DNA from: Elusimicrobiales bacterium | Lineage (GTDB): Bacteria; Elusimicrobiota; Elusimicrobia; Elusimicrobiales; UBA9959 | Reading direction: 5' to 3' | DNA: 64,000 nt | Assembly: GCA_028713125.1 (NCBI GenBank) | Contig: JAQTOU010000002.1 | Location: 610,505-674,504, forward strand | In this document: positions 1 through 64,000 of the stretch, piece after piece | Layout: every line of letters begins with the position of its first letter | Numbering within the stretch: position 1 is the first letter of the stretch | Made by a program: the position numbers and the translations under genes | Notes under the pieces: model-generated | Told to the model about the DNA's origin: nothing | What the model saw: only the letters and a program-made list of their open reading frames with translations | Databases searched by the model: none

Positions 1-1
1 A

Positions 2-1687
2 TCAGGCGTACAATGTTTTGAGGAACTTATAGAGGGTACGGTTGAATTGAATCCACAGCTCAGCCGAAGGTGATAATACAGACCCGCCGTGCGGCCCCGC
101 CCGCCCCGGGCGGGGCGGCACGTTTATCTGATTTCTGCATTTGTTTTTTTCCTTTAAAATTAAAAAATTAAATGGCGCAAAAAATTCTGCATTTTTAATT
201 TTTTTGTCGGAGATTTTGAGGTTCCTGACCAGTACCCCGAGTAGCCTTTTCTTGTCAGCGGCGTCCGGCTCTTTTTCCCCTATCTTACCGTCGGAGAGAA
301 ATGCGCGCACCTTCGCGAGATAGTCCGCGGACTTTTCGCGGTCTATCTCGCGCAGATCGTAGAGGGCCGCCAACTTTTTCAACTCTTCGCCTTTCTCCAT
401 CAATTCTTTATTTGAGGTCTCGAAAACTTCCTTAGACATGAGACCTTCTATGTAGGCGTCAGTCAATTTCGCCTGTTTAGCGAAATTGTCTGACAGGCTG
501 TGGTGAACCGCCTTTTTAGCCTCTTTTTCGTCTTCCGGTAGTTTTACGGGAGGCACGGTCATGTTCGGCCATCGGCTCGCTAAAGTGGTGCTTCTAAGGA
601 GCAATTCGAGCATCAATTCCAGTTGCGGCTCAATGTCTTCCGCCTTGATGCTCTTGTTGCGGCAGGTAGTATAGTTGTTGGTCCTTGAAGAGCAACGGTA
701 CCATTTCTTGGTGGCCTTGGTGCGGTGGTTGCAAACCGAGGACGCGCCCACGAACTTATGGTTGCAGGTACCGCAGAACAGTAAGCCGGACAGCAAGTAA
801 TCCCCCGGCCTGGCCTTACGGAGGGCTATGCGCTTTTCAGCGCGAAGCTTTTGCGCTTGCGCAAAGGCTTCCGCGCTGATTAGAGGGAGATGCCTGCCCT
901 GTGCGGTAATAACCTCGCTGGCGGGGTTTTTGACGTATTTATAGCCCTTTGGCGTTCGTTTGGACTTGTCGTAGTGGTGGGTGTTCCATACGATCTTGCC
1001 GGTATAGATGGGGTTTTTAAGGATATCGCCTATGGTCTTGGTTCCGAAATAGTTGCCCTTCCGGTTCCTGACGCCCTGCCTGGTAAGGGCCGCGCCTATG
1101 GCTAAAGTGCTTTTGCCTTCAAGGTACAGGGCATAGATGCGCCGCACAACCTCGGCCTCGCTCTCTACCACCTCCAGCAGCTTGGCTGGCTTGTTGTAGG
1201 CGTAGCCGTAAGGCGCATAGCGGGAACCTTGCCAGTTGCCCTGCTTAGCGCCCTTGAGCATTCCTGGGAATACTCGCTCCGCTATGCGGTTGCGCTCGAA
1301 CTCTGCGAAACTGCCAAGCTGCTGAAACATCAGCTTGCCGGCCGAGGTTGTGGTATCAAAGGGTTCCCCCGCCGACTTAAAGCCTACGCCGTAACTGCAA
1401 AGTTCGTCCACCAGAATTAGGAGGTCTTTCAGGTTGCGGCTGAAGCGGTCCAGTTTAGCCACCAGCACCAGCCCGAACTTGCCGCCTTTGGCGTCAGCCA
1501 TAAGTGCGGCAAGCGCGGGCCTTCTGGTTGTGGCACCGCTAATGCCATCATCAGAGTAGACCTTATAGCTTTCGTGGCCTTCGCGTTTTACAAAGGCTTC
1601 GAGGGTTTCCCTTTGCACTTCAAGGGAGTAACCTTCCCGTGCCTGGTCTTCTGTGGAGACTCGTAGGTATAGCGCTATTTTAGTCAT
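2..1687 (-). CDS. Large serine recombinase
   Basis: Site-specific DNA integrase of the large serine recombinase family, about 561 residues from the chosen start. The N-terminal resolvase domain has the catalytic serine in YLRVSTEDQ and the KLDRFSRN segment. A recombinase domain follows, then a zinc ribbon (LLFCGTC ... C ... C) and a charged, probably coiled C-terminal part. I chose ATG 1687 (protein MTKIALYLRVS) because it overlaps the stop of the upstream AbiV-like gene by 8 bp (ATGACTAA), which suggests translational coupling; an in-frame ATG at 1711 is also possible. The last 60 or so codons run through the 147-bp inverted repeat and the 12-bp putative crossover core, so the attachment site appears to lie inside the gene's 3' end. 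It is the only recombinase visible on the island. Confidence 0.93.
   Translation of the reverse strand: MTKIALYLRVSTEDQAREGYSLEVQRETLEAFVKREGHESYKVYSDDGISGATTRRPALAALMADAKGGKFGLVLVAKLDRFSRNLKDLLILVDELCSYGVGFKSAGEPFDTTTSAGKLMFQQLGSFAEFERNRIAERVFPGMLKGAKQGNWQGSRYAPYGYAYNKPAKLLEVVESEAEVVRRIYALYLEGKSTLAIGAALTRQGVRNRKGNYFGTKTIGDILKNPIYTGKIVWNTHHYDKSKRTPKGYKYVKNPASEVITAQGRHLPLISAEAFAQAQKLRAEKRIALRKARPGDYLLSGLLFCGTCNHKFVGASSVCNHRTKATKKWYRCSSRTNNYTTCRNKSIKAEDIEPQLELMLELLLRSTTLASRWPNMTVPPVKLPEDEKEAKKAVHHSLSDNFAKQAKLTDAYIEGLMSKEVFETSNKELMEKGEELKKLAALYDLREIDREKSADYLAKVRAFLSDGKIGEKEPDAADKKRLLGVLVRNLKISDKKIKNAEFFAPFNFLILKEKNKCRNQINVPPRPGRAGPHGGSVLSPSAELWIQFNRTLYKFLKTLYA
60..206 (+). repeat. 147-bp inverted repeat, left copy (inside recombinase 3' end)
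   Basis: Pairs in inverted orientation with 3557-3703 (positions sum to 3763), with one mismatch found by eye (195/3568). The outer 12 bp are the core TCAGCCGAAGGT. The copy encodes the C-terminal tail of the recombinase. Confidence 0.92.
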
Positions 1688-3182
1688 GTCTTTTTGCCTG
1701 TAAGTCCTCATCAGCTAGGTGTTGCATTTTTCTTAGGATGTAAAGGTCGGCCAGAATTTTAATGCAGCCACAGTCGCTTAATGTTATTGGTCTATCGAAT
1801 TTATTGGTAAGTTTATAATTCTCTCCTAGGGCAATGTATTCCTTGGTGGCTAACTGATAATCTTTATAGGCAGCAGTAAAAAACTTCTGAAAAGCAGTTT
1901 CAAGGGATTCTCCATCATTATAGTCATTGTAAAACTTCATCGCAGATACAAGGGCATTAAAGAAAGTGATAAATATTTCTGGTTCAAAACGTGTGTGAAT
2001 ATCATTTTTTCCGAAAAGTGAAATGCCCTGAACATAGGCATTGAGAAAGTGAGTGTTATCTTTTGGAAGGAATCGGAGACAGACAACAGCGTTGTTGAGA
2101 TCTGCTTTGGTAAGGGGATTGTTTCCCCAGTCAAGATATAGTTCTTTGGAAGGGGTAGATGAAACCTCCATTTTGTTCTCAAGATCTATTATCTTTTCAT
2201 AGAAGCGGGAAATATCTTTTGGTAGATACCACCAAAAATATCCCCTTGAGGCAATACTGAGCGAAACAGCATAAAGACGTGCTTGCCCCCATGCGAGGTA
2301 ATGTAGCGCATTTATCGGGACATTGCTCGGGAAAATAAGTGTGACGAATAAATCAGTGGCTTTTGTTTTGCTATCTCCACGAGTTAATTGAATTGTCTTG
2401 AATTTACTGTTCCACTCATTTAATACTTTCTGACTGATAGAGTGTGATGATGTGCGCAGTTTGTACCTTAATTGCCATTTATCTTTGATGTCCTTGTCAA
2501 AGCTTGTCTTGTTGAGTTCTTTCTGTATGAGTTCTTGTGCAGTTTTGTCGGCTTCGTCAAATTCTTCATGAAGCCAGTTAATCCACTTGTTATGATCCTT
2601 AAACTCATTGAGTTTTTCTATGGATTTAGCCCCAAAAATTAGAGGTTTCTTTCTTGGGTCTTGGGTAGCATCTGAAAACCATTTAAGGTTATCTCGGACT
2701 TTCGGAGTCGGCTCAGTGACTGTAGTCATCTCTGCCAACTTAAGTCTGGCTTCAGTAAGATTAATTAATTCTGTTGTCTCTTCCGGTGTTACAGCATGCT
2801 CGGGACTGTGTTCGCTATCGAGAGGGTTTACATATAATCCATCTAAGCGCTTCAAATGTATACGTTTGGATAATTCAATGTAAGATAAAATCTCTTCTTT
2901 TGAATGGATTTTGCTTTCTCCCGGGGAACCCCAGAGAGCCCAAAACAGTTTTTTTGAATGATCTTCAGCGGCCTGGCGTAAAATCGTCTCTGTGTTCTTT
3001 AGTTCCGGGGTATACCCAATGAGAACCATAACTGATTTTCCGATTTCCTCCAAAGATAGTGCCGCAAGATGATATGCGACATTATGGGAACCATTTTCTA
3101 AAAGAAGTTTACTGTTGCCAAGCAAATCAGACGCATGCGTTAGGCATTTAGCATGGAGCGCTTTGATTTCCTCAAAATTCAT
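1680..3182 (-). CDS. AbiV-like abortive infection protein
   Basis: The N-terminal ~100 residues match the AbiV (HEPN-like, all-helical) pattern: a helix with HAKCLTHASDLL, then HNVAYHLAALSLEEIGKSVM. AbiV was described as a phage-abortive-infection protein that blocks translation of phage messages in Lactococcus; that role is family knowledge. At 500 residues this protein is much longer than the AbiV domain, and I do not recognise the C-terminal ~350 residues. It starts one base after the stop of the HTH gene and overlaps the recombinase start, so all three probably share a transcript. It is AT-richer than the chromosomal genes to the right, which fits acquisition by transfer. Confidence 0.7.
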   Translation of the reverse strand: MNFEEIKALHAKCLTHASDLLGNSKLLLENGSHNVAYHLAALSLEEIGKSVMVLIGYTPELKNTETILRQAAEDHSKKLFWALWGSPGESKIHSKEEILSYIELSKRIHLKRLDGLYVNPLDSEHSPEHAVTPEETTELINLTEARLKLAEMTTVTEPTPKVRDNLKWFSDATQDPRKKPLIFGAKSIEKLNEFKDHNKWINWLHEEFDEADKTAQELIQKELNKTSFDKDIKDKWQLRYKLRTSSHSISQKVLNEWNSKFKTIQLTRGDSKTKATDLFVTLIFPSNVPINALHYLAWGQARLYAVSLSIASRGYFWWYLPKDISRFYEKIIDLENKMEVSSTPSKELYLDWGNNPLTKADLNNAVVCLRFLPKDNTHFLNAYVQGISLFGKNDIHTRFEPEIFITFFNALVSAMKFYNDYNDGESLETAFQKFFTAAYKDYQLATKEYIALGENYKLTNKFDRPITLSDCGCIKILADLYILRKMQHLADEDLQAKRHD

Positions 3183-3183
3183 A

Positions 3184-3357
3184 TTATTGAAGTTGGTTTT
3201 TCCAGCTTTTAATTCTTGCTAAATCGATGTCAGTAAAAACTGGATAGTTTCTGTAGTCTCTTTTGGGTTTTACCCAGCCCTTCTTAATCCAGTAGTAGAT
3301 GGTCTGGCGGGTTACTTTGAGTTGTTTTGCGGCCTCAACCATGTTGTAGCGCTTCAT
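3184..3357 (-). CDS. Short MerR-type helix-turn-helix protein
   Basis: A 57-residue protein beginning MKRYNMVEAAKQLKVTRQ, followed by TIYYWIKKGWVKP. This is a MerR/excisionase-type winged HTH: recognition helix TRQTIYYWIKKG and wing near KRDYRNYPVF. It is the first gene of the AbiV/recombinase module and likely regulates it or acts as a recombination directionality factor; the second role is inference from size and position. A near-consensus promoter sits so close to the ATG that the mRNA may be leaderless. Confidence 0.8.
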   Translation of the reverse strand: MKRYNMVEAAKQLKVTRQTIYYWIKKGWVKPKRDYRNYPVFTDIDLARIKSWKNQLQ

Positions 3358-3363
3358 AAGAGT

Positions 3364-3392
3364 ATTCTACCCCTTTTTACAGTTTCTGTCAC
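3364..3392 (-). promoter_or_regulatory. Promoter of the HTH/AbiV/recombinase module
   Basis: Reading leftward: -35 GTGACA (3387-3392), a 17-bp spacer and -10 TAGAAT (3364-3369). The expected start of transcription falls on or next to the ATG at 3357, so the transcript would lack a leader and a Shine-Dalgarno site. Confidence 0.6.
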
Positions 3393-3463
3393 TCTCTTTA
3401 TCTCCGCTAATACCGGGGCAGCCCGGCTTGCCCGGGCTGTACCGGTTTTAGCTCCGCCTCTTC

Positions 3464-3550
3464 CGGGGGCTACATATAATTAACAGGAAATCCCGCCAGG
3501 GCCGAGCGTATGCGAGGCCGGGGCGGGGTTTTAATCAGCCGGTGGCCCCC
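3464..3550 (+). repeat. 87-bp diverged direct repeat, copy A, terminator-like
   Basis: Shares order and motifs with 19815-19901: cgggggctacata, attaacag, a hairpin of the form cccgc..agg / cc..gggcggg followed by tttt, then aat..a.cc and gccccc. Both copies are 87 bp and in the same orientation, and each lies upstream of one leftward operon of the island. The hairpin plus T run would end rightward transcripts and, less strongly, leftward ones. The 3358-3463 stretch otherwise holds only the HTH promoter. Confidence 0.65.
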
Positions 3551-3556
3551 GGTCCC

Positions 3557-3703
3557 CAAAAAAATTATAAATGCAGAATTTTTTGCGCCATTTAATTTTT
3601 TAATTTTAAAGGAAAAAAACAAATGCAGAAATCAGATAAACGTGCCGCCCCGCCCGGGGCGGGCGGGGCCGCACGGCGGGTCTGTATTATCACCTTCGGC
3701 TGA
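3557..3703 (-). repeat. 147-bp inverted repeat, right copy
   Basis: Inverted partner of 60-206. Together the copies bracket the recombinase/AbiV/HTH module. Its last 12 bp (3692-3703) are also the first 12 bp of the 442-bp repeat, so the two repeat systems meet exactly in the shared core. Confidence 0.92.
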
Positions 3704-3761
3704 CCTCTGGGGCCGGCTGTACCGGACCATCTATCTGTACCTCGAAACAATGTATGGCTGA
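3557..3761 (+). pseudogene. 3' fragment of a second serine recombinase gene
   Basis: Reading rightward, this encodes the same tail as the recombinase at 2-1687 (NAEFFAPFNFLILKEKN ... VLSPSA), then a diverged but clearly related end, DLWGRLYRTIYLYLETMYG followed by a stop, in place of ELWIQFNRTLYKFLKTLYA. Many codon differences in that last part are synonymous or conservative, so it was once translated. The rest of the gene is absent. It is either the remnant of a related element's recombinase or a chimera made by recombination at the core. Confidence 0.75.
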
Positions 3762-4133
3762 TCTTACCCGCGAGAAGCCGCTCGCGGGCTCGGCACTACG
3801 CGCCTTCGCTCCGCTCGCTCGCCGCAGGGTGGCCGCTCGCCGGCCACTATGCGGCTCCCCTGCCGTCTTTTGAAGCGGTAGGCCGAGCTTATCCGCGAGA
3901 TGTCGTCGCAGGCGTGGCCACGCAGCGCGGCCCCGCACTGCTCCTTGCCGCTAGGAAGTGGGTTCGCAGGCTGCCGGCACATAGCCCTGCGCCGGCAGTT
4001 CTGCTCCCAAGGTAGGCTGCATCTTATTGTGCACCTCCTTGCGCGGCCGGGCAGCCCGGCCGCTCCCGGGCCGCAACAGCGGCCCGTACATCCCCGCATT
4101 TATTTTTTTCTTATTTTTAAATTATGGCCACCG
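3692..4133 (+). repeat. 442-bp inverted repeat, left copy, hairpin-rich
   Basis: Inverted partner of 19919-20360 (positions sum to 24052); I found no mismatch, and matching stops at both ends. It begins with the 12-bp core, carries the recombinase-like tail to 3761, then a GC-rich stretch with several perfect hairpins: 3767-3788 (8-bp stem), 3829-3847, 3971-3998 (8-bp stem), 4043-4063 and 4067-4086 (8-bp stem, AACA loop). It ends in an A/T-rich segment. I see no convincing gene beyond the tail; it may be a structured recombination arm or an RNA. Confidence 0.93.
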
Positions 4134-4187
4134 ATAAGGATTTACCTTATTTTTGTTTCCCCTCTTCGAGGTGGCAATAATCTGTGG

Positions 4188-5084
4188 CTAAGCGTCAAAC
4201 TCAACTTGGGTTGTTCCTGTCTGTAGTATGTTCAGCCGACTGCTGTCATTGAATATCGTGAATTGGAACTCCTTCTTATCTAGTTCCTTGAGAATGGCGT
4301 GTTTCCTGGTATTGATTACATTTGAAATCAGCTCGTATATCAATAGGCAGCAATGATAATCTCGTTCAAAGTTAAAGGACTTTGTAATGGAAGTCAGTCT
4401 GTCTTTAGCCTGACTATCGGAGTCTGGCCGCTTTTGTTTTTTTAGATAGGTAATGCTGTCCTTGGAGTCATTTTGAATAATCATGCTCGGCTTGTTGTCG
4501 CGCCACATGGTGATGGAGAAAGGAGCGCTATAAAAGCGCAACGAATGTTTATAGGCATTGTATTCATCTCGATTGGAAAAATCTTTGGCAAATACAAGCA
4601 GTAATCGTTTGATATTGGCTAAATTTGTCTCCCACTCCGTATCAGTCATTCTGGAGTGGCAATGAAAGTAAAATACCCAGCGTAGAAGTGGGATGATTGT
4701 TTTGTCCCCGTTGATTGTAGCGCTTGTTGTTCGTGTGAAAATATCACTTTCAGAAAAGTGCGAAATTTTCTGGTAGTTATCTTTCCAATTGGAGATGGTA
4801 AGCGAAAGCCAAAGATTCCGGTTATCATGCTCGGCAATGGCAAAAGTTATTTCAAAAAGTGCCTCTATCATCTGAAAATATAAAAAATGCATTTCTGTCC
4901 TGATAACGCGCATGTAGTGCGCGTCGTCAGTATCGATGTCTTTTTTTAGGGTTCCCTTTAAAGACTCAAAGTTGTCATGGCAATTTTTAAAGAGTTGCAT
5001 TTTACAGAGCCAGTAATCGGGGTTGTACGCTCTGTAAAATTCCTGCTGTAGCCCGGCCAAGTCTCTGATTGAAATATTTTCCAT
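4188..5084 (-). CDS. Unknown protein, last gene of the defence operon
   Basis: A 298-residue, mostly helical, soluble protein that I do not recognise. It has no signal peptide or membrane segment. A conserved-looking patch is RDEYNAYKHSLRFY near residue 175, and the N-terminal half is rich in aromatic residues and histidines. It follows the STAND NTPase gene by about 20 bp and is the end of the leftward operon. The composition is AT-rich like the rest of the island. A HEPN-type RNase is conceivable from the fold-like helix content, but the usual R-x4-6-H motif is not clear, so I leave the function open. Confidence 0.75.
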   Translation of the reverse strand: MENISIRDLAGLQQEFYRAYNPDYWLCKMQLFKNCHDNFESLKGTLKKDIDTDDAHYMRVIRTEMHFLYFQMIEALFEITFAIAEHDNRNLWLSLTISNWKDNYQKISHFSESDIFTRTTSATINGDKTIIPLLRWVFYFHCHSRMTDTEWETNLANIKRLLLVFAKDFSNRDEYNAYKHSLRFYSAPFSITMWRDNKPSMIIQNDSKDSITYLKKQKRPDSDSQAKDRLTSITKSFNFERDYHCCLLIYELISNVINTRKHAILKELDKKEFQFTIFNDSSRLNILQTGTTQVEFDA

Positions 5085-5104
5085 GCAATATGGCTATACG
5101 CAAA

Positions 5105-8100
5105 CTATTTATAAGCCGGCAAGACCTGTACGGGGAACCCCCAAAGACTCCGGCTGTTTTTGCTTGCGGATTGACGCTCTTTCTTGCCCTTAATGAGACA
5201 GTCGGAATCATTGTCGCCTTTGCTTTCCAAAGACTGGAGATGCTCCTGGAGTTCTTTCGGAAGGAATTCATATTGAACCGAACAATAATACAATGCGAAC
5301 TCCCGGAATCTGCCGGTAAGCCGGCCAAGCAATTCTATTGGGTTATACAATATCGCAGCTGAATATTTAGAATCGGAATTTGCAAGGGCCCAAAGCCATG
5401 CGAGAATTATGGGCTCGCGCTTTTCCTCCTTAGGGGCAGATGGCACGAAATTCAATATCTCCCTGCTTCCTTCGCTATGTTCGTGAAAATAAGTTGCTAC
5501 TGCGATAGAAAGAATATCGCCTTTTCTAAAGCATAACTCTGCGGATTCCAAAATCCAAGTAGTTTTGTCTCGGGGTGTCTTATTCAACAATGCCGCCAAG
5601 ATATTGGCAAATAGCGCTGTGTCCGCTCGCGCCAGGACTTTTTCCAAAAAGCGTTTGTCGTGATCTCCATCCCCAAGTCCTTCATGGATAATCTCTAAAG
5701 GTACAGAAGAGTCGTGATCATCTGCCAATTTCGTATATATCGGCTCAAAAAATGCCGCATCTTTTTCATGGCAAGTAAGTGCAACAGCCCCGGCCATGGC
5801 TCTAATTTTACTGTTGGCATTGTTCATCTGTTTGGAAAGCAATTCTTTTAGAGCAGGGGCGATGTTTGTGATTTTAATGCCAATCGATAGAAGGATTTGT
5901 TTTTGTACCCCTGGGTTGTCAACACTCGACGGAGAAAGTAAAGCTTCTTGCCATAAAGGCGGAATAATCTCCCAGTGTGTAACTAGGCCAGCTCCCAAGC
6001 CGAATGAAAATCTAGCGGGTTCTTTTTTTGCTAAAGAATCTAGGCGGTCTTTGATGTCTTCTGGGATTCTATCAGCGGGAAGATGCCTGAAAAGATATTC
6101 CCATGGATTCCCAAAAATTAGTGAGCGCCTCCCTCCTAAGAGTGGGTCATCAAACAGAAGTCTTACTGCATCAAAACCTTCATTTTCTGGGATATTATAT
6201 TGTCCCATCGCTGACAGGAAATCGGTTAGTTGCGTCTTGGATTTGAGATATTCGAATAACTTGTTTTTAAAAGTCGGGGCGAGCCTATTATATCCTTGTA
6301 ATATTTTGGAGTAATGCAATAACGACAAGCCGTCGCTACCAAAAACTATTTTGCATAACGCCTCTTGCTCTGGGCCACTTTGCCTGCCGATCCCAAGGTT
6401 AAGTAAATATGTTGCTATGGAGGTAAGAGTGAAAGCGTGGTTTTTTGATTGGGGAACTTTCAGTAGGCTTATTGCAACAGAATTTAACCAGTCGGGTGAA
6501 GCGTCCGAAAGATATTCATCTATCGCTTCCGAAATACTTGGATGTATAGGCTCAAGATGGATCCCGTTAGGCTCTCCGCTCAGCATTAAGCCACCAACGG
6601 GCATTCTGGATATACATGAGCGGAATGTGCCTATACAAGATTGCAAGACTTCCTGCGGGTCTCCTTCCAATCCGAGTGCGGTGTGAATAATGCTGAAGGC
6701 TTCGTTAAAATTGTAGCGTCCTTCGCCTTGTGTCGAAAGAGTGGAGACCAATAGGAAGAAAAGCCGCTCGGAATCATTGCCTGGAGCAATCTTTTTGCGT
6801 GCACGTTCTTTGAAATTGCCTTTTGCCGCGTGTACAGCGGAGATTACATCTTTAATGTCCGCGGTTGCTGGGAGATCGGTGACTAGCATTTCAACTTCGT
6901 AAGGCATTTCTGTGTCGGCCGCAATATGTTTAGCGAACTCATCAGGGTTGGATAGGCCTCTTGCCTCACACAGCTTTTTCGCTAACCTGAAACGTTGGTC
7001 TAAGGAGTAGGAAGAGCCTTTGATTTTTATAACTTCAAATTGGGGTATGGATTGCTGCTTTGCGGTTGCTTCATCAACCCATTTATCAAATAGTCCTTCG
7101 CGGCTAGTGATAAGCAAACGACATCCAGCACGGGACGTAGAAGCCGTAATGCTGGAGCAAAATTCGTTTAGGTCAAAAAAATTATAAGTGTGCAGTGACG
7201 CCTCGAACTCCTTATCAGTCTTGCCGAAAGGATCCTCAATGTAAACAGTGGTATCCGGTCGCAGGTTCTTGGCAATAAATTCTTTGGAATCAATGGGCGG
7301 ATTCTTTGGCTCTATCCCAAGGGTGCGCGTTAAGGCGTCTATCCTCTGGTTGAAATCAGACTTTGGGGTCTCGTCCGGGACGGGCCCATCTGACGGTAAT
7401 AAATCGTATGGTGATATCCAGCGGACGCCGCGGCCTCGGTTGTGTTCTCTCCACAACAATTGAGCGGCGATAAAGGTTTTGCCTACCCCAGGCGGGCCAA
7501 TTATAATTTTGACTGGGGTCTCTGGTTTAAAATGCTCCAATGATTTAAAATCCTGTGGCTCAACAAAACGACCATCAGGTGAAATGCTGGGCCAATTGTC
7601 CAAATACTTACTTACATATTCTTGGTGGCCAGCTTTTTCAAAGAATGTCTCCCATGCTCCAGTCCCAAGGCTTGGTGCCTTGAGAGGGGTTTTAAATATC
7701 TTGTACAACCCTGCTGCACGGGACGGCGGCAGTATTAAAATGTCATCTCGATGATATCCGTCGAAATGATTCTGAATATATTTGTACTTTTGTTTATTTA
7801 CTTCACTCGGTGTGCAGGCGAAGATAATTACGATAAGTGATGCTTTCCTAGAAGAAGCATCTGTAATCTGAGCTTTAAGCTTTTGCGCAAAATCCTTTGC
7901 CTTCAAATCATTGTCAGATTTTATCTGGAAGCCAATTCGTTCTTTGGTGGCTATGCCTGTAACTATAACATCAAGCCCGTCGTCTTGGGGGTGGTCAATG
8001 TCTTCAACTGAAACCTTCTCTGGGAAAACCGCTGGATTAGATTCAAGCCATTCTTGTAATTGTGTGTTGTAGCCATTTTTCCCGCGTCCGGTAACGCCAG

Positions 8101-8182
8101 ATAAAATGCTGGTCGCTTCGGCCTCTGTCGTAGGCCGTTGTTCCCATAGTAATTCTTTTATAACCCCAATTAAAGCTGACAT
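5105..8182 (-). CDS. Nuclease-STAND NTPase (Avs/nSTAND-like)
   Basis: About 1025 residues. The N-terminal ~170 residues look like a restriction-endonuclease fold: GLDV (Asp ~71) followed by GFQIKSD (Gln ~86, Lys ~88), a D...Q-x-K variant of PD-(D/E)XK. A STAND-type ATPase follows, with P-loop GPPGVGKT (~229-236), Walker B TVYIEDPFG and a sensor-like LLITSRE. The C-terminal half is helical and HEAT/TPR-like. This is the layout of antiviral STAND proteins, in which repeats sense a phage protein and the ATPase triggers the nuclease; here that is inference from architecture. I chose ATG 8182 over an in-frame ATG at 8227, because 8182 starts one base after the upstream stop. Confidence 0.8.
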   Translation of the reverse strand: MSALIGVIKELLWEQRPTTEAEATSILSGVTGRGKNGYNTQLQEWLESNPAVFPEKVSVEDIDHPQDDGLDVIVTGIATKERIGFQIKSDNDLKAKDFAQKLKAQITDASSRKASLIVIIFACTPSEVNKQKYKYIQNHFDGYHRDDILILPPSRAAGLYKIFKTPLKAPSLGTGAWETFFEKAGHQEYVSKYLDNWPSISPDGRFVEPQDFKSLEHFKPETPVKIIIGPPGVGKTFIAAQLLWREHNRGRGVRWISPYDLLPSDGPVPDETPKSDFNQRIDALTRTLGIEPKNPPIDSKEFIAKNLRPDTTVYIEDPFGKTDKEFEASLHTYNFFDLNEFCSSITASTSRAGCRLLITSREGLFDKWVDEATAKQQSIPQFEVIKIKGSSYSLDQRFRLAKKLCEARGLSNPDEFAKHIAADTEMPYEVEMLVTDLPATADIKDVISAVHAAKGNFKERARKKIAPGNDSERLFFLLVSTLSTQGEGRYNFNEAFSIIHTALGLEGDPQEVLQSCIGTFRSCISRMPVGGLMLSGEPNGIHLEPIHPSISEAIDEYLSDASPDWLNSVAISLLKVPQSKNHAFTLTSIATYLLNLGIGRQSGPEQEALCKIVFGSDGLSLLHYSKILQGYNRLAPTFKNKLFEYLKSKTQLTDFLSAMGQYNIPENEGFDAVRLLFDDPLLGGRRSLIFGNPWEYLFRHLPADRIPEDIKDRLDSLAKKEPARFSFGLGAGLVTHWEIIPPLWQEALLSPSSVDNPGVQKQILLSIGIKITNIAPALKELLSKQMNNANSKIRAMAGAVALTCHEKDAAFFEPIYTKLADDHDSSVPLEIIHEGLGDGDHDKRFLEKVLARADTALFANILAALLNKTPRDKTTWILESAELCFRKGDILSIAVATYFHEHSEGSREILNFVPSAPKEEKREPIILAWLWALANSDSKYSAAILYNPIELLGRLTGRFREFALYYCSVQYEFLPKELQEHLQSLESKGDNDSDCLIKGKKERQSASKNSRSLWGFPVQVLPAYK

Positions 8183-8183
8183 C

Positions 8184-8798
8184 TTAATTGCCTTCAGATT
8201 TTTCCTTGGTGGTCCAGAAGCCTTCAAAAATGTAGCCGATCTTAAATCCGAGTGCCGGCTTCAGCGTCCCGGCCTTCCCCCCGCCCACATTGTCCAGGTC
8301 GAGGTCGATAAGCCTGTAGAAAATGTCAAAGGTGAAGCCTGTGGGCGTATCAGCGAACTCATTGGTCGTGTAGAGCATCCCGGCGGAAACAATGGGCGCG
8401 GCATAAAGTGTCGTGTCAGACAGCCCAAGGTCGGCATAAGCCTGGGCGGTAAAGCGCAACGGTTTCCCCTGTACCTTCGGTGTCATGTACTCCATACCGA
8501 GCAAAAGATCAAACAAATAGAACGTGTCTTTGCCGGTGTGCGGATTATCAACCTTAATGCTCTGGAACTGCAATCCGCCAGTCTTAGAGATAGTCTCATG
8601 CCCTACGGCGCGGAACCCGAAGCCCCAGGGTTTTACAGTCTCATTGCCGCCGCCTGAGATGTCCAGGCTCTGACCCGTAGGCATGATCATGTAATACTCA
8701 TTAGCTGAAACCCACTTGTAGACGGGCTTGCTCTCCGCCGCATTGGCGTATACGACCGAGCCCAAAACAAGGAATGCAAAGGCGATAATCTTTTTCAT
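8184..8798 (-). CDS. Exported protein, probable outer-membrane barrel
   Basis: A 204-residue protein with a clear signal peptide (MKKIIAFAFLVLGSVVYANA, cleavage near residue 20) and alternating aromatic/hydrophobic strands ending in KPALGFKIGYIFEGFW, typical of a small beta-barrel or other envelope beta protein. I do not recognise a family. It sits inside the defence operon, 2 bp after the preceding gene and 1 bp before the STAND gene, which is odd company for an envelope protein. It is either unrelated cargo or an envelope sensor or effector for its neighbours. Confidence 0.75.
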   Translation of the reverse strand: MKKIIAFAFLVLGSVVYANAAESKPVYKWVSANEYYMIMPTGQSLDISGGGNETVKPWGFGFRAVGHETISKTGGLQFQSIKVDNPHTGKDTFYLFDLLLGMEYMTPKVQGKPLRFTAQAYADLGLSDTTLYAAPIVSAGMLYTTNEFADTPTGFTFDIFYRLIDLDLDNVGGGKAGTLKPALGFKIGYIFEGFWTTKEKSEGN

Positions 8799-8800
8799 GG

Positions 8801-9196
8801 TTACTCAGTATAGACTATTTTTAGTTTGGCGCCGGTCGCTGTTGCCTTGTACGGCCTGGGACCGGTATTGATTACGTTTGCAAAGGCCTTTGCCGTGGCT
8901 GCGGCGGTCTGCTTGGCCTTGAGAGGCAGCATTATATTCCAACCGGCAACATGGTTAATTGTGCCGTCTGGGCGCATGAAGCGGAAAATAGAAAGCCATA
9001 TCCCAATAGTTCCGTTTATGCTCGCGTCGTTTCGGCCTGTGGCTATTCCGGAGACTTCGGCTATGCCCGCCTCGCCCCCGACGGTGACTCTCTCAACAAG
9101 GACTTTAATGGTCTGTGTCTTATCGTAAGAGGCGGCTTCTAACTTTGCCCCTTTAGCGAGTTCAACTTCTGGATTGTAATTCCCTTTCTTCCCCAT
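8801..9196 (-). CDS. Unknown 131-residue protein
   Basis: I recognise no family. It has a lysine-rich start (MGKKGNYNPEVELAKGAK), several short beta-type stretches and no signal peptide or membrane span. A strong Shine-Dalgarno (GAGGGGG) sits 6 bases before the ATG. It lies 25 bp after the small nuclease-like gene and 2 bp before the exported protein gene. Its GC content is higher than that of the methyltransferase end of the operon, so it may have a different origin. Confidence 0.7.
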   Translation of the reverse strand: MGKKGNYNPEVELAKGAKLEAASYDKTQTIKVLVERVTVGGEAGIAEVSGIATGRNDASINGTIGIWLSIFRFMRPDGTINHVAGWNIMLPLKAKQTAAATAKAFANVINTGPRPYKATATGAKLKIVYTE

Positions 9197-9221
9197 GATG
9201 CCCCCTCTGAATGTCTGAACG

Positions 9222-9719
9222 CTATCTGGCTATGCGCTTAATGCGATCTTTCTCTTGAACCTGTGTCTGAAGTTTTTTAAGACGGATGAAAGAGATAACC
9301 TTCTCTCGCATAAATGTTTCTTTCTGAGTGTTCAACTCATTCCAGACGCGTTCAGAGTCCCCGTCGTAGATGTGTTCCCAGGTGCCATCCTGATTAAGCT
9401 TGAGTACTAGAAGTAAGTCGCCTGGGCGAGGTCTTTTTACGGCTACTTCTTTGCCTTGTGTGGTTTTAACCTGTACCTCTCTGCCATTTATGCGCCCGTC
9501 TACCGCGGGATGCCCAACATTGGAAAAAAGTTCTATTCCGTAATCTATCGCTGCGATTGCTTCCCCTAAACTTCCAACCATATGCCCATCCGGGGTAAAC
9601 TTACGCCCGGGGAACAAGGCTGTCAATTCAGCGACTATGGAGTATATCTGACGAATCTTTTCTCCCAGGTTATCTCGGTTGAGAGTATGGGGGTTATTGG
9701 TGAACTTGTTATCGGGCAT
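9222..9719 (-). CDS. DUF6998-like, possible PD-(D/E)XK nuclease
   Basis: About 165 residues. The core VGSLGEAIAA, then DGRINGREVQVKTT, has the D ... E-x-K spacing of restriction-type nucleases, with a preceding conserved glutamate. The pattern resembles the DUF6998 proteins I associate with type I restriction loci; that assignment is from memory. I chose ATG 9719 because it overlaps the hsdR stop by 11 bp; a TTG at 9740 is an alternative. It may act with the R-M complex or independently as a nuclease. Confidence 0.65.
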   Translation of the reverse strand: MPDNKFTNNPHTLNRDNLGEKIRQIYSIVAELTALFPGRKFTPDGHMVGSLGEAIAAIDYGIELFSNVGHPAVDGRINGREVQVKTTQGKEVAVKRPRPGDLLLVLKLNQDGTWEHIYDGDSERVWNELNTQKETFMREKVISFIRLKKLQTQVQEKDRIKRIAR

Positions 9720-12051
9720 ACAGATATTTCTGGAAATCAATAAACGTGTTGCGGATAGCCTGTACGTCGCCTAACTGGGCGGTGGCATCGTTTATTGCAT
9801 GGTACTTAAGAGTAAGAAGGTCAGGGAGTTTCTCCTGGTCCAACTCTTCTACGCCGGTCTCTATGTATTTGGCCAGAACGAAATCCAGGAATTCCTGCTG
9901 CCGGGAGCTGAGGCCGGTGTGGATTTGCGCCTTCGCCTTGGCTACGCGCTCCTCGCGGGTGAGGGGTTTGATATCGTAGGCGATATACTCCAGCACGTCG
10001 AAGAGGTCGCTCTTCTCGGCATCCACAAGTTTCTGCAGCGTGGAGAGGTCTTCCCGGGTATAACCAGACGCGGCCAGTTTATCCAGCATGGCCTTGCGTG
10101 TAATCGGGTTGGACCAGACTTTGCGCAGCTCCTCTTCGCTTTTGAAGAACTCCGGCAACGCGCCGAACAGGCCCATTACAAATTCTTCGGCTGAAATGGG
10201 TTTCCCCTCAGCGCTGTAGAAGGAAGTCAGTATAGTGACCTGGATCTGCCGCTCTTTGCCGGCGCCCAGCTTAACTTTTACCTTCTTTACGCAGACACAT
10301 GGGCGTTTTCCGCATTTGGGGCAAGGGCATTGGCAGGGGCGCTGGCCGCAGACAGGGCAGGGCTTGCCTGGTCTGCTTTCGCAGACGCAGGGCTTTTCAC
10401 CGCAGCGTTTGCAGACGTCAGCCTGCGGCTCGCCGTCCCATTCGGTGTCTGAGAAATGGTGGTAGGCGTCCACGAAGTCGTAGATGGTGAAATATTCTTT
10501 GCCGTCGAATAGACGGGTGCCGCGGCCTATGATCTGTTTAAACTCTATCATCGAGTTGATAGGGCGCATCAGCACGATGTTGCGCACGTTGCGGGCGTCC
10601 ACGCCGGTGGAAAGTTTCTGCGAGGTGGTGAGGATGGTGGGGATGGACTTCTCGTTGTCCTGGAATTCGCGGAGATACTGCTCGCCCAGCTCGCCGTCGT
10701 TGGCGGTAACGCGTACGCAGTAATTGGGCTCGGTGCTGGTCTTGTACTGGTTTACTAGGTCACGCACCAGCGCGGCGTGCACTTGGGTGGCGCAGAAGAC
10801 CAGCGTCTTTTCCTTCTGGTTTATCTCGCCCAGGAAAGTCTTAACGCGTGTAGCCTCGCGTTCTTGTATTTCAATAATGCGATTAAACTCGTTCTCAGTG
10901 TAAATCTTGCCAGCCTCTATTTCACCCTCTATCACATGATCGTCCGATGCAAAGCTATACTGGTCCAGCGTAGTGCCCACACGCTTTAAGCGGAACGGAG
11001 TGAGGAAGCCGTCGTTGATGCCTTCTTTGAGGGAATATATATAGACCGGCTCACCGAAGTATTCGTAGGTGTCGCGGTTGTCCTCGCGACGGGGCGTGGC
11101 GGTGAGACCAAGCTGCACAGCAGGTGAGAAATATTCCATGATGCCGCGCCAATTGCTTTCGTCGTTAGCACCGCCGCGGTGGCACTCGTCTATGATGATG
11201 AAGTCAAAGTAGTCTTTGGGATAATCGCCGAAGTACGGGGTGTTGTCCGGGCCGCTCATGAAGGTCTGGAAGATGGTGAAGAAAACGCTGCCATTGGTGG
11301 GCACGGCGCCTTTCTTGCGTATCTCTTCGGGGCTTATTCGCACTAGGGCGTCTTCGGGGAAGGCGGAGAAAGCGTTGAAGGCCTGGTCGGCCAGGATATT
11401 GCGGTCGGCCAAGAACAGAATGCGGGGCCGGCGGGTGCCATCCCGCTTTAGGTTCCAGCGTGTCTGGAAAAGTTTCCAGGCTATCTGGAAGGCAATAAAG
11501 GTTTTACCGGTGCCGGTGGCTAGCGTTAGGAGGATGCGCTGCTTGCTGTCCGCAATGGCGGCCATTACGTTGTTTATGGCTATTTCCTGGTAGTAGCGGA
11601 CTACTTTAGTGCCGCCGAGGTCTTCCAACGGGATATTGTTGAATAGGTCGCGCCAGTTGTTCTGCGTTGAGAACAGCTTGGTCCAAAGCTGTTCAGGCGT
11701 GGGGAAGGCATCCACAACCCCTTCTTTGCCGGTCTGCATGTCTATCTGGTAGATTTCTTTACCGTTAGAAGCGAAGGTGAGGCCAAGGCGCATTTTCTCC
11801 GCGTAGTTCTTAGCCTGGGCCACGCCTTCGGAGACTTCCAGTTCGTCACTTTTGGCCTCGATGGCGGCCAGCTTGCGGCCCTTATAGGAGAGCACATAGT
11901 CCGCGATGAGCGGCTTAGCGCGTTTACCGCCCACCTGTATTTTGCCGTCAGTGATATGATATTCCCGGTGAACTTTGGAGCCGTCCACTCCCCAGCCGCT
12001 GGCTAGCAACTTGGGGTCAATCAGTTCCGCCCTGGTTTCGGCTTCATTCAT
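9709..12051 (-). CDS. hsdR: Type I restriction enzyme R subunit with Cys-rich insert
   Basis: The 780-residue motor and nuclease subunit of a type I restriction system, EcoEI-type. The N-terminal nuclease domain has ADYVLSYKGRKLAAIEAKS (D ... E-x-K). The SF2 helicase motor follows with ATGTGKT, IIDECHRGG and LTATPRR, then QIIGRGTRL (motif VI). The C-terminal EcoEI_R_C domain ends near IRNTFIDFQKYLYAR. Residues 547-587 are an unusual insert: three tandem C-x2-C-x4-C-x-C units (12 cysteines), likely zinc-binding. The start overlaps the M-S gene stop by 4 bp. Together with the M-S protein it should cut unmethylated DNA. Confidence 0.93.
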   Translation of the reverse strand: MNEAETRAELIDPKLLASGWGVDGSKVHREYHITDGKIQVGGKRAKPLIADYVLSYKGRKLAAIEAKSDELEVSEGVAQAKNYAEKMRLGLTFASNGKEIYQIDMQTGKEGVVDAFPTPEQLWTKLFSTQNNWRDLFNNIPLEDLGGTKVVRYYQEIAINNVMAAIADSKQRILLTLATGTGKTFIAFQIAWKLFQTRWNLKRDGTRRPRILFLADRNILADQAFNAFSAFPEDALVRISPEEIRKKGAVPTNGSVFFTIFQTFMSGPDNTPYFGDYPKDYFDFIIIDECHRGGANDESNWRGIMEYFSPAVQLGLTATPRREDNRDTYEYFGEPVYIYSLKEGINDGFLTPFRLKRVGTTLDQYSFASDDHVIEGEIEAGKIYTENEFNRIIEIQEREATRVKTFLGEINQKEKTLVFCATQVHAALVRDLVNQYKTSTEPNYCVRVTANDGELGEQYLREFQDNEKSIPTILTTSQKLSTGVDARNVRNIVLMRPINSMIEFKQIIGRGTRLFDGKEYFTIYDFVDAYHHFSDTEWDGEPQADVCKRCGEKPCVCESRPGKPCPVCGQRPCQCPCPKCGKRPCVCVKKVKVKLGAGKERQIQVTILTSFYSAEGKPISAEEFVMGLFGALPEFFKSEEELRKVWSNPITRKAMLDKLAASGYTREDLSTLQKLVDAEKSDLFDVLEYIAYDIKPLTREERVAKAKAQIHTGLSSRQQEFLDFVLAKYIETGVEELDQEKLPDLLTLKYHAINDATAQLGDVQAIRNTFIDFQKYLYAR

Positions 12052-14126
12052 GATTTCTTATCAAATACTACTTTCAATATTGATTTTTCAAGTTCCACTA
12101 AGTCGGTCAATTTACTTTGATAGAGGGCCTCTATTGACGCGACCTCATTAGCGAAAAGCTTTAGTTTTTCTGAAATATCTTTCTGTTGCGGCAAGGATTC
12201 AGGATACCTAACAATGATGTCCTTTAGTTTTTTCTTGTTTAAAGTTTTCCCTTTAATCTTGACATCGCCTTTGGTTGCACCATGCCAATCAAAGAAACTT
12301 AAATAATAGAATAGGAAATCTTTTGAGATTTCTTTTTCGTTTTTAATTTCTAGAGCCGCAATTGCCTCATTTGTAAATAAATCACTGCCAGCGAAAGCAA
12401 GCCGCCCCAATGTGAGCTTAAAACTTACAAGCAAAGTTCCTTTGGGAACAACGCGCGATGTTTTTGCGGCTATATCTGAGATACACTCCTTGCTGTCATA
12501 GATAATATTGTCTTTTGCGTTTAACAAATCCGCTATAGATAGCCACACGTTCTTCGTTCGTTTTTCCACATCCCAGAACTTTTTATTATTTCTCGCAGGA
12601 GTCCGGCCAATTTCGATATTGCAAAGCTCATCTAATGTTTTTGTTTTCCACTTTACTTCTGGGGCATCAAACAGATCCTTAAACCCACAAATCCGCGCTA
12701 ATGCTTGTTTGGTTTTATGATCAACCTTTTCCATGCCCTCTAAAATAGCCGCCGGGGCTCGTATAGGCGTGGGTTTAGGGGCATTAGGGTTACCGCCACT
12801 CAGATCAAAAGTTTCAAGGCTAATATTTGCGACGTCAGTAACCCAAGAATTTATTGAGGACTGTTTTGTTTTTTGGAAAAGGCAAAACTCCTCAAAGTCT
12901 TTTTCGATTAGTGGCGATTTCTTTCCAAGATTTCTGCCTAAGTTTAACTGATAGTGCCATATCTTCCTAGTTTTAGTCCCTTTTTCAAAAAAAAGCACAA
13001 CGGTCTGACCACCTGCCATAAAAACTCCACGAGGCAATTCCAGAACTGTGTGCAAATTGCAGCTTTCCAAAAGCAATTTTCGTAAACTTATCGACGCGCT
13101 GTCTGTGTTGGATAAAAATGTGTTTTTAATGACTACCCCGGCCTTGCCACCGGCCTTGAGCAACTTAATGAAATGCTGCAGAAACAGGGAAGCCGTCTCG
13201 CCTGTCTTTATGGGGAAATTCTGCTGCACCTCGGCCCGCTCTTTGCCACCGAACGGTGGATTGGCCAGCACCACATCGTAGCGGTCCCGCTCCTGAATGT
13301 CGGACATGTTTTCGGTCAGCGTGTTGGTGTGCACAATATTGGGCGCTTCCACCCCGTGCAGGATCATATTCATAGTGCCTATGATATAGGCCAGACCCTT
13401 CTTCTCTTTGCCGTAGAAAGTCCGCTTCTGCAGCGTCTCAGCATCCTTGGTGGTAAGGTTCTTGCTGGCCTTTAAATATTCAAAGGCCTCGCACAGGAAG
13501 CCCGCGGAGCCCACTGCGCCATCATAGATCTTCTCACCAATAGCCGGGGCCACCACTTTTACGATGGTCTTTATAAGCGGCCTGGGCGTATAATACTCGC
13601 CGCCATTGCGGCCGGCATTGCCCATGTTCTGGATCTTGTCTTCGTATAGGGCGGACATCTCATGCTTTTCGGTATGGGAGCGGAAGCGCAGGCCGTCCAC
13701 CAGATTGATAACCTCGCGCATATTGTAGCCGCTCTGGATCTTGTTTTTCAGTTCACTGAAAATCTCGCCTATCTTGTACTCTATGGTGTCAGGGCTTTCT
13801 GCCTCGGTCTTGAACTTCTTGAGGTAAGGGACCAGCTTGTGGTCAACAAAATCCTTCAGGTCGTCTCCGGTTAGGGCCTTGTGGTGGTCTATCTTGCCGT
13901 CCTTGTCTTTGGGCGCGGCCCAGGTTTCCCACTTAAACTCGCGGCCGATTATGGCAGAGTATTGCTTGCCGGCCAGCTCAGCGACGGTTTTTTTGTCTTT
14001 CTCTAGGTCTTCTAAATATTTCAGGAATAGTAGCCAAGAGGTTTGCTCAACGTAATCCAGCTCACTGGAACAGCCGGCGTCCTTGTGGAGAATATCGTCT
14101 ATGTTTTTAAAAACTTGTTCGAACAT
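12048..14126 (-). CDS. hsdM: Type I methyltransferase-specificity (M-S) fusion
   Basis: A 692-residue fusion of an N6-adenine methyltransferase with a specificity domain. Residues 1-130 are the HsdM N-terminal helical domain (LDYVEQTSWLLFLKYLEDLEK). Next is the N6_Mtase domain with GSAGFLCEAFEY and the catalytic ANPPFGG. From about residue 490 there is one target-recognition domain (TLDELCNIEIGRTPARNN) followed by one helical spacer that ends the protein. Ordinary HsdS has two TRDs; with one, two copies would have to pair and the target would be a palindromic split site. A Shine-Dalgarno GAGGG lies 5 bases before the ATG. Confidence 0.92.
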   Translation of the reverse strand: MFEQVFKNIDDILHKDAGCSSELDYVEQTSWLLFLKYLEDLEKDKKTVAELAGKQYSAIIGREFKWETWAAPKDKDGKIDHHKALTGDDLKDFVDHKLVPYLKKFKTEAESPDTIEYKIGEIFSELKNKIQSGYNMREVINLVDGLRFRSHTEKHEMSALYEDKIQNMGNAGRNGGEYYTPRPLIKTIVKVVAPAIGEKIYDGAVGSAGFLCEAFEYLKASKNLTTKDAETLQKRTFYGKEKKGLAYIIGTMNMILHGVEAPNIVHTNTLTENMSDIQERDRYDVVLANPPFGGKERAEVQQNFPIKTGETASLFLQHFIKLLKAGGKAGVVIKNTFLSNTDSASISLRKLLLESCNLHTVLELPRGVFMAGGQTVVLFFEKGTKTRKIWHYQLNLGRNLGKKSPLIEKDFEEFCLFQKTKQSSINSWVTDVANISLETFDLSGGNPNAPKPTPIRAPAAILEGMEKVDHKTKQALARICGFKDLFDAPEVKWKTKTLDELCNIEIGRTPARNNKKFWDVEKRTKNVWLSIADLLNAKDNIIYDSKECISDIAAKTSRVVPKGTLLVSFKLTLGRLAFAGSDLFTNEAIAALEIKNEKEISKDFLFYYLSFFDWHGATKGDVKIKGKTLNKKKLKDIIVRYPESLPQQKDISEKLKLFANEVASIEALYQSKLTDLVELEKSILKVVFDKKS

Positions 14127-14155
14127 TGGGCCCTCAGAGTCTGGAAATAAGAAAT

Positions 14156-14869
14156 CTAGTGATGATAGAAATGCTCTTTCAGTAAAGATTTGTTGCCTTT
14201 AATTGAAGCACAGTGCCCAAGAAATGGTCTGAGGAAGGTGGCTTCATTTTCCTCAAGACGATGCTGCCAGTAAGTATCCTCAAACAGTTTGTGAGCGTCT
14301 TCGGGGATGAACTCTGTGAATATCATGTAGACCAGCATGAAAATAGAAATTGGATAAAAGCATATCCGAGGATTCTCCATCCAAGGCCTGATGGCATTCT
14401 CGTATTTCGAGTCATCGATCCCCGCAGCCTTCATCTGCCTGCTCAGCTCCCCGCCGTATTGTAGATGGAGGTAGGGCTTTTTTGAAATCTCCTTCCCAGT
14501 TTTATTGCGTCCCGAGTCGTAGTCGAAGTGGAACTTGCGAATAACATCACCGGAAGAATCTGCAATAGCCATGTACAGCGATGCATCGCAACAAAAAAAA
14601 TCTTTCTTTTCCCTTTTAGTGTTTATTATCTCTCCGAGAAATATCCTGTATGGTTTGTTGGATATCGATATTTCGAGGAGCCCCTCAAAAACTATAAGTG
14701 GGCCATCTTTGAATTTCTTTAAATCTATTCCTTCTAGTCGTCTGTGTGCATCTGATGCTGCTCGTGCAAAATTGTAGTGGTTGCCTTGTAGAAAAGGACT
14801 ATCTCCTAGCAGCTTTAAGGCTGCAGATTCTGTCTTGAGAACATCTGCTGGTGACGGGTAATGGATCAT
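14156..14869 (-). CDS. Unknown protein downstream of the receiver gene
   Basis: A 237-residue soluble protein that I do not recognise. Visible features are a beta-rich middle (GPLIVFEGLLEISIS, YRIFLGEII, KDFFCCDASLYMAIAD), a YLHLQYGGELSRQM segment and a hydrophobic helix (ICFYPISIFMLVYMIFTEFI) that is probably buried rather than transmembrane. It lies 16 bp after the receiver-domain gene and 29 bp before the M-S gene, so it may belong with the methyltransferase/GHKL/receiver genes and could be their effector; that is inference. Confidence 0.75.
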   Translation of the reverse strand: MIHYPSPADVLKTESAALKLLGDSPFLQGNHYNFARAASDAHRRLEGIDLKKFKDGPLIVFEGLLEISISNKPYRIFLGEIINTKREKKDFFCCDASLYMAIADSSGDVIRKFHFDYDSGRNKTGKEISKKPYLHLQYGGELSRQMKAAGIDDSKYENAIRPWMENPRICFYPISIFMLVYMIFTEFIPEDAHKLFEDTYWQHRLEENEATFLRPFLGHCASIKGNKSLLKEHFYHH

Positions 14870-14885
14870 AAACGTAAAAATGTTG

Positions 14886-15872
14886 TTAGCGCTGAATGCG
14901 AATGTCTTCGAAGTAAATCTTCTTTACTATATAGGGGTGTTCTTTTGAACATTTTATGTGAAGTGGAATAAGTTTTGCGGATTTGCTCGCGTCGCTATAT
15001 CCGAGGACTTCCGGATATCTTTCATTGCAATAGCCGCATTTTACGTGATCTGCGGAGAGAACATTGACAATGTTATGGCCCGCTTCCCAGGGGAAAGCCG
15101 TCGGGGCATTCTTTGCGTTTTTGAAAATGATGCTTTTAACAGCGCCACGCCACCAACGCTTGTCTTCAGGTGTGCAGAAAATCCCTTTATATAATGCTGT
15201 GGTGAAAAGAGCTTCAAACTTTTTAAAGCTCTCGTGTTTTACCCCCATAACATTAGCAACCCATTTATCATCGAGTAGCGGCCCGGGGTAAGCAAATAAT
15301 TCTTTTTTGAACCTATACACGTCGCGCATCGATAGCTTTATGCCGTTTTCGGGGCGAGGGCATATGCGGAGGAGTATCTCCTTCTCCTCTTCTGCAGGGG
15401 CGAACATGTTAACCAGTGTGTTAGTGCTAGATAAAAGGCTCTTCTTTGTGGTTTTAAAGGCAATTGCCGCACTAGCGAGGGTAGAGGAATGATTGGAAAA
15501 GTGTTCATCAAGGAACAATTCCTCATATGCCTGAATTGCATTTGAATTTATACTTTTAAGCTTATCGTCGGCAGTAATCCCAAATATAGGAATATTCGGC
15601 GCTTTATCTGAAACAATGTTTGCCAGTGTGGATCCACGCCTTTCAGTCTGCGTTGTCCCGCTGAGTACATGGTCTATAACAACCAGGTCGTATTTTGTGA
15701 AGTCTTGCTTGTTTGTTTCCTCAATGGGATCAAGATTCGAAAGGTCAACGAACTTTGCAGCGACAGAGTATTCTTTCCCTTTGCAGTCGGTGAAGACGTA
15801 GACATTTAATGCGTCTACGAACCGCTTCCTCTTAGGACTATCATCCAACCAGATAAACTTTAGGGTCTTCAT
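14886..15872 (-). CDS. Receiver-domain protein with zinc-ribbon-like tail
   Basis: A 328-residue response regulator-like protein. The N-terminal receiver domain has the acidic pair Asp10-Asp11 (FIWLDDS), the candidate phospho-acceptor Asp67 (LVVIDHVL) and Thr100 (GITADD). The middle is unknown and helical, with RFKKELFAYPGPLLDDKW and KRWWRGAVKSIIF. The C-terminus has Cys279-x2-Cys282 and His305-x2-Cys308, a likely zinc site. There is no recognisable DNA-binding output domain. The start overlaps the kinase stop by 4 bp (ATGA), so the receiver almost certainly pairs with the GHKL protein upstream. Confidence 0.8.
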   Translation of the reverse strand: MKTLKFIWLDDSPKRKRFVDALNVYVFTDCKGKEYSVAAKFVDLSNLDPIEETNKQDFTKYDLVVIDHVLSGTTQTERRGSTLANIVSDKAPNIPIFGITADDKLKSINSNAIQAYEELFLDEHFSNHSSTLASAAIAFKTTKKSLLSSTNTLVNMFAPAEEEKEILLRICPRPENGIKLSMRDVYRFKKELFAYPGPLLDDKWVANVMGVKHESFKKFEALFTTALYKGIFCTPEDKRWWRGAVKSIIFKNAKNAPTAFPWEAGHNIVNVLSADHVKCGYCNERYPEVLGYSDASKSAKLIPLHIKCSKEHPYIVKKIYFEDIRIQR

Positions 15873-18121
15873 GGCAAAGATACCTCAATTTGTGCTTTCC
15901 AACCGCTGCGTGGTGTTTTGAATTCTATTTTCCCACCACGCAGTTTAAGTATGTCCCTGACTATGGTTAAACCAAGGCCGCTACCTGTTCCCAATATCCC
16001 TCTATCTTCGGGATTTAAGTTGGATGTCAGTCCGGAGTAGAGCTTCTTATCTGGGTCCGACACAAACGGGATAAACGCTTCTTCGAAGTTGGCCTTAGAC
16101 AATCCAACCCCATTATCCAAGACTCGCAATGTTGTGCCTTTTGCTTCTTTAATTACTTCGAAATGAATCTTTTTGTGGGTGGCGCCGCTTGCTATTACTG
16201 ATTTAATCGAGTTGGAAAGAAGGTTTAGTAGAAGTGCGAAGAGTTCGGCTTCTAATAATGGGCCAACCAGGATATTCATTGGAATCTCTTCAATTCCGGA
16301 TATCTCAATGGTGTATCGTGTTTTAATTAAATCAAAGCACTTTGTTGCGCGGGAGATGTGCTCCTTTATTGCTAGGCGCTCTTCTTTTGCAGATTTGCTG
16401 TCAACTCCGATAAGGTATGTGAGTCCGAGGAGTTCAGAGAACCTCTGTTTTGAATCTTCAAGGCTTTCAACTACGCCAAGCATAACTTGTTTTTCTTTTG
16501 GCTGGAGGCGGCTGGCGATGTTCTTGATGATGCTTCTTGAAGATTCAAGCATTCCTAAAAGGGACTTCACTTCGTGTGAAAATATGAGAAGTAGGGATGA
16601 TGTCGACGCTATAAGGCGAAGGTGTCGGAGTTCTTCTTGGCTACTTGTTTCATGGCTGATAATTGCGGAATGCGCTGTTTTTACAGACGAAAGAATCTTT
16701 TTGAAATTCTGTCGTTTTTCCGAGGGAATTAGCCTGGAGATGTTCTCAACTTCTGTTTCAATATAATTCAATGCGGTTTTAACTATTGCGTTGGAATCGG
16801 ATTCCTTGCCGCTGACTTCCGTGAATTCCTTGTGAGCTTTTTCGGTTTTATTCTTTGTTTCAAGCTGGTCGAAGTATGCGCGATAGATTGTTGACCAATC
16901 TATACCGTACCGGACAAACTCTTTTAAAGAGTCGATTGCTGGATTTGCGAGAAAACCTTCGCGGTTTGCTTTGGGTTCAAATCCCTTGATACCATCTGGT
17001 AACTCAACTTGCCCAAAATAGCTTTTATTGGAAAGCATGTGCAGGGCTGCGCGTCCTGGCTTATCGATTTGCAGATTCTTTGCGATAACAAGAAGATTTT
17101 TAGAGTCGAAAGTGCTTTTGCTCAAACTGCGGTCGCGTTCAATATTTAACCAGTCATCTTCGCCGTAGGGAAATACGCGGAATCCGTGGAGTCGTATCTG
17201 AATACCACTCCATTCGTCCAAAAGTTCATTCGTAATCTTCTTCGACAGAATCTTGGGGTTGCGCAATTGCTCTTTTACGTGCGGAATGATGCCAACCTTA
17301 AAACTAATGCCTTTCAGCTCGGGGAACTTTCTGTCCCCCTCAGTCTTTTTGTGTCCAACTCGTAAGGCATCTAATTCATAAATGGCCTTGCCAGTGGAAT
17401 CTACATGGCCTGAAATCGTGCCCCAGCCGCTCTCAATAATTTCTTCCCGTAAGTCTTTTGTTTCTATGCTTTCACCATCTGCAGTGATTTTTATATTAAA
17501 CCCTGGATCGGGGGAATATCCTACGCGCAGTGCCCCTCGGTTCGCGCTTAATAGCGTGAGTTGTCTCTTTACGAAGTTAAAGCCGCGTTCTGTCCATTCA
17601 TCGCGAGTTGCACCGGAGATAGTTAATGTTGTTCCTGTTCGCCCAGTTTTTGAGGTCGAGACCTCGCCGTTGCACTTTATCTGAGTTACATCCGTGCCAG
17701 GACTGTATTTAGTCCAAGGGAATTTGACTACTGTTTTTTGATAGTCTCCCGATTCAAGACGAGCTGTGGTCTCAAGTTCTAAGGTTGTCCCGAGGCGACG
17801 GCAGCAAAAACGTCCTATGCCTTTTGCCCCTGTTTTTGACCGGCCGTATATTCCAGATTGACGATTTTTAACTTTGTTGGTCGTTGCAATCTTCATCCAA
17901 TACTTATTGATTTCATCAAGCGTCATCCCAATACCGTTGTCAGCGATAATGATGGAATAAACCCCTGAAGTCTCCTTAAGGAATGCAATCTCAACAAGAG
18001 TTGCATCCGCATCATATGCATTCTTGACTAATTCGACCAGGGCGACGTGCACAGTCTCAACAAGCTTTTCTCCAAGCTCGCTCAGTAATGCGCTATCTAC
18101 GGAAAATTTAAGTTCTTCCAT
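15869..18121 (-). CDS. Dual GHKL protein: MORC/Hsp90-like ATPase plus histidine kinase
   Basis: A 750-residue protein with two ATP-binding GHKL domains. The first, at the N-terminus, is MORC/Hsp90-like: ELVKNAYDADA (Asn34), DNGIGM (61-66) and GAKGIG (98-103). The second, at the C-terminus, is a histidine-kinase ATPase: NLLSNSIK (Asn637), DNGVGL (669-674) and GSGLGLTIV near 713. Just before it, FSHEVKSLL (His516) looks like a phospho-acceptor H-box. There is no signal or membrane segment, so it is a cytoplasmic sensor. MORC-type ATPases are known in restriction-like systems; joining one to a kinase and a receiver gene suggests a switch-like defence signal. Confidence 0.85.
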   Translation of the reverse strand: MEELKFSVDSALLSELGEKLVETVHVALVELVKNAYDADATLVEIAFLKETSGVYSIIIADNGIGMTLDEINKYWMKIATTNKVKNRQSGIYGRSKTGAKGIGRFCCRRLGTTLELETTARLESGDYQKTVVKFPWTKYSPGTDVTQIKCNGEVSTSKTGRTGTTLTISGATRDEWTERGFNFVKRQLTLLSANRGALRVGYSPDPGFNIKITADGESIETKDLREEIIESGWGTISGHVDSTGKAIYELDALRVGHKKTEGDRKFPELKGISFKVGIIPHVKEQLRNPKILSKKITNELLDEWSGIQIRLHGFRVFPYGEDDWLNIERDRSLSKSTFDSKNLLVIAKNLQIDKPGRAALHMLSNKSYFGQVELPDGIKGFEPKANREGFLANPAIDSLKEFVRYGIDWSTIYRAYFDQLETKNKTEKAHKEFTEVSGKESDSNAIVKTALNYIETEVENISRLIPSEKRQNFKKILSSVKTAHSAIISHETSSQEELRHLRLIASTSSLLLIFSHEVKSLLGMLESSRSIIKNIASRLQPKEKQVMLGVVESLEDSKQRFSELLGLTYLIGVDSKSAKEERLAIKEHISRATKCFDLIKTRYTIEISGIEEIPMNILVGPLLEAELFALLLNLLSNSIKSVIASGATHKKIHFEVIKEAKGTTLRVLDNGVGLSKANFEEAFIPFVSDPDKKLYSGLTSNLNPEDRGILGTGSGLGLTIVRDILKLRGGKIEFKTPRSGWKAQIEVSLP

Positions 18122-18132
18122 GTTTCCTCTTT

Positions 18133-19473
18133 TCAGTTCCCAGAATATGGGATCTTCTTAACGGCGTCTATGGTTAAATGCCTGCACCTAATCCGCTTGT
18201 TAAGCCATTTTGTGGTGGTGGTGGCAGCGAGTGTCGTTAAAGCTGTCCTGCAGGCCGTTAAGCCGCCAGAGATTGGCTTTAACACAATTAAATGATTCTC
18301 TACGGCAACATCCTTTTTACCAATAATTATAGAGCCCACAGCGCGTATTTTATCAGAGGGGCCAGAGGTTCGCCGAATCACTACAAATGGCGGGGTGAAA
18401 ACTGTTTTATCGAAACACCGTGTTTTTGAGCCGGGAGAAACAGTCCCCCAGGCCGGAACAACAGAGGCGTCAATGTAGGGATATTTAACCCCACGTTCTT
18501 TATCCCTAAATGGGACAACGGTCCCAGTCTTTACTTGGAAATAGTCTGATAAGTTTGTGGTGACTTTTCGTATCGGGTACCAATTCTTCTTCGCTTTTGT
18601 TGTGGGGCCAATCAGTAGTTCCAGTTGGAACACATCCACATCAGTTGCGGCATCAAACTTGCCTATGATCTTAATTTCGCCTGGGGCGGCAACCGCTTCA
18701 ATTTCAGTGCGCCACTTGGCGTAACGAGTGCCTGTTCTTAAAACGTCAGGTAATATTGCTCCTATTTTCGTGCCTTTGGGGAGGTCGATCACGCATTTGG
18801 AGACAAACTGCGCAGCTACAGTTGTTAATCCTTTTGCCCAAGAATTATCAATCTGGACCCGGTGATAAGGCGGATTCATCAGGACCAACCCATAAGATTT
18901 ATCGCTTAAGGACTGCGTTAAAAAATTAGCGGGTTTTATATTGGGAAAGATTTTATCAATTGAGTAAGAGTATGATGGGCTAATCTTTAGCCTTGATTGT
19001 GCCAGTAGCAGTAAACGAATTTTTGTGGCTTTTACAAATTCCGGGTCTATATCAAAACCATGCAGTTTTGTGCCCCAAAGCGAGAGGGTGGCCAGCAACG
19101 AGTCTGCCACCGGTAAGCTCCTGGCAGCGGCTAAAAGCAAATCCCCAGCGCCACAGGCAGGGTCAAAAACAGATATGCCTGCAGATATGCTTTTGACAAA
19201 TGGTTTGGCCAAGTCGTTGGCTAATTTGTGCCCTGTGAAGAAAATACCACTATTCCTTAACGTTTCAATGCCGACATTCTTTCTTAGGAAACTGTTGGCT
19301 TGGCCATTGAGTGCGCTTTCAATTCTTGATTTAACGTCGGTAACTTCTCTCTTTTGCGGGAGCGTTAGATTGGTGAGAAGTTTTAAGTAGGGCCTGAATT
19401 CTTTCATAAGACGATGAGAAAAAATCGCTGTATTTTTGTCAAGGCATAAGTGAATCAAATAGCCCCTAACCAT
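18133..19473 (-). CDS. N6-adenine DNA methyltransferase, TaqI/Eco57I-like
   Basis: A 446-residue SAM-dependent methyltransferase. Motif I is FDPACGAGD (103-111) and the catalytic motif is LMNPPYHR (198-205), typical of gamma-class N6-adenine enzymes. The C-terminal ~200 residues look like a TaqI-type recognition domain (YPYIDASVVPAWG, FTPPFVVIRRTSG). No nuclease domain is fused. It is the first gene of the long leftward operon and lies 11 bp before the GHKL gene, so it probably marks self-DNA for that module. The start is uncertain: ATG 19473 has no Shine-Dalgarno, and an internal ATG at 19407 is possible. Confidence 0.85.
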   Translation of the reverse strand: MVRGYLIHLCLDKNTAIFSHRLMKEFRPYLKLLTNLTLPQKREVTDVKSRIESALNGQANSFLRKNVGIETLRNSGIFFTGHKLANDLAKPFVKSISAGISVFDPACGAGDLLLAAARSLPVADSLLATLSLWGTKLHGFDIDPEFVKATKIRLLLLAQSRLKISPSYSYSIDKIFPNIKPANFLTQSLSDKSYGLVLMNPPYHRVQIDNSWAKGLTTVAAQFVSKCVIDLPKGTKIGAILPDVLRTGTRYAKWRTEIEAVAAPGEIKIIGKFDAATDVDVFQLELLIGPTTKAKKNWYPIRKVTTNLSDYFQVKTGTVVPFRDKERGVKYPYIDASVVPAWGTVSPGSKTRCFDKTVFTPPFVVIRRTSGPSDKIRAVGSIIIGKKDVAVENHLIVLKPISGGLTACRTALTTLAATTTTKWLNKRIRCRHLTIDAVKKIPYSGN

Positions 19474-19514
19474 AAAATTTTACATCATTAAATTTGACAA
19501 CGCTATAACAATCA

Positions 19515-19528
19515 TATTGATATCAATA
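19515..19528. promoter_or_regulatory. 14-bp palindrome upstream of the defence operon
   Basis: A perfect palindrome, TATTGATATCAATA, about 40 bp before the methyltransferase start. It is a candidate operator for the operon. A TAAAAT hexamer lies 3 bp before the ATG, but no good -35 is spaced correctly from it, so I do not place a promoter. Confidence 0.35.
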
Positions 19529-19725
19529 GCTTGGGCGGGTAATTGGCCTAGACAGTGACACAGTTTTATGTGGATTGCACGTGTTGCGAATTGCCCCCCT
19601 AAGGGTAGTATAACAGACCATCCCGACAACGTAGTGTCGCGTTGGAAATGGATTTTTTGCTGTTTTCTGCGTTCCCGGGTGGGTAATTCTGCCGTACCAT
19701 AATTTGGGCGGGGGCAATTAAGGCG

Positions 19726-19779
19726 GGCCAGGGCCAGGGGCGGCGTCCATCTCGAGGAAAGCCGCTACTGGCCCTGGCC
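19726..19779. other. Long hairpin in the island's right intergenic region
   Basis: A perfect 12-bp stem (GGCCAGGGCCAG with CTGGCCCTGGCC) with an inner GCGGC/GCCGC pairing. The surrounding 19474-19814 stretch has no credible gene; it also holds repeated GGGYGGGTAATT-like motifs. It may be a regulatory RNA structure or a recombination-arm feature. Confidence 0.45.
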
Positions 19780-19814
19780 TCTCCTTATTTTCTTTGCAGG
19801 TTTCCCCCTCCCCA

Positions 19815-19901
19815 CGGGGGCTACATAACATTAACAGAAAAGCCCGCTAGGGCGAGCGAACAGCGAGCCTGGGCGGGTTTTTAATAAACCAAGGTGCCCC
19901 C
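19815..19901 (+). repeat. 87-bp diverged direct repeat, copy B, terminator-like
   Basis: Matches copy A (3464-3550) in length, order and orientation: cgggggctacata, attaacag, a GC hairpin with gcgggttttt, then taataaacc and gccccc. It adjoins the far end of the 442-bp repeat, whereas copy A adjoins the 147-bp repeat. Confidence 0.65.
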
Positions 19902-19918
19902 GTTTAAATTCTTTCCCC

Positions 19919-20360
19919 CGGTGGCCATAATTTAAAAATAAGAAAAAAATAAATGCGGGGATGTACGGGCCGCTGTTGCGGCCCGGGAGCGGCCGGGCTG
20001 CCCGGCCGCGCAAGGAGGTGCACAATAAGATGCAGCCTACCTTGGGAGCAGAACTGCCGGCGCAGGGCTATGTGCCGGCAGCCTGCGAACCCACTTCCTA
20101 GCGGCAAGGAGCAGTGCGGGGCCGCGCTGCGTGGCCACGCCTGCGACGACATCTCGCGGATAAGCTCGGCCTACCGCTTCAAAAGACGGCAGGGGAGCCG
20201 CATAGTGGCCGGCGAGCGGCCACCCTGCGGCGAGCGAGCGGAGCGAAGGCGCGTAGTGCCGAGCCCGCGAGCGGCTTCTCGCGGGTAAGATCAGCCATAC
20301 ATTGTTTCGAGGTACAGATAGATGGTCCGGTACAGCCGGCCCCAGAGGTCAGCCGAAGGT
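19919..20360 (-). repeat. 442-bp inverted repeat, right copy; island end
   Basis: Inverted partner of 3692-4133. Its last 12 bp (20349-20360) are the core TCAGCCGAAGGT, and chromosomal sequence begins at 20361. It brackets the methyltransferase-to-STAND operon with its partner. Confidence 0.93.
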
Positions 20361-20381
20361 AATGATGTGGACTTTGTTCAC
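20349..20381 (-). pseudogene. First codons of an interrupted miaB-like gene
   Basis: Reading leftward from GTG 20381, the sequence encodes VNKVHIITFG and then TGA at the island junction. MiaB-family methylthiotransferases start K-V-x-I-x-T-F-G-C-Q-M-N, with that cysteine binding the iron-sulfur cluster. Here the cysteine codon is replaced by the stop that belongs to the core. The rest of the gene should lie beyond the other end of the island, outside the window. An AAAAGG sequence 12 bases upstream may be the ribosome site. The gene would follow pgsA by about 70 bp. Confidence 0.7.
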
Positions 20382-20448
20382 GGTGATATTTTACCTTTTC
20401 ACAAGCAGGCGGTGTTTTTGGGTTTGTTGAGCAGGCGGCGGGAATCCG

Positions 20449-21024
20449 TCATCTGATCGGCGCCGCGGCCGCCGCCTTCCAGGAGCGCAGGATGTAGGAC
20501 GCTATGGCCGTTACGCCGAGAGCGCCTGTGAGCAGGGCGAGCGGCACCTGCCAGGGGTGGGCGGTCAGGATCGCGGCTATGGCGAAGAATTGGACCACTG
20601 TGGCGGCTTTACCGGTGAACGAGGCCTGGAATTCGGGGCGCAGGCGGACGCGGACGGCCGGAACCACCTTCCAGGTCAGGGTCACCAGGGTCTGGATTAT
20701 CTCGCGGGCCACCAGGAGCAGAATAAGGTAGACGGGCGGCCGGCGCGTTGCTATCACGACGCCGATGACCGAGAAGGCGAAGAGTTTGTCGCAGACCGGG
20801 TCCAGCCACATCCCGAAGGCCGGCGCCGAGTCCTCGCTCCTGCCTTCGCGCCTGAGCGCGCGCCTTTCAAGCCAGCCGTCCAGGACGTCGGTGGTTCCCG
20901 CCGCCACCATAAGTGAAATGACGTAGGCCGCGCTGGCGGGCCGGACCCAGACCAGCGCGGCCAGGGGCACGCGCGAAAGAGTCAGCAGGTTCGGCACCGT
21001 TAAAAACGGCTCAGTTCTGGACAT
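20449..21024 (-). CDS. pgsA: CDP-alcohol phosphatidyltransferase, PgsA-like
   Basis: A 191-residue inner-membrane enzyme, probably phosphatidylglycerophosphate synthase (CDP-diacylglycerol plus glycerol-3-phosphate). The start VPNLLTLSRVPLAAL is typical of the family. The catalytic motif is DVLDGWLERR followed by GMWLDPVCDK; the gap between its halves is longer than the usual eight residues. Several hydrophobic segments follow. The enzyme could also use another alcohol, as family members are hard to separate by eye. It is read from the strong promoter at 21246-21273. Confidence 0.85.
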   Translation of the reverse strand: MSRTEPFLTVPNLLTLSRVPLAALVWVRPASAAYVISLMVAAGTTDVLDGWLERRALRREGRSEDSAPAFGMWLDPVCDKLFAFSVIGVVIATRRPPVYLILLLVAREIIQTLVTLTWKVVPAVRVRLRPEFQASFTGKAATVVQFFAIAAILTAHPWQVPLALLTGALGVTAIASYILRSWKAAAAAPIR

Positions 21025-21240
21025 AGTTCTATCGCTTAAAATATATTCAGCATGGAATAGCTTGCCGCGCCCCCGATGTGAGAATTCTACATCTTTCAGG
21101 CGGCGGCCGCTATCCCGGGCCGGGCTTCAGGCCGGATAGCGTGTTTGTCCAGATACTTGGCGGTGTCGGAGACGACCTGATCTCCGGGCGGGGGCAAAAG
21201 GAAGAGCCCACGAATCCCGTTTATAAGGGCCGCAGGCTCA
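21025..21240 (-). other. Long structured leader before pgsA
   Basis: About 215 bases between a near-consensus promoter and the pgsA start. Reading leftward there are hairpins GAGCC/GGCTC, CGGAGA/TCTCCG (8-base loop), CGCTATCC/GGATAGCG and GATGT/ACATC. It may be a cis-regulatory leader or a small RNA. One frame is open for about 49 codons and ends DKHAIRPEARPGIAAA, but it lacks an ATG or GTG start, so it may be a gene remnant. I match it to no known RNA. Confidence 0.3.
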
Positions 21241-21245
21241 AGGAT

Positions 21246-21273
21246 ATTCTAGCACAAATATTTTAACTGTCAA
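21246..21273 (-). promoter_or_regulatory. Near-consensus promoter toward pgsA
   Basis: Reading leftward: -35 TTGACA (21268-21273), a 16-bp spacer and -10 TAGAAT (21246-21251). Confidence 0.65.
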
Positions 21274-21295
21274 GACCTAAAATTAATCCAGCCGG

Positions 21296-23107
21296 CTATT
21301 TCTCCGGGTCTTTCTCATGAAGCTCTGACCAGCGGGTGAAGAGGTCCTCCACTTTGGCCAGGGCCGCGTCCAGCTTTTTCTGGCGCGCCGCGAGCTCGCC
21401 CGAGTCGGTGGCTATCGCGGGGTCCTCTAAAGACTGCCTTGCCCTGTCGGCCTGTTTCTCGGCGGTCTGCATTTCGGATTCAAGCCTGCGTATCGCGGCT
21501 TTAAATTCCCGGCTTTCCTTGGCCGAAGGGCCTTGCGTCTCTTTGGCCGCCGGTTTCACCGCTGCCGCCGTTTCCTTCTGCTGCCCGGCGACCCAGTTCT
21601 CCCACTGCGAGAGGTCCGCGAAAAACTCGGTATTGCCGCGGCCGTCCAGCGCGAGCAGGCGGCGGCTTACGCGCTCGAGGAGGTAGCGGTCGTGCGTGAC
21701 CAGGACCAGCGCGCCGGGGAATTCCTGCATGCTGTTCTCGAGCACTTCCAGCGACTGCAGGTCCAGGTCATTGGTGGGCTCGTCGAGCAGCAGCACGTCG
21801 GCGGGCTGCAGCATGAAACCCGCGATCACCACCCGGGCCTGCTCCCCGCCGGAAAGCATGCGCAGCGGCATTTCCATCTGTTCCTGGCGGAAGAGGAAGC
21901 GCGAAGCCCATTTGTTGACGTGGAGATTGGAGCCTTTATAGCTTACGAATTCGCCGTTGCCGCACAGCGCCCGCTTGAGCGTGAGGTCCAGGTCGAGCTG
22001 GGCGCGGTGCTGGTCGAAGGCGGCTACGCGCAGCCCGTCGGCCCGCTTGAGCGTTCCGGAGTCCGGCGCCAGCTTCCCTTCCAGCATTTTAAGCAGGGTG
22101 GTCTTGCCGCTGCCGTTGCCGCCGAGTAGGCCGAGTTTCTCGCCCGGTCCTAGCGTCAGGTCCAGCGGGCCGAAGAGCTTGCGGCCGCCCAGGCTTTTCT
22201 CTATCTTCACGGCGTGGATAAGGCGGTTCGCCTGTCTGTCGCCGGCGGTAAAGTCGATGCTTACGGCGCGGCCCTGGGCGTTATGATACTCCAGCTCCGA
22301 AAGGTCCTTTATCAATTCCCCCGCCCTCTCTATGTGGGCCTTCTGCTTGGTCATGCGGGCCCTGGCGCCCCTGCGGAGCCAGGCTATCTCCGTCCGCACG
22401 ATATTTCGCAGGGAGCCTTCGAGCGAAGCCTGCGCGTCGAAGAAGGCCTCGCGGTTCTCGAGGAACTTGCTGTAATTCCCGGCGCTGCTGAAGTGGCCTT
22501 CGGGGTAGCGCTTGTTAAGCTCTATCACGCGGTTGGTGACGCGCTCTAGGAAAGCGCGGTCATGCGTCACTACGAGGAAGGAAAATTTAAGCTCCGTGAT
22601 AAAGCGCTCCAGCCAAAGCACGCCTTCCATATCGAGGTGGTTGGTGGGCTCGTCGAGGAGCAGCAGGTCCGGCTCGCGCACCGACTGCGCCAGTATGGCC
22701 AGGCGCTTCCTCCATCCGCCCGAAAGGACATTGACCTGCTGCGCCGGGTCGCCGAACCCGGCTGCGGCGATCCCGTCGTCGGCGCGCCTTTCGGCCTCAT
22801 GCGCTTCCAGGCCCAGGCCGTCCAGGGCCTTGATGATCTCGTCGCGGACGGTCCAGCCCTGCGGAGCTTCTTCAAAGCGGTCCTGCTGGGCCAGGTAGCC
22901 GAGCCGGAGGCCGCGCCGCGGCGTAAGCTCACCCGAGTCGGGGGTTTCCTGGCCGGCCAGTATTTTAAGAAGGGTGGATTTGCCGGCCCCGTTGGGGCCG
23001 ATCAGCCCGGTGCGCTCCCCGTCGGAAAGGCCGAAAGACAGTCCCTCGAAGAGAGGGCGGGAACCGAAACTTTTCGAGATGCTCTGACAGCTTAGAAGTA
23101 TGGCCAT
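21296..23107 (-). CDS. ABC-F family ATPase, Uup-like
   Basis: A 603-residue soluble protein with two ABC ATPase domains: Walker A GPNGAGKST then LSGGWRKR in the first, and GGNGSGKTT then LSGGEQAR in the second, both followed by DEPTN. The linker (residues ~240-310) and the charged coiled-coil end (~520-603, EFKAAIRRLESEMQTAEKQ) are those of the Uup/EttA group. These proteins act on ribosomes or, for Uup, on DNA structures. It is third in an operon after pyk and rsgA (15 bp after rsgA). Confidence 0.92.
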   Translation of the reverse strand: MAILLSCQSISKSFGSRPLFEGLSFGLSDGERTGLIGPNGAGKSTLLKILAGQETPDSGELTPRRGLRLGYLAQQDRFEEAPQGWTVRDEIIKALDGLGLEAHEAERRADDGIAAAGFGDPAQQVNVLSGGWRKRLAILAQSVREPDLLLLDEPTNHLDMEGVLWLERFITELKFSFLVVTHDRAFLERVTNRVIELNKRYPEGHFSSAGNYSKFLENREAFFDAQASLEGSLRNIVRTEIAWLRRGARARMTKQKAHIERAGELIKDLSELEYHNAQGRAVSIDFTAGDRQANRLIHAVKIEKSLGGRKLFGPLDLTLGPGEKLGLLGGNGSGKTTLLKMLEGKLAPDSGTLKRADGLRVAAFDQHRAQLDLDLTLKRALCGNGEFVSYKGSNLHVNKWASRFLFRQEQMEMPLRMLSGGEQARVVIAGFMLQPADVLLLDEPTNDLDLQSLEVLENSMQEFPGALVLVTHDRYLLERVSRRLLALDGRGNTEFFADLSQWENWVAGQQKETAAAVKPAAKETQGPSAKESREFKAAIRRLESEMQTAEKQADRARQSLEDPAIATDSGELAARQKKLDAALAKVEDLFTRWSELHEKDPEK

Positions 23108-23122
23108 TGGTGTAGTAGTTCT

Positions 23123-24223
23123 TTAGCGGCTTCCGCCGCGCTTGTGCTTCATAACGTCTTTCTGCATTTTGGAGAAACGCTTGTCGCCGGCTTTGCGCTT
23201 CAGTCTTTCCGCTATGTCCATTTTAGCTTTGAGCCGGGAAGCTTCCTCGCGCATCTTCAGGTAATTTTTAAAGTGCGCCTGGTCCAGCTCGCCTGACTCC
23301 AGGGCTTCCCGCACGGCGCAGGACGCTTCGTTAGTATGGGAACAGTTGCCGAACCGGCACCTTGCGGCGAGTTCCAGGATGTCTTCGAAAGTCCTGTCCA
23401 CCGTCCTTTCGCCGGCCCAGAGTTCCAGCCCGCGCATGCCCGGGGTGTCTATCAGAAGCGCTCCGCTGCCCGGCAGCACGAACATCCGGCGCCCGGTGGT
23501 AGTGTGGCGGCCCTTCGAATCGTCCTCGCGCACGGCGGCGGTCAGCTGTTCGGCACGGCCCAGCAAATTGTTCAGGATGGTGGACTTGCCGGCCCCCGAG
23601 GACCCGGCGAAAACTATGGTCCGGCCCGGGCCAAGCAGTCCGGCCAGGGCCTCGTAGCCTTTCCGGTTCAGGGAGTCCAGCGCCAGGGTTTTTACCCCGA
23701 AGCCAAGCGAGTCTATTTCTTTTACCCTGGGGGCGACGTCCTGTACCAGGTCCGCCTTGTTAAGGAGAACTACGGCCGCGGCGCCGCCGGCGCAGGCCGC
23801 GGCCAGGTAGCGTTCGGCGCGGCGCAGGTTGTAATCCGCGTCCAGGCCTATAACTATGAAGACGGTGTCGATATTGGCGGCGATGACCTGCTCGTCCTCC
23901 CCGCCGGGGTCTTTGCGCGAAAGGCGGGTGCGCCGCGGCAGCAGGGCCTGGATGGTCTGGCGCCGGGCGGCCGGGTCGAAAGCGAGGGCTACCCAGTCCC
24001 CCACCGCCGGGAAGCCGGCTTTGGAGCCGGCGGCTTTGCGGAAGTTCCCGGAAACCTCGGCGGTGAATTCGCCGCGCGCGCAGACCAGGTCGCAGGCCAT
24101 GCGGTGCTCGGCGATAACCCTTGCCGGGATCAGGCCCCGGATGGCGAAGGGCTCGAAGCCCGCCTGCAGGTCCGGCGTCCAGCCGAGCTCCTCGATAGTC
24201 GGGGCTTTGCGCGGCGCGGTCAT
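23123..24223 (-). CDS. rsgA: Ribosome small-subunit GTPase RsgA
   Basis: A 366-residue circularly permuted GTPase that helps mature the 30S subunit. It has an OB-like N-terminal domain, then the motifs in permuted order: LNKADL (G4), [12 protein letters not shown] (G1), [10 protein letters not shown] (G3), then a zinc site in [16 protein letters not shown]. The C-terminal ~45 residues are lysine-rich. The start overlaps the pyruvate kinase stop by 4 bp (ATGA). Confidence 0.95.
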
Positions 24224-25254
24224 CCGGCGGGCCTGTTGGCTTCGGTGTATTTAACTATCTGGTTCATCATGCGCACGGTTTCGGCGGGGTATTTGCCCGC
24301 GGCCGTTTCGCCGGAGAGCATCACGTAGTCGGTTCCGTCCAGCACGGCGTTGGCCACGTCGGAGACCTCGGCGCGGGTGGGGACGGGATTGGCCGTCATG
24401 GTCTCTAGCATCTGCGTGGCGGTTATGACGGGTTTATTCAGGCGGTTGCAGAGCTTTATTATCCGCTTCTGCAGTATAGGGACTTCCCAGAGCGGGAACA
24501 TCACGCCCATGTCGCCCCGGGCGACCATTATCCCGTCCGCGGCGCCGGCTATTTCTTCAAGGTTCTTTATGGCCTCGCGGGCCTCTATCTTCGCGATTAT
24601 TCTGCAGGAGGGCAGGCGGGGTTTGACCAGCCGGGCCACCGTCAGCACGTCGGCCTTCGAGCGGACGAAAGACTGGGCGATAAAGTCCAGTTTCTGCGCG
24701 ACGCCGAATTCTATATCCTTCCTGTCTTCCTCTGAGAGCGGCGGGAAATCAAGGCGGGCCAGGGGGATGTTCACGCCTTTGCGCTCTTTCAGAAGTCCCC
24801 CTGCCGCCACCTCGCAGGAAAGGGAGTCCCGGCCGACCGCCTTCACTTCAAGCGCGATGTTCCCGTCGTCGATGTAGATGAAGTGGCCTTTCTTTATTAC
24901 CTTCAGCGAGCCGCGGTAGTCGAATGGTATCTCCCCCGCGCCGCCGGGAAGGTCCGACTGAACAAGGTTCACGCGCTGCCTCTTTTTAAGCTCGACCGGG
25001 CTTTTAAGGCGGCCGATGCGTATGCGGTTGCCCTTCAGGTCCTGCAGTATCAGCACGTGCCTGCGCAGCTTTCTGTTGAGTTCCCGGACCAGGGCGACCC
25101 GGGCGGCGTGCTCTTCCGTGGTCCCGTGCGAGAAGTTGAGGCGCACCGCGTCCAGGCCGGCCAGGTACAGCCTGCGCAGCAGCGCCGGGCTCGAGCTCGC
25201 GGGCCCGAGCGTGGCGAGTATTTTAGTCTTCGGGCTGCGTGGTGTTTTCAGCAT
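24220..25254 (-). CDS. pyk: Pyruvate kinase lacking the C-terminal domain
   Basis: Catalyses phosphoenolpyruvate plus ADP to pyruvate plus ATP. Visible motifs are [33 protein letters not shown], the B domain (~residues 65-165), [24 protein letters not shown] and ATQMLETM. The protein is about 344 residues and stops after [15 protein letters not shown]. The usual ~470-residue enzyme continues with a C-terminal domain that binds fructose-1,6-bisphosphate, so this enzyme probably lacks that control. I chose ATG 25254 ([11 protein letters not shown]); an upstream in-frame ATG at 25344 would add 30 residues unlike the family. Confidence 0.93.
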
Positions 25255-25408
25255 GCGCGGTTGCCTTTTGACGAGGGAAGGTCTTGCCGGAAGACCTGCA
25301 TAGCATTGTACAAAAACAGGAGAAAAACGGGTATAAATAAACAACCGTCTTTAACTGGGGCCCTACCGGAGCTCCACAAAAAGACGGCTGTCAGCTGCCT
25401 GTAGACTT

Positions 25409-25744
25409 TTAGCTGACTTTGCAGCGGCGGCGCTTCGAGATCAGGTATTCGCCATTGCTCTTGTGCATCCTGGCCACCAGCTGGTGGGTGCCCGGCTGGA
25501 GATTGCTCCAGTCGAACCACCAGTAGCCGACGGCGTTCCTGCAGGGCTGCCACGGCTGGTCGTTGACGGAAATGTCGACGCCGGTGCAGTCGCTGGCGCC
25601 TATGCGCACCGAATACTGCCGGGAGGTGATGGTCTCCAGGTTCTTCGGGTGGTCCACTACGACGTACTCGTTGGTGTCGACGAGCTTCGTCTTGGTGGCG
25701 GTGGTCGTGGTTTTGGCGTTCTTTTTTACGGTTAACTTAAGCAT
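25409..25744 (-). other. Possible internal start: 111-residue tail domain of Tal-Pgi
   Basis: In-frame ATG 25744 (MLKLTVKKNAK) has a strong Shine-Dalgarno, GGAGGAG, 6 bases upstream, inside the tal-pgi reading frame. The encoded domain has a Thr/Lys-rich stretch and then a beta-sandwich-like part (YSVRIGASDCTG, YWWFDWSNLQPGTHQLVARM) that resembles carbohydrate-binding or Ig-like modules. It could be made alone as well as fused. I do not recognise the family. Confidence 0.5.
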
Positions 25745-28585
25745 TGTGCTCTCCTCCGCTTCCGGGGCAGCCGGGCTTTCCCCGGGCTTGCCTATCCTGG
25801 CTATGCGCTCGCTTAAATAGGCGAGCGATTTGTCCAGGGGGTGTTTCAGGTGCAGCCTTAAAACGCGCCTGTTCTTTGCGTCCAGGGCTTCAAAATCGCC
25901 CATGGCTTGCGCCGTTTCAAGCTGCCAGAAAGTATATTTCTCCCCCGGTATCAATATATCTTTTTTTGCCTGGTTGGTCAAGATGATGAAGAAGGCATTG
26001 TCGGGTCCGCCTTTGTGGAGCTGGCCCGAGGAATGCAGGTAGCGCGGCCCGTAGGCCAGCGTGCAGGCCGATGAAGTGTAGCGGGTGAGGTTTTCCCGCA
26101 GTTTGATAAGCTCCGCTTCCACCTTCGGGGTGTTTGGCAGATAGGCCAGCAGCCCTATGTACTCTTTTTCCCCAAGCGCCGAGAAAACCGACCAGAACAC
26201 GTCGTCGTAGCTGGCGATGGTCTTATCCGCATTCTTCAGCGCGCGAGAGGCGTAAACGGCCACTCGTTCGGCCGAGAAGTCCGGCTTGGGCGCGGCGGGC
26301 TTTTTACCTTTTCCGGCGTACTTGGCCAGGACCTGCATCGTGAGCAGCTTGGCTTCCTGGACATTGGGCTGGTCGAAAGGATTTATTTTCATCAGGGCGC
26401 CGGCCGCGGCCGTGGCGGCCTCCCAGCGGAAGAATTCCGCGCCAAGGTCGTAAGGGTCCTTTACGGTTATTGTATAGACCGGGTGGCCGGCCTTTTCCAG
26501 GGCGGCCAGGCCGGCTTCCTCTACGGCGCCGGTGAAGCCTTCCAGTTTGACGCGGACGAAGAAGCGGTCCGCCTGGTACTTGTCGGGCTCCATCAGCGGC
26601 TCGAGGCAGACCGGGATTATCCCCTTGCCCTCTTTGCCGGTGCTCTCTGCCACCAGCTGCTCCACCCAGAGGCCGAAGTATTTCAGCTTCTCCGGGAGTA
26701 TCAGCGTGAGCTTGTCGCGACCCTGCAGGGCCAGGGAGCCCATCAGGGCGCCGAGCAGGGCCCCGGGGTTTTTTTCTATAGCCGGCTCTTTGCACAGGTC
26801 GGCCGCGCTTATCGCGCGCTCTAGGAGCTTCCTGATGTCGGCGCCGCAGAGGGCCGCCGGAACCATTCCGAAGCAGGACAGCGCTGAGAAGCGCCCGCCG
26901 ATATCGGAGGGGTTGATGAAGACCTTGCGGAATTTCTTTTCCGCGGCGAGCTTTTCCAGCCCGGTGCCGGAGTCGGTGACGGCCATGAAGTTGTTCCCTG
27001 GGTTCTTGACCCCGGCTTTTTTCACCAGGCTCCAGAAATACTTGAAATGGCTGGAAGGCTCTATGGTCCCGCCGGACTTGCTGGCGAAGATGAAGAGCGT
27101 GCGCTTGAGGTCTATCTGCCCGGCCACGGAGTCTATCCAGGCGGGGTCGGTAGTGTCCAGGACGAGCAGGCGCGGGAATTTGGGGTTCTGGAAAACGCCG
27201 CGGATGACTTCAGGGGCCAGGCTCGAGCCGCCCATCCCGAGCAGGACGGCGTGGGTGAAGCCGGCCGCGCGTATTTCCTCCGCGAAATCCTCGATCTCGT
27301 TCACCCTCGCCAGCATTTTATAGGGGATGTCCACCCAGCCGAGAGCTCCGGAGATCTGCTTTTTGGCGGCCTCGTCCTTCTTCCAGAGCTCCGGGTCTTT
27401 TTTCCAGAGGCGGCCGGCGAAATTCATCGCGGCCAGTTCTTTTACGGCGGCTGAGGTGTCTATCCCGGCAAGTTCTTCCTGCATATTTTCCTCCGGCACT
27501 GCGGCTATTTCTTTCTGGATGCGGGCCAGCAGCCCGTCGTGCGAGCGCGCGAATTTCTCGATCCCGTCCTTCTCCAGGTCCTCGAGTATCGCGCCGAAAT
27601 CAAGACCGAGTTCTTTCAGCTCCGCGAAATATGCCTCGGCGGCGGCGAAGCGGGCCGCGAGCTGGCCGGCGTTGATCCTGCCGCCGGAGAAGTAGGCTTC
27701 GAGCGCTTCCTCGGGGGCGGTGTTCACGGAGCCGTCGAGAGCGAGCTCCTCCATGTAAAGGGACGGGCGGTAGGCCGGGTCCTTGACGCTGGTGGACGCC
27801 CAGAGTATCCGCTGCGGGGGTATGCCGGAGGCCCTGAAGCCCGGGCAGTAAAAAAGGTCGCGGTAAAGCCTGTAGGCCAGCAGGGAGTTCTCGACGGCGG
27901 CGCGGCCGGCCAGCTTCCGCGCGGGGCCGGGCGGCAGGGCCTTAAGCAGCTTGTCCACGGCGGTGTCTATGCGGCTTACGAAGAAGCTCGCCACGGAGGC
28001 GATCCCTTCCACGGGCAGCGAATGCTTCAGCCTCCAGGACATGGCGTGGGTGTAGGCCTGGGTAACCGCGCTGTAGCGGTTGACGGTAAAGATAAGGGTG
28101 AAGTTGACGCTGACGCCTTTTTTCAGCAGGTTCTCCCCGGCCAGCAGGCCCTGCTTCGTGGCCGGAACTTTTATCATCAGGTTCCTGCGCCCTATCCGTT
28201 CGGCCAGGCGCAGCCCCTCGGATTCCGTGCGGGCCGCGTCGAAAGCAAGCTTCGGGGATACTTCCATGCTTACGAAACCGTCCAGCCCGCCGGAGGCGTC
28301 GTAGACGGGGCGCAGCAGGTCGGCGGCGCGCTGGATGTCCTCTACGGCGAGGACCTCGAAGATCTCTTCGGCGGAGGCGCCGCCGGCGGCCAGCTTTTTT
28401 ATCGGCGCCGCGTAATATTCCCCCGCCAGGGCTTTTTCGAAAATAGAGGGGTTGGAGGTAAGGCCGGTCACCGCCCTCTCCCTTACCAGCCTGGAGAGGC
28501 CGCCGGAGAACAGGAGCTGGCGGCTGAGGTTGTCCAGCCAGAGGCTCTGGCCGGTCTTCCTTATCTCCTCCCGGGTCAGCATCAA
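25409..28585 (-). CDS. tal-pgi: Transaldolase/glucose-6-phosphate isomerase fusion with extra tail
   Basis: A 1058-residue bifunctional enzyme of the pentose-phosphate pathway and glycolysis. Residues ~1-360 are transaldolase (TGLTSNPSIF, Schiff-base lysine in LMIKVPATKQGL, ILWASTSVKDPAY). Residues ~390-930 are glucose-6-phosphate isomerase (MGGSSLAPEV, ASKSGGTIEPSS, IGGRFSALS, TGKEGKGI). Bifunctional versions usually end there. This one goes on through a Pro/Glu/Ala linker into a ~111-residue beta-rich domain from Met948, described separately. The start overlaps the rpiB stop by 4 bp, so two pentose-phosphate genes are coupled. Confidence 0.93.
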   Translation of the reverse strand: MMLTREEIRKTGQSLWLDNLSRQLLFSGGLSRLVRERAVTGLTSNPSIFEKALAGEYYAAPIKKLAAGGASAEEIFEVLAVEDIQRAADLLRPVYDASGGLDGFVSMEVSPKLAFDAARTESEGLRLAERIGRRNLMIKVPATKQGLLAGENLLKKGVSVNFTLIFTVNRYSAVTQAYTHAMSWRLKHSLPVEGIASVASFFVSRIDTAVDKLLKALPPGPARKLAGRAAVENSLLAYRLYRDLFYCPGFRASGIPPQRILWASTSVKDPAYRPSLYMEELALDGSVNTAPEEALEAYFSGGRINAGQLAARFAAAEAYFAELKELGLDFGAILEDLEKDGIEKFARSHDGLLARIQKEIAAVPEENMQEELAGIDTSAAVKELAAMNFAGRLWKKDPELWKKDEAAKKQISGALGWVDIPYKMLARVNEIEDFAEEIRAAGFTHAVLLGMGGSSLAPEVIRGVFQNPKFPRLLVLDTTDPAWIDSVAGQIDLKRTLFIFASKSGGTIEPSSHFKYFWSLVKKAGVKNPGNNFMAVTDSGTGLEKLAAEKKFRKVFINPSDIGGRFSALSCFGMVPAALCGADIRKLLERAISAADLCKEPAIEKNPGALLGALMGSLALQGRDKLTLILPEKLKYFGLWVEQLVAESTGKEGKGIIPVCLEPLMEPDKYQADRFFVRVKLEGFTGAVEEAGLAALEKAGHPVYTITVKDPYDLGAEFFRWEAATAAAGALMKINPFDQPNVQEAKLLTMQVLAKYAGKGKKPAAPKPDFSAERVAVYASRALKNADKTIASYDDVFWSVFSALGEKEYIGLLAYLPNTPKVEAELIKLRENLTRYTSSACTLAYGPRYLHSSGQLHKGGPDNAFFIILTNQAKKDILIPGEKYTFWQLETAQAMGDFEALDAKNRRVLRLHLKHPLDKSLAYLSERIARIGKPGESPAAPEAEESTMLKLTVKKNAKTTTTATKTKLVDTNEYVVVDHPKNLETITSRQYSVRIGASDCTGVDISVNDQPWQPCRNAVGYWWFDWSNLQPGTHQLVARMHKSNGEYLISKRRRCKVS

Positions 28586-29031
28586 AATCCTTTTTCCAGC
28601 TCGTCTATCTTTTTGAGGCGGCGCATGTGGCGCTCTTCGCCGGAAAATTTTGCGGCGGCGAAAGCGGCGGCGATCTCGAAGGCCAGGGCCTCTCCTATTA
28701 TCCGCGCCCCGAGGCAGAGCACGTTCATATCGTCGTGCTCCACGCCCTGGTGGGCGGAGTAAGTGTCGTGGCAGAGGCCGGCGCGGATGCCTTCCAGCTT
28801 ATTGGCGGCGATGCAGGCGCCCACGCCGGAGCCGCAGACTATTATGGCCTTTTCCGCGCGGCCGGCCAGGACTTCCCTGGAGGCCTTGGCCGCGAAATCC
28901 GGGTAGTCCACCGGTTTCTCCGCGGAGTCGGTGCCCAGATCGGAGACTTCATAGCCGGCCTTTTTAAGGAAAGGGATAAGAGCCGCTTTTAAAGGGAATC
29001 CTGCGTGGTCGCTCGCGATAGCTATTTTCAT
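28582..29031 (-). CDS. rpiB: Ribose-5-phosphate isomerase B
   Basis: A 149-residue enzyme of the RpiB/LacAB family that interconverts ribose-5-phosphate and ribulose-5-phosphate. Motifs are IASDHAGFPLK, GTDSAEKPVDYPDFA and the active-site cysteine in IVCGSGVGACIAANK, then RAGLCHDTYSA and DDMNVLCLGARI. The length is normal. It lies 6 bp after the BatE-like gene and overlaps tal-pgi by 4 bp. Confidence 0.96.
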   Translation of the reverse strand: MKIAIASDHAGFPLKAALIPFLKKAGYEVSDLGTDSAEKPVDYPDFAAKASREVLAGRAEKAIIVCGSGVGACIAANKLEGIRAGLCHDTYSAHQGVEHDDMNVLCLGARIIGEALAFEIAAAFAAAKFSGEERHMRRLKKIDELEKGF

Positions 29032-29037
29032 ATTGTT

Positions 29038-29784
29038 TTAAAGCCTCTCTATTTCGGTTTTCAGCGCCCAGCCTTTTATGCCTTCCTTCTGGAGGCCGAT
29101 CTCGTAGTAGGCTTCGTCGCCCGTGTCGAGTATCCTGACGAGGCGCCCTTCCGGGGCGGAGGCGTAGGTCTTGAACTTTTCCCCCGGCCCGCTGAGCATC
29201 CGCGTCCCCCCGGCCTTTACCACTACGCCGGAGGAACTGAAAGGCGAGGACTGCCTGGCGCCGAGCCAGACCGCGGTGAAAACGAGGAGCCCGGCCGCCG
29301 CGAGCGAAACGCGGCCGGCGGCTATGCCGCCCCTGCCGCCGTCGAGCAGGAAGGCCGCCGCGCCGGCCAGGCAGGCCAGCCAGAAAAGAAGTATGGCCGA
29401 GGCTTTGAGCTCCGTTTCCGAAACCAGGTAGTAGACATAGTGCAGCGCCGCGGGCGCGCCTTCCGGCACCAGGGACTGCCCGGTCTGGCGCAGCGCGAAG
29501 TCGAGGTTGGCCCGGATGTCCTGCGAGCGCGGGTCCAGCATGAAAGCCCTGGCGTAATTGAACACGGCGGGGCCGATGCGGTTCAGCCGGAAGAGGGTAT
29601 TGCCCGCATTGTACCAGGCCCATTGGTTGGCGGGTTCCTTGGCTATTATCTGCTTATAGCCCTCCAGGGCCTCTTCGTACTGGCCGTTCCTGTACAGGTC
29701 GTTGAATTCCGCCAGCTCGCCGCGGTCGTAAGCTCCCGCGGCCGCCGGCAGGGCTAAGAGTAAAGCCAGGAAAATTTTCTTCAT
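29038..29784 (-). CDS. BatE-like TPR protein with SH3-type end
   Basis: About 248 residues from ATG 29784, which overlaps the BatD-like stop by 4 bp (ATGA). There is a signal peptide (MKKIFLALLLALPAAAGA), TPR-like helices in ~25-95 (LYRNGQYEEALEGYKQII, WAWYNAGNTLFRLNR), one or two membrane spans at ~130-175 and a small SH3-like domain at the end (MLSGPGEKFKTYASAPEG). The order matches BatE of Bat operons. An in-frame extension to 30003 exists but would be antisense-like and lacks a signal. Confidence 0.8.
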   Translation of the reverse strand: MKKIFLALLLALPAAAGAYDRGELAEFNDLYRNGQYEEALEGYKQIIAKEPANQWAWYNAGNTLFRLNRIGPAVFNYARAFMLDPRSQDIRANLDFALRQTGQSLVPEGAPAALHYVYYLVSETELKASAILLFWLACLAGAAAFLLDGGRGGIAAGRVSLAAAGLLVFTAVWLGARQSSPFSSSGVVVKAGGTRMLSGPGEKFKTYASAPEGRLVRILDTGDEAYYEIGLQKEGIKGWALKTEIERL

Positions 29785-31619
29785 CTCAGTTCTTTCTCCA
29801 GCAGTTCCAGCAGAAGCGAATATTTCTTGGCCAGGTCGGACGCCCCTTCCGAGCCCGCCGCCTCCGGGGAGAAATGGCGCAGCTCGAGGGCGGCCCAGAG
29901 CTCGCAGATCTCGTCGAGGGAGCGCTCGGTGGCCGACGGGAAGCGGCTCTTTACCAGCCCCGCCGCTTTCCTGATGGTGAGCGCGCTCACTTTCACTCCG
30001 CACTTGTCGGAGAGGTAGTTCATGAAGGAATCGTAAAGCACGGAGACGGCCTCGTTGGCCTTGCCGGCCTTTATCAGGGCCTCGGCTTCGTCTATGTCGC
30101 GGGAGGCTTCGCTGCGCGCCTTGCGGAACCTGAAGAGGAGCGGGTTGGCCAGCTTGAAGCGGTTCATCCTGGCCAGCCAGAAGCAGAGGAGCAGGAGCAC
30201 GACCGGGACCGAGTGCGTCCAGTAAGGCAGGGCCAGCACCGAGGCGGCGAGGAAGGGCAGCAGGTCAGAGCCGGGTTTTTCGCTGACGTAGCGGATGTCG
30301 GAGCCGGAGGCCGTGACCGGCGCGCCGCCGCTGCCGGTATTGAAATTGACGCTTTTGGCGGCCTGGCCGCCCTTTTCCACTACCAGGGTGACGGGGTTGG
30401 TCTGTAGCTCGCGGTAGGAGCCGGAGCGCGGCTCGAAGAAGGAGAACTTTATCGGCGGGACGGTCTTCCTGCCCTCGCTGCGGGGGACCAGGATATAAGT
30501 GAAGGTTTTCTTTCCGCTGATCAGGTCCCCCTCCTTTTTTACGTCGAGGGAGCTCATGGTGTCGAAGACCTTGAAGTCCGGCAGGTCGGGGAATTTAGGG
30601 GCGGAGACGGCCTTCAGGTTGCCGCTGCCGTTGATGGTTATGGAAAAATTAACCGCCTCTCCCGCGCGGGCTTCGGGGCGGTCGGTCACCGCGGCGATGG
30701 TATAATTCCCGACGGCGCCGCTGAAGTCGGGCGGGGCGCCGGCGGGCAGCGGCTTTATGTCGATCGACAGGGGCTCGGTGGAAAATTCCCTGCTCTGCCC
30801 CTGCTGCCCGCTTATGGCCATGAACTTCTGGAAGAAGTTCGGGTCGAACGGGTCTATAGCCTCCTCGGAGGGAACCTGGGCGATGACGGTGGCGGACCTT
30901 ATCTCGGCGGGGCCGGGGTTAAGGGCGAAGAGGGCGGCCTTGATCTCGCTGTAGGCGTAGCGCACGCCGTTTATGTCCGTTTCGCCGTTGCGCACCGGCG
31001 GGAGGTCCTCCGAGATCAGGTTCTTGAAAGCCGGCGGCACGTACTGCGGGTTCGAGCTGAGCGGGACCGAAGTGTAGAACTTTATGCTGATATTTATCTG
31101 CTCTCCGGGATAGGCCGTTTTTTTATCGGTCTCGGCCTTGAGGAAGATCTGCTCGCCCCTGCCGGCCGCTTTGCTCTGGGCCTGCCGCTGCTGCCTGGAG
31201 GGCTGCTGCGGGCGCTGCTGGGCCGAGGGCTGCCTGGCCTTGGTGACGGTGACCTGCATCTCGTTGGTCGCCGCGTTCTCCTTGCCGTTGGAGACCGTGA
31301 TGGAAGGGATGGTCTGCAGGCCCAGGAAGCGGGGCGAGAGTATATAGGTGAAGGAGACGGAGGTGGTGATCTTGCCGTTGATTATGGAGATGCTCTGGCT
31401 GCGCCCCGAGGAGTAGACGTTGAAGCTCTGCATGTTGGGGAGCTTCGGCTCCGGCACGCTGGCCGAGTCCCCGGAGACGGTGACGGTAAGATAGAGGTTC
31501 CCGCTGATCTCCACCGAGTCGCGGTCCGTAGAGGCAGTGACGGAAAGCAGGGCTGACGCCCGGGCGGCGAGCAGCAGCGCCAGGGCGCACGAGGCAAAAG
31601 CGGCCCGGAATTTATTCAC
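29781..31619 (-). CDS. batD: BatD-like membrane protein
   Basis: A 612-residue protein with a signal peptide (MNKFRAAFASCALALLLAARASA), a long beta-rich periplasmic part (SVTASTDRDSVEISGNLYLTV; FTYILSPRFLGLQTIPSITV, repeated later as FTYILVPRSEGRKTVPPI), a membrane span near residue 465 and a helical cytoplasmic C-terminus. This is the BatD (oxygen-tolerance) architecture. It partners the VWA proteins encoded upstream; overlaps are 4 bp on both sides. Confidence 0.85.
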   Translation of the reverse strand: MNKFRAAFASCALALLLAARASALLSVTASTDRDSVEISGNLYLTVTVSGDSASVPEPKLPNMQSFNVYSSGRSQSISIINGKITTSVSFTYILSPRFLGLQTIPSITVSNGKENAATNEMQVTVTKARQPSAQQRPQQPSRQQRQAQSKAAGRGEQIFLKAETDKKTAYPGEQINISIKFYTSVPLSSNPQYVPPAFKNLISEDLPPVRNGETDINGVRYAYSEIKAALFALNPGPAEIRSATVIAQVPSEEAIDPFDPNFFQKFMAISGQQGQSREFSTEPLSIDIKPLPAGAPPDFSGAVGNYTIAAVTDRPEARAGEAVNFSITINGSGNLKAVSAPKFPDLPDFKVFDTMSSLDVKKEGDLISGKKTFTYILVPRSEGRKTVPPIKFSFFEPRSGSYRELQTNPVTLVVEKGGQAAKSVNFNTGSGGAPVTASGSDIRYVSEKPGSDLLPFLAASVLALPYWTHSVPVVLLLLCFWLARMNRFKLANPLLFRFRKARSEASRDIDEAEALIKAGKANEAVSVLYDSFMNYLSDKCGVKVSALTIRKAAGLVKSRFPSATERSLDEICELWAALELRHFSPEAAGSEGASDLAKKYSLLLELLEKELR

Positions 31620-33376
31620 CAGTCCTCCAGCCGGTCCTGCGGGGGCGGCTTGCCTTTCTGCATGGCGGCCTGCTTCATGGCTTCGGGATCCCTGGCCGCG
31701 GCTTTTTCTTTTTCTTTCATCATCTCGAGTATCTGGCGGCTCCGTTCTTTAGCTTCCGCCTTTTTCTTTTCCTGCTCTCTCTGTTTCTCTTTCTCCTGGT
31801 TTTCTTTATCCCCGCCGGATTTGTCCTCTTTCTTGTCCTGGTCGCCCTGCTTCTTTTTATCCTGGTCTTTCTTGTCGTCCTTCTTCTTGTCGTCTGGGTT
31901 CGGGCAGGAGTTCTTCTTCTGCTGCTCGAGGGCCTTCTGGAGGTTGAACTTCGCGTTCTCGTCCTTCGGGTCGAAAGAGAGGGCTTTGCGGTAGCCGGCT
32001 ATGGCCCCGGCCACGTCCCCGCTTTTGAAAAGCGCGTTGCCGCGGTTATAATGCGCCCGGGCGGCCACCTTCGGCGAAGCCGCCGCCTGATCGAAGAATT
32101 CCCCTGCCTTGGCGTAGTCTTCCTGGCGGTAATAGGCGTCGCCGATATTGAAATTAAGGCGCTTGTCAGCCGGGGCTTTCTGCATTGCGCGGGAATAATA
32201 TTCCACCGCGGCCTGCCAATCCTTCTTTTTATAGGCGGAGCCGCCTTTGCGGGCGTCGGCGCCCGGGCCGGCCGCATGCAGGGTCGAGGCGGCGGCCAGC
32301 AACAGGAGCGCGGCCGCGCCGCGTTTAAAGCGGGGCAGCCTGGCCGAGAGCTTTTTAAAGTCCGGCGGCGTAAACCTGAACCCTTTCTCCATCACCATCA
32401 ATTCTATCAAAAGCAGGAGCAGCGCCATAGCCAGCGGCCACTGGTAGCGGTTCTTGAAATTTGAGCGGCCTTTGCCCTGGCTCTTTTCCAGGTCCAGGGC
32501 GCCCACTGCCGAGCGGACCGCCTCGGCGGCGGAATCAGGGTCGGTATAGCGCAGGTAGGCCGCCCCGGTCCGGCTGGCTATTTTCATCAGCGCGGCCTCG
32601 TCCATCCTGCTCACCACGGTCTTGCCGGACTTGTCCTTCTTGTACTCCAGGGTATTGCCGATAGAGTCCGTCATGGGGACGAGGTCCCCGTCGGGGCTGC
32701 CTATACCGATGGTGAAGATCTTCAGGTTCTGTTCTTTGGCCGCTTTAAGGGAGGTGTCCAGCGCGGAGGAATGGTCCTCGCCGTCCGTTATGAGGACCAT
32801 CACCTTCTGCCCACCGTAGCGTGAGAGCATCCCGAGCACGGTCTCTACGGCCTCGGAAAAATCGGTGCCCTGCGAGGGGAGCATGCCCGGCTTCAGGCCC
32901 GAGGCGAAATAGCTGATCGCGTCCTGGTCGGTGGTGAGCGGGCACTGGATATAGGCTTCGCCGGCGAAAGCCACCACGCCTATGCGGTAGTCGGCGAATT
33001 TCTGCGCTATGGCCCCGAGCAGGAGGCGGGCGTTGGAAAGCCTGTCCGGCTTCAGGTCCCGCGCGCCCATGGAAAGAGACGTGTCCACCGCTATCACTAC
33101 ATTACCCTTCAGGTCGGTGACCGGGGAAAGCTCCACGCCCCACTGCGGTCCCGCGGCGGCCAGCGCGAGCAGGCCGAGGGCGGTAAAATAAAGCAGGCCG
33201 CGCAGGCGGCTGCGGGCCGCCTCCGGACCGGAGCCGAGCTTGTCGAAAGCGGGGCCCAGCAGGCCGCGCGCCGCTTCGAGCCGGCGCTCCTCCGCCCTGA
33301 AGCGGAAGAATACCAGCGCGGCGAAAGCCGCGGTCAGCCAGGCAAGAGTTAAAGGATATCTGAAAAGTTCCATCAC
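31616..33376 (-). CDS. BatB-BatC fusion: VWA plus TPR protein
   Basis: A 586-residue protein. Two N-terminal membrane spans precede a VWA domain with the metal-binding site VDTSLSMGARD and ITDGEDHSS. A third span lies near residue 315. TPR repeats follow at ~370-480 (AVEYYSRAMQKAPADKRLNFNIGDAYYRQ). The last ~90 residues are a Lys/Glu/Asp-rich, low-complexity tail. Separate batB and batC genes are common; here they are one. It probably forms an envelope complex with the BatA-, BatD- and BatE-like proteins, loaded by the MoxR ATPase. Confidence 0.87.
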   Translation of the reverse strand: MMELFRYPLTLAWLTAAFAALVFFRFRAEERRLEAARGLLGPAFDKLGSGPEAARSRLRGLLYFTALGLLALAAAGPQWGVELSPVTDLKGNVVIAVDTSLSMGARDLKPDRLSNARLLLGAIAQKFADYRIGVVAFAGEAYIQCPLTTDQDAISYFASGLKPGMLPSQGTDFSEAVETVLGMLSRYGGQKVMVLITDGEDHSSALDTSLKAAKEQNLKIFTIGIGSPDGDLVPMTDSIGNTLEYKKDKSGKTVVSRMDEAALMKIASRTGAAYLRYTDPDSAAEAVRSAVGALDLEKSQGKGRSNFKNRYQWPLAMALLLLLIELMVMEKGFRFTPPDFKKLSARLPRFKRGAAALLLLAAASTLHAAGPGADARKGGSAYKKKDWQAAVEYYSRAMQKAPADKRLNFNIGDAYYRQEDYAKAGEFFDQAAASPKVAARAHYNRGNALFKSGDVAGAIAGYRKALSFDPKDENAKFNLQKALEQQKKNSCPNPDDKKKDDKKDQDKKKQGDQDKKEDKSGGDKENQEKEKQREQEKKKAEAKERSRQILEMMKEKEKAAARDPEAMKQAAMQKGKPPPQDRLEDW

Positions 33377-34356
33377 GGCACCGTCCTGAAATAGGTGCGC
33401 TCCAGGATGAACAGCAGCGCCAGCAGGGCCAGCGCCGGTGAAAGGAAATAGAGGTACAGGTCGGCGTAGTTGGTGTAGGTCTTCGCCTCGAACTTGGTTT
33501 TTTCAAGGGAGTCGATCTTGCCGTAGATCTTTTCCAGGTCCTGGGCGCTCTTGGCGCGGTAAAATTCTCCGTTGGTCAGGCCGGAGATCTCCCGCAGCGT
33601 CGGTTCGTCCAGGTCCTCGTCGATATAGATCACGGGCTGCGTCGGATCTCCGGTAGAGATCTGCGCCCTGCCTTTTCCCGCCGTGCCGATGGTATAGATC
33701 TTTATGTCGTAGGCGGCCGCGGTCTTGGCCGCCAGGGAGAGGTCCGTCACCAGCCCTACGTTGGAGCGCCCGTCGGTCAGAAGCACGATAACTTTGCTTT
33801 TGGCCTTGCTCTCTTTCAGGTGGTTAACCGCTGTGACTATGGCGTCGCCTATAGCCGTGCCGTCGGCCCTGGTCATGTTCAGGTAGGCGGCTTCAAGCAT
33901 CTCCAGCACCGACTGGTAATCGAGCGTGAGCGGGCAGGTGAGCAGAGCCGTTCCGCCGAAAACCGTGACGCCGATGCGGTCGTTCTTCCGCTTTTTCACG
34001 AAGTCCGCGGCGGCTTTCTTGGCGGCCTCGAGGCGGTTAGGGGAAAAATCCTCGGCGGCCATGCTGTAGGACGTGTCCAGCGCCAGCATTATATCTATGC
34101 CCTCGGCGGGCGGGACTTCCCCGCGGCTGGCCTTCTGCGGGCGGGCAAGCGCGAAAATAAGCAGCGTTATCGCCAGCACCCTGCCCCAGAAAGGAACTAT
34201 GGAGAACAGGCGCGTCCGCGCCGTCCTGAGCGCCGGGAGCGCTGCTGGCACGCCGGCGGAATTAAGGCGCCTGGCCGACTGCGACCGCGCGATGCCGGCC
34301 AGGACCCCGAGCAGGGGCATAAGCAGGAGGATCCACGGGTGCTTGAAGAGGTTCAC
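33373..34356 (-). CDS. batA: BatA-like VWA membrane protein
   Basis: A 327-residue protein with an N-terminal span (HPWILLLMPLLGVLAGI), a second near residue 60, a VWA domain with the MIDAS motif LALDTSYSMAAEDF and LLTDGRSNVG, and a C-terminal span (LYLYFLSPALALLALLFIL). It lies between the DUF4381/BatD-type gene and the VWA-TPR gene, overlapping each by 4 bp. Confidence 0.9.
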   Translation of the reverse strand: MNLFKHPWILLLMPLLGVLAGIARSQSARRLNSAGVPAALPALRTARTRLFSIVPFWGRVLAITLLIFALARPQKASRGEVPPAEGIDIMLALDTSYSMAAEDFSPNRLEAAKKAAADFVKKRKNDRIGVTVFGGTALLTCPLTLDYQSVLEMLEAAYLNMTRADGTAIGDAIVTAVNHLKESKAKSKVIVLLTDGRSNVGLVTDLSLAAKTAAAYDIKIYTIGTAGKGRAQISTGDPTQPVIYIDEDLDEPTLREISGLTNGEFYRAKSAQDLEKIYGKIDSLEKTKFEAKTYTNYADLYLYFLSPALALLALLFILERTYFRTVP

Positions 34357-35318
34357 GGCTTGCCCCCTCCCTGTTTCTGAGCGGCCGCGGCGGCGGCCGC
34401 CGCCAGCACCCGCGCGTTCTCTGCCGCGCGGTTGAATTCCATCAGCAGTTCTTCGAGGGCGCGGGAGTCTTCAGCGGCGTCGGCTGGCTTGAGGCGGGCG
34501 AATTTTACCAGGTCCGATTTCTGCAGCAGCTCCCTGGCCCTGAGCGCGGTCTTGATATCCGCCCCGGTTTTTTTAAGCTCGCGGCCCAGTACCGCGGTGG
34601 TCATCTGGGCGGCGTCTATCGAGAACTCCTCGGCCAGGTAGAAGCGGAGCACGGAGGTAAGGCCGGTATAAAATTCTTTCAGCTTGCCGGCGGCGGTCAG
34701 CGGGGACTTCTCAAGGCCGTCCAGGCGGTCGCGGGCCCTCTGGTAGGGCGACCGGGAGTCCAGCCAGGCGAGGCCCGGGGCTCCCGCCGCCGTCCGCCCG
34801 CGGCGGCGGTAAAAATAAATCGCCGCCGCTGCGGCCAGCGCCAGCGCAAGCAGCCAGAGCCAGGGGATATAGCGGAAGGGCGGGTAGATATCCCGGATGC
34901 CCTCCCCCTCTTTGGTTTTGAAGAGAGGAAGAACCTCGACGGTAAAGGAGGAGCTTTTTACCTCCGCGTCCGCCGGGGCGTCGGCGCCGGAGAGGCGCCA
35001 GGAGAGGGCCGGGAAGGTGCTTATCCCGAGGGCGAAGGCCCTCGCCTCGATCTCGAAAGTCTCGGTCTTGCGGCCGTCCTTTTTTGTTTCGCCGGTCCTG
35101 GTAAAGGAGACCAGTTCGAACCCGGAGCCTTCGGGGGCGGAGGTATCCGGTTTAAGGAGATAGTTTTCCGGCAGGGAAGCCTCGACCTTGAACTTGAAAG
35201 AGTCCGCCAGCTTTATTTTGCCCGCCGGCGGAGTTACGTTCAGCGACACGGCTTCCTGCGCCGCGGCGGGCGCGGAGGCCAGGAAGGCTGCAAGCAGCAG
35301 GATGGTCGTTCGCCTCAT
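34353..35318 (-). CDS. Membrane protein of the Bat operon, DUF4381/BatD-like
   Basis: A 321-residue protein with a signal peptide (MRRTTILLLAAFLASAPAAA), an Ig-like beta periplasmic domain (to ~145), a membrane span (WLWLLALALAAAAAIYFY) and a helical cytoplasmic part ending in an alanine run. The layout fits the small BatD/DUF4381-type proteins found between DUF58 and VWA genes. The exact family is uncertain. Confidence 0.75.
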   Translation of the reverse strand: MRRTTILLLAAFLASAPAAAQEAVSLNVTPPAGKIKLADSFKFKVEASLPENYLLKPDTSAPEGSGFELVSFTRTGETKKDGRKTETFEIEARAFALGISTFPALSWRLSGADAPADAEVKSSSFTVEVLPLFKTKEGEGIRDIYPPFRYIPWLWLLALALAAAAAIYFYRRRGRTAAGAPGLAWLDSRSPYQRARDRLDGLEKSPLTAAGKLKEFYTGLTSVLRFYLAEEFSIDAAQMTTAVLGRELKKTGADIKTALRARELLQKSDLVKFARLKPADAAEDSRALEELLMEFNRAAENARVLAAAAAAAAQKQGGGKP

Positions 35319-36202
35319 AGGAGCTTGAAGTTCTTTTTTCGCTGGCGGAAGAATTTCACCACGGGGCCGTGCACGGGCAGGGCCGGGTCCACATCTATCC
35401 AGTCCGAGCCGGTCGAGCGCAGGACCGCCTCCATTGCCGCCCGGCGGGCGGCGGCTGCGGCCGCGTAAGCCGCCCGGTAGGCGGGGCTCGAGAGGTCGGC
35501 CGTAAAGTGTTCCCCTCCCTCGAGCTGCTCCGTGACCAGCAGGGCGCGCGCTTCGGGGAGCGCGCGCTCGAAGCGGTCCGTGATCACCACCGGTATCAGG
35601 TCGTGGCGGCGGGCGGTCAGGCGCGCCTCGCGGGTGTAGTCCGGCGCGTTGAAGTCGGAGATGAGGATGATGATGCCGCGCCGCTTCATCACCCTGTTCG
35701 CCATCTTGAGCGCCATGGCGATGTCGGTGCCGCGGCTTTTGGGCGCGTAGGCGAGCAGCTCGCGGATTATGCGCAGGCTGTGGTTCTTGCCTTTCCTGGG
35801 CGGGATATAGAGCTCCGTCTTGTCGCTGAAGAGCAGCAGGCCGCTCTTGTCGCTGTTCTTGAGCGCCGAGAAAGCGAACATGGCCGCCAGCTCGGCGGCG
35901 GCCTCGCTCTTGGGCTTTGCCGAGGAGCCGAAGGACTGCGAGGCGGAGATGTCGCAGAGGATCATCAGCGTCAGCTCGCGCTCCTCGATGAACTGCTTCA
36001 CGAAAGGCTTGGAGTTGCGGGCGGTCACGTTCCAGTCGATGGAGCGGACATCGTCCCCGGGCACGTATTCCCGCACTTCCGAGAATTCCACTCCGCGGCC
36101 CTTGAACACGCTCTGGTACTGGCCCGCGAAAGTCTCGCTGACCAGGCGCCCGGTCTTGATCTCGATCTGCCGGACCTTCTTGAGGATTTCAGCTGTGTTC
36201 AT
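35315..36202 (-). CDS. DUF58 domain protein
   Basis: A 295-residue protein with the DUF58 hallmark RSIDWNVTARNSKPFVKQF and a VWA-like fold after it (LMILCDISASQSF, GIIILISDFNAP). It has no membrane span. DUF58 proteins accompany MoxR ATPases and Bat proteins; their biochemical role is unclear. It lies 35 bp after the MoxR gene. Confidence 0.92.
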   Translation of the reverse strand: MNTAEILKKVRQIEIKTGRLVSETFAGQYQSVFKGRGVEFSEVREYVPGDDVRSIDWNVTARNSKPFVKQFIEERELTLMILCDISASQSFGSSAKPKSEAAAELAAMFAFSALKNSDKSGLLLFSDKTELYIPPRKGKNHSLRIIRELLAYAPKSRGTDIAMALKMANRVMKRRGIIILISDFNAPDYTREARLTARRHDLIPVVITDRFERALPEARALLVTEQLEGGEHFTADLSSPAYRAAYAAAAAARRAAMEAVLRSTGSDWIDVDPALPVHGPVVKFFRQRKKNFKLL

Positions 36203-36237
36203 AATAAACCGACTGCCCGCGGCGGGCTGGCTAACGG

Positions 36238-37269
36238 TTACGGAACTTCGACGGCTTCGAAGATGCTCTTGATTATGTCCTCGGAGCCGATGTTCTCGGC
36301 TTCGGCCTCGTAGGTAAGGAGCACGCGGTGGCGCATCACGTCGAAGCCCACGGCCTTGATGTCCTCGGGCGTCACGTAGCCGCGGCCGTTGATGAACGCG
36401 TAGGCCTTGGCGGCCTGTATCATGAAGATCGTGGCGCGCGGGCTGGCGCCGTAGTTTATCCAGGGCTTGATCTTCTCGAGGCCGTGCTTCTCCGGCTCGC
36501 GGGTGGCTATCACGAGGTCCAGGACGTAATTTTTGATCTTGTCGTCGACGTAGATCAGGTCGGCGGTCTGGCGCGCCTTGAGCACCTGCTCGATGCTTAC
36601 CGCCTTGCCGGCGGCAGGCAAAGTCTGGCGGGCCATCAGCTCCAGGACGCGGGCCTCTTCCGTCTTGGTGGGGTAGGTGATGTTTATCTTCAGCATGAAG
36701 CGGTCCACCTGCGCTTCGGGCAGCGGGTAGGTCCCTTCCTGCTCTATCGGGTTCTGGGTGGCCAGGACCATGAAAAGGTCCGGCAGCTTGTAGGTGGAAT
36801 CGGAGATGGTGACCTGGCGCTCCTGCATGCCTTCCAGCAGCGCGCTCTGCACCTTGGCCGGGGCGCGGTTGATCTCGTCGGCGAGCAGGATATTGGCGAA
36901 GATGGGCCCTTTGCGCACAGAAAAGGTCCCTTCCTTCGGGTTGAAGATCAGCGTGCCGGTGATGTCGGCGGGGAGCAGGTCGGGGGTGAACTGTATGCGC
37001 TGGAAGGTGGACGAGATCGCCTGGGCCAGCGTTTTTATGGTCAGCGTCTTGGCCAGGCCGGGCACGCCTTCCACCAGCACGTGGCCGTTGGCTATAAGCC
37101 CGACGAGGAGGCCGTTTATCAGGTCCTCCTGGCCGACTACCACCTTGGCCAGCTCCTTGCGCAGGTCCTGGATGAAAAGAGCATCCTGCTGAATTTTCTG
37201 GTTCAGTTTAGAGATTTCCGAGTCCATAGGTTGGTCCTTGTTTTCTTCGGTTTTTTCCGGGCGGTTCAT
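36238..37269 (-). CDS. MoxR-family AAA+ ATPase
   Basis: A 343-residue AAA+ chaperone-like ATPase: Walker A EGVPGLAKT, Walker B LLADEINRAPAKVQSALL, sensor-1 VLATQNPIEQEGTYPLPEAQ and the helical lid SPRATIFMIQAAKA. MoxR proteins are thought to help fold or activate VWA proteins, which fits the downstream genes. The N-terminal ~30 residues are charged and probably coiled. Confidence 0.95.
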   Translation of the reverse strand: MNRPEKTEENKDQPMDSEISKLNQKIQQDALFIQDLRKELAKVVVGQEDLINGLLVGLIANGHVLVEGVPGLAKTLTIKTLAQAISSTFQRIQFTPDLLPADITGTLIFNPKEGTFSVRKGPIFANILLADEINRAPAKVQSALLEGMQERQVTISDSTYKLPDLFMVLATQNPIEQEGTYPLPEAQVDRFMLKINITYPTKTEEARVLELMARQTLPAAGKAVSIEQVLKARQTADLIYVDDKIKNYVLDLVIATREPEKHGLEKIKPWINYGASPRATIFMIQAAKAYAFINGRGYVTPEDIKAVGFDVMRHRVLLTYEAEAENIGSEDIIKSIFEAVEVP

Positions 37270-37334
37270 GGCGACAGCCCGCGGTCTGAAAATTTTAAAA
37301 AAAACGGGAATTTTTTGTCAAGCCGGGCCGCCTT

Positions 37335-37958
37335 TTACTCTATCCGGAAGAGGGGCTTGGAATCCAGTTCGCGCAGCTGCTGCTCTTTGTGCGCCTCTAT
37401 ATCCAGGCGGATGCGGTTTACGGCCTCGAGTGCCTTGAGCCTTACTTCCTCGTCGTAGTCCTGCAGCGCGGGCTTCAGGGCCGGGATGGCTTCCTTGTTG
37501 GAAAAAGTGCCTATGGCCGTGATCGCGGCCAGGCGTGTCTCTTTGTCGTAGTCCTTAAGCCCCTCGGTGAGCAGGGCAAGGCTTAGCTTGGTCTTGTCCT
37601 TGGAAAGCATGGTTATGAGGCTTTTTTTCACGAAGAGCTCGGTCTCGTTCTCGAACATGGCTTTTACCACACCGGGGGCGCTCTCGTCCTGCAGCTGCCA
37701 GAGAAGTTCGGCGGCGGCGAAGCGCACCTTCTCGTTGGAGTCCTGCGTAAGGCCGCGGAGAGTCTTGAGGGTCTCCATGGAGAACTTGATGAGGTAGACC
37801 TTTTCCGGCTTTACGGGCAGGGTCGGGTCCGGCAGGGAGGTTACTTCGTCTTTTTTAGCCAGCTGCAGCATCTCTTTCTTTTTCGCCTCGTTCTTGTTCT
37901 GGTTCACGAGGTAGAAGACGCCGGCGAGAAAAATAAGAACCATCAAAATCCATTTCAT
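37335..37958 (-). CDS. Membrane-anchored HEAT-repeat protein
   Basis: A 207-residue protein with an N-terminal membrane anchor (MKWILMVLIFLAGVFYLV) and then about four HEAT-like helical pairs (VRFAAAELLWQLQDESAPGVVKAMFENE; TRLAAITAIGTFSNKEAIPALKPALQDYDEEVRLKALE, read as repeat units). It is likely a protein-binding scaffold in the envelope. It overlaps the amidotransferase stop by 4 bp and precedes moxR by about 65 bp. Confidence 0.85.
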   Translation of the reverse strand: MKWILMVLIFLAGVFYLVNQNKNEAKKKEMLQLAKKDEVTSLPDPTLPVKPEKVYLIKFSMETLKTLRGLTQDSNEKVRFAAAELLWQLQDESAPGVVKAMFENETELFVKKSLITMLSKDKTKLSLALLTEGLKDYDKETRLAAITAIGTFSNKEAIPALKPALQDYDEEVRLKALEAVNRIRLDIEAHKEQQLRELDSKPLFRIE

Positions 37959-38791
37959 AGTGTGATCCTTTTAAAACTAAGCCGCAGTTTTCCCCCGCGC
38001 ATTTCCGCGCGCGCTATCTCCGGGTCGTTCATCTTTTTCCAGCCCTTGCCGGAGTCCGCCGGTTCGCTTGAAAATACTACCCTGTCCTTCTCCCGGCGCC
38101 AGGCGATCCGGCCGAATTCCCAACCGGGGGTAAGCAGCGCGCCTTTGCCCCCTTCTTTCTTCAGCTGGTAATGGCAGAGCACGGTGAGGCTGTCGGCCGA
38201 GGCTAGGAAGAGGTTGAGGCCGCGATAGGGGGCCTTCAGCTCCGGGCGGCTCTTTTTGGCGGAGTTCCAAACCGTCCGGATCTCGTCCAGGGCCATTTCC
38301 AGCGCGGCTTCCGGGGAGCCGCAGGCGTCAAGCATTTTAATTACCTGCCAGAAAATAACTTCCGAGTCATTGGCGCCTTTCACTTTGGAGGCGTACTTGC
38401 CCAGGTGCGCGCGGATCTCGTCCTTTATGAACAGGGTCCCGTTGTGCGCGAAGACCAGGCCGCCCGCCGAGAAGGGCTGGGTATTGTTCCTGGAGATAAG
38501 GCTGGCCTTCGGCAGGCCCGAGGGATTGGAGGCGTCCCGGAGATGGGCGACGGTGATCCGGGAAACGGCGGCGTCGGCGGCCGCTTCAAAAGCGGGCTTT
38601 TCAAGGCGCGCGGCTCCCGGGCTCTTTACCACGACGGGGGTCCGGGCGCGGAAAAAGCCTATCCCCCAGCCGTCGTCCTGGAATCTTCCTTCCACGGCGT
38701 CCGCCTGCGCGAGCAGGCTTTTCTTGTTCCCGTAAAGCAGGTCCCTGCTTGAGGCCGGGCGGGAAGACAGGACCGCGGTTATTCTGCACAT
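37955..38791 (-). CDS. Class II glutamine amidotransferase, YafJ-like
   Basis: About 278 residues. I chose ATG 38791 because it puts the nucleophilic cysteine at position 2 (MCRITAVLSSR), as these Ntn hydrolases require; an upstream ATG at 38830 would bury it. Other motifs are DGWGIGFF, VAHLRDASNP and FAHNGTL. No synthase domain is fused, as in YafJ/GAT-II proteins, so the acceptor is unknown. It is the first gene of the operon that runs through moxR and the Bat genes. Confidence 0.88.
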   Translation of the reverse strand: MCRITAVLSSRPASSRDLLYGNKKSLLAQADAVEGRFQDDGWGIGFFRARTPVVVKSPGAARLEKPAFEAAADAAVSRITVAHLRDASNPSGLPKASLISRNNTQPFSAGGLVFAHNGTLFIKDEIRAHLGKYASKVKGANDSEVIFWQVIKMLDACGSPEAALEMALDEIRTVWNSAKKSRPELKAPYRGLNLFLASADSLTVLCHYQLKKEGGKGALLTPGWEFGRIAWRREKDRVVFSSEPADSGKGWKKMNDPEIARAEMRGGKLRLSFKRITL

Positions 38792-38801
38792 ATGTATAGA
38801 T

Positions 38802-38830
38802 ATTAAAACAATTTTGCGAGGGGTATTCAA
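38802..38830 (-). promoter_or_regulatory. Promoter of the amidotransferase/Bat operon
   Basis: Reading leftward: -35 TTGAAT (38825-38830), a 17-bp spacer and -10 TTTAAT (38802-38807); TAATAT two bases further on is an alternative. The -35 region overlaps that of the rightward promoter. Confidence 0.4.
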
Positions 38831-38853
38831 ATACTTCGCGAAGTTGATATAAT
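38826..38853 (+). promoter_or_regulatory. Promoter of the RDD-family gene
   Basis: Rightward: -35 TTCAAA (38826-38831), a 16-bp spacer and a consensus -10, TATAAT (38848-38853). Confidence 0.5.
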
Positions 38854-38889
38854 TAAAAGGCAGGACGCTTCCAGATAGATCGCGGACAG

Positions 38890-39789
38890 ATGGGGTTGAT
38901 AATGGAAAACAACGATTTTAATATCAGGCCGCTGCCGGAAATACCCGGGCAGGAAGACGACTCTTTTCTCGGCGCGGAGGGCCCGGTTCCGGCCGGGTTC
39001 AACGAGCGCTTCGTGGCTTATGTCGTGGACGCCCTGCCTTTCGTGCTGGCCGCCTCGTCGACGTTCAAGGTCGCGGTCACGGCCGGGCTTTTGACTTATA
39101 CCACGGGCAATGAGTGGCTCTGGAAGTTCCTCTGGATAGGTCTCTATATTGTTTATGAAACTATTTTATCCAGCGGCGGCCGCGCCACGCTGGGCAAGTA
39201 CCTGCTGAACATCCGGGTAAAGGCCAGCGACGGGGGCGATCTCCCGCTGCGCAAGGCCTTTATCAGGGCCGCGGCTTATTTCCTGAGCTCCGCCACCTTT
39301 AACCTGGGCTACCTGATGGCGCTGTGGACCAAAGACAAGAGGGCGCTGCACGATTTCGTCGCGGGAAGCCGCGTCGTAAGCATCAGGGAGCGCAGCGACT
39401 GGGGCAACGGCATCGTCCTGGCTTTCTCCTGGGGCATAATGATAATTCTTGCCGGGACCTGGCTGAACAATACGGTGCTTAAGGTTACGCCCGCCGAGAA
39501 AAAGCAGGTGGTGGCGGCACACCGCACTATCGCCAAGCTGGCTACCCTGGAGGAAATATACATGAAGAGGGAAGGCCATTACACGAACGACCTGCGCAAG
39601 CTGGCGGACCTCACCGGCAACGTTAACGCCGTCAGGTCCGAGCTTTTCGAGACCCTCGCGCCCGACACCCTTATAATCTCCTCTAACGGCCGCAGGTTCC
39701 AGATAACGGCCAAGGCAAGGAACTGGCGAAAGACCGATGTCCGTATCCAGTCCAGGGTGGACGCCCCCGAACCGCCCCTTATCCAATAA
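38890..39789 (+). CDS. RDD-family membrane protein with pilin-like C-terminal part
   Basis: A 299-residue protein, one of the few rightward genes. Residues ~35-165 are an RDD domain: NERFVAYVVDALPF, then a span, then TLGKYLLNIRVKASDGGDLP and the DKRALHDFVAGSRVV signature. Another span (IVLAFSWGIMIILAGTWL) leads to a periplasmic part starting AHRTIAKLATLEEIYMKREGHYTNDLRKLADL, which looks like the helical start and alpha-beta loop of type IV pilin-like proteins. GGGG lies 7 bases before an in-frame ATG at 38902, so translation may start there. Confidence 0.82.
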   Translation: MGLIMENNDFNIRPLPEIPGQEDDSFLGAEGPVPAGFNERFVAYVVDALPFVLAASSTFKVAVTAGLLTYTTGNEWLWKFLWIGLYIVYETILSSGGRATLGKYLLNIRVKASDGGDLPLRKAFIRAAAYFLSSATFNLGYLMALWTKDKRALHDFVAGSRVVSIRERSDWGNGIVLAFSWGIMIILAGTWLNNTVLKVTPAEKKQVVAAHRTIAKLATLEEIYMKREGHYTNDLRKLADLTGNVNAVRSELFETLAPDTLIISSNGRRFQITAKARNWRKTDVRIQSRVDAPEPPLIQ

Positions 39790-39823
39790 AAGCCGTCCGC
39801 CGGGTCCCCGGTCCTGGCAAATG

Positions 39824-39858
39824 AAAAGCCCCGCGCGGTAAGCGCGGGGCTTTCTTTT
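39824..39858. terminator. Bidirectional terminator
   Basis: The hairpin AAAGCCCCGCGC/GCGCGGGGCTTT with T runs on both sides separates the convergent RDD and DksA-like genes. Confidence 0.85.
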
Positions 39859-39877
39859 TAACCGGGTCGCTTACGGC

Positions 39878-40375
39878 TTATACCCTGTTCTTTTCGGAGC
39901 CGCTCTGGCAGGTCATGCAGTAGCGGGCCGAAGGCAGCGCCTTGATGCGCTTCTTCTCTATGATATTCTTGCAGTGCTCGCAGAGGCCGTAGGTTCCCTT
40001 CTCCATCTTGCGCAGGGCCGCCTCGATGTCGCGCAGGATCTTCCGCTCATTGTCGGAAAGCTCGAACAGGATCTCCTTGTCCAGGCTCTGCGTGGCCTGG
40101 TCGATGGAGTCCCCCACTTCGGGCTCGAGCAGGTCCAGGTTCTTCTTGTCCTCTACGTTCTTGGCGATGTCCGTCTTCATTTCGCTGAGGCCGGCCGCGA
40201 TCTCGGCCAGTTCGGCTTTTGTGAGCGCCTCGGACGCCGGGGTCTTTTTAGGCGCGGAGGCCTGGGCCGCTTTTGCGGCCGGGGGCCGGTGGGGCGCCGA
40301 TAGTATTTTGGCCGCTTTTTTAACGGGGGCTTTTTTTACCGCCGCTTTTTTTACCGTCTTTTTCGTTTTTTTCAT
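39878..40375 (-). CDS. DksA/TraR-like protein with histone H1-like N-terminus
   Basis: A 165-residue protein. The C-terminal zinc finger is CEHC, 17 residues, CMTC, preceded by the coiled coil typical of DksA/TraR proteins that bind the RNA polymerase secondary channel (LSDNERKILRDIEAALRKMEKGTYGLC). The first ~50 residues are a Lys/Ala/Pro-rich histone H1-like tail (KKTVKKAAVKKAPVKKAAK), probably DNA-binding. The acidic Asp pair of true DksA is not evident at the coil tip, so transcription effects may differ. It has a strong promoter of its own. Confidence 0.88.
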   Translation of the reverse strand: MKKTKKTVKKAAVKKAPVKKAAKILSAPHRPPAAKAAQASAPKKTPASEALTKAELAEIAAGLSEMKTDIAKNVEDKKNLDLLEPEVGDSIDQATQSLDKEILFELSDNERKILRDIEAALRKMEKGTYGLCEHCKNIIEKKRIKALPSARYCMTCQSGSEKNRV

Positions 40376-40473
40376 AAGGCTCCATATCTGCGATAGCGAT
40401 GCTGCTGAATGCTGAAAATCTGCGGCGGACAGCGCCGTTCCGGCCCCCGTTCCCGCGGGTAATTCCGGCTAAC

Positions 40474-40502
40474 AATCTATATTATTTGCCGTGGAGTGTC
40501 AA
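40474..40502 (-). promoter_or_regulatory. Strong promoter of the DksA-like gene
   Basis: Reading leftward: -35 TTGACA (40497-40502), a 17-bp spacer and -10 TAGATT (40474-40479); the leader is about 90 bases. Confidence 0.7.
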
Positions 40503-40519
40503 CCGAAGCTGGCTGTTCT

Positions 40520-41578
40520 TTATTTGAACGAGACGCCCTTCATCTTGGTGAAGACCGTGCGGTCGCGGCGCTGGAAGATCGGGCTGCGGAAAGGGAAATC
40601 GAAAGTGAGCGAGATGCGGTGGGTGGTTCCCAGCTCCCCCATCGGGGCGTAAGCGTAGTCCAGGCTGAAGAAGTGCAGCGTGGCGCCGAGCCCTATCGAG
40701 AGGCCGCCCAGGCCGTCGCTCATCTGCTGCGCGTTGAGGCCGCCGCGGATGCAGAGGCGGGTGAGCTCGTTGGGGGTGGTCGCCAGCTCCACGCCGAGCA
40801 GCACGTTGGGCTGGTTCCCCTTGGGGAGCACCACGTCGGTGGCTACCAGGAGGTTGCGGAAAGGGTTTACCGCCGCGCCCAGCTTGAAGGTGAGCGGCAG
40901 GGGGTTGGATTCCTTGTCGTAAGTAAGGCCGCCGCCCATATTAGTGGCGGTGACGGCCAGGCGGTAGGGGATGTCGCCGAAATTGTAGGTCATTATGCCC
41001 ACGTCCCCGGCGTAGCTTTTCGCCGAGTCGACTATGCTCGACTTGATATATTTAAGCGAGACGCCCACCGAGACGTCGATGTCTTTATCCGAGAATTCAA
41101 GTATGGCCTTGCTGTACGACAGGGTGAAAACCTGGTCGCGCGGGGTGAAGCTGCCCGACGGCATTATGCCGCCGGAGATATCCGTTTCCGTTATCGCGCC
41201 GATGTCGGTAAGCAGTACCGAGCCGGCCAGCACGGAGTCGTAGGAGAGGCGGTGCGCGTAGGCCGCGTACTGGTAGCTTATCTCCTCAAGGTACTGGGCG
41301 CGCATGAACACGGCGGAAAGCTTGGGGATCTGGACGAGGCCGGCCGGGTTCCAGTAGACGGCGGAGGCTTCGTCGCTTATGGCGGAATAGGCGCCGCCCA
41401 TGGCCGCCGCCCTGGCCCCTGCCGCCAGGTTCAGGAAGTCGGCCGTGGTCGTGCCCACCGCTTTGTTCGAAAAATACCTGGGGTCCTCCGCGGCGAAAAG
41501 CGGCGTGGAAAAAGAGAAAGCCAGACCGGCGGCCGCCAGGGAGGCCGTAAGCACCGCTTTGGTGTAAGTCTTTTTCAT
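40520..41578 (-). CDS. PorV/PorQ-like outer-membrane protein
   Basis: About 352 residues from ATG 41578, where MKKTYTKAVLTASLAAAGLAF is a signal peptide; an ORF extension to 41638 lacks one. The family motif follows: GARAAAMGGAYSAISDEASAVYWNPAGL. The rest is an FadL/PorV-type beta-barrel. In type IX secretion PorV hands substrates with sorting domains to the surface machinery. It starts 5 bp after the kelch/FlgD-domain protein gene, which fits a carrier-cargo pair; that pairing is inference. Confidence 0.88.
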   Translation of the reverse strand: MKKTYTKAVLTASLAAAGLAFSFSTPLFAAEDPRYFSNKAVGTTTADFLNLAAGARAAAMGGAYSAISDEASAVYWNPAGLVQIPKLSAVFMRAQYLEEISYQYAAYAHRLSYDSVLAGSVLLTDIGAITETDISGGIMPSGSFTPRDQVFTLSYSKAILEFSDKDIDVSVGVSLKYIKSSIVDSAKSYAGDVGIMTYNFGDIPYRLAVTATNMGGGLTYDKESNPLPLTFKLGAAVNPFRNLLVATDVVLPKGNQPNVLLGVELATTPNELTRLCIRGGLNAQQMSDGLGGLSIGLGATLHFFSLDYAYAPMGELGTTHRISLTFDFPFRSPIFQRRDRTVFTKMKGVSFK

Positions 41579-41582
41579 AAAC

Positions 41583-44500
41583 TTACCTTTCCACCGCCAG
41601 CTTGAAAACCTTTCTGCCTGACGTGGAATCCACCACAACGAGGTAGATGCCGCTGGCCACCAGGTAGCCGGACTTGTTGACGCCTTTCCAGATCACGACG
41701 CCGGTGGTTCCCGAGGTGGTTTCCCAGACCTTGTCTCCGGAGAGAGTGTAGATGCGCACTTTGGCGTTGGCCGGAATCTTGTCTATGGTCACGAAGCCCT
41801 GGCCGCGGTTGGGATAGAAAGGGTTGGGATAGATAAGCACGGAGCCTAGGTTCGAAGCCGCTACGCGTTTCATGATCTGGAACAGGCTGAAGTGGTTGAG
41901 CGTGGCTTTTATCGTGCGGTCGCCTACGCTGACCACCGTTTCCAGCGGCAGGCATTGCTGCGTGTCCGGGTTGTAGCGGGCCAGGACTATCTTGGCGGCG
42001 TTCGTAATGATATCGTTCTTGGTCGCGTCCGCGTCCTTGTCGAAATGCAGGGTGAAAGTTATCGGGCTCTGGGGCTGGGCGCCGTTCTCCGAGAAGATCT
42101 CCACCCCCACCGGGATCCCGCCGGGCAGGTAGCCGCAGTCGTTGCGGGTGGAGGAAGAGATGGCTATCGCTGTCTTCGAGGCGAAGGAGGCGGCCGGGAT
42201 GTACATATCCACGGTGCGGTTATTCGGCAGGCTGCCGGAGATGGAAGCCGCCGCGTAAGGGTCGCTGGTTCCGCCGATGGCTCCGGATGGAGCGCCGGCG
42301 GGACCCGCCAGGGTAAAGGCGGCCGGGGCCCGCTTGCGGGCCGTCACGAGGTTCTCCCCGTTGCGGGCGGCCACGTCGAAGTAGTAGGTGGTGGAGGTGA
42401 GCAGGCCGTTCACGAAAGCCGTATTGTCGGTGAGGTGGCGGGCGAACTCGACGGGAGTCGTTATCGGATCGGAGAAATTCTCGTTAGTGGAGCTGCGGAT
42501 CTCGTAGATGGTATCTCCCGAATTATTGTCGGTATCCCACTGCAGCCAGATCCCGGACATGGAAATATTCGTTGCGGTTAGGCTGGCCGGAACCTGGGCC
42601 AGAGTGTATTTAGAGCCCAGGTCCAGGGTCGTTCCCGCTTTGCCGTCTCCGTTGATAGGCGTGACGCGCAGATAGTAGCGGATATTTGGCGACAGCGTAG
42701 TGAAAGAGTAATAGTTGTTCGTGGTCTCCACGGTGGTGGGAGCGGCGAAAGTACTGTCGAGCGAACCCGTCAGCCTGTAGACGGTCCAGGTGGAGTTGCC
42801 GTTGGTTATCCAGTTGGCGTTAATGCTGCCGGTGCTTACATTGGTATATATGTTGGGCGTAGCGGGAAGCGCCGCCACCGTTAGCGTAAAGACCGGAGCC
42901 GCCCAGGAAATGGGGCCTCTGATGGGGCCGCTTCCTTCCGCGTCGTTGACCGCGTTGACGGCGGCCTGATACCGCCTGTTGGCTGAGAGGCCGGTCTGTG
43001 AAAAATTGTTGGCGGTGGCCGAGCCCAGGAAGACAGGGGTCATGCTGCCCGACGTGATATCGTATACCTCGTAGTAAGTGGCGCCGAGCGCTACATCCCA
43101 GGACCAGTTGATGGTAGAGCTGCTCAGGGCCTCCCCGGTAAAGTTATTTACCGCGCTTACCGTTATGGTGGTGGCGTAGTTTGTGAAGTCCGAAATAACA
43201 CCGGCGCCGTTCTTGGCCCTGACGCGGAAGTCGTACTTTTGATTGGCGGAGAGCTGTGCTATTACGGTGGAAGTGCTGGTGTAATTTACACTGAAAGGGA
43301 CCGGCGTGGAAATATCCAGCGTGCTGGAGAATTTAGGCGTCTTGGTCGGGGACATGGAAACTTCGTAGGTCGTGATCTCCGAGTTTTCGTTCCGGGCCCA
43401 TTCCAGCGCTGCGGTTTCGAAACTGGCGGCGGTTATGTTGAGCGGGGTGGGAATGGCTGCCAGAGTATAGTAGGTGGCGGATTTTGAAAGCGCCCCTGTG
43501 CCTCCCTGGTTGTAGGCCGACACCATTATCGAAGCCGGGGTGTTGGGAACCAGGCCGGTCTGGGTGTAGAAGACGGTGTTCGAATCGTTGAAGAAAGCCA
43601 CTGTGGTTATGAACACGTTGTCCGTGGATGAATATACATTGTAGCCTTCAGCGGCCGTCACATTCCCACGGGTCCAGGACCAGGTAATCGAACTTACGCC
43701 AAGAACGGTGCCGGTGGCGACGGATGGGGTTCCGTCAGGGCGGGGTATGGTCACCTGTACGGTGCGGCCGTCGGAGAAGACGCCGTTGGCCGCCACGCGC
43801 ATATGATACCAGCCGTGTGGGAGTTCAGCGGAGACTGAGGGCATTATTATGGTTATAGATGAAAGGGTCTTTTCCCAGTTGGTATTAGTCCCGCCGTACA
43901 GGGAGTATATCCTTGTGGAAATGTCCGTCATGAAGCTGCTTTGGTTGTCTATCTGTTGTATATATACACGCGGGTTACTGTACGATGAATTTCCAACCCC
44001 CGCGCCGCCGCCTGAGGCTTCTGTGATGCCGTGGAAATTAGAGGTGCCGCTGAGCAGTGTGATGGTAGACCCCAGGTCAAAAAAAGTTGTGCTGGTAGAG
44101 ATGGAGGGCTGACGCTGGACCACGGTTTCTAAGCCCTGCTGGTCAGGTATGTAGGTAAAATAAGAAACATCGGTTGAGTCAAGGTACTTGTTCCCATCAA
44201 AACCGCCGATATTAATGAGGTTGCCGTCGGCGGCCAATATAGTGGTGTGGCTGGTTCGTTTGCCCATAGTCCCCTGGTTCTGCCAGGTGCTGAAATCCAC
44301 GTCGAACCCCTCGGCGAATCCGCGTGAAACACTGGGGCCTTCTCCACCGCAAATAAGCACTTTTCCATTAGGCAGCACGGTGCTAGTGTGATTCGCACGC
44401 GTTGTGAGCATATCGTTCCCTGCCCCTGTTGCAGGGAAATTGGTCGTATATGTCCAGTTTGTGCCGTCATATATTTCAGCCGATTTCAAAGGTTGCGATC

Positions 44501-47288
44501 CGTTAGAGCCGCCGGTGACAAGGACCCTTCCGTCTTTCAGCAGGTTGGCCGAATGGGCATACCTGCCCATGATAAGGCTGGCTGGGCCATTGCTCCATTG
44601 CCTGGTAGGCGGGTCATAAATCTCTACATTGTTCAGTGCTCCGAATCCGTACACTCCTCCTGCCACCAGCACCTGGCCGTCTTTTAGCAGGGTTGCTGTA
44701 TGCTGTGCCCGTGCGGTCCCCAATAAATCCTCAATTACCTGCCATTTGGCCGCGGAGGTTATGAATATCTCCGATGTGTTGGAGTAGGCCGTGCCGGAAC
44801 TGCCGGCTACCATAAGCACGTTGCCGTCAGGTAGAAGGGTCGCGGTATGGTTCATGCGGGGTTCACTCATAGGCGCTGTGGGGACGAACCTGTGAGTTTC
44901 TGGGTAGTATATTTCGGCGGTGTTGACGGATGCTGTGGACGCACCTGTGGTTCCTCCGGCTAAAAGGACGTTCCCGTTGGGTAACAGGGTGGCTGTGTGG
45001 GCCGCCCGGGGAGAACCCATCGATCCTACATATCCCCATTTGCCTGAATTCAGGAGTTCGCAGGTCTTCAGCGTCCGTGCTCCGTCCGTGCCTCCGCATG
45101 TAAGAATATCTCCATCGGGCAGGAGGGTGCTTGTATGCGCGGCTCGTTTCGAATTGAGTGCCGGGCCCGCGTTCCAGCCCGTGTTTTGAAAAATATAAGC
45201 CGTACTCTCAGGTATCGGGTCGAATCTCCTGGTGCCTCTGAGGCAGTACGTGCCGGTGCTGGCCTCGCAATTCCGTCCTCCGATATCTACTATATCCCCA
45301 GCTGGTGTCAGCAGGTCGTTGTGATCGAATTTGGGGGTGGACATACCCGGTTCGCCGTTATTTGAGATAACTACTGTTTTGCTAAAATCCCATATGCCCT
45401 GTGACGGGTCATATCCTAGATCGTCGGAAAATATCATTTCTCTTACCACGACTGTCGATATATCCGCGAGAAATGTGATAGGGGTCTTTTTTGTTGCAAA
45501 AATTTTTACTATATCGCCGGTGCACTTCATATCCAATCCCAATGAATCCAGGCTCTGTCCGGCTGCATTAATGCCGGAGGTCAGGTTGTAATCGGTGGTG
45601 TTTGATATCATTCCGCCGACCAGTGTAAACGCGACGTTGTTCGCTGTCACCTTTCCGTTCGTTACTATTCCCGTTGTAAAATTAGCTATGCCAGTGGTGA
45701 GATTCACGGAATAGAGTGCAGCGGAATTTACAAAACTGCCTCCGGTAATCTCGGCGTAGCAGGCCATTCGCGAGCCCTCATATATATCAGGGACAGACAC
45801 TGTGAGATTATTAATCGTCATCACGGATGTCGAGATCAGATCACCGCTGTTTGAGGGTGGCACCGGGTTGGCAAAGTTGAGTGAAGAACTCGCGAACTTG
45901 GCGCCGGAGGATGCACTGGCGGTGATATCAGCGTAAACTACGCGGGCCCCGGTTCCCAATGTCGGCGCGGGGACGTTGAGAAGTGTGTCCAGCCATCCTC
46001 CTTCTCCCGTATTCTCGTCTTTTATAATAGGGAACCCGTCCAGGGTCATAGTTGTTCGTCCGAGATAAAATTCGGTGTCCCCGATCTTAAGGTTAGGATC
46101 TGCTTTGTCGGGTGGCAGGGAGAAGTAGAAGTTGCCGTTTATTATGCGTCCTGTAGCTTTGCGTGATAGCTGCACCTTATAGTAAAGATTTATAACCCCG
46201 CCGGTCACGTAAGCGGTTCCGGCTGTGGCTGAGGGGGTCAGTTGTAGGTCAATTGAGTTCCCTATTGGCACATATGAGTTTCCGCTGACATAAGAAACCG
46301 GGATATTGCCATGGCCGCCGGTCAATCGAAGGCTTGAATCCCCCCTGAGCGTTGCTCCGTGACTGGTATTTCGGTAAGGCATAACATCATAATCTTTGCC
46401 GGAAAGGGCGACTCTGGCACCGTATGGGTCGAACATCTCAACACTCTCCAGATAGCCTTTAGTTCCCTGGTTCTGTGCCAGTTTGGCAGCAGGAGAATCC
46501 TTTGAGGACAAGTCCTCTTGATCAACGGCGTTGATGCCGCCAGCGATGATTACATTTCCATTGTTCATGACGGTCGCCGATTGCCCTGCCCTACCTTCAA
46601 GAAGGGCTGCGGCCGGCCGCCATGCGTTAACTTCAGGTACGAAAAGCTCGTTCGTGGGAAGATATATGAATCCGCCGCTGTAGGCTAAGCCGCCAGAGGC
46701 GAAGACGTTCCCATTGGGTAGCAGGCTTGCCGTATGTCCCATGCGCGGGCTGGTCATTTGGATGAAATTGGCAAAAGTGTCGGTCGCAGGGTTGAAAAGT
46801 TCGCACGTGGCGGTTATGGCTGAGGCTGCCCCGGTCTGGCCGCCGCAGATCATGGCCTTGCCGGAGTTGGACCCCTTGCTGAGAAGTGTTGAGGAATGTG
46901 CCCCTCTCGCGGAGGTCATAGCAGCTACGCCTAAATAGGTCCATGATTTAGTTAGAGGGTTGTATATCTCCGCGCTTTGTAGCGGGGTCCCGTTGTTAAA
47001 TCCGCCTGCAACCAATACCCTGCCGTCTGAAAGCAAAGTAGCGGTGTGAGATGAACGGGCGGTCGTCATGACGCCTCCGGAACCCCATGCCGCCGCGGAA
47101 GTAAAATAAATTTCGGCGGTAGCCGTCGGAGTGTTAGGGTTACTTACCACACCACCTATGACCATGAAGTCGCCGTTGGGGAGCAACACGGTGGCCTGGC
47201 TATGTCTAGGCAGAAGCAACGCCCCCGCGTCGGGCAGGAAAGAAGCCAGAGCGAGGACCAATAAAGGAAGGACTTTTCTAAAATTCAT
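41583..47288 (-). CDS. Giant kelch/FN3 surface protein with FlgD-like end
   Basis: A 1901-residue exported protein. The signal peptide is MNFRKVLPLLVLALASFLPDAGA. Two blocks of kelch-type beta-propeller repeats follow (~25-330 and ~690-1080), with the recurring pattern HTATLLPNGNVLLAGG. About five fibronectin-III-like domains lie at ~1190-1700. A ZU5-like beta domain (~1705-1800) and a C-terminal FlgD/Ig-like sorting-type domain (VLIYPNPFYPNRGQGFVTI ... GIYLVVVDS, ~1815-1901) complete it. It is probably a surface adhesin or sugar-binding protein exported with the PorV-like neighbour. Confidence 0.9.
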   Translation of the reverse strand: MNFRKVLPLLVLALASFLPDAGALLLPRHSQATVLLPNGDFMVIGGVVSNPNTPTATAEIYFTSAAAWGSGGVMTTARSSHTATLLSDGRVLVAGGFNNGTPLQSAEIYNPLTKSWTYLGVAAMTSARGAHSSTLLSKGSNSGKAMICGGQTGAASAITATCELFNPATDTFANFIQMTSPRMGHTASLLPNGNVFASGGLAYSGGFIYLPTNELFVPEVNAWRPAAALLEGRAGQSATVMNNGNVIIAGGINAVDQEDLSSKDSPAAKLAQNQGTKGYLESVEMFDPYGARVALSGKDYDVMPYRNTSHGATLRGDSSLRLTGGHGNIPVSYVSGNSYVPIGNSIDLQLTPSATAGTAYVTGGVINLYYKVQLSRKATGRIINGNFYFSLPPDKADPNLKIGDTEFYLGRTTMTLDGFPIIKDENTGEGGWLDTLLNVPAPTLGTGARVVYADITASASSGAKFASSSLNFANPVPPSNSGDLISTSVMTINNLTVSVPDIYEGSRMACYAEITGGSFVNSAALYSVNLTTGIANFTTGIVTNGKVTANNVAFTLVGGMISNTTDYNLTSGINAAGQSLDSLGLDMKCTGDIVKIFATKKTPITFLADISTVVVREMIFSDDLGYDPSQGIWDFSKTVVISNNGEPGMSTPKFDHNDLLTPAGDIVDIGGRNCEASTGTYCLRGTRRFDPIPESTAYIFQNTGWNAGPALNSKRAAHTSTLLPDGDILTCGGTDGARTLKTCELLNSGKWGYVGSMGSPRAAHTATLLPNGNVLLAGGTTGASTASVNTAEIYYPETHRFVPTAPMSEPRMNHTATLLPDGNVLMVAGSSGTAYSNTSEIFITSAAKWQVIEDLLGTARAQHTATLLKDGQVLVAGGVYGFGALNNVEIYDPPTRQWSNGPASLIMGRYAHSANLLKDGRVLVTGGSNGSQPLKSAEIYDGTNWTYTTNFPATGAGNDMLTTRANHTSTVLPNGKVLICGGEGPSVSRGFAEGFDVDFSTWQNQGTMGKRTSHTTILAADGNLINIGGFDGNKYLDSTDVSYFTYIPDQQGLETVVQRQPSISTSTTFFDLGSTITLLSGTSNFHGITEASGGGAGVGNSSYSNPRVYIQQIDNQSSFMTDISTRIYSLYGGTNTNWEKTLSSITIIMPSVSAELPHGWYHMRVAANGVFSDGRTVQVTIPRPDGTPSVATGTVLGVSSITWSWTRGNVTAAEGYNVYSSTDNVFITTVAFFNDSNTVFYTQTGLVPNTPASIMVSAYNQGGTGALSKSATYYTLAAIPTPLNITAASFETAALEWARNENSEITTYEVSMSPTKTPKFSSTLDISTPVPFSVNYTSTSTVIAQLSANQKYDFRVRAKNGAGVISDFTNYATTITVSAVNNFTGEALSSSTINWSWDVALGATYYEVYDITSGSMTPVFLGSATANNFSQTGLSANRRYQAAVNAVNDAEGSGPIRGPISWAAPVFTLTVAALPATPNIYTNVSTGSINANWITNGNSTWTVYRLTGSLDSTFAAPTTVETTNNYYSFTTLSPNIRYYLRVTPINGDGKAGTTLDLGSKYTLAQVPASLTATNISMSGIWLQWDTDNNSGDTIYEIRSSTNENFSDPITTPVEFARHLTDNTAFVNGLLTSTTYYFDVAARNGENLVTARKRAPAAFTLAGPAGAPSGAIGGTSDPYAAASISGSLPNNRTVDMYIPAASFASKTAIAISSSTRNDCGYLPGGIPVGVEIFSENGAQPQSPITFTLHFDKDADATKNDIITNAAKIVLARYNPDTQQCLPLETVVSVGDRTIKATLNHFSLFQIMKRVAASNLGSVLIYPNPFYPNRGQGFVTIDKIPANAKVRIYTLSGDKVWETTSGTTGVVIWKGVNKSGYLVASGIYLVVVDSTSGRKVFKLAVER

Positions 47289-47310
47289 ATAGCGCCCACG
47301 AATAGTCTAC

Positions 47311-47327
47311 AAAAAGCCTGTTACAGG
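47311..47327 (-). terminator. Weak terminator after the CBM48-like gene
   Basis: Reading leftward, CCTGTAACAGG (5-bp stem) followed by CTTTTT. It could end the CBM48-like gene before the kelch gene starts. Confidence 0.35.
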
Positions 47328-47352
47328 ATTGTTAACAAAATTTGAACTTTAG

Positions 47353-47877
47353 CTAGTTCACGCTTATCAGGGAGTCGCCGGTGGGTGCTTTGGGTTTGCC
47401 CGGGTCCAGTTTCTTTTTGCCGTCCACGGTGAAATGGTAGGGGTAGGTGCCCGGCAGGATATAGACGTCGGTTTTCCAGACGCCGTCTTTCTTCGTCATC
47501 TTTTTTTCTTTCCAGGAGGTAAAGCTGCCGGCTATCAGCACGGATTTGGCTTTTGCGTCCTTGTATTCGAAAGCTGTTTTTACGGCTTTTGTCTTATCGG
47601 CGTCGCCTTTGGCGGGAGAGGCAGTTCCTTTAGCGGCTTTGGCTTCTTCTCCTTCATCTTCTTTGTCCGCTTCGTTCATTTTGGCTATAGCCGCGGCCCT
47701 GGCGGCGGACGCGTCCGCTTCTTCTTCCTGCGCGACGGGCAGGGGTACCGGTTTCACCTCGATAGCGTCGCCGGAGAAATGCAGGGACATGCGCTCATAG
47801 ATGGAATAGCCGGCAAAAGCCATGACGGCCAGGCTGATAAGCGCCGCGGCCGCCCAGAATTTTTTAGATTTTGTCAT
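47353..47877 (-). CDS. Membrane-anchored CBM48/AMPK-type glycogen-binding protein
   Basis: A 174-residue protein with an N-terminal membrane anchor (FWAAAALISLAVMAFAGYSI), an acidic Ala/Lys linker (~50-95) and a C-terminal E-set/CBM48-like domain (VLIAGSFTSWKEKKMTKKDGVWKTDV, YPYHFTVDGKKKLDPG). Such domains bind glycogen-like glucans. No catalytic domain is present. Its place just upstream of the kelch surface protein suggests an envelope role. Confidence 0.83.
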   Translation of the reverse strand: MTKSKKFWAAAALISLAVMAFAGYSIYERMSLHFSGDAIEVKPVPLPVAQEEEADASAARAAAIAKMNEADKEDEGEEAKAAKGTASPAKGDADKTKAVKTAFEYKDAKAKSVLIAGSFTSWKEKKMTKKDGVWKTDVYILPGTYPYHFTVDGKKKLDPGKPKAPTGDSLISVN

Positions 47878-47921
47878 CGAATTTATTAATTACTCTTCTC
47901 TTAATCTTCTTTATCAGGCGA

Positions 47922-48000
47922 GCGTCAGCGAGCTTCCCGGATAAATCCCCAATCCCCTCTTCTCTTAAGCGGGCGACACGCGAGCGTCAGCGAGCTCTCC
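47922..48000 (+). repeat. Two copies of a 17-bp direct repeat
   Basis: GCGAGCGTCAGCGAGCT occurs twice in the intergenic stretch 47878-48074, about 70 bp apart. Similar GCGAGC..GCGAGC motifs occur in the 87-bp island repeats, perhaps a dispersed motif of this genome. Confidence 0.5.
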
Positions 48001-48074
48001 CCATAAGGAAGATTCCCATCGCCTACGCATAATGTGGCTATGGGAAAATAATGAAACCGCACTAACGCTGAAAA

Positions 48075-48145
48075 AGCGGGCGATGGGAATCGAACCCACG
48101 TCTAATGCTTGGGAAGCACTCGTACTACCATTGTACGACGCCCGC
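48075..48145 (-). tRNA. tRNA-Gly (CCC)
   Basis: Cloverleaf on the minus strand: acceptor GCGGGCG paired with CGCCCGC, D arm GTAC-AATGGTA-GTAC, anticodon loop TTCCCAA (anticodon CCC) on an AGTGC/GCATT stem, and T loop TTCGATT on a GTGGG/CCCAT stem. CCA is not encoded. Confidence 0.95.
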
Positions 48146-48246
48146 GTTATTCTGCCGTTAATAAAAAGAACTGTATAAGAAACTAATACCTTTAAATTTT
48201 ACCTAAAACAATCGTCTATATCAATATTATTATTGTTTCGGCACAT

Positions 48247-49212
48247 TCAAGGTGCTAGTGCAACAAAACGGTTAAAGACTTCTGCCGGTGTCTTAAAGCC
48301 CAGACACTTTCTGGGCCGATTGTTAAGCCAACGTTCAATCTCTGCGATGCGCTCCTCCGATATCTTAGCGAAATCGGTTTTCTTTGGCAAAAACCGCCTT
48401 ATCAGTCCGTTCGTATTTTCTACCGTTCCTTTTTCCCAACTGTGATATGGCTCGCAAAAATATGACCGCGTACCAATTGCCTCATTAAGCTTACCGTGCT
48501 CAATGTTCTCCAAACCGTTATCGTAGGTTATGCTCCGCCTCAGCCCTTTTGGATAACCTTTAAGAATATTCTCTAGCGCCTCTCGTGATTGGACCGCCGT
48601 CTTGTTCTCCAGCTTCCTTATTCTGGTCAGTCTGGATGTCCGCTCCGCGCAAACCTGAAGGGCTTTCTTGCTTGCCTTGGACACCATAAGGTCCGCTTCC
48701 CAGTCTCCAGGCTCCTTTCTCGTCTCAACCGATTCTGGTCTGTCTTTTATCGAAACTCTGTCGGGGATTCTTAATCCTTTACTGCGGCCAGAATGTTTCG
48801 GATAGCGCTCCTTATGCGCCCTGGGCAGATATCCGATCAAGTGCGGCATTGAGGAATACAGCCACTGATAAATAGCCTCATGGCTTATCACAGCCTTATC
48901 CCCGTTTTCCTCTTTTAGCCTGCCGGCTATTATCTCAGGCGACCAGCCTTCCATAATCAGCCGCTCTATATCGTGTTGCAAAGCGTAGGTCTTCAAGCGT
49001 TTACACTTATGTTCTTCGGCCTCGCGCCGTTCTGCTCGCTCTTGGGCTTTGTGCGGCAGATAGGTGCCATGGGCTTTGTTCCGTTTGAGCTCCCTAGAAA
49101 GGGTTCCTATATTCCGGCCAAGCTTCTCGGCTATTTCTCGCAGTTTCCAACCTCTGCTCCGCAATACGGCCAACTTATCCCGCTCTTCTTTCGTTAGATG
49201 CGTGTAGTTCAT
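48247..49212 (-). CDS. IS30-family transposase
   Basis: A 321-residue transposase. The N-terminal HTH region is LTKEERDKLAVLRSRGWKLREIAEKLGRN. The DDE core includes DWEADLMV (first Asp), TYDNGLENIEH (second Asp) and the final Glu near WEKGTVENTNGLIRRF. The length is typical. The last codons run through the left terminal repeat, and the TGA stop lies in flanking chromosomal DNA, so the element itself does not encode the stop. Confidence 0.95.
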   Translation of the reverse strand: MNYTHLTKEERDKLAVLRSRGWKLREIAEKLGRNIGTLSRELKRNKAHGTYLPHKAQERAERREAEEHKCKRLKTYALQHDIERLIMEGWSPEIIAGRLKEENGDKAVISHEAIYQWLYSSMPHLIGYLPRAHKERYPKHSGRSKGLRIPDRVSIKDRPESVETRKEPGDWEADLMVSKASKKALQVCAERTSRLTRIRKLENKTAVQSREALENILKGYPKGLRRSITYDNGLENIEHGKLNEAIGTRSYFCEPYHSWEKGTVENTNGLIRRFLPKKTDFAKISEERIAEIERWLNNRPRKCLGFKTPAEVFNRFVALAP

Positions 49213-49257
49213 ACCTGCCTATTATTCTACAGCAGGTCTTGTTATTTTGTTGCACTA
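48256..49257 (-). mobile_element. IS30-family insertion sequence
   Basis: About 1002 bp bounded by 13-bp terminal inverted repeats, TAGTGCAACAAAA at the left and its complement at the right, with a 2-bp target duplication GC (48254-48255 and 49258-49259). It holds one transposase gene and sits in the 3' end of folE. Confidence 0.88.
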
Positions 49258-49824
49258 GCGATTTGAACTCGTGTTCTTTATAAGATTCAGGAATTCTTCC
49301 CTTACTTTGTTGTCGGTACGGAAGACGCCAAGCATGGAGCTGGTGGTGGCGAAAGAGGTCTCGTTCTTGACCCCGCGCATGCTGACGCAGAGGTGCTCCG
49401 CCTCCATCACTATCCCTACCCCGCGCGGCTTGAGTTCCTTGAACAGGGTGTCCGCTATTTCCACGGTAAGCCGCTCCTGCACCTGCAGGCGGCGGGCGAA
49501 GGCCTCCACCAGCCGCGGGATCTTTGAAAGGCCCACTATGCGTTTGTTCGGGATATAGGCCACGTGGGCTTTGCCGAAGAAAGGCAGCATATGATGCTCG
49601 CAGAGCGAATAAAAAGCGATATCTTTCACTATCACCATCTCGTGGTATTCGGCCTTGAAAAAGGCGCCGTTGAAGACCTTTTTCATGTCGGCGTTATAGC
49701 CGGAGGTTATTTCGCGCAGGGCCCGCGCCACGCGCTGCGGGGTTTTCTTCAGGCCTTCCCTGCGCGGGTTCTCGCCCAGGGCGTTAAGGATCTGCAGTGC
49801 TGCCGTTTCAAGCGGGTCTTTCAT
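49255..49824 (-). CDS. folE: GTP cyclohydrolase I, 3' end altered by IS30
   Basis: The first enzyme of folate (and pterin) synthesis: GTP to dihydroneopterin triphosphate. Motifs are LCEHHMLPFFGKAHVAYIP (zinc site), GLSKIPRLVEAFARRLQVQE and HLCVSMRGV. At 189 residues it is nearly full-length. The TAG stop is supplied by the end of the IS30 element. Removing the element in silo by its 2-bp duplication would let the frame continue TLNVPKQ and stop, so only a short tail was lost and activity is probably kept. Confidence 0.94.
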   Translation of the reverse strand: MKDPLETAALQILNALGENPRREGLKKTPQRVARALREITSGYNADMKKVFNGAFFKAEYHEMVIVKDIAFYSLCEHHMLPFFGKAHVAYIPNKRIVGLSKIPRLVEAFARRLQVQERLTVEIADTLFKELKPRGVGIVMEAEHLCVSMRGVKNETSFATTSSMLGVFRTDNKVREEFLNLIKNTSSNR

Positions 49825-49853
49825 ATTGATAATTTTACTAGTTTTGAAAGCAT

Positions 49854-49885
49854 AAAAAAATCCCCCGCCCGGGGCGGAGGATCTT
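49854..49885 (-). terminator. Terminator of the small exported protein gene
   Basis: Reading leftward: GATCCTCCGCCC/GGGCGGGGGAT-type stem followed by TTTTTTT. Confidence 0.8.
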
Positions 49886-49915
49886 TTCGCCGATCGAACC
49901 GGCTTTCTTTCCGGC

Positions 49916-50536
49916 TTACTGCGAAGCGATATACAGCCACTTGCTGGAAGCGGCGAGGTCGCGCGAGGCCGCGCGCAGGTTCTTTACGTCGGCGGAAAGC
50001 TTTTCGACCGCGGCCTTCTCGTCCAGGATCTGGGTCAGCTTTTTGCCGCGGACCTTCTTGCCGCCCTTCGAGGAGACGGCGTCGCGCATGGAAGCTTTCT
50101 TGTTCTTGGCGGCCAGCTGCGCCACCAGGACGTTCACCTGGCCCACCTTGCGGTTGACCTTGCGGCTGTAGCTGAGGATGGTGTTGGTGTAGTTCGACAG
50201 GGTGGAGCCGGGCTGGATGGAGGAGAACTCCGTCTTGTTGAGGGAGGAAATGTGCTTGAGGTTGCCGGCTATCGTCTTCAGGCTGACGCCGAGGGCCGCC
50301 AGGTCTTCCGCCCCGGCGGGGCCGCTGGAGGAATCCAGGGTCTCGAGGGCCTCGTCCAGGTATTCGTCCTGGCGCACGAGCTTAAAAAGGATATCTTTGA
50401 ATTCTTTGATCTTGCCGTCCTGCTGTTTTACCGAAGGCGTCTGGACGAGGACCGTCTTTTCCGCGGTGTCCGCAAAAGCCAGGCCCAGGCCAGCTATAAG
50501 TATGAGCCCCGCTGAAAGTATGGATCTGTTTTTCAT
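49916..50536 (-). CDS. Unknown exported helical protein
   Basis: A 206-residue protein with a signal peptide (MKNRSILSAGLILIAGLGLAFA). The mature part is helical and lysine-rich with coiled-coil character (IKEFKDILFKLVRQDEYLDEALETLD; LSADVKNLRAASRDLAASSKWLYIASQ at the end). It has no cysteines or catalytic signature. It stands alone between folE and the tRNA nucleotidyltransferase gene, with its own terminator. I recognise no family. Confidence 0.82.
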   Translation of the reverse strand: MKNRSILSAGLILIAGLGLAFADTAEKTVLVQTPSVKQQDGKIKEFKDILFKLVRQDEYLDEALETLDSSSGPAGAEDLAALGVSLKTIAGNLKHISSLNKTEFSSIQPGSTLSNYTNTILSYSRKVNRKVGQVNVLVAQLAAKNKKASMRDAVSSKGGKKVRGKKLTQILDEKAAVEKLSADVKNLRAASRDLAASSKWLYIASQ

Positions 50537-50613
50537 TATTGTCCTCCGTCCTGTAGATATAGTCTACCTTCCGGAGGGAGGAACCGCATGGGCCATGCGG
50601 CTGCATTCATAAA

Positions 50614-50643
50614 TAAAAAAGGCCTACGCCGGCGTAGGCCTTT
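50614..50643 (-). terminator. Terminator of the tRNA nucleotidyltransferase operon
   Basis: A perfect palindrome, AAAGGCCTACG-CCGG-CGTAGGCCTTT, with a T run in the leftward direction. A second hairpin, CCGCATG/CATGCGG, lies at 50584-50600. Confidence 0.85.
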
Positions 50644-50660
50644 CGGGTAACCCATGTTTT

Positions 50661-52142
50661 TTACCCCATACCCTTCAGGGCTTTCAGGGCCTGTTCGCGG
50701 GTTTTTATCTTCCCTTCGAACTGCAGCAGGTGAATTTTTTCCAGGAGCTCCCCCACCTTCGGGCCTTCAGGTATTTTAAGCGCTTTTATCACGTCGTTGC
50801 CGTCTATCAGCCTGGCCGAGCGGGACTTCATGTTCTTCTTGATGTAAACCCTGAAGAGCTGGTTGAGCACCTGCATGTAGCGCAGGGTCTTCTTCGGCGA
50901 ATTGTAGGGCAGGCCGGCGGGGAGCGGCGCCGGCGGGTTCTGGAGCTTCCTCCTCATCTCTTTGAGCTGGCCGGAGGAAATATAGCTGGCATGGTCCGCC
51001 CAGGAAAGCGCGAGCAGCGGGATGGTATATTCCCCCATCGTCCTGAAGAAGCGGAACATCGCCCTGTCGGAAATGATATCGTTGGCGGCCAGATTGCCGG
51101 GGCGCAGATGCGTGCCTATTATCTTCGAGACCAGCCGGATGTCCTCGCGGGAAAAGCGCAGCTGCTCCATCACCTTCTCCGCCATCACCGCGCCGAATTC
51201 CTCGTGGCCGAAGAAGCGCAGGCGCCCCTTTATCATTGCGGCCTTCGGCGGCTTGGCTATATCGTGCAGCAGGGCCGCGAACTTCAGCGTGCGCGGGGCC
51301 GGCAGCAGCTCCGCCACTTTTTTGTATTCAGGCAGGTAGGCGGGGAGGTTCTCGAAAAGGTGGTCCATGCGCTCTACCACCAGCAGAGTGTGCTTGAGCA
51401 CCCCGCCCTTGCCGTAGTAGGCGGTGGCGCAGGTTTCCTGGGCCGCCAGGTCGGGGAAAATGGCGGTTAGCAGCCCGTGCTTGTGCATCAGCGCCAGCCA
51501 TTCGTGGGAGACCGGGCTTTCGAAAAGCCGCAAAAGCTCTTCCCGCACGCGCTCCTGGGCGGTGGAGGCTATCAGGGCGGCGTGCTTTTTCACGGCTTTA
51601 AGCGCGTCAGGCGTCACGCTGAAATCAAGCGCGGCGGCCACTCGGAAGGCCCTAAGCAGGCGGACCGGGTCATCGGTGAAGATCCCCTCGGAAACCGGCC
51701 TGACTTTTTTTGCGGCCAGGTCTTTAAGTCCCCCGGCCAGGTCTATAACTTTCGCCTTGTCTAGGCGCAGCCTGAAAGCCCCGGTTTTTTTATCCGCGGT
51801 AAAAACCGCCGAAGGAGTAAGCTTATAGGCCAGGGCGTTTACCGTGAAGTCCCGCCTGTCCAGGTCGGATTCCAGGTTGCCGCCGACAAAGGGCATAATG
51901 TCGAGCTGGCAGAACGGGGCCTTGCGCTGCGCCAGGCGGAAGATCTGGGCTTCTTCGTCGAGCGGGAAGCAGGACGCGTCCAGCTTGCGGGCCAGGCGCC
52001 GGGTTTTCGCCTTGAAATCCGCGGAGGGCGGCGCCGCCAGGTCGATGTCTTTGAAGGGGCGCTTGAGGAGAGCGTCGCGCAGAGCCCCCCCTACCAGGTA
52101 AACTTCTTTGAAGATGCCGGTTATGTCGGCTGTTAGGTTCAT
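50661..52142 (-). CDS. tRNA nucleotidyltransferase / poly(A) polymerase family, with HD domain
   Basis: A 493-residue class II nucleotidyltransferase. The head domain has VYLVGGALRDALL, the metal site FKDIDL, and RRDFTVNALAY. RLLRAFRVAAAL follows, then an HD domain with LLHDIAKPP and H-x-R motifs. It probably adds CCA to tRNA 3' ends; since the tRNA-Gly here lacks an encoded CCA, such activity is needed. An A-adding or poly(A) role cannot be excluded by eye. Confidence 0.9.
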   Translation of the reverse strand: MNLTADITGIFKEVYLVGGALRDALLKRPFKDIDLAAPPSADFKAKTRRLARKLDASCFPLDEEAQIFRLAQRKAPFCQLDIMPFVGGNLESDLDRRDFTVNALAYKLTPSAVFTADKKTGAFRLRLDKAKVIDLAGGLKDLAAKKVRPVSEGIFTDDPVRLLRAFRVAAALDFSVTPDALKAVKKHAALIASTAQERVREELLRLFESPVSHEWLALMHKHGLLTAIFPDLAAQETCATAYYGKGGVLKHTLLVVERMDHLFENLPAYLPEYKKVAELLPAPRTLKFAALLHDIAKPPKAAMIKGRLRFFGHEEFGAVMAEKVMEQLRFSREDIRLVSKIIGTHLRPGNLAANDIISDRAMFRFFRTMGEYTIPLLALSWADHASYISSGQLKEMRRKLQNPPAPLPAGLPYNSPKKTLRYMQVLNQLFRVYIKKNMKSRSARLIDGNDVIKALKIPEGPKVGELLEKIHLLQFEGKIKTREQALKALKGMG

Positions 52143-52164
52143 TGATATGCCTTACTTTCTGAGT

Positions 52165-53751
52165 TCAATTATCGGTCTGCAGCTCCGCCATTACCGCGCC
52201 GGCCCGCTTTTCAAGCTCGAGCCTCAGGAGCTCGCGCTTCAGCACTTTCTGCAGGGTGTTCTTGGGCAGGGCCGCCACGACTTCCACGTCGCGGGGGCGC
52301 TTGTACGGGTCCAGGTGCGCCCGTATATATTTCATCACTTCGGATTTATCCAGCGGGAGCCCGGGCCTGGCGACGCAGAAGCATTTCATCGTCTCGTTGC
52401 CGGTCCCGTCGGGGATGCCGATCACGGCGTTCTCGAGCACCTTCGGGTGCGCGTTTATCACCTGTTCGATCTGGGCCGGGAAGACCTTGAGGCCCTTCAC
52501 TATCACCATATCCTTCTTGCGGTCGCGGATGAACAGGAAACCGTCGGTGTCGAGCACTCCGATATCGCCGGTCCTGAGCCAGCCGTCCTGGGTGAACAGC
52601 TCCTTCGTGGCGTTGTCGTTATCGTGGTAGCCCCGGGTTATGTTGGGGCCCTGCACGCAGATCTCTCCCTCCTCTCCGTGCTTGAGGTGGTTCCCGTTCT
52701 CGTCCACTATTTTAATAGTGACGCCGCGGATGGCCTTGCCTACCGAGCCGCGCTTGTTCGATTTCGGCGGGACGATGGTGACTACCGGGCTGGTCTCGGT
52801 AAGGCCGTACCCCTCCAGGATCTGCAGGCCGAAAGCTTTGTGGAAGTGCTGGGAGATAGTGTGGTTGAGCGGCGCCGCGCCGGAAAGGCAGAGGCGGACC
52901 CGGCGCAGGCTCCAGAACCGGAGGAAGAATTTCTTGAGGCCTTTGGCCTCCTTGGCCAGCACGCCGAAGATCTGCGGCACGGCTATCAGTACGCTTACCC
53001 CCTCGCGGCCCATTGCCTGCAGCCAGAGCTTGGGCGGGGTGATGTTCTTTACGATCAGCGTCTTGGAGCCGAGCAGCATCGGCGTTATCACGTTGCCGGT
53101 CCAGGAGAAGGTGTGGAACATCGGCAGGAGCGCCATGAACACGTCTTTCCGGGTCGGTTCCAGGGTGTGCATGGCGGCCCTGGAGTTCTCTATCATGTTG
53201 TGGTGGGTCAGCAGCACGCCCTTCGGGTGGCCGGTCGTGCCGGAGGTATAAAGTATCGTGGCTACGTCGTGCTCGTGGGCCGCCGTCCTGGCGGCATGCG
53301 GGACGTGCTCCAGGGAAGGCCAGAACTCCGTCACCCCCTCAACGCCGCAGGGATCGGCGGAGATGATGAACAGGCCGGGGAGCTTCTTCTTTACCGAGGC
53401 ATATGTTTTAATGAATTCTTTTTCGGTAACGACTCCCTTGCAGGCGGAATTCTCCAGGATGAAGCAGATCTCCTCTGCCTTGGAGACCAGGAAATTTATG
53501 GGCACGGCCACCGCGCCGATCTTTACCAGGCCGAAATAGGCTATCACGAACTCCGGCGAGTTGCGCAGAACTATGGCGGCGCGGTCCCCTTTGCGGAGGC
53601 CCAGCCGCCGGAACAGGTCCGCGGCGCGGTCTACGGCGGAAAGGACCTCGGCCCAGGAAAGGCGGTCGTCCCCGGTCACGTAGGCGGAATCGCCCGGGTA
53701 TTTGCCGGCGGTCTTCGCGAGGCAGGAATAAAGGTCTTTAGGCTCGGTCAT
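52165..53751 (-). CDS. AMP-binding fatty-acid--CoA ligase
   Basis: A 528-residue adenylate-forming enzyme that activates a fatty acid to acyl-AMP and then acyl-CoA. The phosphate loop is LYTSGTTGHPKGV. YGLTETSPVV, then GWLRTGDIG and DRKKDMVIVKGLKVFP, are the family motifs, and the catalytic lysine is in KNTLQKVLKR. It is about 60 bp after the LysM gene, at the end of the motility-like cluster. Confidence 0.92.
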   Translation of the reverse strand: MTEPKDLYSCLAKTAGKYPGDSAYVTGDDRLSWAEVLSAVDRAADLFRRLGLRKGDRAAIVLRNSPEFVIAYFGLVKIGAVAVPINFLVSKAEEICFILENSACKGVVTEKEFIKTYASVKKKLPGLFIISADPCGVEGVTEFWPSLEHVPHAARTAAHEHDVATILYTSGTTGHPKGVLLTHHNMIENSRAAMHTLEPTRKDVFMALLPMFHTFSWTGNVITPMLLGSKTLIVKNITPPKLWLQAMGREGVSVLIAVPQIFGVLAKEAKGLKKFFLRFWSLRRVRLCLSGAAPLNHTISQHFHKAFGLQILEGYGLTETSPVVTIVPPKSNKRGSVGKAIRGVTIKIVDENGNHLKHGEEGEICVQGPNITRGYHDNDNATKELFTQDGWLRTGDIGVLDTDGFLFIRDRKKDMVIVKGLKVFPAQIEQVINAHPKVLENAVIGIPDGTGNETMKCFCVARPGLPLDKSEVMKYIRAHLDPYKRPRDVEVVAALPKNTLQKVLKRELLRLELEKRAGAVMAELQTDN

Positions 53752-53811
53752 GTGTTTTGGCGGGGCTTGGCGCGTGGTTTTATTGTAGATAATAATGAGC
53801 CGAGCGAAAAC

Positions 53812-54426
53812 TTATTTGTCCAGCGGTATAAGCAGCTTCAGGCCTTTTTCGAGGCGGTGCGGGTTGGAAAGCTGCGGGTTGGCCGCCCAGATCTTCTCCC
53901 ACTGTGAAAAATCGCCGTAATATTTGACAGCTATTTCGGCCATGGTCTCGCCTTCGCGGACGATGTGTACGGAGTAGCGACCCCCCTTGGCGCAGGGTCC
54001 GTCGCCGAAGAGGCACTCGAAGACCGCGTTAGTTTCCGCGGTGGCGTCCAGCGCGGCCGTGGAGATCATTATGGAGGGGGTAGGCGCGTTCTCTTCAAGC
54101 TCGGCCAGGAGGCCCAGCAGTTTGAGGTCCCGGTTCCCGGGCAGCAGCTCTTCCGCCCTGGCAAGCGCCGCGCGGGCCTGCGCGTACTGGCCCTGCTGTA
54201 TATCCCCCTTGCCTTTTATCGCCAGGCAGTAGCCCAGTATTTCCTTCGCCCTGGAGTCCTTCGGGTTTTCTTTTATGGCCGCCGAAAAAAAAGTTATGGC
54301 GCTGTCCACTCTGCCTGATAGAAAAAAGCCGGCCCCTTTGTCCAGGGCGTCCTGCGCGCACAGCGGCCCCGCGGCTGAAAGCGTCAGGAACAGGAGGGCC
54401 GCGGAGAGTTTAATTCTTAGGCGCAC
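53812..54426 (-). CDS. LysM protein with TPR-like repeats
   Basis: About 204 residues from GTG 54426, which has GGAGG just upstream and begins a signal peptide (RLRIKLSAALLFLTLSAAGPLCA). TPR-like helices (~25-125) are followed by a C-terminal LysM domain (YSVHIVREGETMAEIAVKYYG ... NPHRLEKGLKLLIP), which binds peptidoglycan. The start overlaps the upstream PorV-like gene end, so the two are coupled. An ATG at 54471 would precede the signal and is less likely. Confidence 0.83.
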   Translation of the reverse strand: MRLRIKLSAALLFLTLSAAGPLCAQDALDKGAGFFLSGRVDSAITFFSAAIKENPKDSRAKEILGYCLAIKGKGDIQQGQYAQARAALARAEELLPGNRDLKLLGLLAELEENAPTPSIMISTAALDATAETNAVFECLFGDGPCAKGGRYSVHIVREGETMAEIAVKYYGDFSQWEKIWAANPQLSNPHRLEKGLKLLIPLDK

Positions 54427-55582
54427 CGGCCCCTCCTCCGAGTTTCTGCCTGGCTTCGGTGACGTCCACACCCAGCGGGGCGAATTTGTCCACGATGCGC
54501 TGCAGTATAAGGGCCTGCTCGTCCTTGTTGAGCTTTTCGGCAGCCGCTTTGGCGTAGAACCACTGCATGGTTTCCTTATAGAGGTCGGCGGCGCTGCGCT
54601 TTATCGTTTTCCCGCCTTTTAGCACCGTAATCCCTTCGTCCTCCGGCCTTGCCGAGAGCGAGTCGAATTTAATTTTCAGGCTGAGGCGGTGCGTCATTCC
54701 CAGGTCGCCGTAGGGGCTGAGCGCGTAATCCAGGCCTATGGCGCCGGCTTCGGCGCCGAAGCCCAGCGAGATGGCCGACATAGCGCCGAGGTAGCTCATG
54801 GCGGAGGTCTTGAAGCCGGCGCGCAGGGTAAGGCGGACGCCTTTTATGGGCGAGGGATAGAGATATTCTCCGCCGAAGTGGAGGCTGAGCGAGTCGTCGA
54901 AAGGCAGGCTGACGTCCGAGGTCAGCAGCAGGTTTTTGCTGTACTGCAGGGCGGCTCCGGCCCGGAGCGACATCGGCAGGGGGCAGGGCGTCTTTTCAAG
55001 GGTCAGGCCGGTGCCAAGGTTCTTAAGGGTCGCGCCAAGTTTCAGCTTGGGGGACATTTCGTACACCGCCCCGGCGTCCAGGGCGAAGGCCTGGGCGCTG
55101 GCGCTTTCTATCCGCTCCCTGATCACCTTGAAATTAGCGCCGACGGCGAGCTTTGGCTTGAGGCGCCGGGCATAGGAAAAGATCAGCGCCAGGTCGCTCG
55201 CGCTGTAGAAACCCTCGGTGTAGCCGTATTTGTTCCCGCGCTCTATGTCCCCGGTGCTCATCGAACCTACGCCCGCGCCTATTACGTAGGCGGGGCTGCG
55301 CCTTAAGGCGAAAGCGGCGTGTTCGGCATTGGTCCCGTCAAGCCAGATATTGTGACCGAAGGTTTCCTGGAGGCGCTTGATATAATTCAGGCCGGCGGGG
55401 TTCCAGTACAGGGCGTCCACGTCGTCGGCCGCGCCGGTGAAGGCGTCGCCCATTGCGGCCGGCCTGGCCCCCCAGCCCACCCGCAGGAAAGCAGCGGAGG
55501 AAGTCCCGGCGGCCCGCGCGCCGGCCGCGGCGGAGAGCAGGGCCGCCAGCAGGAGCAAAATGGTTAAGGGCTTCATTTGCAT
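54410..55582 (-). CDS. PorV/PorQ-like outer-membrane protein
   Basis: A 390-residue protein with a signal peptide (LTILLLLAALLSAAAGARA) and the family motif VGWGARPAAMGDAFTGAADDVDALYWNPAGL. The rest is a beta-barrel, and the last ~70 residues are a helical extension. It starts 5 bp after the beta-propeller/FlgD-domain gene, the same arrangement as at 40520-47288. Confidence 0.9.
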   Translation of the reverse strand: MQMKPLTILLLLAALLSAAAGARAAGTSSAAFLRVGWGARPAAMGDAFTGAADDVDALYWNPAGLNYIKRLQETFGHNIWLDGTNAEHAAFALRRSPAYVIGAGVGSMSTGDIERGNKYGYTEGFYSASDLALIFSYARRLKPKLAVGANFKVIRERIESASAQAFALDAGAVYEMSPKLKLGATLKNLGTGLTLEKTPCPLPMSLRAGAALQYSKNLLLTSDVSLPFDDSLSLHFGGEYLYPSPIKGVRLTLRAGFKTSAMSYLGAMSAISLGFGAEAGAIGLDYALSPYGDLGMTHRLSLKIKFDSLSARPEDEGITVLKGGKTIKRSAADLYKETMQWFYAKAAAEKLNKDEQALILQRIVDKFAPLGVDVTEARQKLGGGAGAPKN

Positions 55583-55586
55583 AGGG

Positions 55587-57731
55587 CTAACGGATCACGG
55601 AGAACTTGCCTTTTTTGGGCTCCCCGCCCGCTTTTATAAAGTAAAGATAGACGCCGGTGGCCACTTTACCGCCCGAGACGGTCTTGGTATCCCAGAGATA
55701 GTTGCCGGAACTGTCCGCGGTCGCCGACTTCTGAAAAACAAGCTGGCCGGCCAGGTCCACTATCGTCAGCTTGAAGGCCTGGTTCGCGCCGAGCCCGGCG
55801 AAAACAATTCCCTCTCCAAGGGTGGATTGGTCGAAGCTTCCGCCGCTGCCGGGGCGATATGGATTCGGATATACCTTAGCGGGGATGCCGCTGCCGCCGG
55901 CGCCGCCGCCTCCGCCTCCTCCGCCCCCGCTGCCTATGGCTTCTTTAACTACGGCGTATTTAACATTTATGGACTTGGAGAAGCCTGTGACGCTCTTTGC
56001 CGAGGTATTGACCAAAGATGTCACTCCGACCCAGCCCAGGACATCGTCCCAGTAGGCCAGCGAGAGCGAGGCGGCGGGGTAGGTCCCCAGGTCAGCGTCG
56101 CTGTAGCGCAGCTTTATGGAAGCGTTCACGGCCGGGGCGGAGGAGTTGGTCACTGAAAAATAAAGCGCTTCGCCAACCTGGCGCAGGTCTCCGGCGGCTA
56201 CCGGCACGGTATAGATAGTTATGGTTTCCTGGTAAGGGAAAGAGCCGGCCGGGACGTCGACCGTCACCTCCCCGAGTTTCGTCATGGCGTTTATCGTATC
56301 GCCAAGCCCGGCGGCTATGGTCCTGCGCATCCTGGTGTACGCCAGGGTGGTGCTGGCCGCGGCTTCGCCGTTCGCATTTGTCACGGTGACCGTGGTCACG
56401 CCGAGGATCACGGCCGTGGACGGAGCGACGGAGAGCGTTATCTGGCCGGCCGACAGCGAGAGGGCGCCGGTGGAAATGGCGGTGTCCTGGAAGGAAACGG
56501 CGCTGTCAGACAGGAAGCCTTTGCCCGTGAACGTGACATTCGAGGTCTCGCCGATGTAGAGCGGAGAAACGGCCGTTATTTTCGGCGAGGCGTTATATTT
56601 AATGGTGAAATAATCGGAGTCGAGGCCGTTGTTGCTCTGGCCGGTTACTATGGCGTTGTCGTCTGCGTCCACCGCCACCGCGTTGGAAATGTCGGTAGAC
56701 CCTCCGTCGTAGGACGCCGTGGAGATGACGTTGAGGTTCTGGTCGTATTTTATGGTGAAGTAGTTATTGGCCGATTGCCCGGTAACTATTATGTTGTCGC
56801 TGCCGTCGACGGCCACGCCGGTGGGAATATCCGTGCCGCCGCTGTCGTACACCGCGGAGGAGATCAGCTGGAGAAAACTGTTGTATTTCAGGGTGCAGTA
56901 GTTCTGGGTAGTCCCATCGTACTGCCTGCCCGTGACTATGATGTCGTTCCCGCTGTCCACCGCCAGGCCGGTGGCCCTGTCGTCGGCTCCGGCTGCGCCG
57001 TCCAGGGTGGCTTCGTAGAGCTTCCGCAGGTTGTTGTCGTATTTTACCACCAGGAAATTATTGCTGGCGGCCAGGGTGAAGCCGGCCGCTATCACGTTGT
57101 CGTTGTGGTCTATGGCAAGGGCGGAAGCCTCGTCGGCGTCTCCGCCGTCGTAGTAGGCGGTGGTGAGAGCGTTGAGCTCGGGGCTGTACTTTATGACGTG
57201 GAAATTTTTATTACTGGCCACTTCGGTGTAGCCGGCCACGAATATGCTGTTCTGGCTGTCGGTCTTTACGGCGGCCCCGGAGTCGAACCCGGCCCCGTCG
57301 TATACCGCGGAGGAGAGCAGCGCGGCGAAGTCCGGGCTGTATTTCAGGACCAGGTTATCCATGTTCCCGGAAGAGTTCATCTCTTCCCCTGCCACGATGA
57401 TCCGCCCCTGTCCGTCCATGGCTATGCTTTTAGCCTTGCCGCCGGTGAAGTTGGGGGTGAAGAACTGCTGCGCGGAGGGGCTGAGCACCAGGGTCTTGCT
57501 GTACTTCTGGGAGAGATATTTGGTGTTGTTGCTGCTGTTCCCCGTGAGGAAAATATTCCCGCCCGCGTCGGCGGAGAGGGCGTAGGCTATGTCGGCCGAG
57601 CCGGAGTCATAGGCGGCCGAGGAAAGGACTATCATCGACGGCGCGGCGGCGGAGGCCGCCGCGCAGCAGGCGATGATAAGTCCCGTAATGAATATTTTCC
57701 CCTTCCTCATCCTTTTCCCTCTCCCGTTCAC
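55587..57731 (-). CDS. SBBP beta-propeller surface protein with FlgD-like end
   Basis: A 714-residue exported protein. After the signal peptide come about seven SBBP-type repeats (~25-395, pattern YDSG..D.A.A.A.D...NI.VTG). An IPT/TIG domain (ITAVSPLYIGETSNVTFTGKGF) covers ~395-475. A further beta domain leads to a glycine run (~613-625) and the FlgD-like C-terminal domain (KVYPNPYRPGSGG ... GVYLYFIKAGG). It is probably a surface adhesin or filament-associated protein carried by the PorV-like neighbour. Confidence 0.88.
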   Translation of the reverse strand: MNGRGKRMRKGKIFITGLIIACCAAASAAAPSMIVLSSAAYDSGSADIAYALSADAGGNIFLTGNSSNNTKYLSQKYSKTLVLSPSAQQFFTPNFTGGKAKSIAMDGQGRIIVAGEEMNSSGNMDNLVLKYSPDFAALLSSAVYDGAGFDSGAAVKTDSQNSIFVAGYTEVASNKNFHVIKYSPELNALTTAYYDGGDADEASALAIDHNDNVIAAGFTLAASNNFLVVKYDNNLRKLYEATLDGAAGADDRATGLAVDSGNDIIVTGRQYDGTTQNYCTLKYNSFLQLISSAVYDSGGTDIPTGVAVDGSDNIIVTGQSANNYFTIKYDQNLNVISTASYDGGSTDISNAVAVDADDNAIVTGQSNNGLDSDYFTIKYNASPKITAVSPLYIGETSNVTFTGKGFLSDSAVSFQDTAISTGALSLSAGQITLSVAPSTAVILGVTTVTVTNANGEAAASTTLAYTRMRRTIAAGLGDTINAMTKLGEVTVDVPAGSFPYQETITIYTVPVAAGDLRQVGEALYFSVTNSSAPAVNASIKLRYSDADLGTYPAASLSLAYWDDVLGWVGVTSLVNTSAKSVTGFSKSINVKYAVVKEAIGSGGGGGGGGGAGGSGIPAKVYPNPYRPGSGGSFDQSTLGEGIVFAGLGANQAFKLTIVDLAGQLVFQKSATADSSGNYLWDTKTVSGGKVATGVYLYFIKAGGEPKKGKFSVIR

Positions 57732-57761
57732 CGATCCTCGATTCCCGACTCCCGATTTTCT

Positions 57762-58139
57762 TCAGCCGTTCGCCGGGTAAGCCTGCGCGAGCAGCTTGAC
57801 GCGCTTTATAAGTTCGTCGTTTTCGTAGGGTTTCGTCAGGTAATCGTCGGCGCCGCGCTCCAGGCCCTGCGCGCGCTCGCTCATGCCTTTGCGGGCGGTG
57901 AGGAGCATGACCGGCATTTCTTTGAAGCGCTCGTCGGCGCGGATGAGGTCCAGGAGCTCGAGGCCGTCCATCTCCGGCATATTGATGTCCAGCACGGCCA
58001 TGTCCGCCCCGCTTTTTTTCAGGGCCTCCCAGGCCAATTTCCCGTTGGGGAAAGATGAAACGTTATAGCCGGCGGAACTGAGCACCATTTCCGTCAGGTC
58101 CCTGAGTTCGTCGTCATCGTCCGCGATAAGTATCCTCAT
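57762..58139 (-). CDS. CheY-like single-domain response regulator
   Basis: A 125-residue receiver domain alone: acidic pocket Asp8-Asp10 (IADDDD), phospho-acceptor Asp51 (VLDINMPEMDG), Thr81 (LLTA) and Lys103 (TKPY). It has no output domain. The best inference from its place right after the stator genes is that it binds the motor, as CheY binds FliM; no kinase is nearby. Confidence 0.9.
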   Translation of the reverse strand: MRILIADDDDELRDLTEMVLSSAGYNVSSFPNGKLAWEALKKSGADMAVLDINMPEMDGLELLDLIRADERFKEMPVMLLTARKGMSERAQGLERGADDYLTKPYENDELIKRVKLLAQAYPANG

Positions 58140-58167
58140 ATTATAATTCTCCTGGTTCGGTCTGGAC

Positions 58168-58821
58168 TTACTGTGCTGCCTTAATGCCGGCGCCCTGGTC
58201 CCTGGCCATGACTTCCGCCAGAGGGGCGGACGGGGCGCTTTTTTTGCGTATCAAGATCTCGACCCTGCGGTTGGCCGCCTGCTGCTCCGGGGTGTCGTTC
58301 GGGCCGAGAGGGCTGAATTCCCCGTGGCCGGACGCCACGAAAAGGTCCGGGCTGTTCCCCTCTTTTACGAGGAAATCTATGACGCTGATGGCGCGGTACA
58401 AGGAAAGCTCCCAGTTAGAGGAGAAATCCCCGCCGTAGAACACGGGGGCATTGTCCGTGTGCCCGTCCACCGTCACCAGGTAGCGGCTGTCGAGTTTCTT
58501 TATGCTGGCCGCGAATTTCTGCATGGTAGGGAGCGCCGAGTCCTTAAGTTTAGCCACGCTCAGGTCAAATACCACCGAAGAGGGCAGGGTGACCTTTATC
58601 CCGTCATCGAGCACTTCCACTTTCACGTCCTCCATTTCTTTCAGGTCTTCCTTTACGGTCTGGGCTATGCTCTCGTTGCGCTCCTCGTTCTTTTTTTTCA
58701 GCCTTTCGGAATAGTCGGCGTATTCTATAAGGAAGAAAATGCACAGGATCGTCATCACGCCGATATACGGCATGATGTAGGCGCTCATGGCTCCCGACAT
58801 GTCCAGCGATTTTTTTTTCAT
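58168..58821 (-). CDS. MotB-like protein lacking the proton-binding Asp
   Basis: A 217-residue protein with one N-terminal span (SAYIMPYIGVMTILCIFFLIEY) and a C-terminal OmpA/MotB peptidoglycan-binding domain (VDGHTDNAPV ... RAISVIDFLVKEG ... NRRVEILI). Where MotB has Y-x-D at the start of its span, this protein has YIMPYIG, with no acidic residue inside the span. It may form a mixed stator with the true MotB or be a structural anchor. It starts 9 bp after the MotB gene. Confidence 0.85.
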   Translation of the reverse strand: MKKKSLDMSGAMSAYIMPYIGVMTILCIFFLIEYADYSERLKKKNEERNESIAQTVKEDLKEMEDVKVEVLDDGIKVTLPSSVVFDLSVAKLKDSALPTMQKFAASIKKLDSRYLVTVDGHTDNAPVFYGGDFSSNWELSLYRAISVIDFLVKEGNSPDLFVASGHGEFSPLGPNDTPEQQAANRRVEILIRKKSAPSAPLAEVMARDQGAGIKAAQ

Positions 58822-58830
58822 CCTTGTCGA

Positions 58831-59523
58831 TTACTTTTTCAGCACCAGCTTGATCTCTATCCGCCTGTTTTTGGCGCGGTTCGCGTCGCTGTCGTTAGGG
58901 GCCGCCGGCATGAACTCTCCGTAGGCGCTGGCCGAGAGCCGCTCCGGGGGAAGGAGCCTTTCCCGGGTAAAGAACTGCAGCACCTGGAGCGAGCGGGCGG
59001 CCGAGAGCTCCCTGTTCGAATAATAGGGGCCGAGCCCCGTGGAGCGCGCCATGGCCAGCTGCCAGCGCTTAAGGCCGGGGGGCGCGGTCTGGGTTATCGG
59101 GACGTCGTCTGTGTATCCTTCGACCGTCAGTATATAGCGCGTGGGCGCAAGCGTATGGCCGACATTCGTCAGCACTTCCCGCGCAGCGTCCTTCAGTTTC
59201 GCCTGGCCCGATTCGAAAAGCACCTGCTCCGGGAGAACGATGCGCAGGTCCTTGTCGCTCAATTTAACTCCGGAAACACCCGCTATTTTGGCGAGCTTGT
59301 TCCCGGTCTCCGTCATGGCCTTCGCCGCGGCCTCTTTGTGGTAGATGGCGGAGGAAACCCCTTTCATATAATCCCTGAACTCCTGCTGGGTCATGCCTTT
59401 CTGATACGCTATCAGCACGCTGGCGAACAGCATCATGAAAAAAAGGGCCTCGTTCGTGATGAGGTCGCTGTAGACCGTCATCCAGACGACCGGGACGTTC
59501 AGCTTCTTTTTCTTTACGGCCAT
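58831..59523 (-). CDS. motB: MotB-like stator protein
   Basis: A 230-residue stator subunit. The span VYSDLITNEALFFMMLFASVL carries the conserved aspartate (Asp20) that takes up protons in MotB. The OmpA-type peptidoglycan-binding domain is VEGYTDDVPI ... RSLQVLQFFTRERL ... NRRIEIKLVLKK. It lies 24 bp after the MotA gene. Confidence 0.9.
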   Translation of the reverse strand: MAVKKKKLNVPVVWMTVYSDLITNEALFFMMLFASVLIAYQKGMTQQEFRDYMKGVSSAIYHKEAAAKAMTETGNKLAKIAGVSGVKLSDKDLRIVLPEQVLFESGQAKLKDAAREVLTNVGHTLAPTRYILTVEGYTDDVPITQTAPPGLKRWQLAMARSTGLGPYYSNRELSAARSLQVLQFFTRERLLPPERLSASAYGEFMPAAPNDSDANRAKNRRIEIKLVLKK

Positions 59524-59547
59524 TCTTTAATTGGCGGCGCGAGCGCC

Positions 59548-60306
59548 TTATTCCTCTTTCCTGAGATGGGCGGCCACGTGCTTCTCCAGCTTGCGGCGCA
59601 GCACGAGAGGGGGCTCCTCTTTCTTGAAGGCCAGCAGCCCGAGCAGGATGAGCTGCTTGCCGAGCAGTTCTTTATTGCTGTAGTTCTCAAGCTTGCCGGC
59701 CGTGGGCAGCGCTATGAAGTTCGCGACGAAGATGCCGTAGAAGGTCGTAACGATGGCCACGGTCATGGCGGCGCCCATGGCCTTGGGGCTGTCCAGGTAG
59801 CGAAGGACGCCGAGGATGCCGATGAGGGTTCCGAGCAGGCCGTAAACCGGGCCGTAGCCGCCCGCGGCCGCGAAGGCCTTTTGCACCTGCTGGTGCCGCT
59901 CCATCATGAATTCCATGTCTTTCTCCATGGTTTCCTTTATGGCGTCCTCGTCCCATTCGCTCAGTATCAGCTTGACACCGGCTTTAAGGAACTTATCGTC
60001 TTTGACGGTGTCCTCGGCCAGTGAGTCGACCCCCTTGGACTTGACCGAGCCGGCGAGCTCGCAGAGCCGCTCGATCACGGCCCGGGGCTTTGTGATCTTC
60101 TGCGGGAAGAACGTGAGGAAAAGAGAGCGCGGGGTGTCTTTCATCACGTCCAGCGGGAACGTCATCAGGGTGGAGGCTATAGTTCCCCCGACTACCAGGA
60201 TAAAAGAGGGTTTATCCCAGAGAAGCCCCATGATGTCTCCGGCGGCCATGGAATACCAAACGCAGCCTACGCCGAGAAGCAGTCCTAGTATAGTTGAAAG
60301 ATCCAC
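59548..60306 (-). CDS. motA: MotA-like stator protein
   Basis: A 252-residue inner-membrane protein with four spans, two at the N-terminus (~4-25, ~32-50) and two at ~150-200 (GGYGPVYGLLGTLIGILGVL, VAIVTTFYGIFVANFIALP). The cytoplasmic loop between is the MotA/PomA type. It forms the ion channel with MotB and pushes on a FliG-type rotor, here probably the fusion protein encoded just upstream. Confidence 0.93.
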   Translation of the reverse strand: MDLSTILGLLLGVGCVWYSMAAGDIMGLLWDKPSFILVVGGTIASTLMTFPLDVMKDTPRSLFLTFFPQKITKPRAVIERLCELAGSVKSKGVDSLAEDTVKDDKFLKAGVKLILSEWDEDAIKETMEKDMEFMMERHQQVQKAFAAAGGYGPVYGLLGTLIGILGVLRYLDSPKAMGAAMTVAIVTTFYGIFVANFIALPTAGKLENYSNKELLGKQLILLGLLAFKKEEPPLVLRRKLEKHVAAHLRKEE

Positions 60307-60340
60307 TTTATGTCTCCTTTATCTTTTCCACCGTTTCGTC

Positions 60341-61879
60341 TTAAGCGGGGCTCTGTTTTTCCTCGGGGGCGTCCGCCGGGCCGGCGGCCGGGATATCAGC
60401 GGAAGCCTCGACCGCCCTCTGCTCGGATTCGGACGGCTTTTTTACGTCGGCCAGGGGAAGTATCAGGCCTTTTGCCGCAAGCGCGGTCACAGCGTGAAGT
60501 ATCGTAAGCTCGGAGTCGTTGCTGTCCCCGGTCATCAGCATGTTCTGCATGCGCGCCGCCACCAGGTCGCGGATGGCCGGCCCCAGGGCTTCGGCAAAAG
60601 CTTCGGCCGTGTTCTTATCGCAGTTCTTGAGGCAGCGGGCGAAAGATTCCGCGCCGGCCTTGCGGAAGACCCTGCGGATGGACGTCTCGTCGTAGCGCAG
60701 CAGGTCCTCGAACCTGAAGAAGCGGGTCGCAACGTTGGCCGCGAAGGCCTCGTCCCGTTCCTTTATGAAGGAGAGCGTGCTGTCCTGCGACTTTTTATCC
60801 ATTATCTGCATCAGGTTGCCGAGGCGCGCTTCGCCGCCGAAACTGCCCGCCATCTTGTCCTTGATGCGGCTCAGCAGGTCCTTTATCTTTTCCGGCTCGA
60901 CGAACTCGCGCTTGAGGTACTGCGCCAGCACCTCTTCCATCTTGTACCTGGGGATGGCCGCGAAGGCCAGCTTCTGAGGTATGCGCTGGACCACCTTGGC
61001 TATGACTTCAGGGGACTCGTCGTGAAGGATGAGCATCAGGTCGTCCACGTTATCCTTGGTGACGTATTTATCGAGCGGCATATTCTCGCCCGAATCGAAA
61101 GTGAGCACCGACGCCGCGCCGCCGCCGCCGGCGATGTTCAGCGCGCCGGTCATGGTCGTTTCATTCCCGATGTCGTCCGTCCCGCCTCCGGCAAGCGTAA
61201 TTTCGCCTCCTCCCCCGCCTTTGACCTCAACTGCTTTCCCCCCCGCCGCGGCCATAGCCGCCAGGTTCTCGTTAAGGCGCTTCAGGAAACCCCTGAACGG
61301 CCCGTAGAGGAAGACGGCCAGAACCAGCAGACAGACGAGTACCACTATGGCGGAGATATCTATCGCGCGTGAGGCCTTCTCCGCGGGCGCGCTCTCCAGC
61401 GAGATAGTGTCACCCAGTTCGGAGTCAAGGCCCATTGCGTCCGAAACCAGCTTTTTGATCTTTGTTTCCTGGTCCTTGGTGACCTGCTTTCCTACGATGA
61501 TCCAGATGTTCACGCTGGCTACGCCCAGGCGCACCTGCTTCTTGGCCGCCTCCGCGGCTTTTATCGCCGTGTTATCTTTTGTCATCGAGGTCGCGGCCGG
61601 CACCCCGGGCAGGATCAAGTCTTCTTTTTCGTCCCATTTTCTTACTCCGCCCTGGTCCGCCTCGGTTTTTTTTACCTGCACGTTTACTTTCGCCGCTACC
61701 GCGATATCCTTGGTGTTAAGGTAGGAAGACAGCATGGAGCGAAGTCTTTCCTCTATCTGGGCCTCGAGCGCCACCTTCCCGCGCAGGGCGTCGACAGACT
61801 GGCCCGCGGCGGGTCTGTAAGCTGCAAGCGGCGCGACCGCGCACAGCAGCGCTATTGTAAAGTATTTTTTTATCTTCAT
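60341..61879 (-). CDS. FliF-FliG-like fusion, candidate rotor
   Basis: A 512-residue protein. Residues 1-26 are a signal peptide or first span. Residues ~30-165 are periplasmic, ending VNIWIIVGKQVTKDQETKIKKLV, like the C-terminal part of FliF/YscJ. A span lies at ~175-193, then a Gly-rich linker (~214-255). Residues ~275-370 match the FliG middle domain (LHDESPEVIAKVVQRIP) and ~380-480 the FliG C-terminal, stator-facing domain (FFRFEDLLRYDETSIRRVF). In flagella these are two proteins; here one chain would make ring and rotor. The acidic patch after SIRR is altered (KAGAES). Confidence 0.83.
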   Translation of the reverse strand: MKIKKYFTIALLCAVAPLAAYRPAAGQSVDALRGKVALEAQIEERLRSMLSSYLNTKDIAVAAKVNVQVKKTEADQGGVRKWDEKEDLILPGVPAATSMTKDNTAIKAAEAAKKQVRLGVASVNIWIIVGKQVTKDQETKIKKLVSDAMGLDSELGDTISLESAPAEKASRAIDISAIVVLVCLLVLAVFLYGPFRGFLKRLNENLAAMAAAGGKAVEVKGGGGGEITLAGGGTDDIGNETTMTGALNIAGGGGAASVLTFDSGENMPLDKYVTKDNVDDLMLILHDESPEVIAKVVQRIPQKLAFAAIPRYKMEEVLAQYLKREFVEPEKIKDLLSRIKDKMAGSFGGEARLGNLMQIMDKKSQDSTLSFIKERDEAFAANVATRFFRFEDLLRYDETSIRRVFRKAGAESFARCLKNCDKNTAEAFAEALGPAIRDLVAARMQNMLMTGDSNDSELTILHAVTALAAKGLILPLADVKKPSESEQRAVEASADIPAAGPADAPEEKQSPA

Positions 61880-61949
61880 ATTTTCTCCGCCACGATAAAA
61901 TACGGCGGCGCCGGCGGGATAAATGTCCCGCCCGACGCTGCCGCCCCGC

Positions 61950-63602
61950 TTAATTCATCTTCATGAATGAGAGAACTTCCTTGTTGTTCGGGTCAAGTTC
62001 CAGAACCTTCTCCCAGTTCTTCTTCGCCACATCCTTCTTTTCCATGGCCCAGTAAGCCGAGCCCATGCGCGTGAGGGCCGGGATATTTCCCGGCTCCAGC
62101 TGGAGCACCCTCTGCAGGGTCCCTATTGCCTGTATGTAGCGGCCTGTCCTGATGAAATCCAGGGCGTCCTGCAGCAGCTGGTCAATGATCGTTATATCAG
62201 GGAGTATCCGCATCCCCGAGGCCGTCTCCGGGAACTCCCGCGCCACAATATTATACAACCTTGTCAGCGCGGTGTCTTTCGGCCATTTCTGGTGGGCGTA
62301 GGTGATATAAAGCACCGAGTCGGTGTTCCTGTCGAGGAAGCGGCTTACCGCCTTCCGGACCAGGTCGTCCTTGTCCGTCGGCGCCGTCGCGTCGGGGATT
62401 ATATCCGCGATGGCCGATGCCTTCGCGTACGAGTCCTTGACCTCCTGGTTCTTTATCAGTAGCTCGTCGGCTTTCTTGAAGTTCCTCTCGGCGTCCTTAT
62501 AGGCGCCGCGCTTCATGGCGGCCCCGGCCGTCAATATAAGCTGTTCAGCCCTGAGGATATCGCCCTTGGTAGGCTCGGTCCTGACCGGTTCAGCGGGCGT
62601 TCCGTCCCCCCCGCCGCCGGCGCCGCCTTTCCCGTCCTTCCCGTCCATCCTGCTTTCTTTGTTCTTCCTGTCGGCCATGGGGCCGCGCGCCTCTCCCCAG
62701 GCGACGACGACGCCCAGCTGGTGGGAGCCCATGGTCCCGGAAATGCCGCTCAGCGGGTAAACGAAGGAATAGTCCACGCGGTAGGCGCCGCCGTTATAGC
62801 CGAAGCCGGCCGAGGCCGAGCGGTAGTCGCGTGAGCCGAGGCTGAACCCGCCGCGGGCCTGCACGCGGCTTTTGAATTTTTCCGTCATCAGGGGAATTTC
62901 CGCCCCCGTCTTCAGGCGCAGGTCCGAGCCCGAAATTGCCAGGTCGAAGTCGAGGGTGAAAGCTTCGCGCTTGCGCGCCAGGGCCAGGCTTATTTTCCTG
63001 GACACTTTGTTGGGATATTTTATCCCCAGGTCCGGCTCGTTAGCGTTCTGTATGGAGAGGCCCAGGTCCATGGACGGCAGGCTGTAGATGACCCCGAGGT
63101 CTATCCCCATGGCCGATTTGCCCGTGGCGCTGGCCAGGACCGGGTTGACCGCGGTATATTCGTCGCTGCCGTAGGTAACCCCCATCCGGGCCAGCGCGAA
63201 GCCTATATATATATTTTCCTTTATCGGGCGGGCGTAGCCCAGCCTCATCCTGGACTCGCTGTAGAGGCTGTCCAGGCTTAAAGTGTCTATGGCAAAAGCG
63301 GCGTTGCCCCAGTATTTGCCGCCGAATACGACCGGGGCGCCGATGGCGAGGCCGCCGCGGGAGAGGGAGCTGCCGTCGGTCAGGCCCATGAATAACTTTT
63401 CCTGGGAGAGCACGGCTTCGTACCGGGTCATCCCGATGATGCCCGCGGGATTGTAAAAAATAGAAGAGAGGCCCTCGGTCTGGGCGGCGTAGGCCCCGGC
63501 CATGGCCGTGGCCCTGGCGCCGGAGTCGACGTCCTCGAAAGCGGCGCCGGCCGGCGCCGCCAGGAGGGCGGAGAGACATAGAGCTGAAATGATAGTCCTC
63601 AT
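61950..63602 (-). CDS. PorV-like barrel fused to TPR repeats
   Basis: About 550 residues from ATG 63602, where RTIISALCLSALLAAPAGAA is a signal peptide; an ATG at 63635 would precede it. Residues ~20-300 are a PorV/PorQ-like barrel (GARATAMAGAYAAQTEGLSSIFYNPAGI). A charged Gly-rich linker (~310-345) leads to TPR repeats (~355-550) ending KKNWEKVLELDPNNKEVLSFMKMN. It may link the outer membrane to the periplasmic face of the motor. Confidence 0.85.
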   Translation of the reverse strand: MRTIISALCLSALLAAPAGAAFEDVDSGARATAMAGAYAAQTEGLSSIFYNPAGIIGMTRYEAVLSQEKLFMGLTDGSSLSRGGLAIGAPVVFGGKYWGNAAFAIDTLSLDSLYSESRMRLGYARPIKENIYIGFALARMGVTYGSDEYTAVNPVLASATGKSAMGIDLGVIYSLPSMDLGLSIQNANEPDLGIKYPNKVSRKISLALARKREAFTLDFDLAISGSDLRLKTGAEIPLMTEKFKSRVQARGGFSLGSRDYRSASAGFGYNGGAYRVDYSFVYPLSGISGTMGSHQLGVVVAWGEARGPMADRKNKESRMDGKDGKGGAGGGGDGTPAEPVRTEPTKGDILRAEQLILTAGAAMKRGAYKDAERNFKKADELLIKNQEVKDSYAKASAIADIIPDATAPTDKDDLVRKAVSRFLDRNTDSVLYITYAHQKWPKDTALTRLYNIVAREFPETASGMRILPDITIIDQLLQDALDFIRTGRYIQAIGTLQRVLQLEPGNIPALTRMGSAYWAMEKKDVAKKNWEKVLELDPNNKEVLSFMKMN

Positions 63603-63631
63603 ACTTTTCCTGTTGCCGCGGTCTAGACAGG

Positions 63632-63982
63632 TCATTTCGCCACCACCACGGTGCCGGTGAGCACCTTGTCGGAGGCTTCGACCTGGTAAAGATAGACGCC
63701 GCCTTTTACGAAAGCGCCGTTCTGGTCCTTGCCGTTCCAGAACATCACGCCGGCGCTCTCGGACTCCAGGTTCCTGCGGACCAGGATGCCGGAGAGGTCG
63801 AAGATGCGGATGGTGACTTCGCCGGCGCCGGGATTGGCGAAGCGGAACCTCACCCGGTTAACGGCCGTATCCGGCACATTGGGGCTGAAGATGCGCTGCT
63901 CCACCTTGGTAAGGTTGAAGCCTGAAGCCAGCGGCGCGGCCAGCATTGCCGACATTGATAAGGCTGAAAGGATATTGCTCAT
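63632..63982 (-). CDS. Small exported protein made mostly of a FlgD-like domain
   Basis: A 116-residue protein: signal peptide (NILSALSMSAMLAAPLASG) then a FlgD/Ig-like domain (IRIFDLSGILVRRNLESES, VMFWNGKDQNGAFVKGGVYLYQV). In larger neighbours this domain is the C-terminal sorting module; here it is almost the whole protein. It is the first gene of the cluster in view; its promoter is outside the window. Confidence 0.85.
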   Translation of the reverse strand: MSNILSALSMSAMLAAPLASGFNLTKVEQRIFSPNVPDTAVNRVRFRFANPGAGEVTIRIFDLSGILVRRNLESESAGVMFWNGKDQNGAFVKGGVYLYQVEASDKVLTGTVVVAK

Positions 63983-64000
63983 AATTTTATCGTTTACTTC

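Follow-up and report, generated by a model that had tools for sequence, protein, structure and literature searches.

The window spans 64,000 nucleotides of an Elusimicrobiota genome of 3.48 Mb (contig C15, 610505-674504). At its left end lies a gene for a large serine recombinase (LSR) of 569 aa (LSR-B; positions 2-1711, minus strand; Pfam Resolvase, Recombinase and Zn_ribbon_recom), and an AbiV-like gene (1680-3182, minus strand; Pfam HEPN_AbiV, E 1.4e-17) is found between LSR-B and the first arm of a long inverted repeat. Ahead of this arm is a hairpin read by eye as terminator-like (3464-3549, plus strand), which recurs on the same strand at 19815-19901 (C15 613968-614053 and 630319-630405). 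The two arms enclose a cargo operon (4188-19473, minus strand), for which Pfam identified an nSTAND3 protein, a DUF6998 protein, type I R and M/S proteins, a HATPase protein and an N6-methylase-like protein, among others.

A repeat search of the window placed the arms at 3686-4133 and 19919-20366 (448 nt each, 15,785 nt apart), and BLAST gave 99.55% identity over 448 nt. When the bases were read directly, only two mismatches were found, and because both sit within the outermost six bases (ATTATC vs ATCATT), the remaining 442 bp are perfect, with 3692-4133 being the reverse complement of 19919-20360. A sequence-only reading of this DNA had described a perfect 442-bp inverted repeat with copies about 16 kb apart around a defence operon; the repeat proved to be exact and far above chance, and the operon between its arms carries type I restriction-modification and other defence-type genes. 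A second inverted pair, at 1-206 and 3557-3762 (90% identity), overlaps the left arm and was absent from that reading.

Inward from the attachment (att) core, each arm carries in the same order a C-terminal tail of the LSR, a chain of hairpins (hereafter Y) and an AT-rich end; the tail is in frame with the LSR solely where attP is unbroken. In the left arm (plus strand), the internal attP is intact, and its att core region ACCTTCGGCTGAC forms the outer edge of the perfect repeat at 3692-3704 (placed by comparison with the outer junctions and given as a region, not as exact crossover bases). It is followed by the hidden tail DLWGRLYRTIYLYLETMYG with its stop codon (3702-3761, read in the LSR frame), by Y (3762-4089, of which 3868-4089 was used in the alignment, folding and covariation analyses) and by the AT-rich inner end (4090-4133). 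The right arm (19919-20360, minus strand) mirrors this, with Y at 19963-20290, the tail at 20291-20350 and the att core at about 20348-20360. Sequence comparison showed that the segment just outside the left arm (3557-3691, plus strand) is an inverted copy of a module, X, which holds the end of the LSR frame and a replacement start for the gene miaB (MQKS...VCIITFG from 3623). The other X arm, together with the tail, lies at the 3' end of LSR-B (1-206, minus strand; att core at about 61-71), where the last ~20 codons (2-61) come from the right arm of a neighbouring element, A.

Sister elements and their junctions with miaB

The element in the window, B, and element A to its left are inserted in tandem within the same gene, which we take to be miaB on account of its MiaB motif. 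Element A has its own recombinase (LSR-A, C15 594319-595974, 551 aa in its inserted form) and inverted arms (596271-596889 and 610732-610114, 96% identical), and a type I restriction-modification system is among its cargo. Contig C5 carries a third element; its LSR shares 26% identity with LSR-B and ends over a tRNA-Asp gene, and its arms lie at 22406-22768 and 45012-44649 (95% identical). These three are all the PF07508 recombinases of the genome, and all have the same layout, which from the sequence runs as target, X, LSR, an inverted block of X, attP, tail and Y, then cargo, a further Y and the displaced part of the target.

The body of miaB (ITFGCQMNEADSENIAAAF...) lies directly left of LSR-A, while comparison of the flanks located a displaced host start to the right of element B (20361-20381, minus strand; GTG, VNKVHIITFG). 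The outer edge of the repeat is thus an att junction, with one copy leading into the element-borne replacement start and the other into the displaced host start. The codons for 'IIT' differ between the two (ATT ATC ACC vs ATC ATT ACC) exactly where the perfect repeat ends. Since the X arm supplies its own start (MQKS...VCIITFG), the gene is restored. Each insertion rewrites the MiaB-like N-terminus, with a longer element-coded start in place of VNKVH (L017:3115-4407 for miaB; window 3623-3700). When the joined flanks were searched in the 59 genomes that share the window's GTDB family, a single uninterrupted match (one match from query base 180 or lower to base 425 or higher) was obtained in eight (G036, G028, G049, G035, G055, G057, G021 and G003). 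The displaced start was found apart from the body in nine of the 59 (G000, G042, G048, G052, G038, G054, G026, G049 and G030), G049 being counted in both groups; in G048 a single contig holds both parts, separated by about 62 kb. The hybrid junctions, in a gene that relatives carry whole, and the domain set of the recombinase are those of an LSR element. In two relatives (G036:C40:56861-56934 and G028:C28:42645-42712) a whole miaB is accompanied, at a distance of up to about 1 kb, by a further, partial miaB start, perhaps a scar left by an element of a different kind.

Two other accounts of the repeat were considered. The assembler might have copied one arm, and both the 100% identity across 442 bp and the breaks of related assemblies at this place would fit such an artefact; however, the two arms have different, fitting flanks, and G048, G027 and others show the same layout with arms that differ from each other, making this account highly improbable. 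Perfect identity is not the rule among the sister elements, whose arms are less alike (96% over 619 bp and 95% over 364 bp), and consensus smoothing during assembly may have contributed to the 100% identity in the window. The 16-kb unit could also be a transposon with long terminal inverted repeats, given that the gene set ends in two perfect inverted repeats. We give this scarcely any credence, as no Pfam transposase domain was found among the 11 cargo proteins (5 of which had no Pfam match of any kind), the outer edges are unlike, one leading into X and the LSR and the other into host miaB, and the same core is present at single junctions inside arrays.

The conserved arm core was used as a search pattern. 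It matched 75 stretches in genome_contigs, with titles naming Elusimicrobia, Elusimicrobiales or Elusimicrobiota in 61 cases and 'bacterium' alone in 14, and gave no match in viral_contigs. A DNA search found the arm in 44 of the 59 genomes of the family. Across 340 genomes of the phylum the core was present in 45, namely these 44 and 1 of the 281 outside the family, where the match spans 26 bases and is chance-like. The sequence-only reading had proposed looking for the same sequence at the ends of other islands, and this is where it was found. We read the 442-bp repeat as the att-side module of an LSR-driven integrative element in an Elusimicrobiota genome.

An inverted copy of the LSR 3' end across a recombinase clade

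Stretches around PF07508 matches in the 59 genomes were surveyed (94 by table). LSR frames were present in 90 of 92 loci, with our own three counted, giving 92 frames in total; 77 were classed as relatives of our own LSRs (phmmer E < 1e-100) and 15 as others. An inverted copy of the recombinase's own 3' end was found in 44 of the 51 relatives with at least 300 bp of upstream sequence and in 6 of the 26 with less than 300 bp. It was seen in none of the 15 unrelated LSRs from the same genomes, and in none of the 22 LSRs with at least 300 bp upstream, out of 24 taken from further Elusimicrobiota genomes. The seven relatives without a copy comprised two at a contig edge (L229 and L231), two with less than 400 bp upstream (L175 and L236), one short frame (L233) and two unexplained cases (L206 and L242). 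One of the latter, L242 (G020:C1), belongs to the clade and sits at tRNA-Glu; its flanks are long on either side, and it has neither inverted copy nor Y. Clade members target miaB as well as genes of tRNA-Glu, tRNA-Asp, tRNA-Ser and tRNA-His, and on these counts the inverted copy is a rule of the clade. Many contigs end just upstream of the LSR, as would be expected from an inverted repeat at that place, and one kind of break in these assemblies is accounted for by the layout.

A conserved integrase tail inside the inverted copy

In the internal copy, the LSR frame crosses the att core into a short tail and stops just before Y. Tails were read in 49 LSRs with an inverted copy; 19 readings left the contig and 30 could be followed to a stop. 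A conserved tail of one of two kinds was encoded in 25 of these 30 (tRNA-type, xFxxxVxxYFAQHPExTL; miaB-type, [DE]LWxRxxRTlYxFLKTLYx), and none in the other five (L184, L207, L228, L237 and L239). The inserted LSRs end instead in residues coded by the target, such as RRDSNPRSSP over tRNA-Asp and LSRSDAR in miaB, while LSRs standing in tandem (LSR-B and the second LSR of G048) receive their tail from the neighbour's arm. The sequence-only reading had seen no convincing gene in the repeat, which needs correcting for the first ~60 bp, where the conserved integrase tail is encoded. On its reverse strand, Y also offers a candidate peptide gene (GGAGGT followed by ATG, MQPTLG...); this was rejected, as its start codon is missing in some copies and its frame shifts by one base between copies.

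For 37 tRNA-type tails, pN/pS was 0.46 in the LSR frame vs 1.08 and 0.99 in the other frames, and for 13 miaB-type tails 0.45 vs 0.73 and 1.60. Because these values, like the codon-position counts, were obtained with tails chosen by their protein pattern, a set chosen by position only was added. Here the ten tRNA-type tails gave 0.62 vs 1.08 and 0.92, weaker than in the pattern-chosen set, and the two miaB-type entries, a very small number, gave 0.88 vs 0.78 and 1.25. AlphaFold2 modelled the LSR-B tail as a helix, with very low confidence in that part.

With 25 of 30 copies encoding a tail, it follows that attP lies within the integrase gene, that integration severs the tail and that an inverted spare 3' end is kept. 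A circle or a tandem neighbour would thus yield an LSR with the conserved 18-19-residue tail, and insertion into miaB or a tRNA gene would exchange it for target-coded residues. As the tail is short and model confidence is very low there, any effect of its loss on activity is a guess.

Y is a chain of covarying hairpins

The hairpins noted in the sequence-only reading are real: the region 3868-4089 folded with z-scores of -4.2 (plus strand) and -4.5 (minus strand), and none of 200 shuffles reached as low. Among 61 distinct copies of Y, most have a common conserved start followed by hairpins of exchanged sequence. One copy (L033:1501-1737) carries an extra block of ~46 bp in the centre of GTGGCCAC, as if the hairpin blocks themselves move.

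Covariation was tested on 39 distinct aligned copies against 500 shuffles, using a 32-pair structure picked after the alignment had been seen. Its pairs were formed in 95.1% of cells, against 89.1 (sd 0.5) in the shuffles, 61 cells were changed on both sides (shuffled 15.6), and the covariation score was 0.173 (shuffled 0.077); none of the 500 shuffles reached any of these values. In a control with slid partners, at most 54.5% of cells were paired. Further pair types were no more numerous than in the shuffles (71 of 500), and a small helix reached only 70.5% pairing. The helix at columns 104-110/163-170 showed changes on both sides in five of its seven pairs. With the raw alignment as input, the covariation term of RNAalifold was weak (-1.5). 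A regular-expression test of single helices gave 66 paired cells for helix d vs a shuffled mean of 57 (1 of 2,000 shuffles at least as high), 67 of 2,000 for helix f, and nothing above shuffles for helix c; since the expressions took the wrong arms in several rows, we relied on the 39-copy alignment. The compensatory changes which the sequence-only reading had wanted looked for among homologues are thus present above both shuffles and slid controls.

Y may be a DNA device whose hairpins or cruciforms serve integrase binding, replication or transfer, a reading that fits the swapping of hairpin blocks between copies and the fact that both strands fold well. On the strand running from X to Y, however, G.U cells outnumber A.C cells (30 vs 9, at seven pair positions each, with the excess coming mainly from two of the positions), and we regard the DNA device as rather unlikely, with an RNA preferred. 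The earlier choice between a structured RNA and a recombination arm finds some support on both counts, and at the same place, the arm from the att junction and from the recurrence at other island ends, a putative RNA from the compensatory changes in 39 copies.

Y gave no match above the gathering score in Rfam 15, and by our searches appears confined to one GTDB family. It co-occurs with the recombinase: of the 36 genomes with PF07508, 35 carry Y, as do 9 of the 23 that lack PF07508, in counts that ignore relatedness. Y is put forward as a candidate RNA family with testable stems.

Concerted evolution of the arms, defence arrays and a possible flipped form

X copies of 90 bp or more were compared in 42 elements, and 69 of the 84 were closest to their own mate in the same element, indicating that the two copies undergo recombination or mutual conversion, or are frequently renewed as a pair. 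Of the causes of identity offered earlier (recent duplication, gene conversion or constraint), it is such concerted evolution within elements that was seen. The inverted sites flank the LSR segment, as the layout and the inverted-copy survey show and as an invertible switch requires. A flipped form was met in at most one contig, L203 (G053), in which the LSR is joined to a Y with an internal-type far flank and the cargo faces it, as in a flipped element. This contig begins at the LSR, the second X copy was not found, and a wrong assembly path is as likely an explanation as a flipped element.

The 106 cargo proteins from three genomes matched 479 PADLOC models (E 1e-5), and 54 flanking proteins of our own genome matched 15; these are counts of models, not proteins, and a single protein may match many. 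Control proteins outside the islands (window 20400-64000 and the flanks in the same genome) also matched a few models, e.g., MzaA and mad3. Most cargo genes point toward the target and have Y on the 5' side. Cassettes with Y and without an LSR occur in some arrays; one stretch (G048:C51:83300-91300), a defence array made of units, holds two- and four-gene cassettes of this kind between two LSR elements. We considered integron-like cassettes and rejected them, the recombinase being an LSR instead. The cargos of A and B have in common a gene pair of about 205 and 131-134 aa (window 8184-9196; L017:6943-7961), the ~205-aa protein being 90% identical between them. It was considered as an excision factor and set aside, having a secreted-like start and no Pfam match.

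Unaided, serine integrases are known to recombine only attP with attB, and the formation of tandem arrays is therefore not explained by the enzyme alone. Plain tandem accretion might account for what is seen. The inverted copy would then be a functionless by-product, its identity kept by passive gene conversion, and the overlap of tail and attP would follow from att sites adjoining integrase genes. Tandem arrays and LSR-less cassettes are indeed common, arms of the sister elements are merely 95-96% identical, and no certain flipped form was found. Against this stand the presence of the inverted copy in 44 of 51 relatives, at four kinds of tRNA target and miaB and at a constant place, and a tail within it that is still readable and conserved. 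On balance, accretion without a function for the copy seems to us fairly improbable.

Discussion

Taken together, the findings suggest that this bacterial integrase shortens its own gene upon insertion yet retains a spare. The explanation we favour, and hold to be somewhat better than an even bet as a whole, with the steps on the spare tail and on Y as RNA included, is that each arm is a copy of the P-side attachment module belonging to an LSR element with defence genes. Its groundwork is what can be read from the genomes, namely the layout, the target, the in-frame tail, the concerted evolution and the covariation. From there we infer the effect of the tail on activity, the flipping and an RNA function of Y. 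Insertion parts the tail and Y from the LSR, and loss of the tail would lower or alter integrase activity, by which we propose that the insertion is stabilised. Across the LSR gene, the element keeps a full inverted set of X, attP, tail and Y. Recombination of one X arm with the other could then flip the LSR segment and fuse the LSR to the spare tail, giving a full-length enzyme without outside help. Y, soon after the stop codon of the tail and 5' of each cargo set, would act as single-stranded RNA, either as the 3' UTR of the mRNA that encodes the full-length LSR, as a leader of the cargo transcript, or as both.

A wider claim is offered tentatively, since we think it may well fall. The serine integrases of these elements may form a bacterial family of enzymes that truncate themselves and have the cure built in: the tail cut would lock the island in, the inverted spare 3' end with attP would allow the LSR to flip and the full enzyme to be regained, and a new covarying RNA family after the tail would be a mark of the tailed state, circular or flipped, and stand ahead of the cargo sets.

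The elements resemble known LSR integrative elements, including defence islands, in having an LSR with Resolvase, Recombinase and zinc-ribbon domains, att junctions in host genes and defence cargo; the PLE is a defence island type among these. They differ in having attP within the LSR frame, an inverted second attP with a spare LSR 3' end, and Y. CIME-type accretion also produces tandem units at a single att site, some of them without an integrase, as here; unlike it, the present units have a serine recombinase, and Y is found in every unit. Our layout suggests how defence genes gather in one little-studied bacterial family.

Our literature search found no bacterial serine-type equivalent, which is weak evidence because subscription literature lay mostly outside its scope. 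Integration-dependent immunity in mycobacteriophage BPs likewise places attP in a reading frame, that of the repressor, and insertion cuts 33 residues (PMC4557955). In both systems insertion alters the C-terminus of a life-cycle regulator; here it is the integrase that is cut and there the repressor, and no spare copy is mentioned for BPs (PMC4557955). A further likeness is to the archaeal suicidal integrases of the SSV, pTN3 and pT26-2 types, in which attP lies in the integrase gene and insertion breaks the gene (PMC8371274). The same source presents them as tyrosine recombinases split through the enzyme, as exclusively archaeal, and discusses as a problem how such elements leave again (PMC8371274). 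Compared with that account, attP lies inside the integrase frame here too (25 of 30 readable copies), but the enzyme is a bacterial serine recombinase, a short tail is lost and the spare is held by the element. The present elements would thus be a bacterial serine-type case, in dozens of copies and at several target genes, in which the missing piece of the integrase is carried by the element itself.

Follow-up and report, generated by a model that had tools for sequence, protein, structure and literature searches.

What would a flagellar-type rotor and its stators do in a bacterium that encodes no flagellum? This question is raised by a gene cluster in a 64,000-nucleotide stretch of Elusimicrobiota DNA (the window), for which a preliminary description named a FliF-FliG-like fusion, MotA, two MotB-like proteins and a CheY-like receiver. 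All of the named genes were found where it had placed them on the minus strand, with Pfam/NCBIfam domain matches. There is good support for reading the operon as a rotor-stator gene system. We consider it reasonably probable that it encodes a stripped, flagellum-derived and flagellum-independent rotary motor whose task is to drive a giant adhesin of the outer membrane or to load it.

The operon and the search for a flagellum

The cluster is part of a single tight operon of 11 genes in which no gap exceeds 70 bp and whose window part spans 53812-63982 on the minus strand, as do all genes described below. It extends past the cluster first described, downstream to 53812, with genes for a propeller protein, a PorV family protein and a TPR-LysM protein. 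Upstream, the first operon gene lies beyond the window edge and encodes a giant surface protein of 6,821 aa. Only its 3′ end falls within the window (63994..64000, stop codon at 63994), and the gene runs on to contig position C15:694963. In the stitched contig, the identity of which to the window was checked, it is a single ORF of 6,821 codons without an inner stop.

The preliminary description saw no flagellar genes in 64 kb, and this can be widened to the whole host genome, an Elusimicrobiota assembly of 3.48 Mb in 39 contigs that is 100% complete. Searches of this genome for the FlhA export gate (PF00771), flagellin (PF00669), the FliM/FliN switch (PF01052) and the FliF N-terminal YscJ_FliF domain (PF01514) gave no match, with positive controls; the fusion itself starts at RBM3. 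A complete flagellar set elsewhere in the genome had been named as what would refute the motor proposal; with the tested markers absent, the proposal stands. The same absences argue against a true flagellum whose remaining genes escaped detection through divergence or through gaps in the assembly. Flagellated members of the phylum also speak against it, since in two of them ordinary separate FliF and FliG genes stand within a normal block of flagellar genes, and a third has a separate FliG-size gene adjoining a FliF-size ORF. Nothing was found in favor of a hidden flagellum, and we reject it as extremely improbable.

Rotor and stator proteins

The rotor gene (60341..61879) matches FliG_C (6e-12, above the cut-off) and YscJ_FliF_C (2e-4). 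Its product consists of a signal peptide, the FliF RBM3 domain (~30-165), a transmembrane helix (~173-195), a glycine-rich linker and the middle and C-terminal domains of FliG (~272-473). Profile comparison with the PDB identified FliG (1lkv, 1e-53) and FliF (6scn, 1e-5), and Foldseek with the structure model identified FliG (1e-8) and FliF RBM3 (8ftf, 2e-4), although the single-chain model itself is of low confidence (pLDDT 60). The claimed FliF-FliG fusion thus holds for the homology to both proteins, but the FliF share is only the C-terminal third (RBM3 and the second membrane helix). No FliG_N domain was found in the window's rotor protein. In one related genome (G082), a single open frame encodes both rotor and propeller protein.

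The best conserved rotor domain is FliG_C, the part that meets MotA, which is present in 23 of 23 members. The charge pattern of E. coli FliG at R281, D288 and D289 is not kept in the window's rotor family, where these torque-helix residues are A, A and R, so the standard electrostatic interface is not kept there. Two other rotor types, A and B, retain acidic residues at the D288/D289 positions. In a FliG tree, 31 fusion proteins fall on one side with a support of 91/95, which is below star level, and the branches are long; this sequence grouping is only suggestive.

Judged by its sequence, MotA (59548..60306; MotA_ExbB 5e-25, PomA model 3e-53) is of the flagellar (PomA/MotA) type rather than the TolQ/ExbB type. 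A phmmer search matched PomA (8brd) over the full length at 2e-38 (profile 1e-69), and TolQ, ExbB and GldL were absent among the phmmer matches. At the positions equivalent to T158/T185/T186 the protein has all three threonines that mark Na+ stators, yet the position of A190 holds Ile, which is a proton-type trait (PMC10374538). It is followed by two MotB genes, MotB1 (58831..59523; OmpA 1e-13, MotB_plug 0.005) and MotB2 (58168..58821; OmpA 2e-13), both with an OmpA-type peptidoglycan-binding domain (PF00691) above the cut-off. The ion-carrying membrane Asp, which has been called universally conserved in MotB (PMC10374538), is present in MotB1 in 10 of 10 orthologues. In MotB2 the residue is Gly in the window and Gly or Ala in seven of nine orthologues, and in operons with two MotBs the second usually lacks this Asp, having G, A or N instead. 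A 468-aa "MotB" at another locus (L053) was rejected as a fusion, being an out-of-frame ORF extension. Downstream of MotB2 is a stand-alone CheY-like receiver (57762..58139; Response_reg 1e-30).

The altered torque residues, the Asp-less MotB2 and the low confidence of the rotor model are points against a rotating machine. The first two would suit a static ring, in which FliF/FliG are an anchoring scaffold and MotA/MotB act in a TolQR-like manner, exerting a pull on the outer membrane or sending it signals. We regard this as improbable, because MotA is closest to flagellar stators, both MotBs are peptidoglycan-binding, types A and B keep the acidic positions, and the MotA-meeting part of the rotor is its best conserved domain.

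Compared with the flagellar motor, the rotary machine that we favor shares FliF RBM3, FliG middle and C-terminal domains, a flagellar-type MotA and a MotB that has the membrane Asp together with a peptidoglycan-binding domain. It differs in that FliF is cut to RBM3 and one membrane helix and is fused to a FliG without FliG_N, and in having no FliM/FliN, export gate or flagellin. It also has two MotBs, one without Asp, and shares its operon with PorV-like and giant surface proteins. The gliding motor of Myxococcus, AglRQS, likewise combines one MotA-like with two MotB-like proteins in a non-flagellar use of stators (PMC13104615 and, in part, general knowledge); here, in contrast, the stator is of the PomA/MotA type, has peptidoglycan-binding domains and comes with its own FliG rotor.

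The giant protein and its possible outer-membrane partners

PorV-like proteins and proteins with FlgD-like tails were said to bracket the motor genes, and both types were indeed matched on either side. Upstream are a secreted protein of 116 aa (63632..63982; FlgD_ig 5.5e-7, above the cut-off) and a 561-aa fusion of a PorV-like barrel with a periplasmic TPR domain (61950..63635; PorV_fam 1e-8, TPR). The AlphaFold model of the latter has a barrel at 57-313 and TPRs at 357-560, and Foldseek returned porins as well as PorV of the T9SS translocon (6h3i_F, 2e-6). Downstream are a secreted beta-propeller-like protein of 714 aa (55587..57731; delta-60 repeats 4e-19), a PorV/PorQ family outer-membrane protein of 390 aa (54410..55582; NF033709, 160.6 bits, cut-off 90) and a 219-aa protein with TPR and LysM matches (53812..54471), which is also last in orthologous clusters. 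The giant protein contains Ig-like and invasin repeats (Big_3_5 at 1e-116 and 1e-76, Invasin_D3, DUF2341, FlgD_ig). Three products carry T9SS type A-like tails near the cut-off of 23 bits: the giant at its C-terminus (25.2 bits), the 116-aa protein (TIGR04183, 25.2 bits), which closely resembles the giant's tail, and the propeller protein (TIGR04183, 24.5 bits).

A surface-movement or adhesin-driving motor had been put forward as the natural hypothesis. Our analysis supports it, and the hypothesis gains weight because the giant Ig-repeat gene heads the same operon. We infer ring assembly, rotation, coupling through PorV-TPR, the adhesin as cargo, and motility. Fusion subunits would form a small ring in the membrane, which each subunit would cross with a single helix; the RBM3 domains would make up a periplasmic ring and the FliG domains a cytoplasmic torque ring. 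Ion flow would power MotA and MotB1 (together with MotB2), held in place on the peptidoglycan, to push this ring. Its periplasmic side would contact the PorV-TPR protein and, through it, outer-membrane and surface partners. Such coupling could move the 6,821-aa adhesin with its Ig repeats, or export and load it, and the cell would thereby move over surfaces or actively attach. Cultured Elusimicrobiota have been reported to be non-motile (PMC11257099), which counts against a motor that drives motility.

The closest functional parallel is found in T9SS and gliding of Bacteroidota (GldLM, SprA, PorV, SprB), where a rotary machine powered by ions drives SprB, a protein of ~6,500 aa (PMC9127263, PMC13104615). 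Both systems have a giant surface protein of this size class, which in our operon is a predicted adhesin, the PorV family and type A-like tails, and the host genome encodes a distant SprA homologue of 1,796 aa (TIGR04189, 119.7 bits, E 7e-35). By this analogy, the operon probably shares its job with that system and would be functionally like SprB gliding. In contrast, its motor is homologous to FliG/MotAB and not GldLM, and the ring proposed as its rotor would sit in the membrane, unlike the outer GldK/N ring.

These likenesses also suggest that the motor could power secretion instead of movement, replacing GldLM in a T9SS-like pathway that exports tail-bearing giants via the SprA-like translocon and PorV partners. 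The PorV family protein, the tails and the SprA homologue, which occurs in 292 of 341 Elusimicrobiota genomes, would fit this, as would the lack of a GldM match in the 341 genomes. However, the control of that GldM search was silent, as was the one for SprA_N (PF14349), which gave no match, and the SprA homologue scores under the curated threshold of 200. Lineages that lack the motor also have the SprA-like protein, and export there requires no such motor. We consider secretion possible, though less probable than the adhesin-driving motor; the two overlap, since in Flavobacterium a single motor serves both purposes (PMC8986121).

Conservation and significance

Gene order in relatives was the other check proposed, and its loss would have spoken against the motor. 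Ten named Elusimicrobiota MAGs preserve the order, and one of these belongs to a different class from the window. An alignment-based scan of contigs (A2), whose reach is close relatives, gave 12 matches, from Elusimicrobiota MAGs and one bacterial MAG matching a genome of the phylum (G145). In every intact conserved locus, the first gene is a giant or large ORF, and full giants elsewhere measure ~6,084 aa (G154) and 5,966 aa (G327) by stitched coordinates; related loci without a neighboring giant gene also occur (e.g. G107). The host genome has five rotor loci of the window's kind, and a second one of these adjoins a 14,428-aa gene. Among 18 sampled loci of other lineages, 16 have MotA/MotB adjoining the rotor gene and the other two have PorV-TPR there. 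Across the phylum, FliG_C is found in 151 of 341 genomes (44%) and FlhA in only 5, so 147 genomes carry the rotor domain without the flagellar export gate.

A survey reported rotor proteins without filament proteins in non-motile species and suggested another function (PMC12199754), but it describes no system, fusion, operon or partner and does not mention Elusimicrobiota. Its finding that 11% of non-motile species keep some rotor genes would agree with a functionless leftover of a lost flagellum. In our case, substitutions fall mainly at third codon positions in each of the eight genes tested, indicating purifying selection. This, the operon kept across classes, the number of loci in the host and the spread of FliG_C contradict a leftover, and neither the fusion nor the partner genes are remnants, both being derived. 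We therefore reject this explanation as very improbable.

Three rotary machines powered by the proton-motive force were known as of a 2022 review: Fo ATP synthase, the flagellum and T9SS (PMC9127263). With a covalent FliF-FliG mini-rotor, a MotA stator, a two-type MotB axle with Asp in one MotB only and several specialized copies per cell, moving or loading giant adhesins in flagellum-less Elusimicrobiota, the system has about an even chance of representing an undescribed class of ion-driven rotary machines. Second MotBs that have repeatedly lost the Asp provide a natural experiment on the number of ion sites needed by a 5:2 stator. If our reading is correct, a flagellar torque core would be working without a flagellum, which bears on the use of half a flagellar motor, a question raised previously (PMC12199754). 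It would also represent a so far undescribed mechanism of moving or loading the bacterial surface, and Elusimicrobiota, described as non-motile and without flagellar machinery (PMC11257099), would become a candidate phylum for active surface movement.

Rotor fusion in a genome without the flagellar markers sought

The window corresponds to C15:610505-674504, and named relatives place it within Elusimicrobiota. The genes named in the preliminary description were all found on the minus strand where it had placed them, and curated models recognise each one. Its FliF-FliG fusion (60341-61879, minus strand) is real, but it does not contain a whole FliF; just the C-terminal third is present. The 512-aa product begins with a signal peptide, followed by a periplasmic domain, a single membrane helix, a linker rich in glycine and the FliG part. 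When a profile built from 23 relatives was run against the PDB, it matched FliG (1e-53), FliF (1e-5) and, weakly, SpoIIIAG. Among the same relatives, Pfam recognised FliG_C in all 23, FliG_M in 15, YscJ_FliF_C in 13 and FliG_N in just 3. An AlphaFold model of modest quality (mean pLDDT 60) showed a helix-strand-strand-helix-strand periplasmic domain, and Foldseek matched the two halves of the rotor to FliG (1e-8) and the FliF RBM3 ring (2e-4). By these Pfam, PDB-profile and Foldseek matches, the rotor combines FliG with the last third of FliF. Its FliG torque helix carries A, A and R at the R281, D288 and D289 positions, respectively; types A and B mostly retain acidic residues at the D288 and D289 positions.

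The absence of flagellar genes, previously noted for the window, now extends to the entire genome (3.48 Mb, 39 contigs, completeness rating 100%). Searches for flagellin, FlhA, FliM/FliN and the N-terminal ring-building domain family of FliF, each with positive controls, found no match anywhere in it. Across 341 Elusimicrobiota genomes, FliG_C was present in 151 and FlhA in 5; the two occurred together in four (G110, G117, G166 and G187), so 147 genomes carry FliG_C but not FlhA. For genomes at least 90% complete with at most 5% contamination, the counts were 95/192 and 3/192. The flagellar FliG loci of G110 and G117 have an ordinary separate FliF and a 320-aa FliG, and this FliF still matches the FliF part of the fusion. 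In G166, a 355-aa FliG adjoins a 518-aa ORF that is FliF-like by size alone. A 2024 paper reported that flagellar machinery is absent from all Elusimicrobiota genomes and that isolates are non-motile (PMC11257099).

Operon extent and conservation

The operon is larger than first noted. Stitched contig pieces, verified to be identical to the window, placed its leading gene just past the window end. This giant gene is a single open frame of 6,821 codons (C15:674498-694963; stop codon at window position 63994) encoding an N-terminal DUF2341, many Ig-like Big_3_5 and invasin D3 repeats, and a FlgD_ig/T9SS type A-like C-terminal tail. Huge proteins are abundant in Elusimicrobiota (PMC11573180). The giant is followed by a small FlgD-tail protein, PorV-TPR (61950-63635), the rotor, MotA, MotB1 (58831-59523), MotB2, CheY, a propeller with a FlgD tail (55587-57731), PorV and a TPR-LysM gene that sets the downstream limit at 53812. 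Spacing among the 11 genes ranges from overlap to 70 bp.

A search of other genomes found this gene order, whole or in part, in 10 named MAG loci, and every intact locus is headed by a giant or large open frame. Among these ten is a MAG outside the window's class (G327, locus L060), which lacks CheY and whose rotor is 33-35% identical. In the genes compared, MotB2 included, changes at codon position 3 exceed those at positions 1 and 2. MotA and/or MotB lay within ~1.5 kb of distant rotor homologues at 16 of 18 sampled loci; the other two have PorV-TPR beside the rotor. In G082 (L050 7417-11151), rotor and propeller form one 1,244-codon frame, with MotA, MotB1, MotB2 and CheY absent between the two parts. 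This frame is a natural fusion linking rotor and propeller, although an assembly artefact or gene loss may instead account for it.

Stators and further motor loci

The window's MotA aligns with PomA over its full length (2e-38) and also with flagellar MotA; TolQ, ExbB and GldL were not among its PDB matches. The membrane Asp, described as universally conserved among stator families (PMC10374538), is retained in MotB1 of 10/10 orthologues. MotB2 retains its peptidoglycan-binding domain, but in 7/9 orthologues the Asp position is occupied by Gly (window genus) or Ala (G327). Loci L051 and L052, the exceptions, both have a divergent MotA, ~45% identical to the window's. At these loci (L051 15932-18083, L052 11511-13686), the MotA-MotB1-MotB2 cassette appears to have been exchanged for a divergent one, which at L051 is also relocated to the operon end. 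The second MotB has Asn at this position in L090 and L091, two further two-MotB operons in the phylum; both MotBs of system 3 in the window genome have Asp, as do all one-MotB operons checked. The second MotB of two-MotB operons has repeatedly lost the membrane Asp to G, A or N (window 58168-58821; L090 3883-4632; L091 11685-12476; L060 12884-13552). In the window family, this Asp-less MotB2 evolves under purifying selection.

Counting system 1 (the window operon), the genome has five FliG loci, and the other four also adjoin MotA/MotB. The second, on C35, encodes a 640-aa rotor with a TPR tail, a coiled-coil protein, MotA and MotB. Just upstream is a 14,428-codon frame (G000:C35:225920-269206; L072, L071, L065) with an Ig-like domain match and a weak FlgD-like tail, which we take to be among the larger bacterial open frames. 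Another FliG lies next to MotA/MotB at C11:308k. At the fourth motor locus (C11:8-20k; L043 8118-18339), one histidine kinase gene and three receiver genes come after MotA and MotB; the rotor gene, accompanied by two further kinase-like genes, is divergent from this side, as if the motor were under its own signalling control. On C26, a MotA-MotB pair is followed by a 308-aa FliG-like protein (L046 8865-9791) that lacks the FliF part; it has a membrane helix at the N terminus and matches FliG_M and FliG_C weakly. Type B operons encode a large Pro-rich protein (~730-930 aa) between rotor and MotA (L041 10626-13070, L082 7084-9621, L084 10862-13615, L086 4886-7381, L088 14052-16835). It is coiled-coil-like in those fully read, and the one from L041, the sole one scanned, had no Pfam match. 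It is possibly a cytoplasmic rotor partner that replaces FliM/FliN.

Possible export and movement of the giant

Our literature search, which covered few subscription papers or preprints, found no account of this FliFG-MotAB-giant system. Because that coverage was thin and other phyla lay outside a search confined to Elusimicrobiota, priority as a first description is not proven. The window genes are treated here as a variant form of the flagellar torque core, with a categorically new machine as the more novel reading.

The genome also encodes a 1,796-aa distant SprA/Sov homologue (L078 1592-6982, G000:C15 ~291.6-297.0 kb; 119.7 bits, cut-off 200). Similar matches in 292/341 genomes of Elusimicrobiota are a hint that a T9SS-like translocon may exist beyond Bacteroidota. 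Since such a homologue is present here and in most of the phylum, the giant may exit the cell by a T9SS-like route. The FliG motor may power this export, or instead the giant's later movement.

A 2025 survey described rotor genes in non-motile species and suggested another function for them (PMC12199754). The nearest functional parallel of the proposed window motor is SprB, an adhesin of ~6,500 aa driven by the rotary T9SS (PMC9127263, PMC13104615). Most likely, the fusion subunits would assemble into a compact ring in the membrane, and MotA/MotB, anchored to peptidoglycan, would turn it. On its periplasmic side, the ring would then act on partners in the outer membrane by way of PorV-TPR, and through this coupling the giant adhesin, as cargo, would be moved or loaded.
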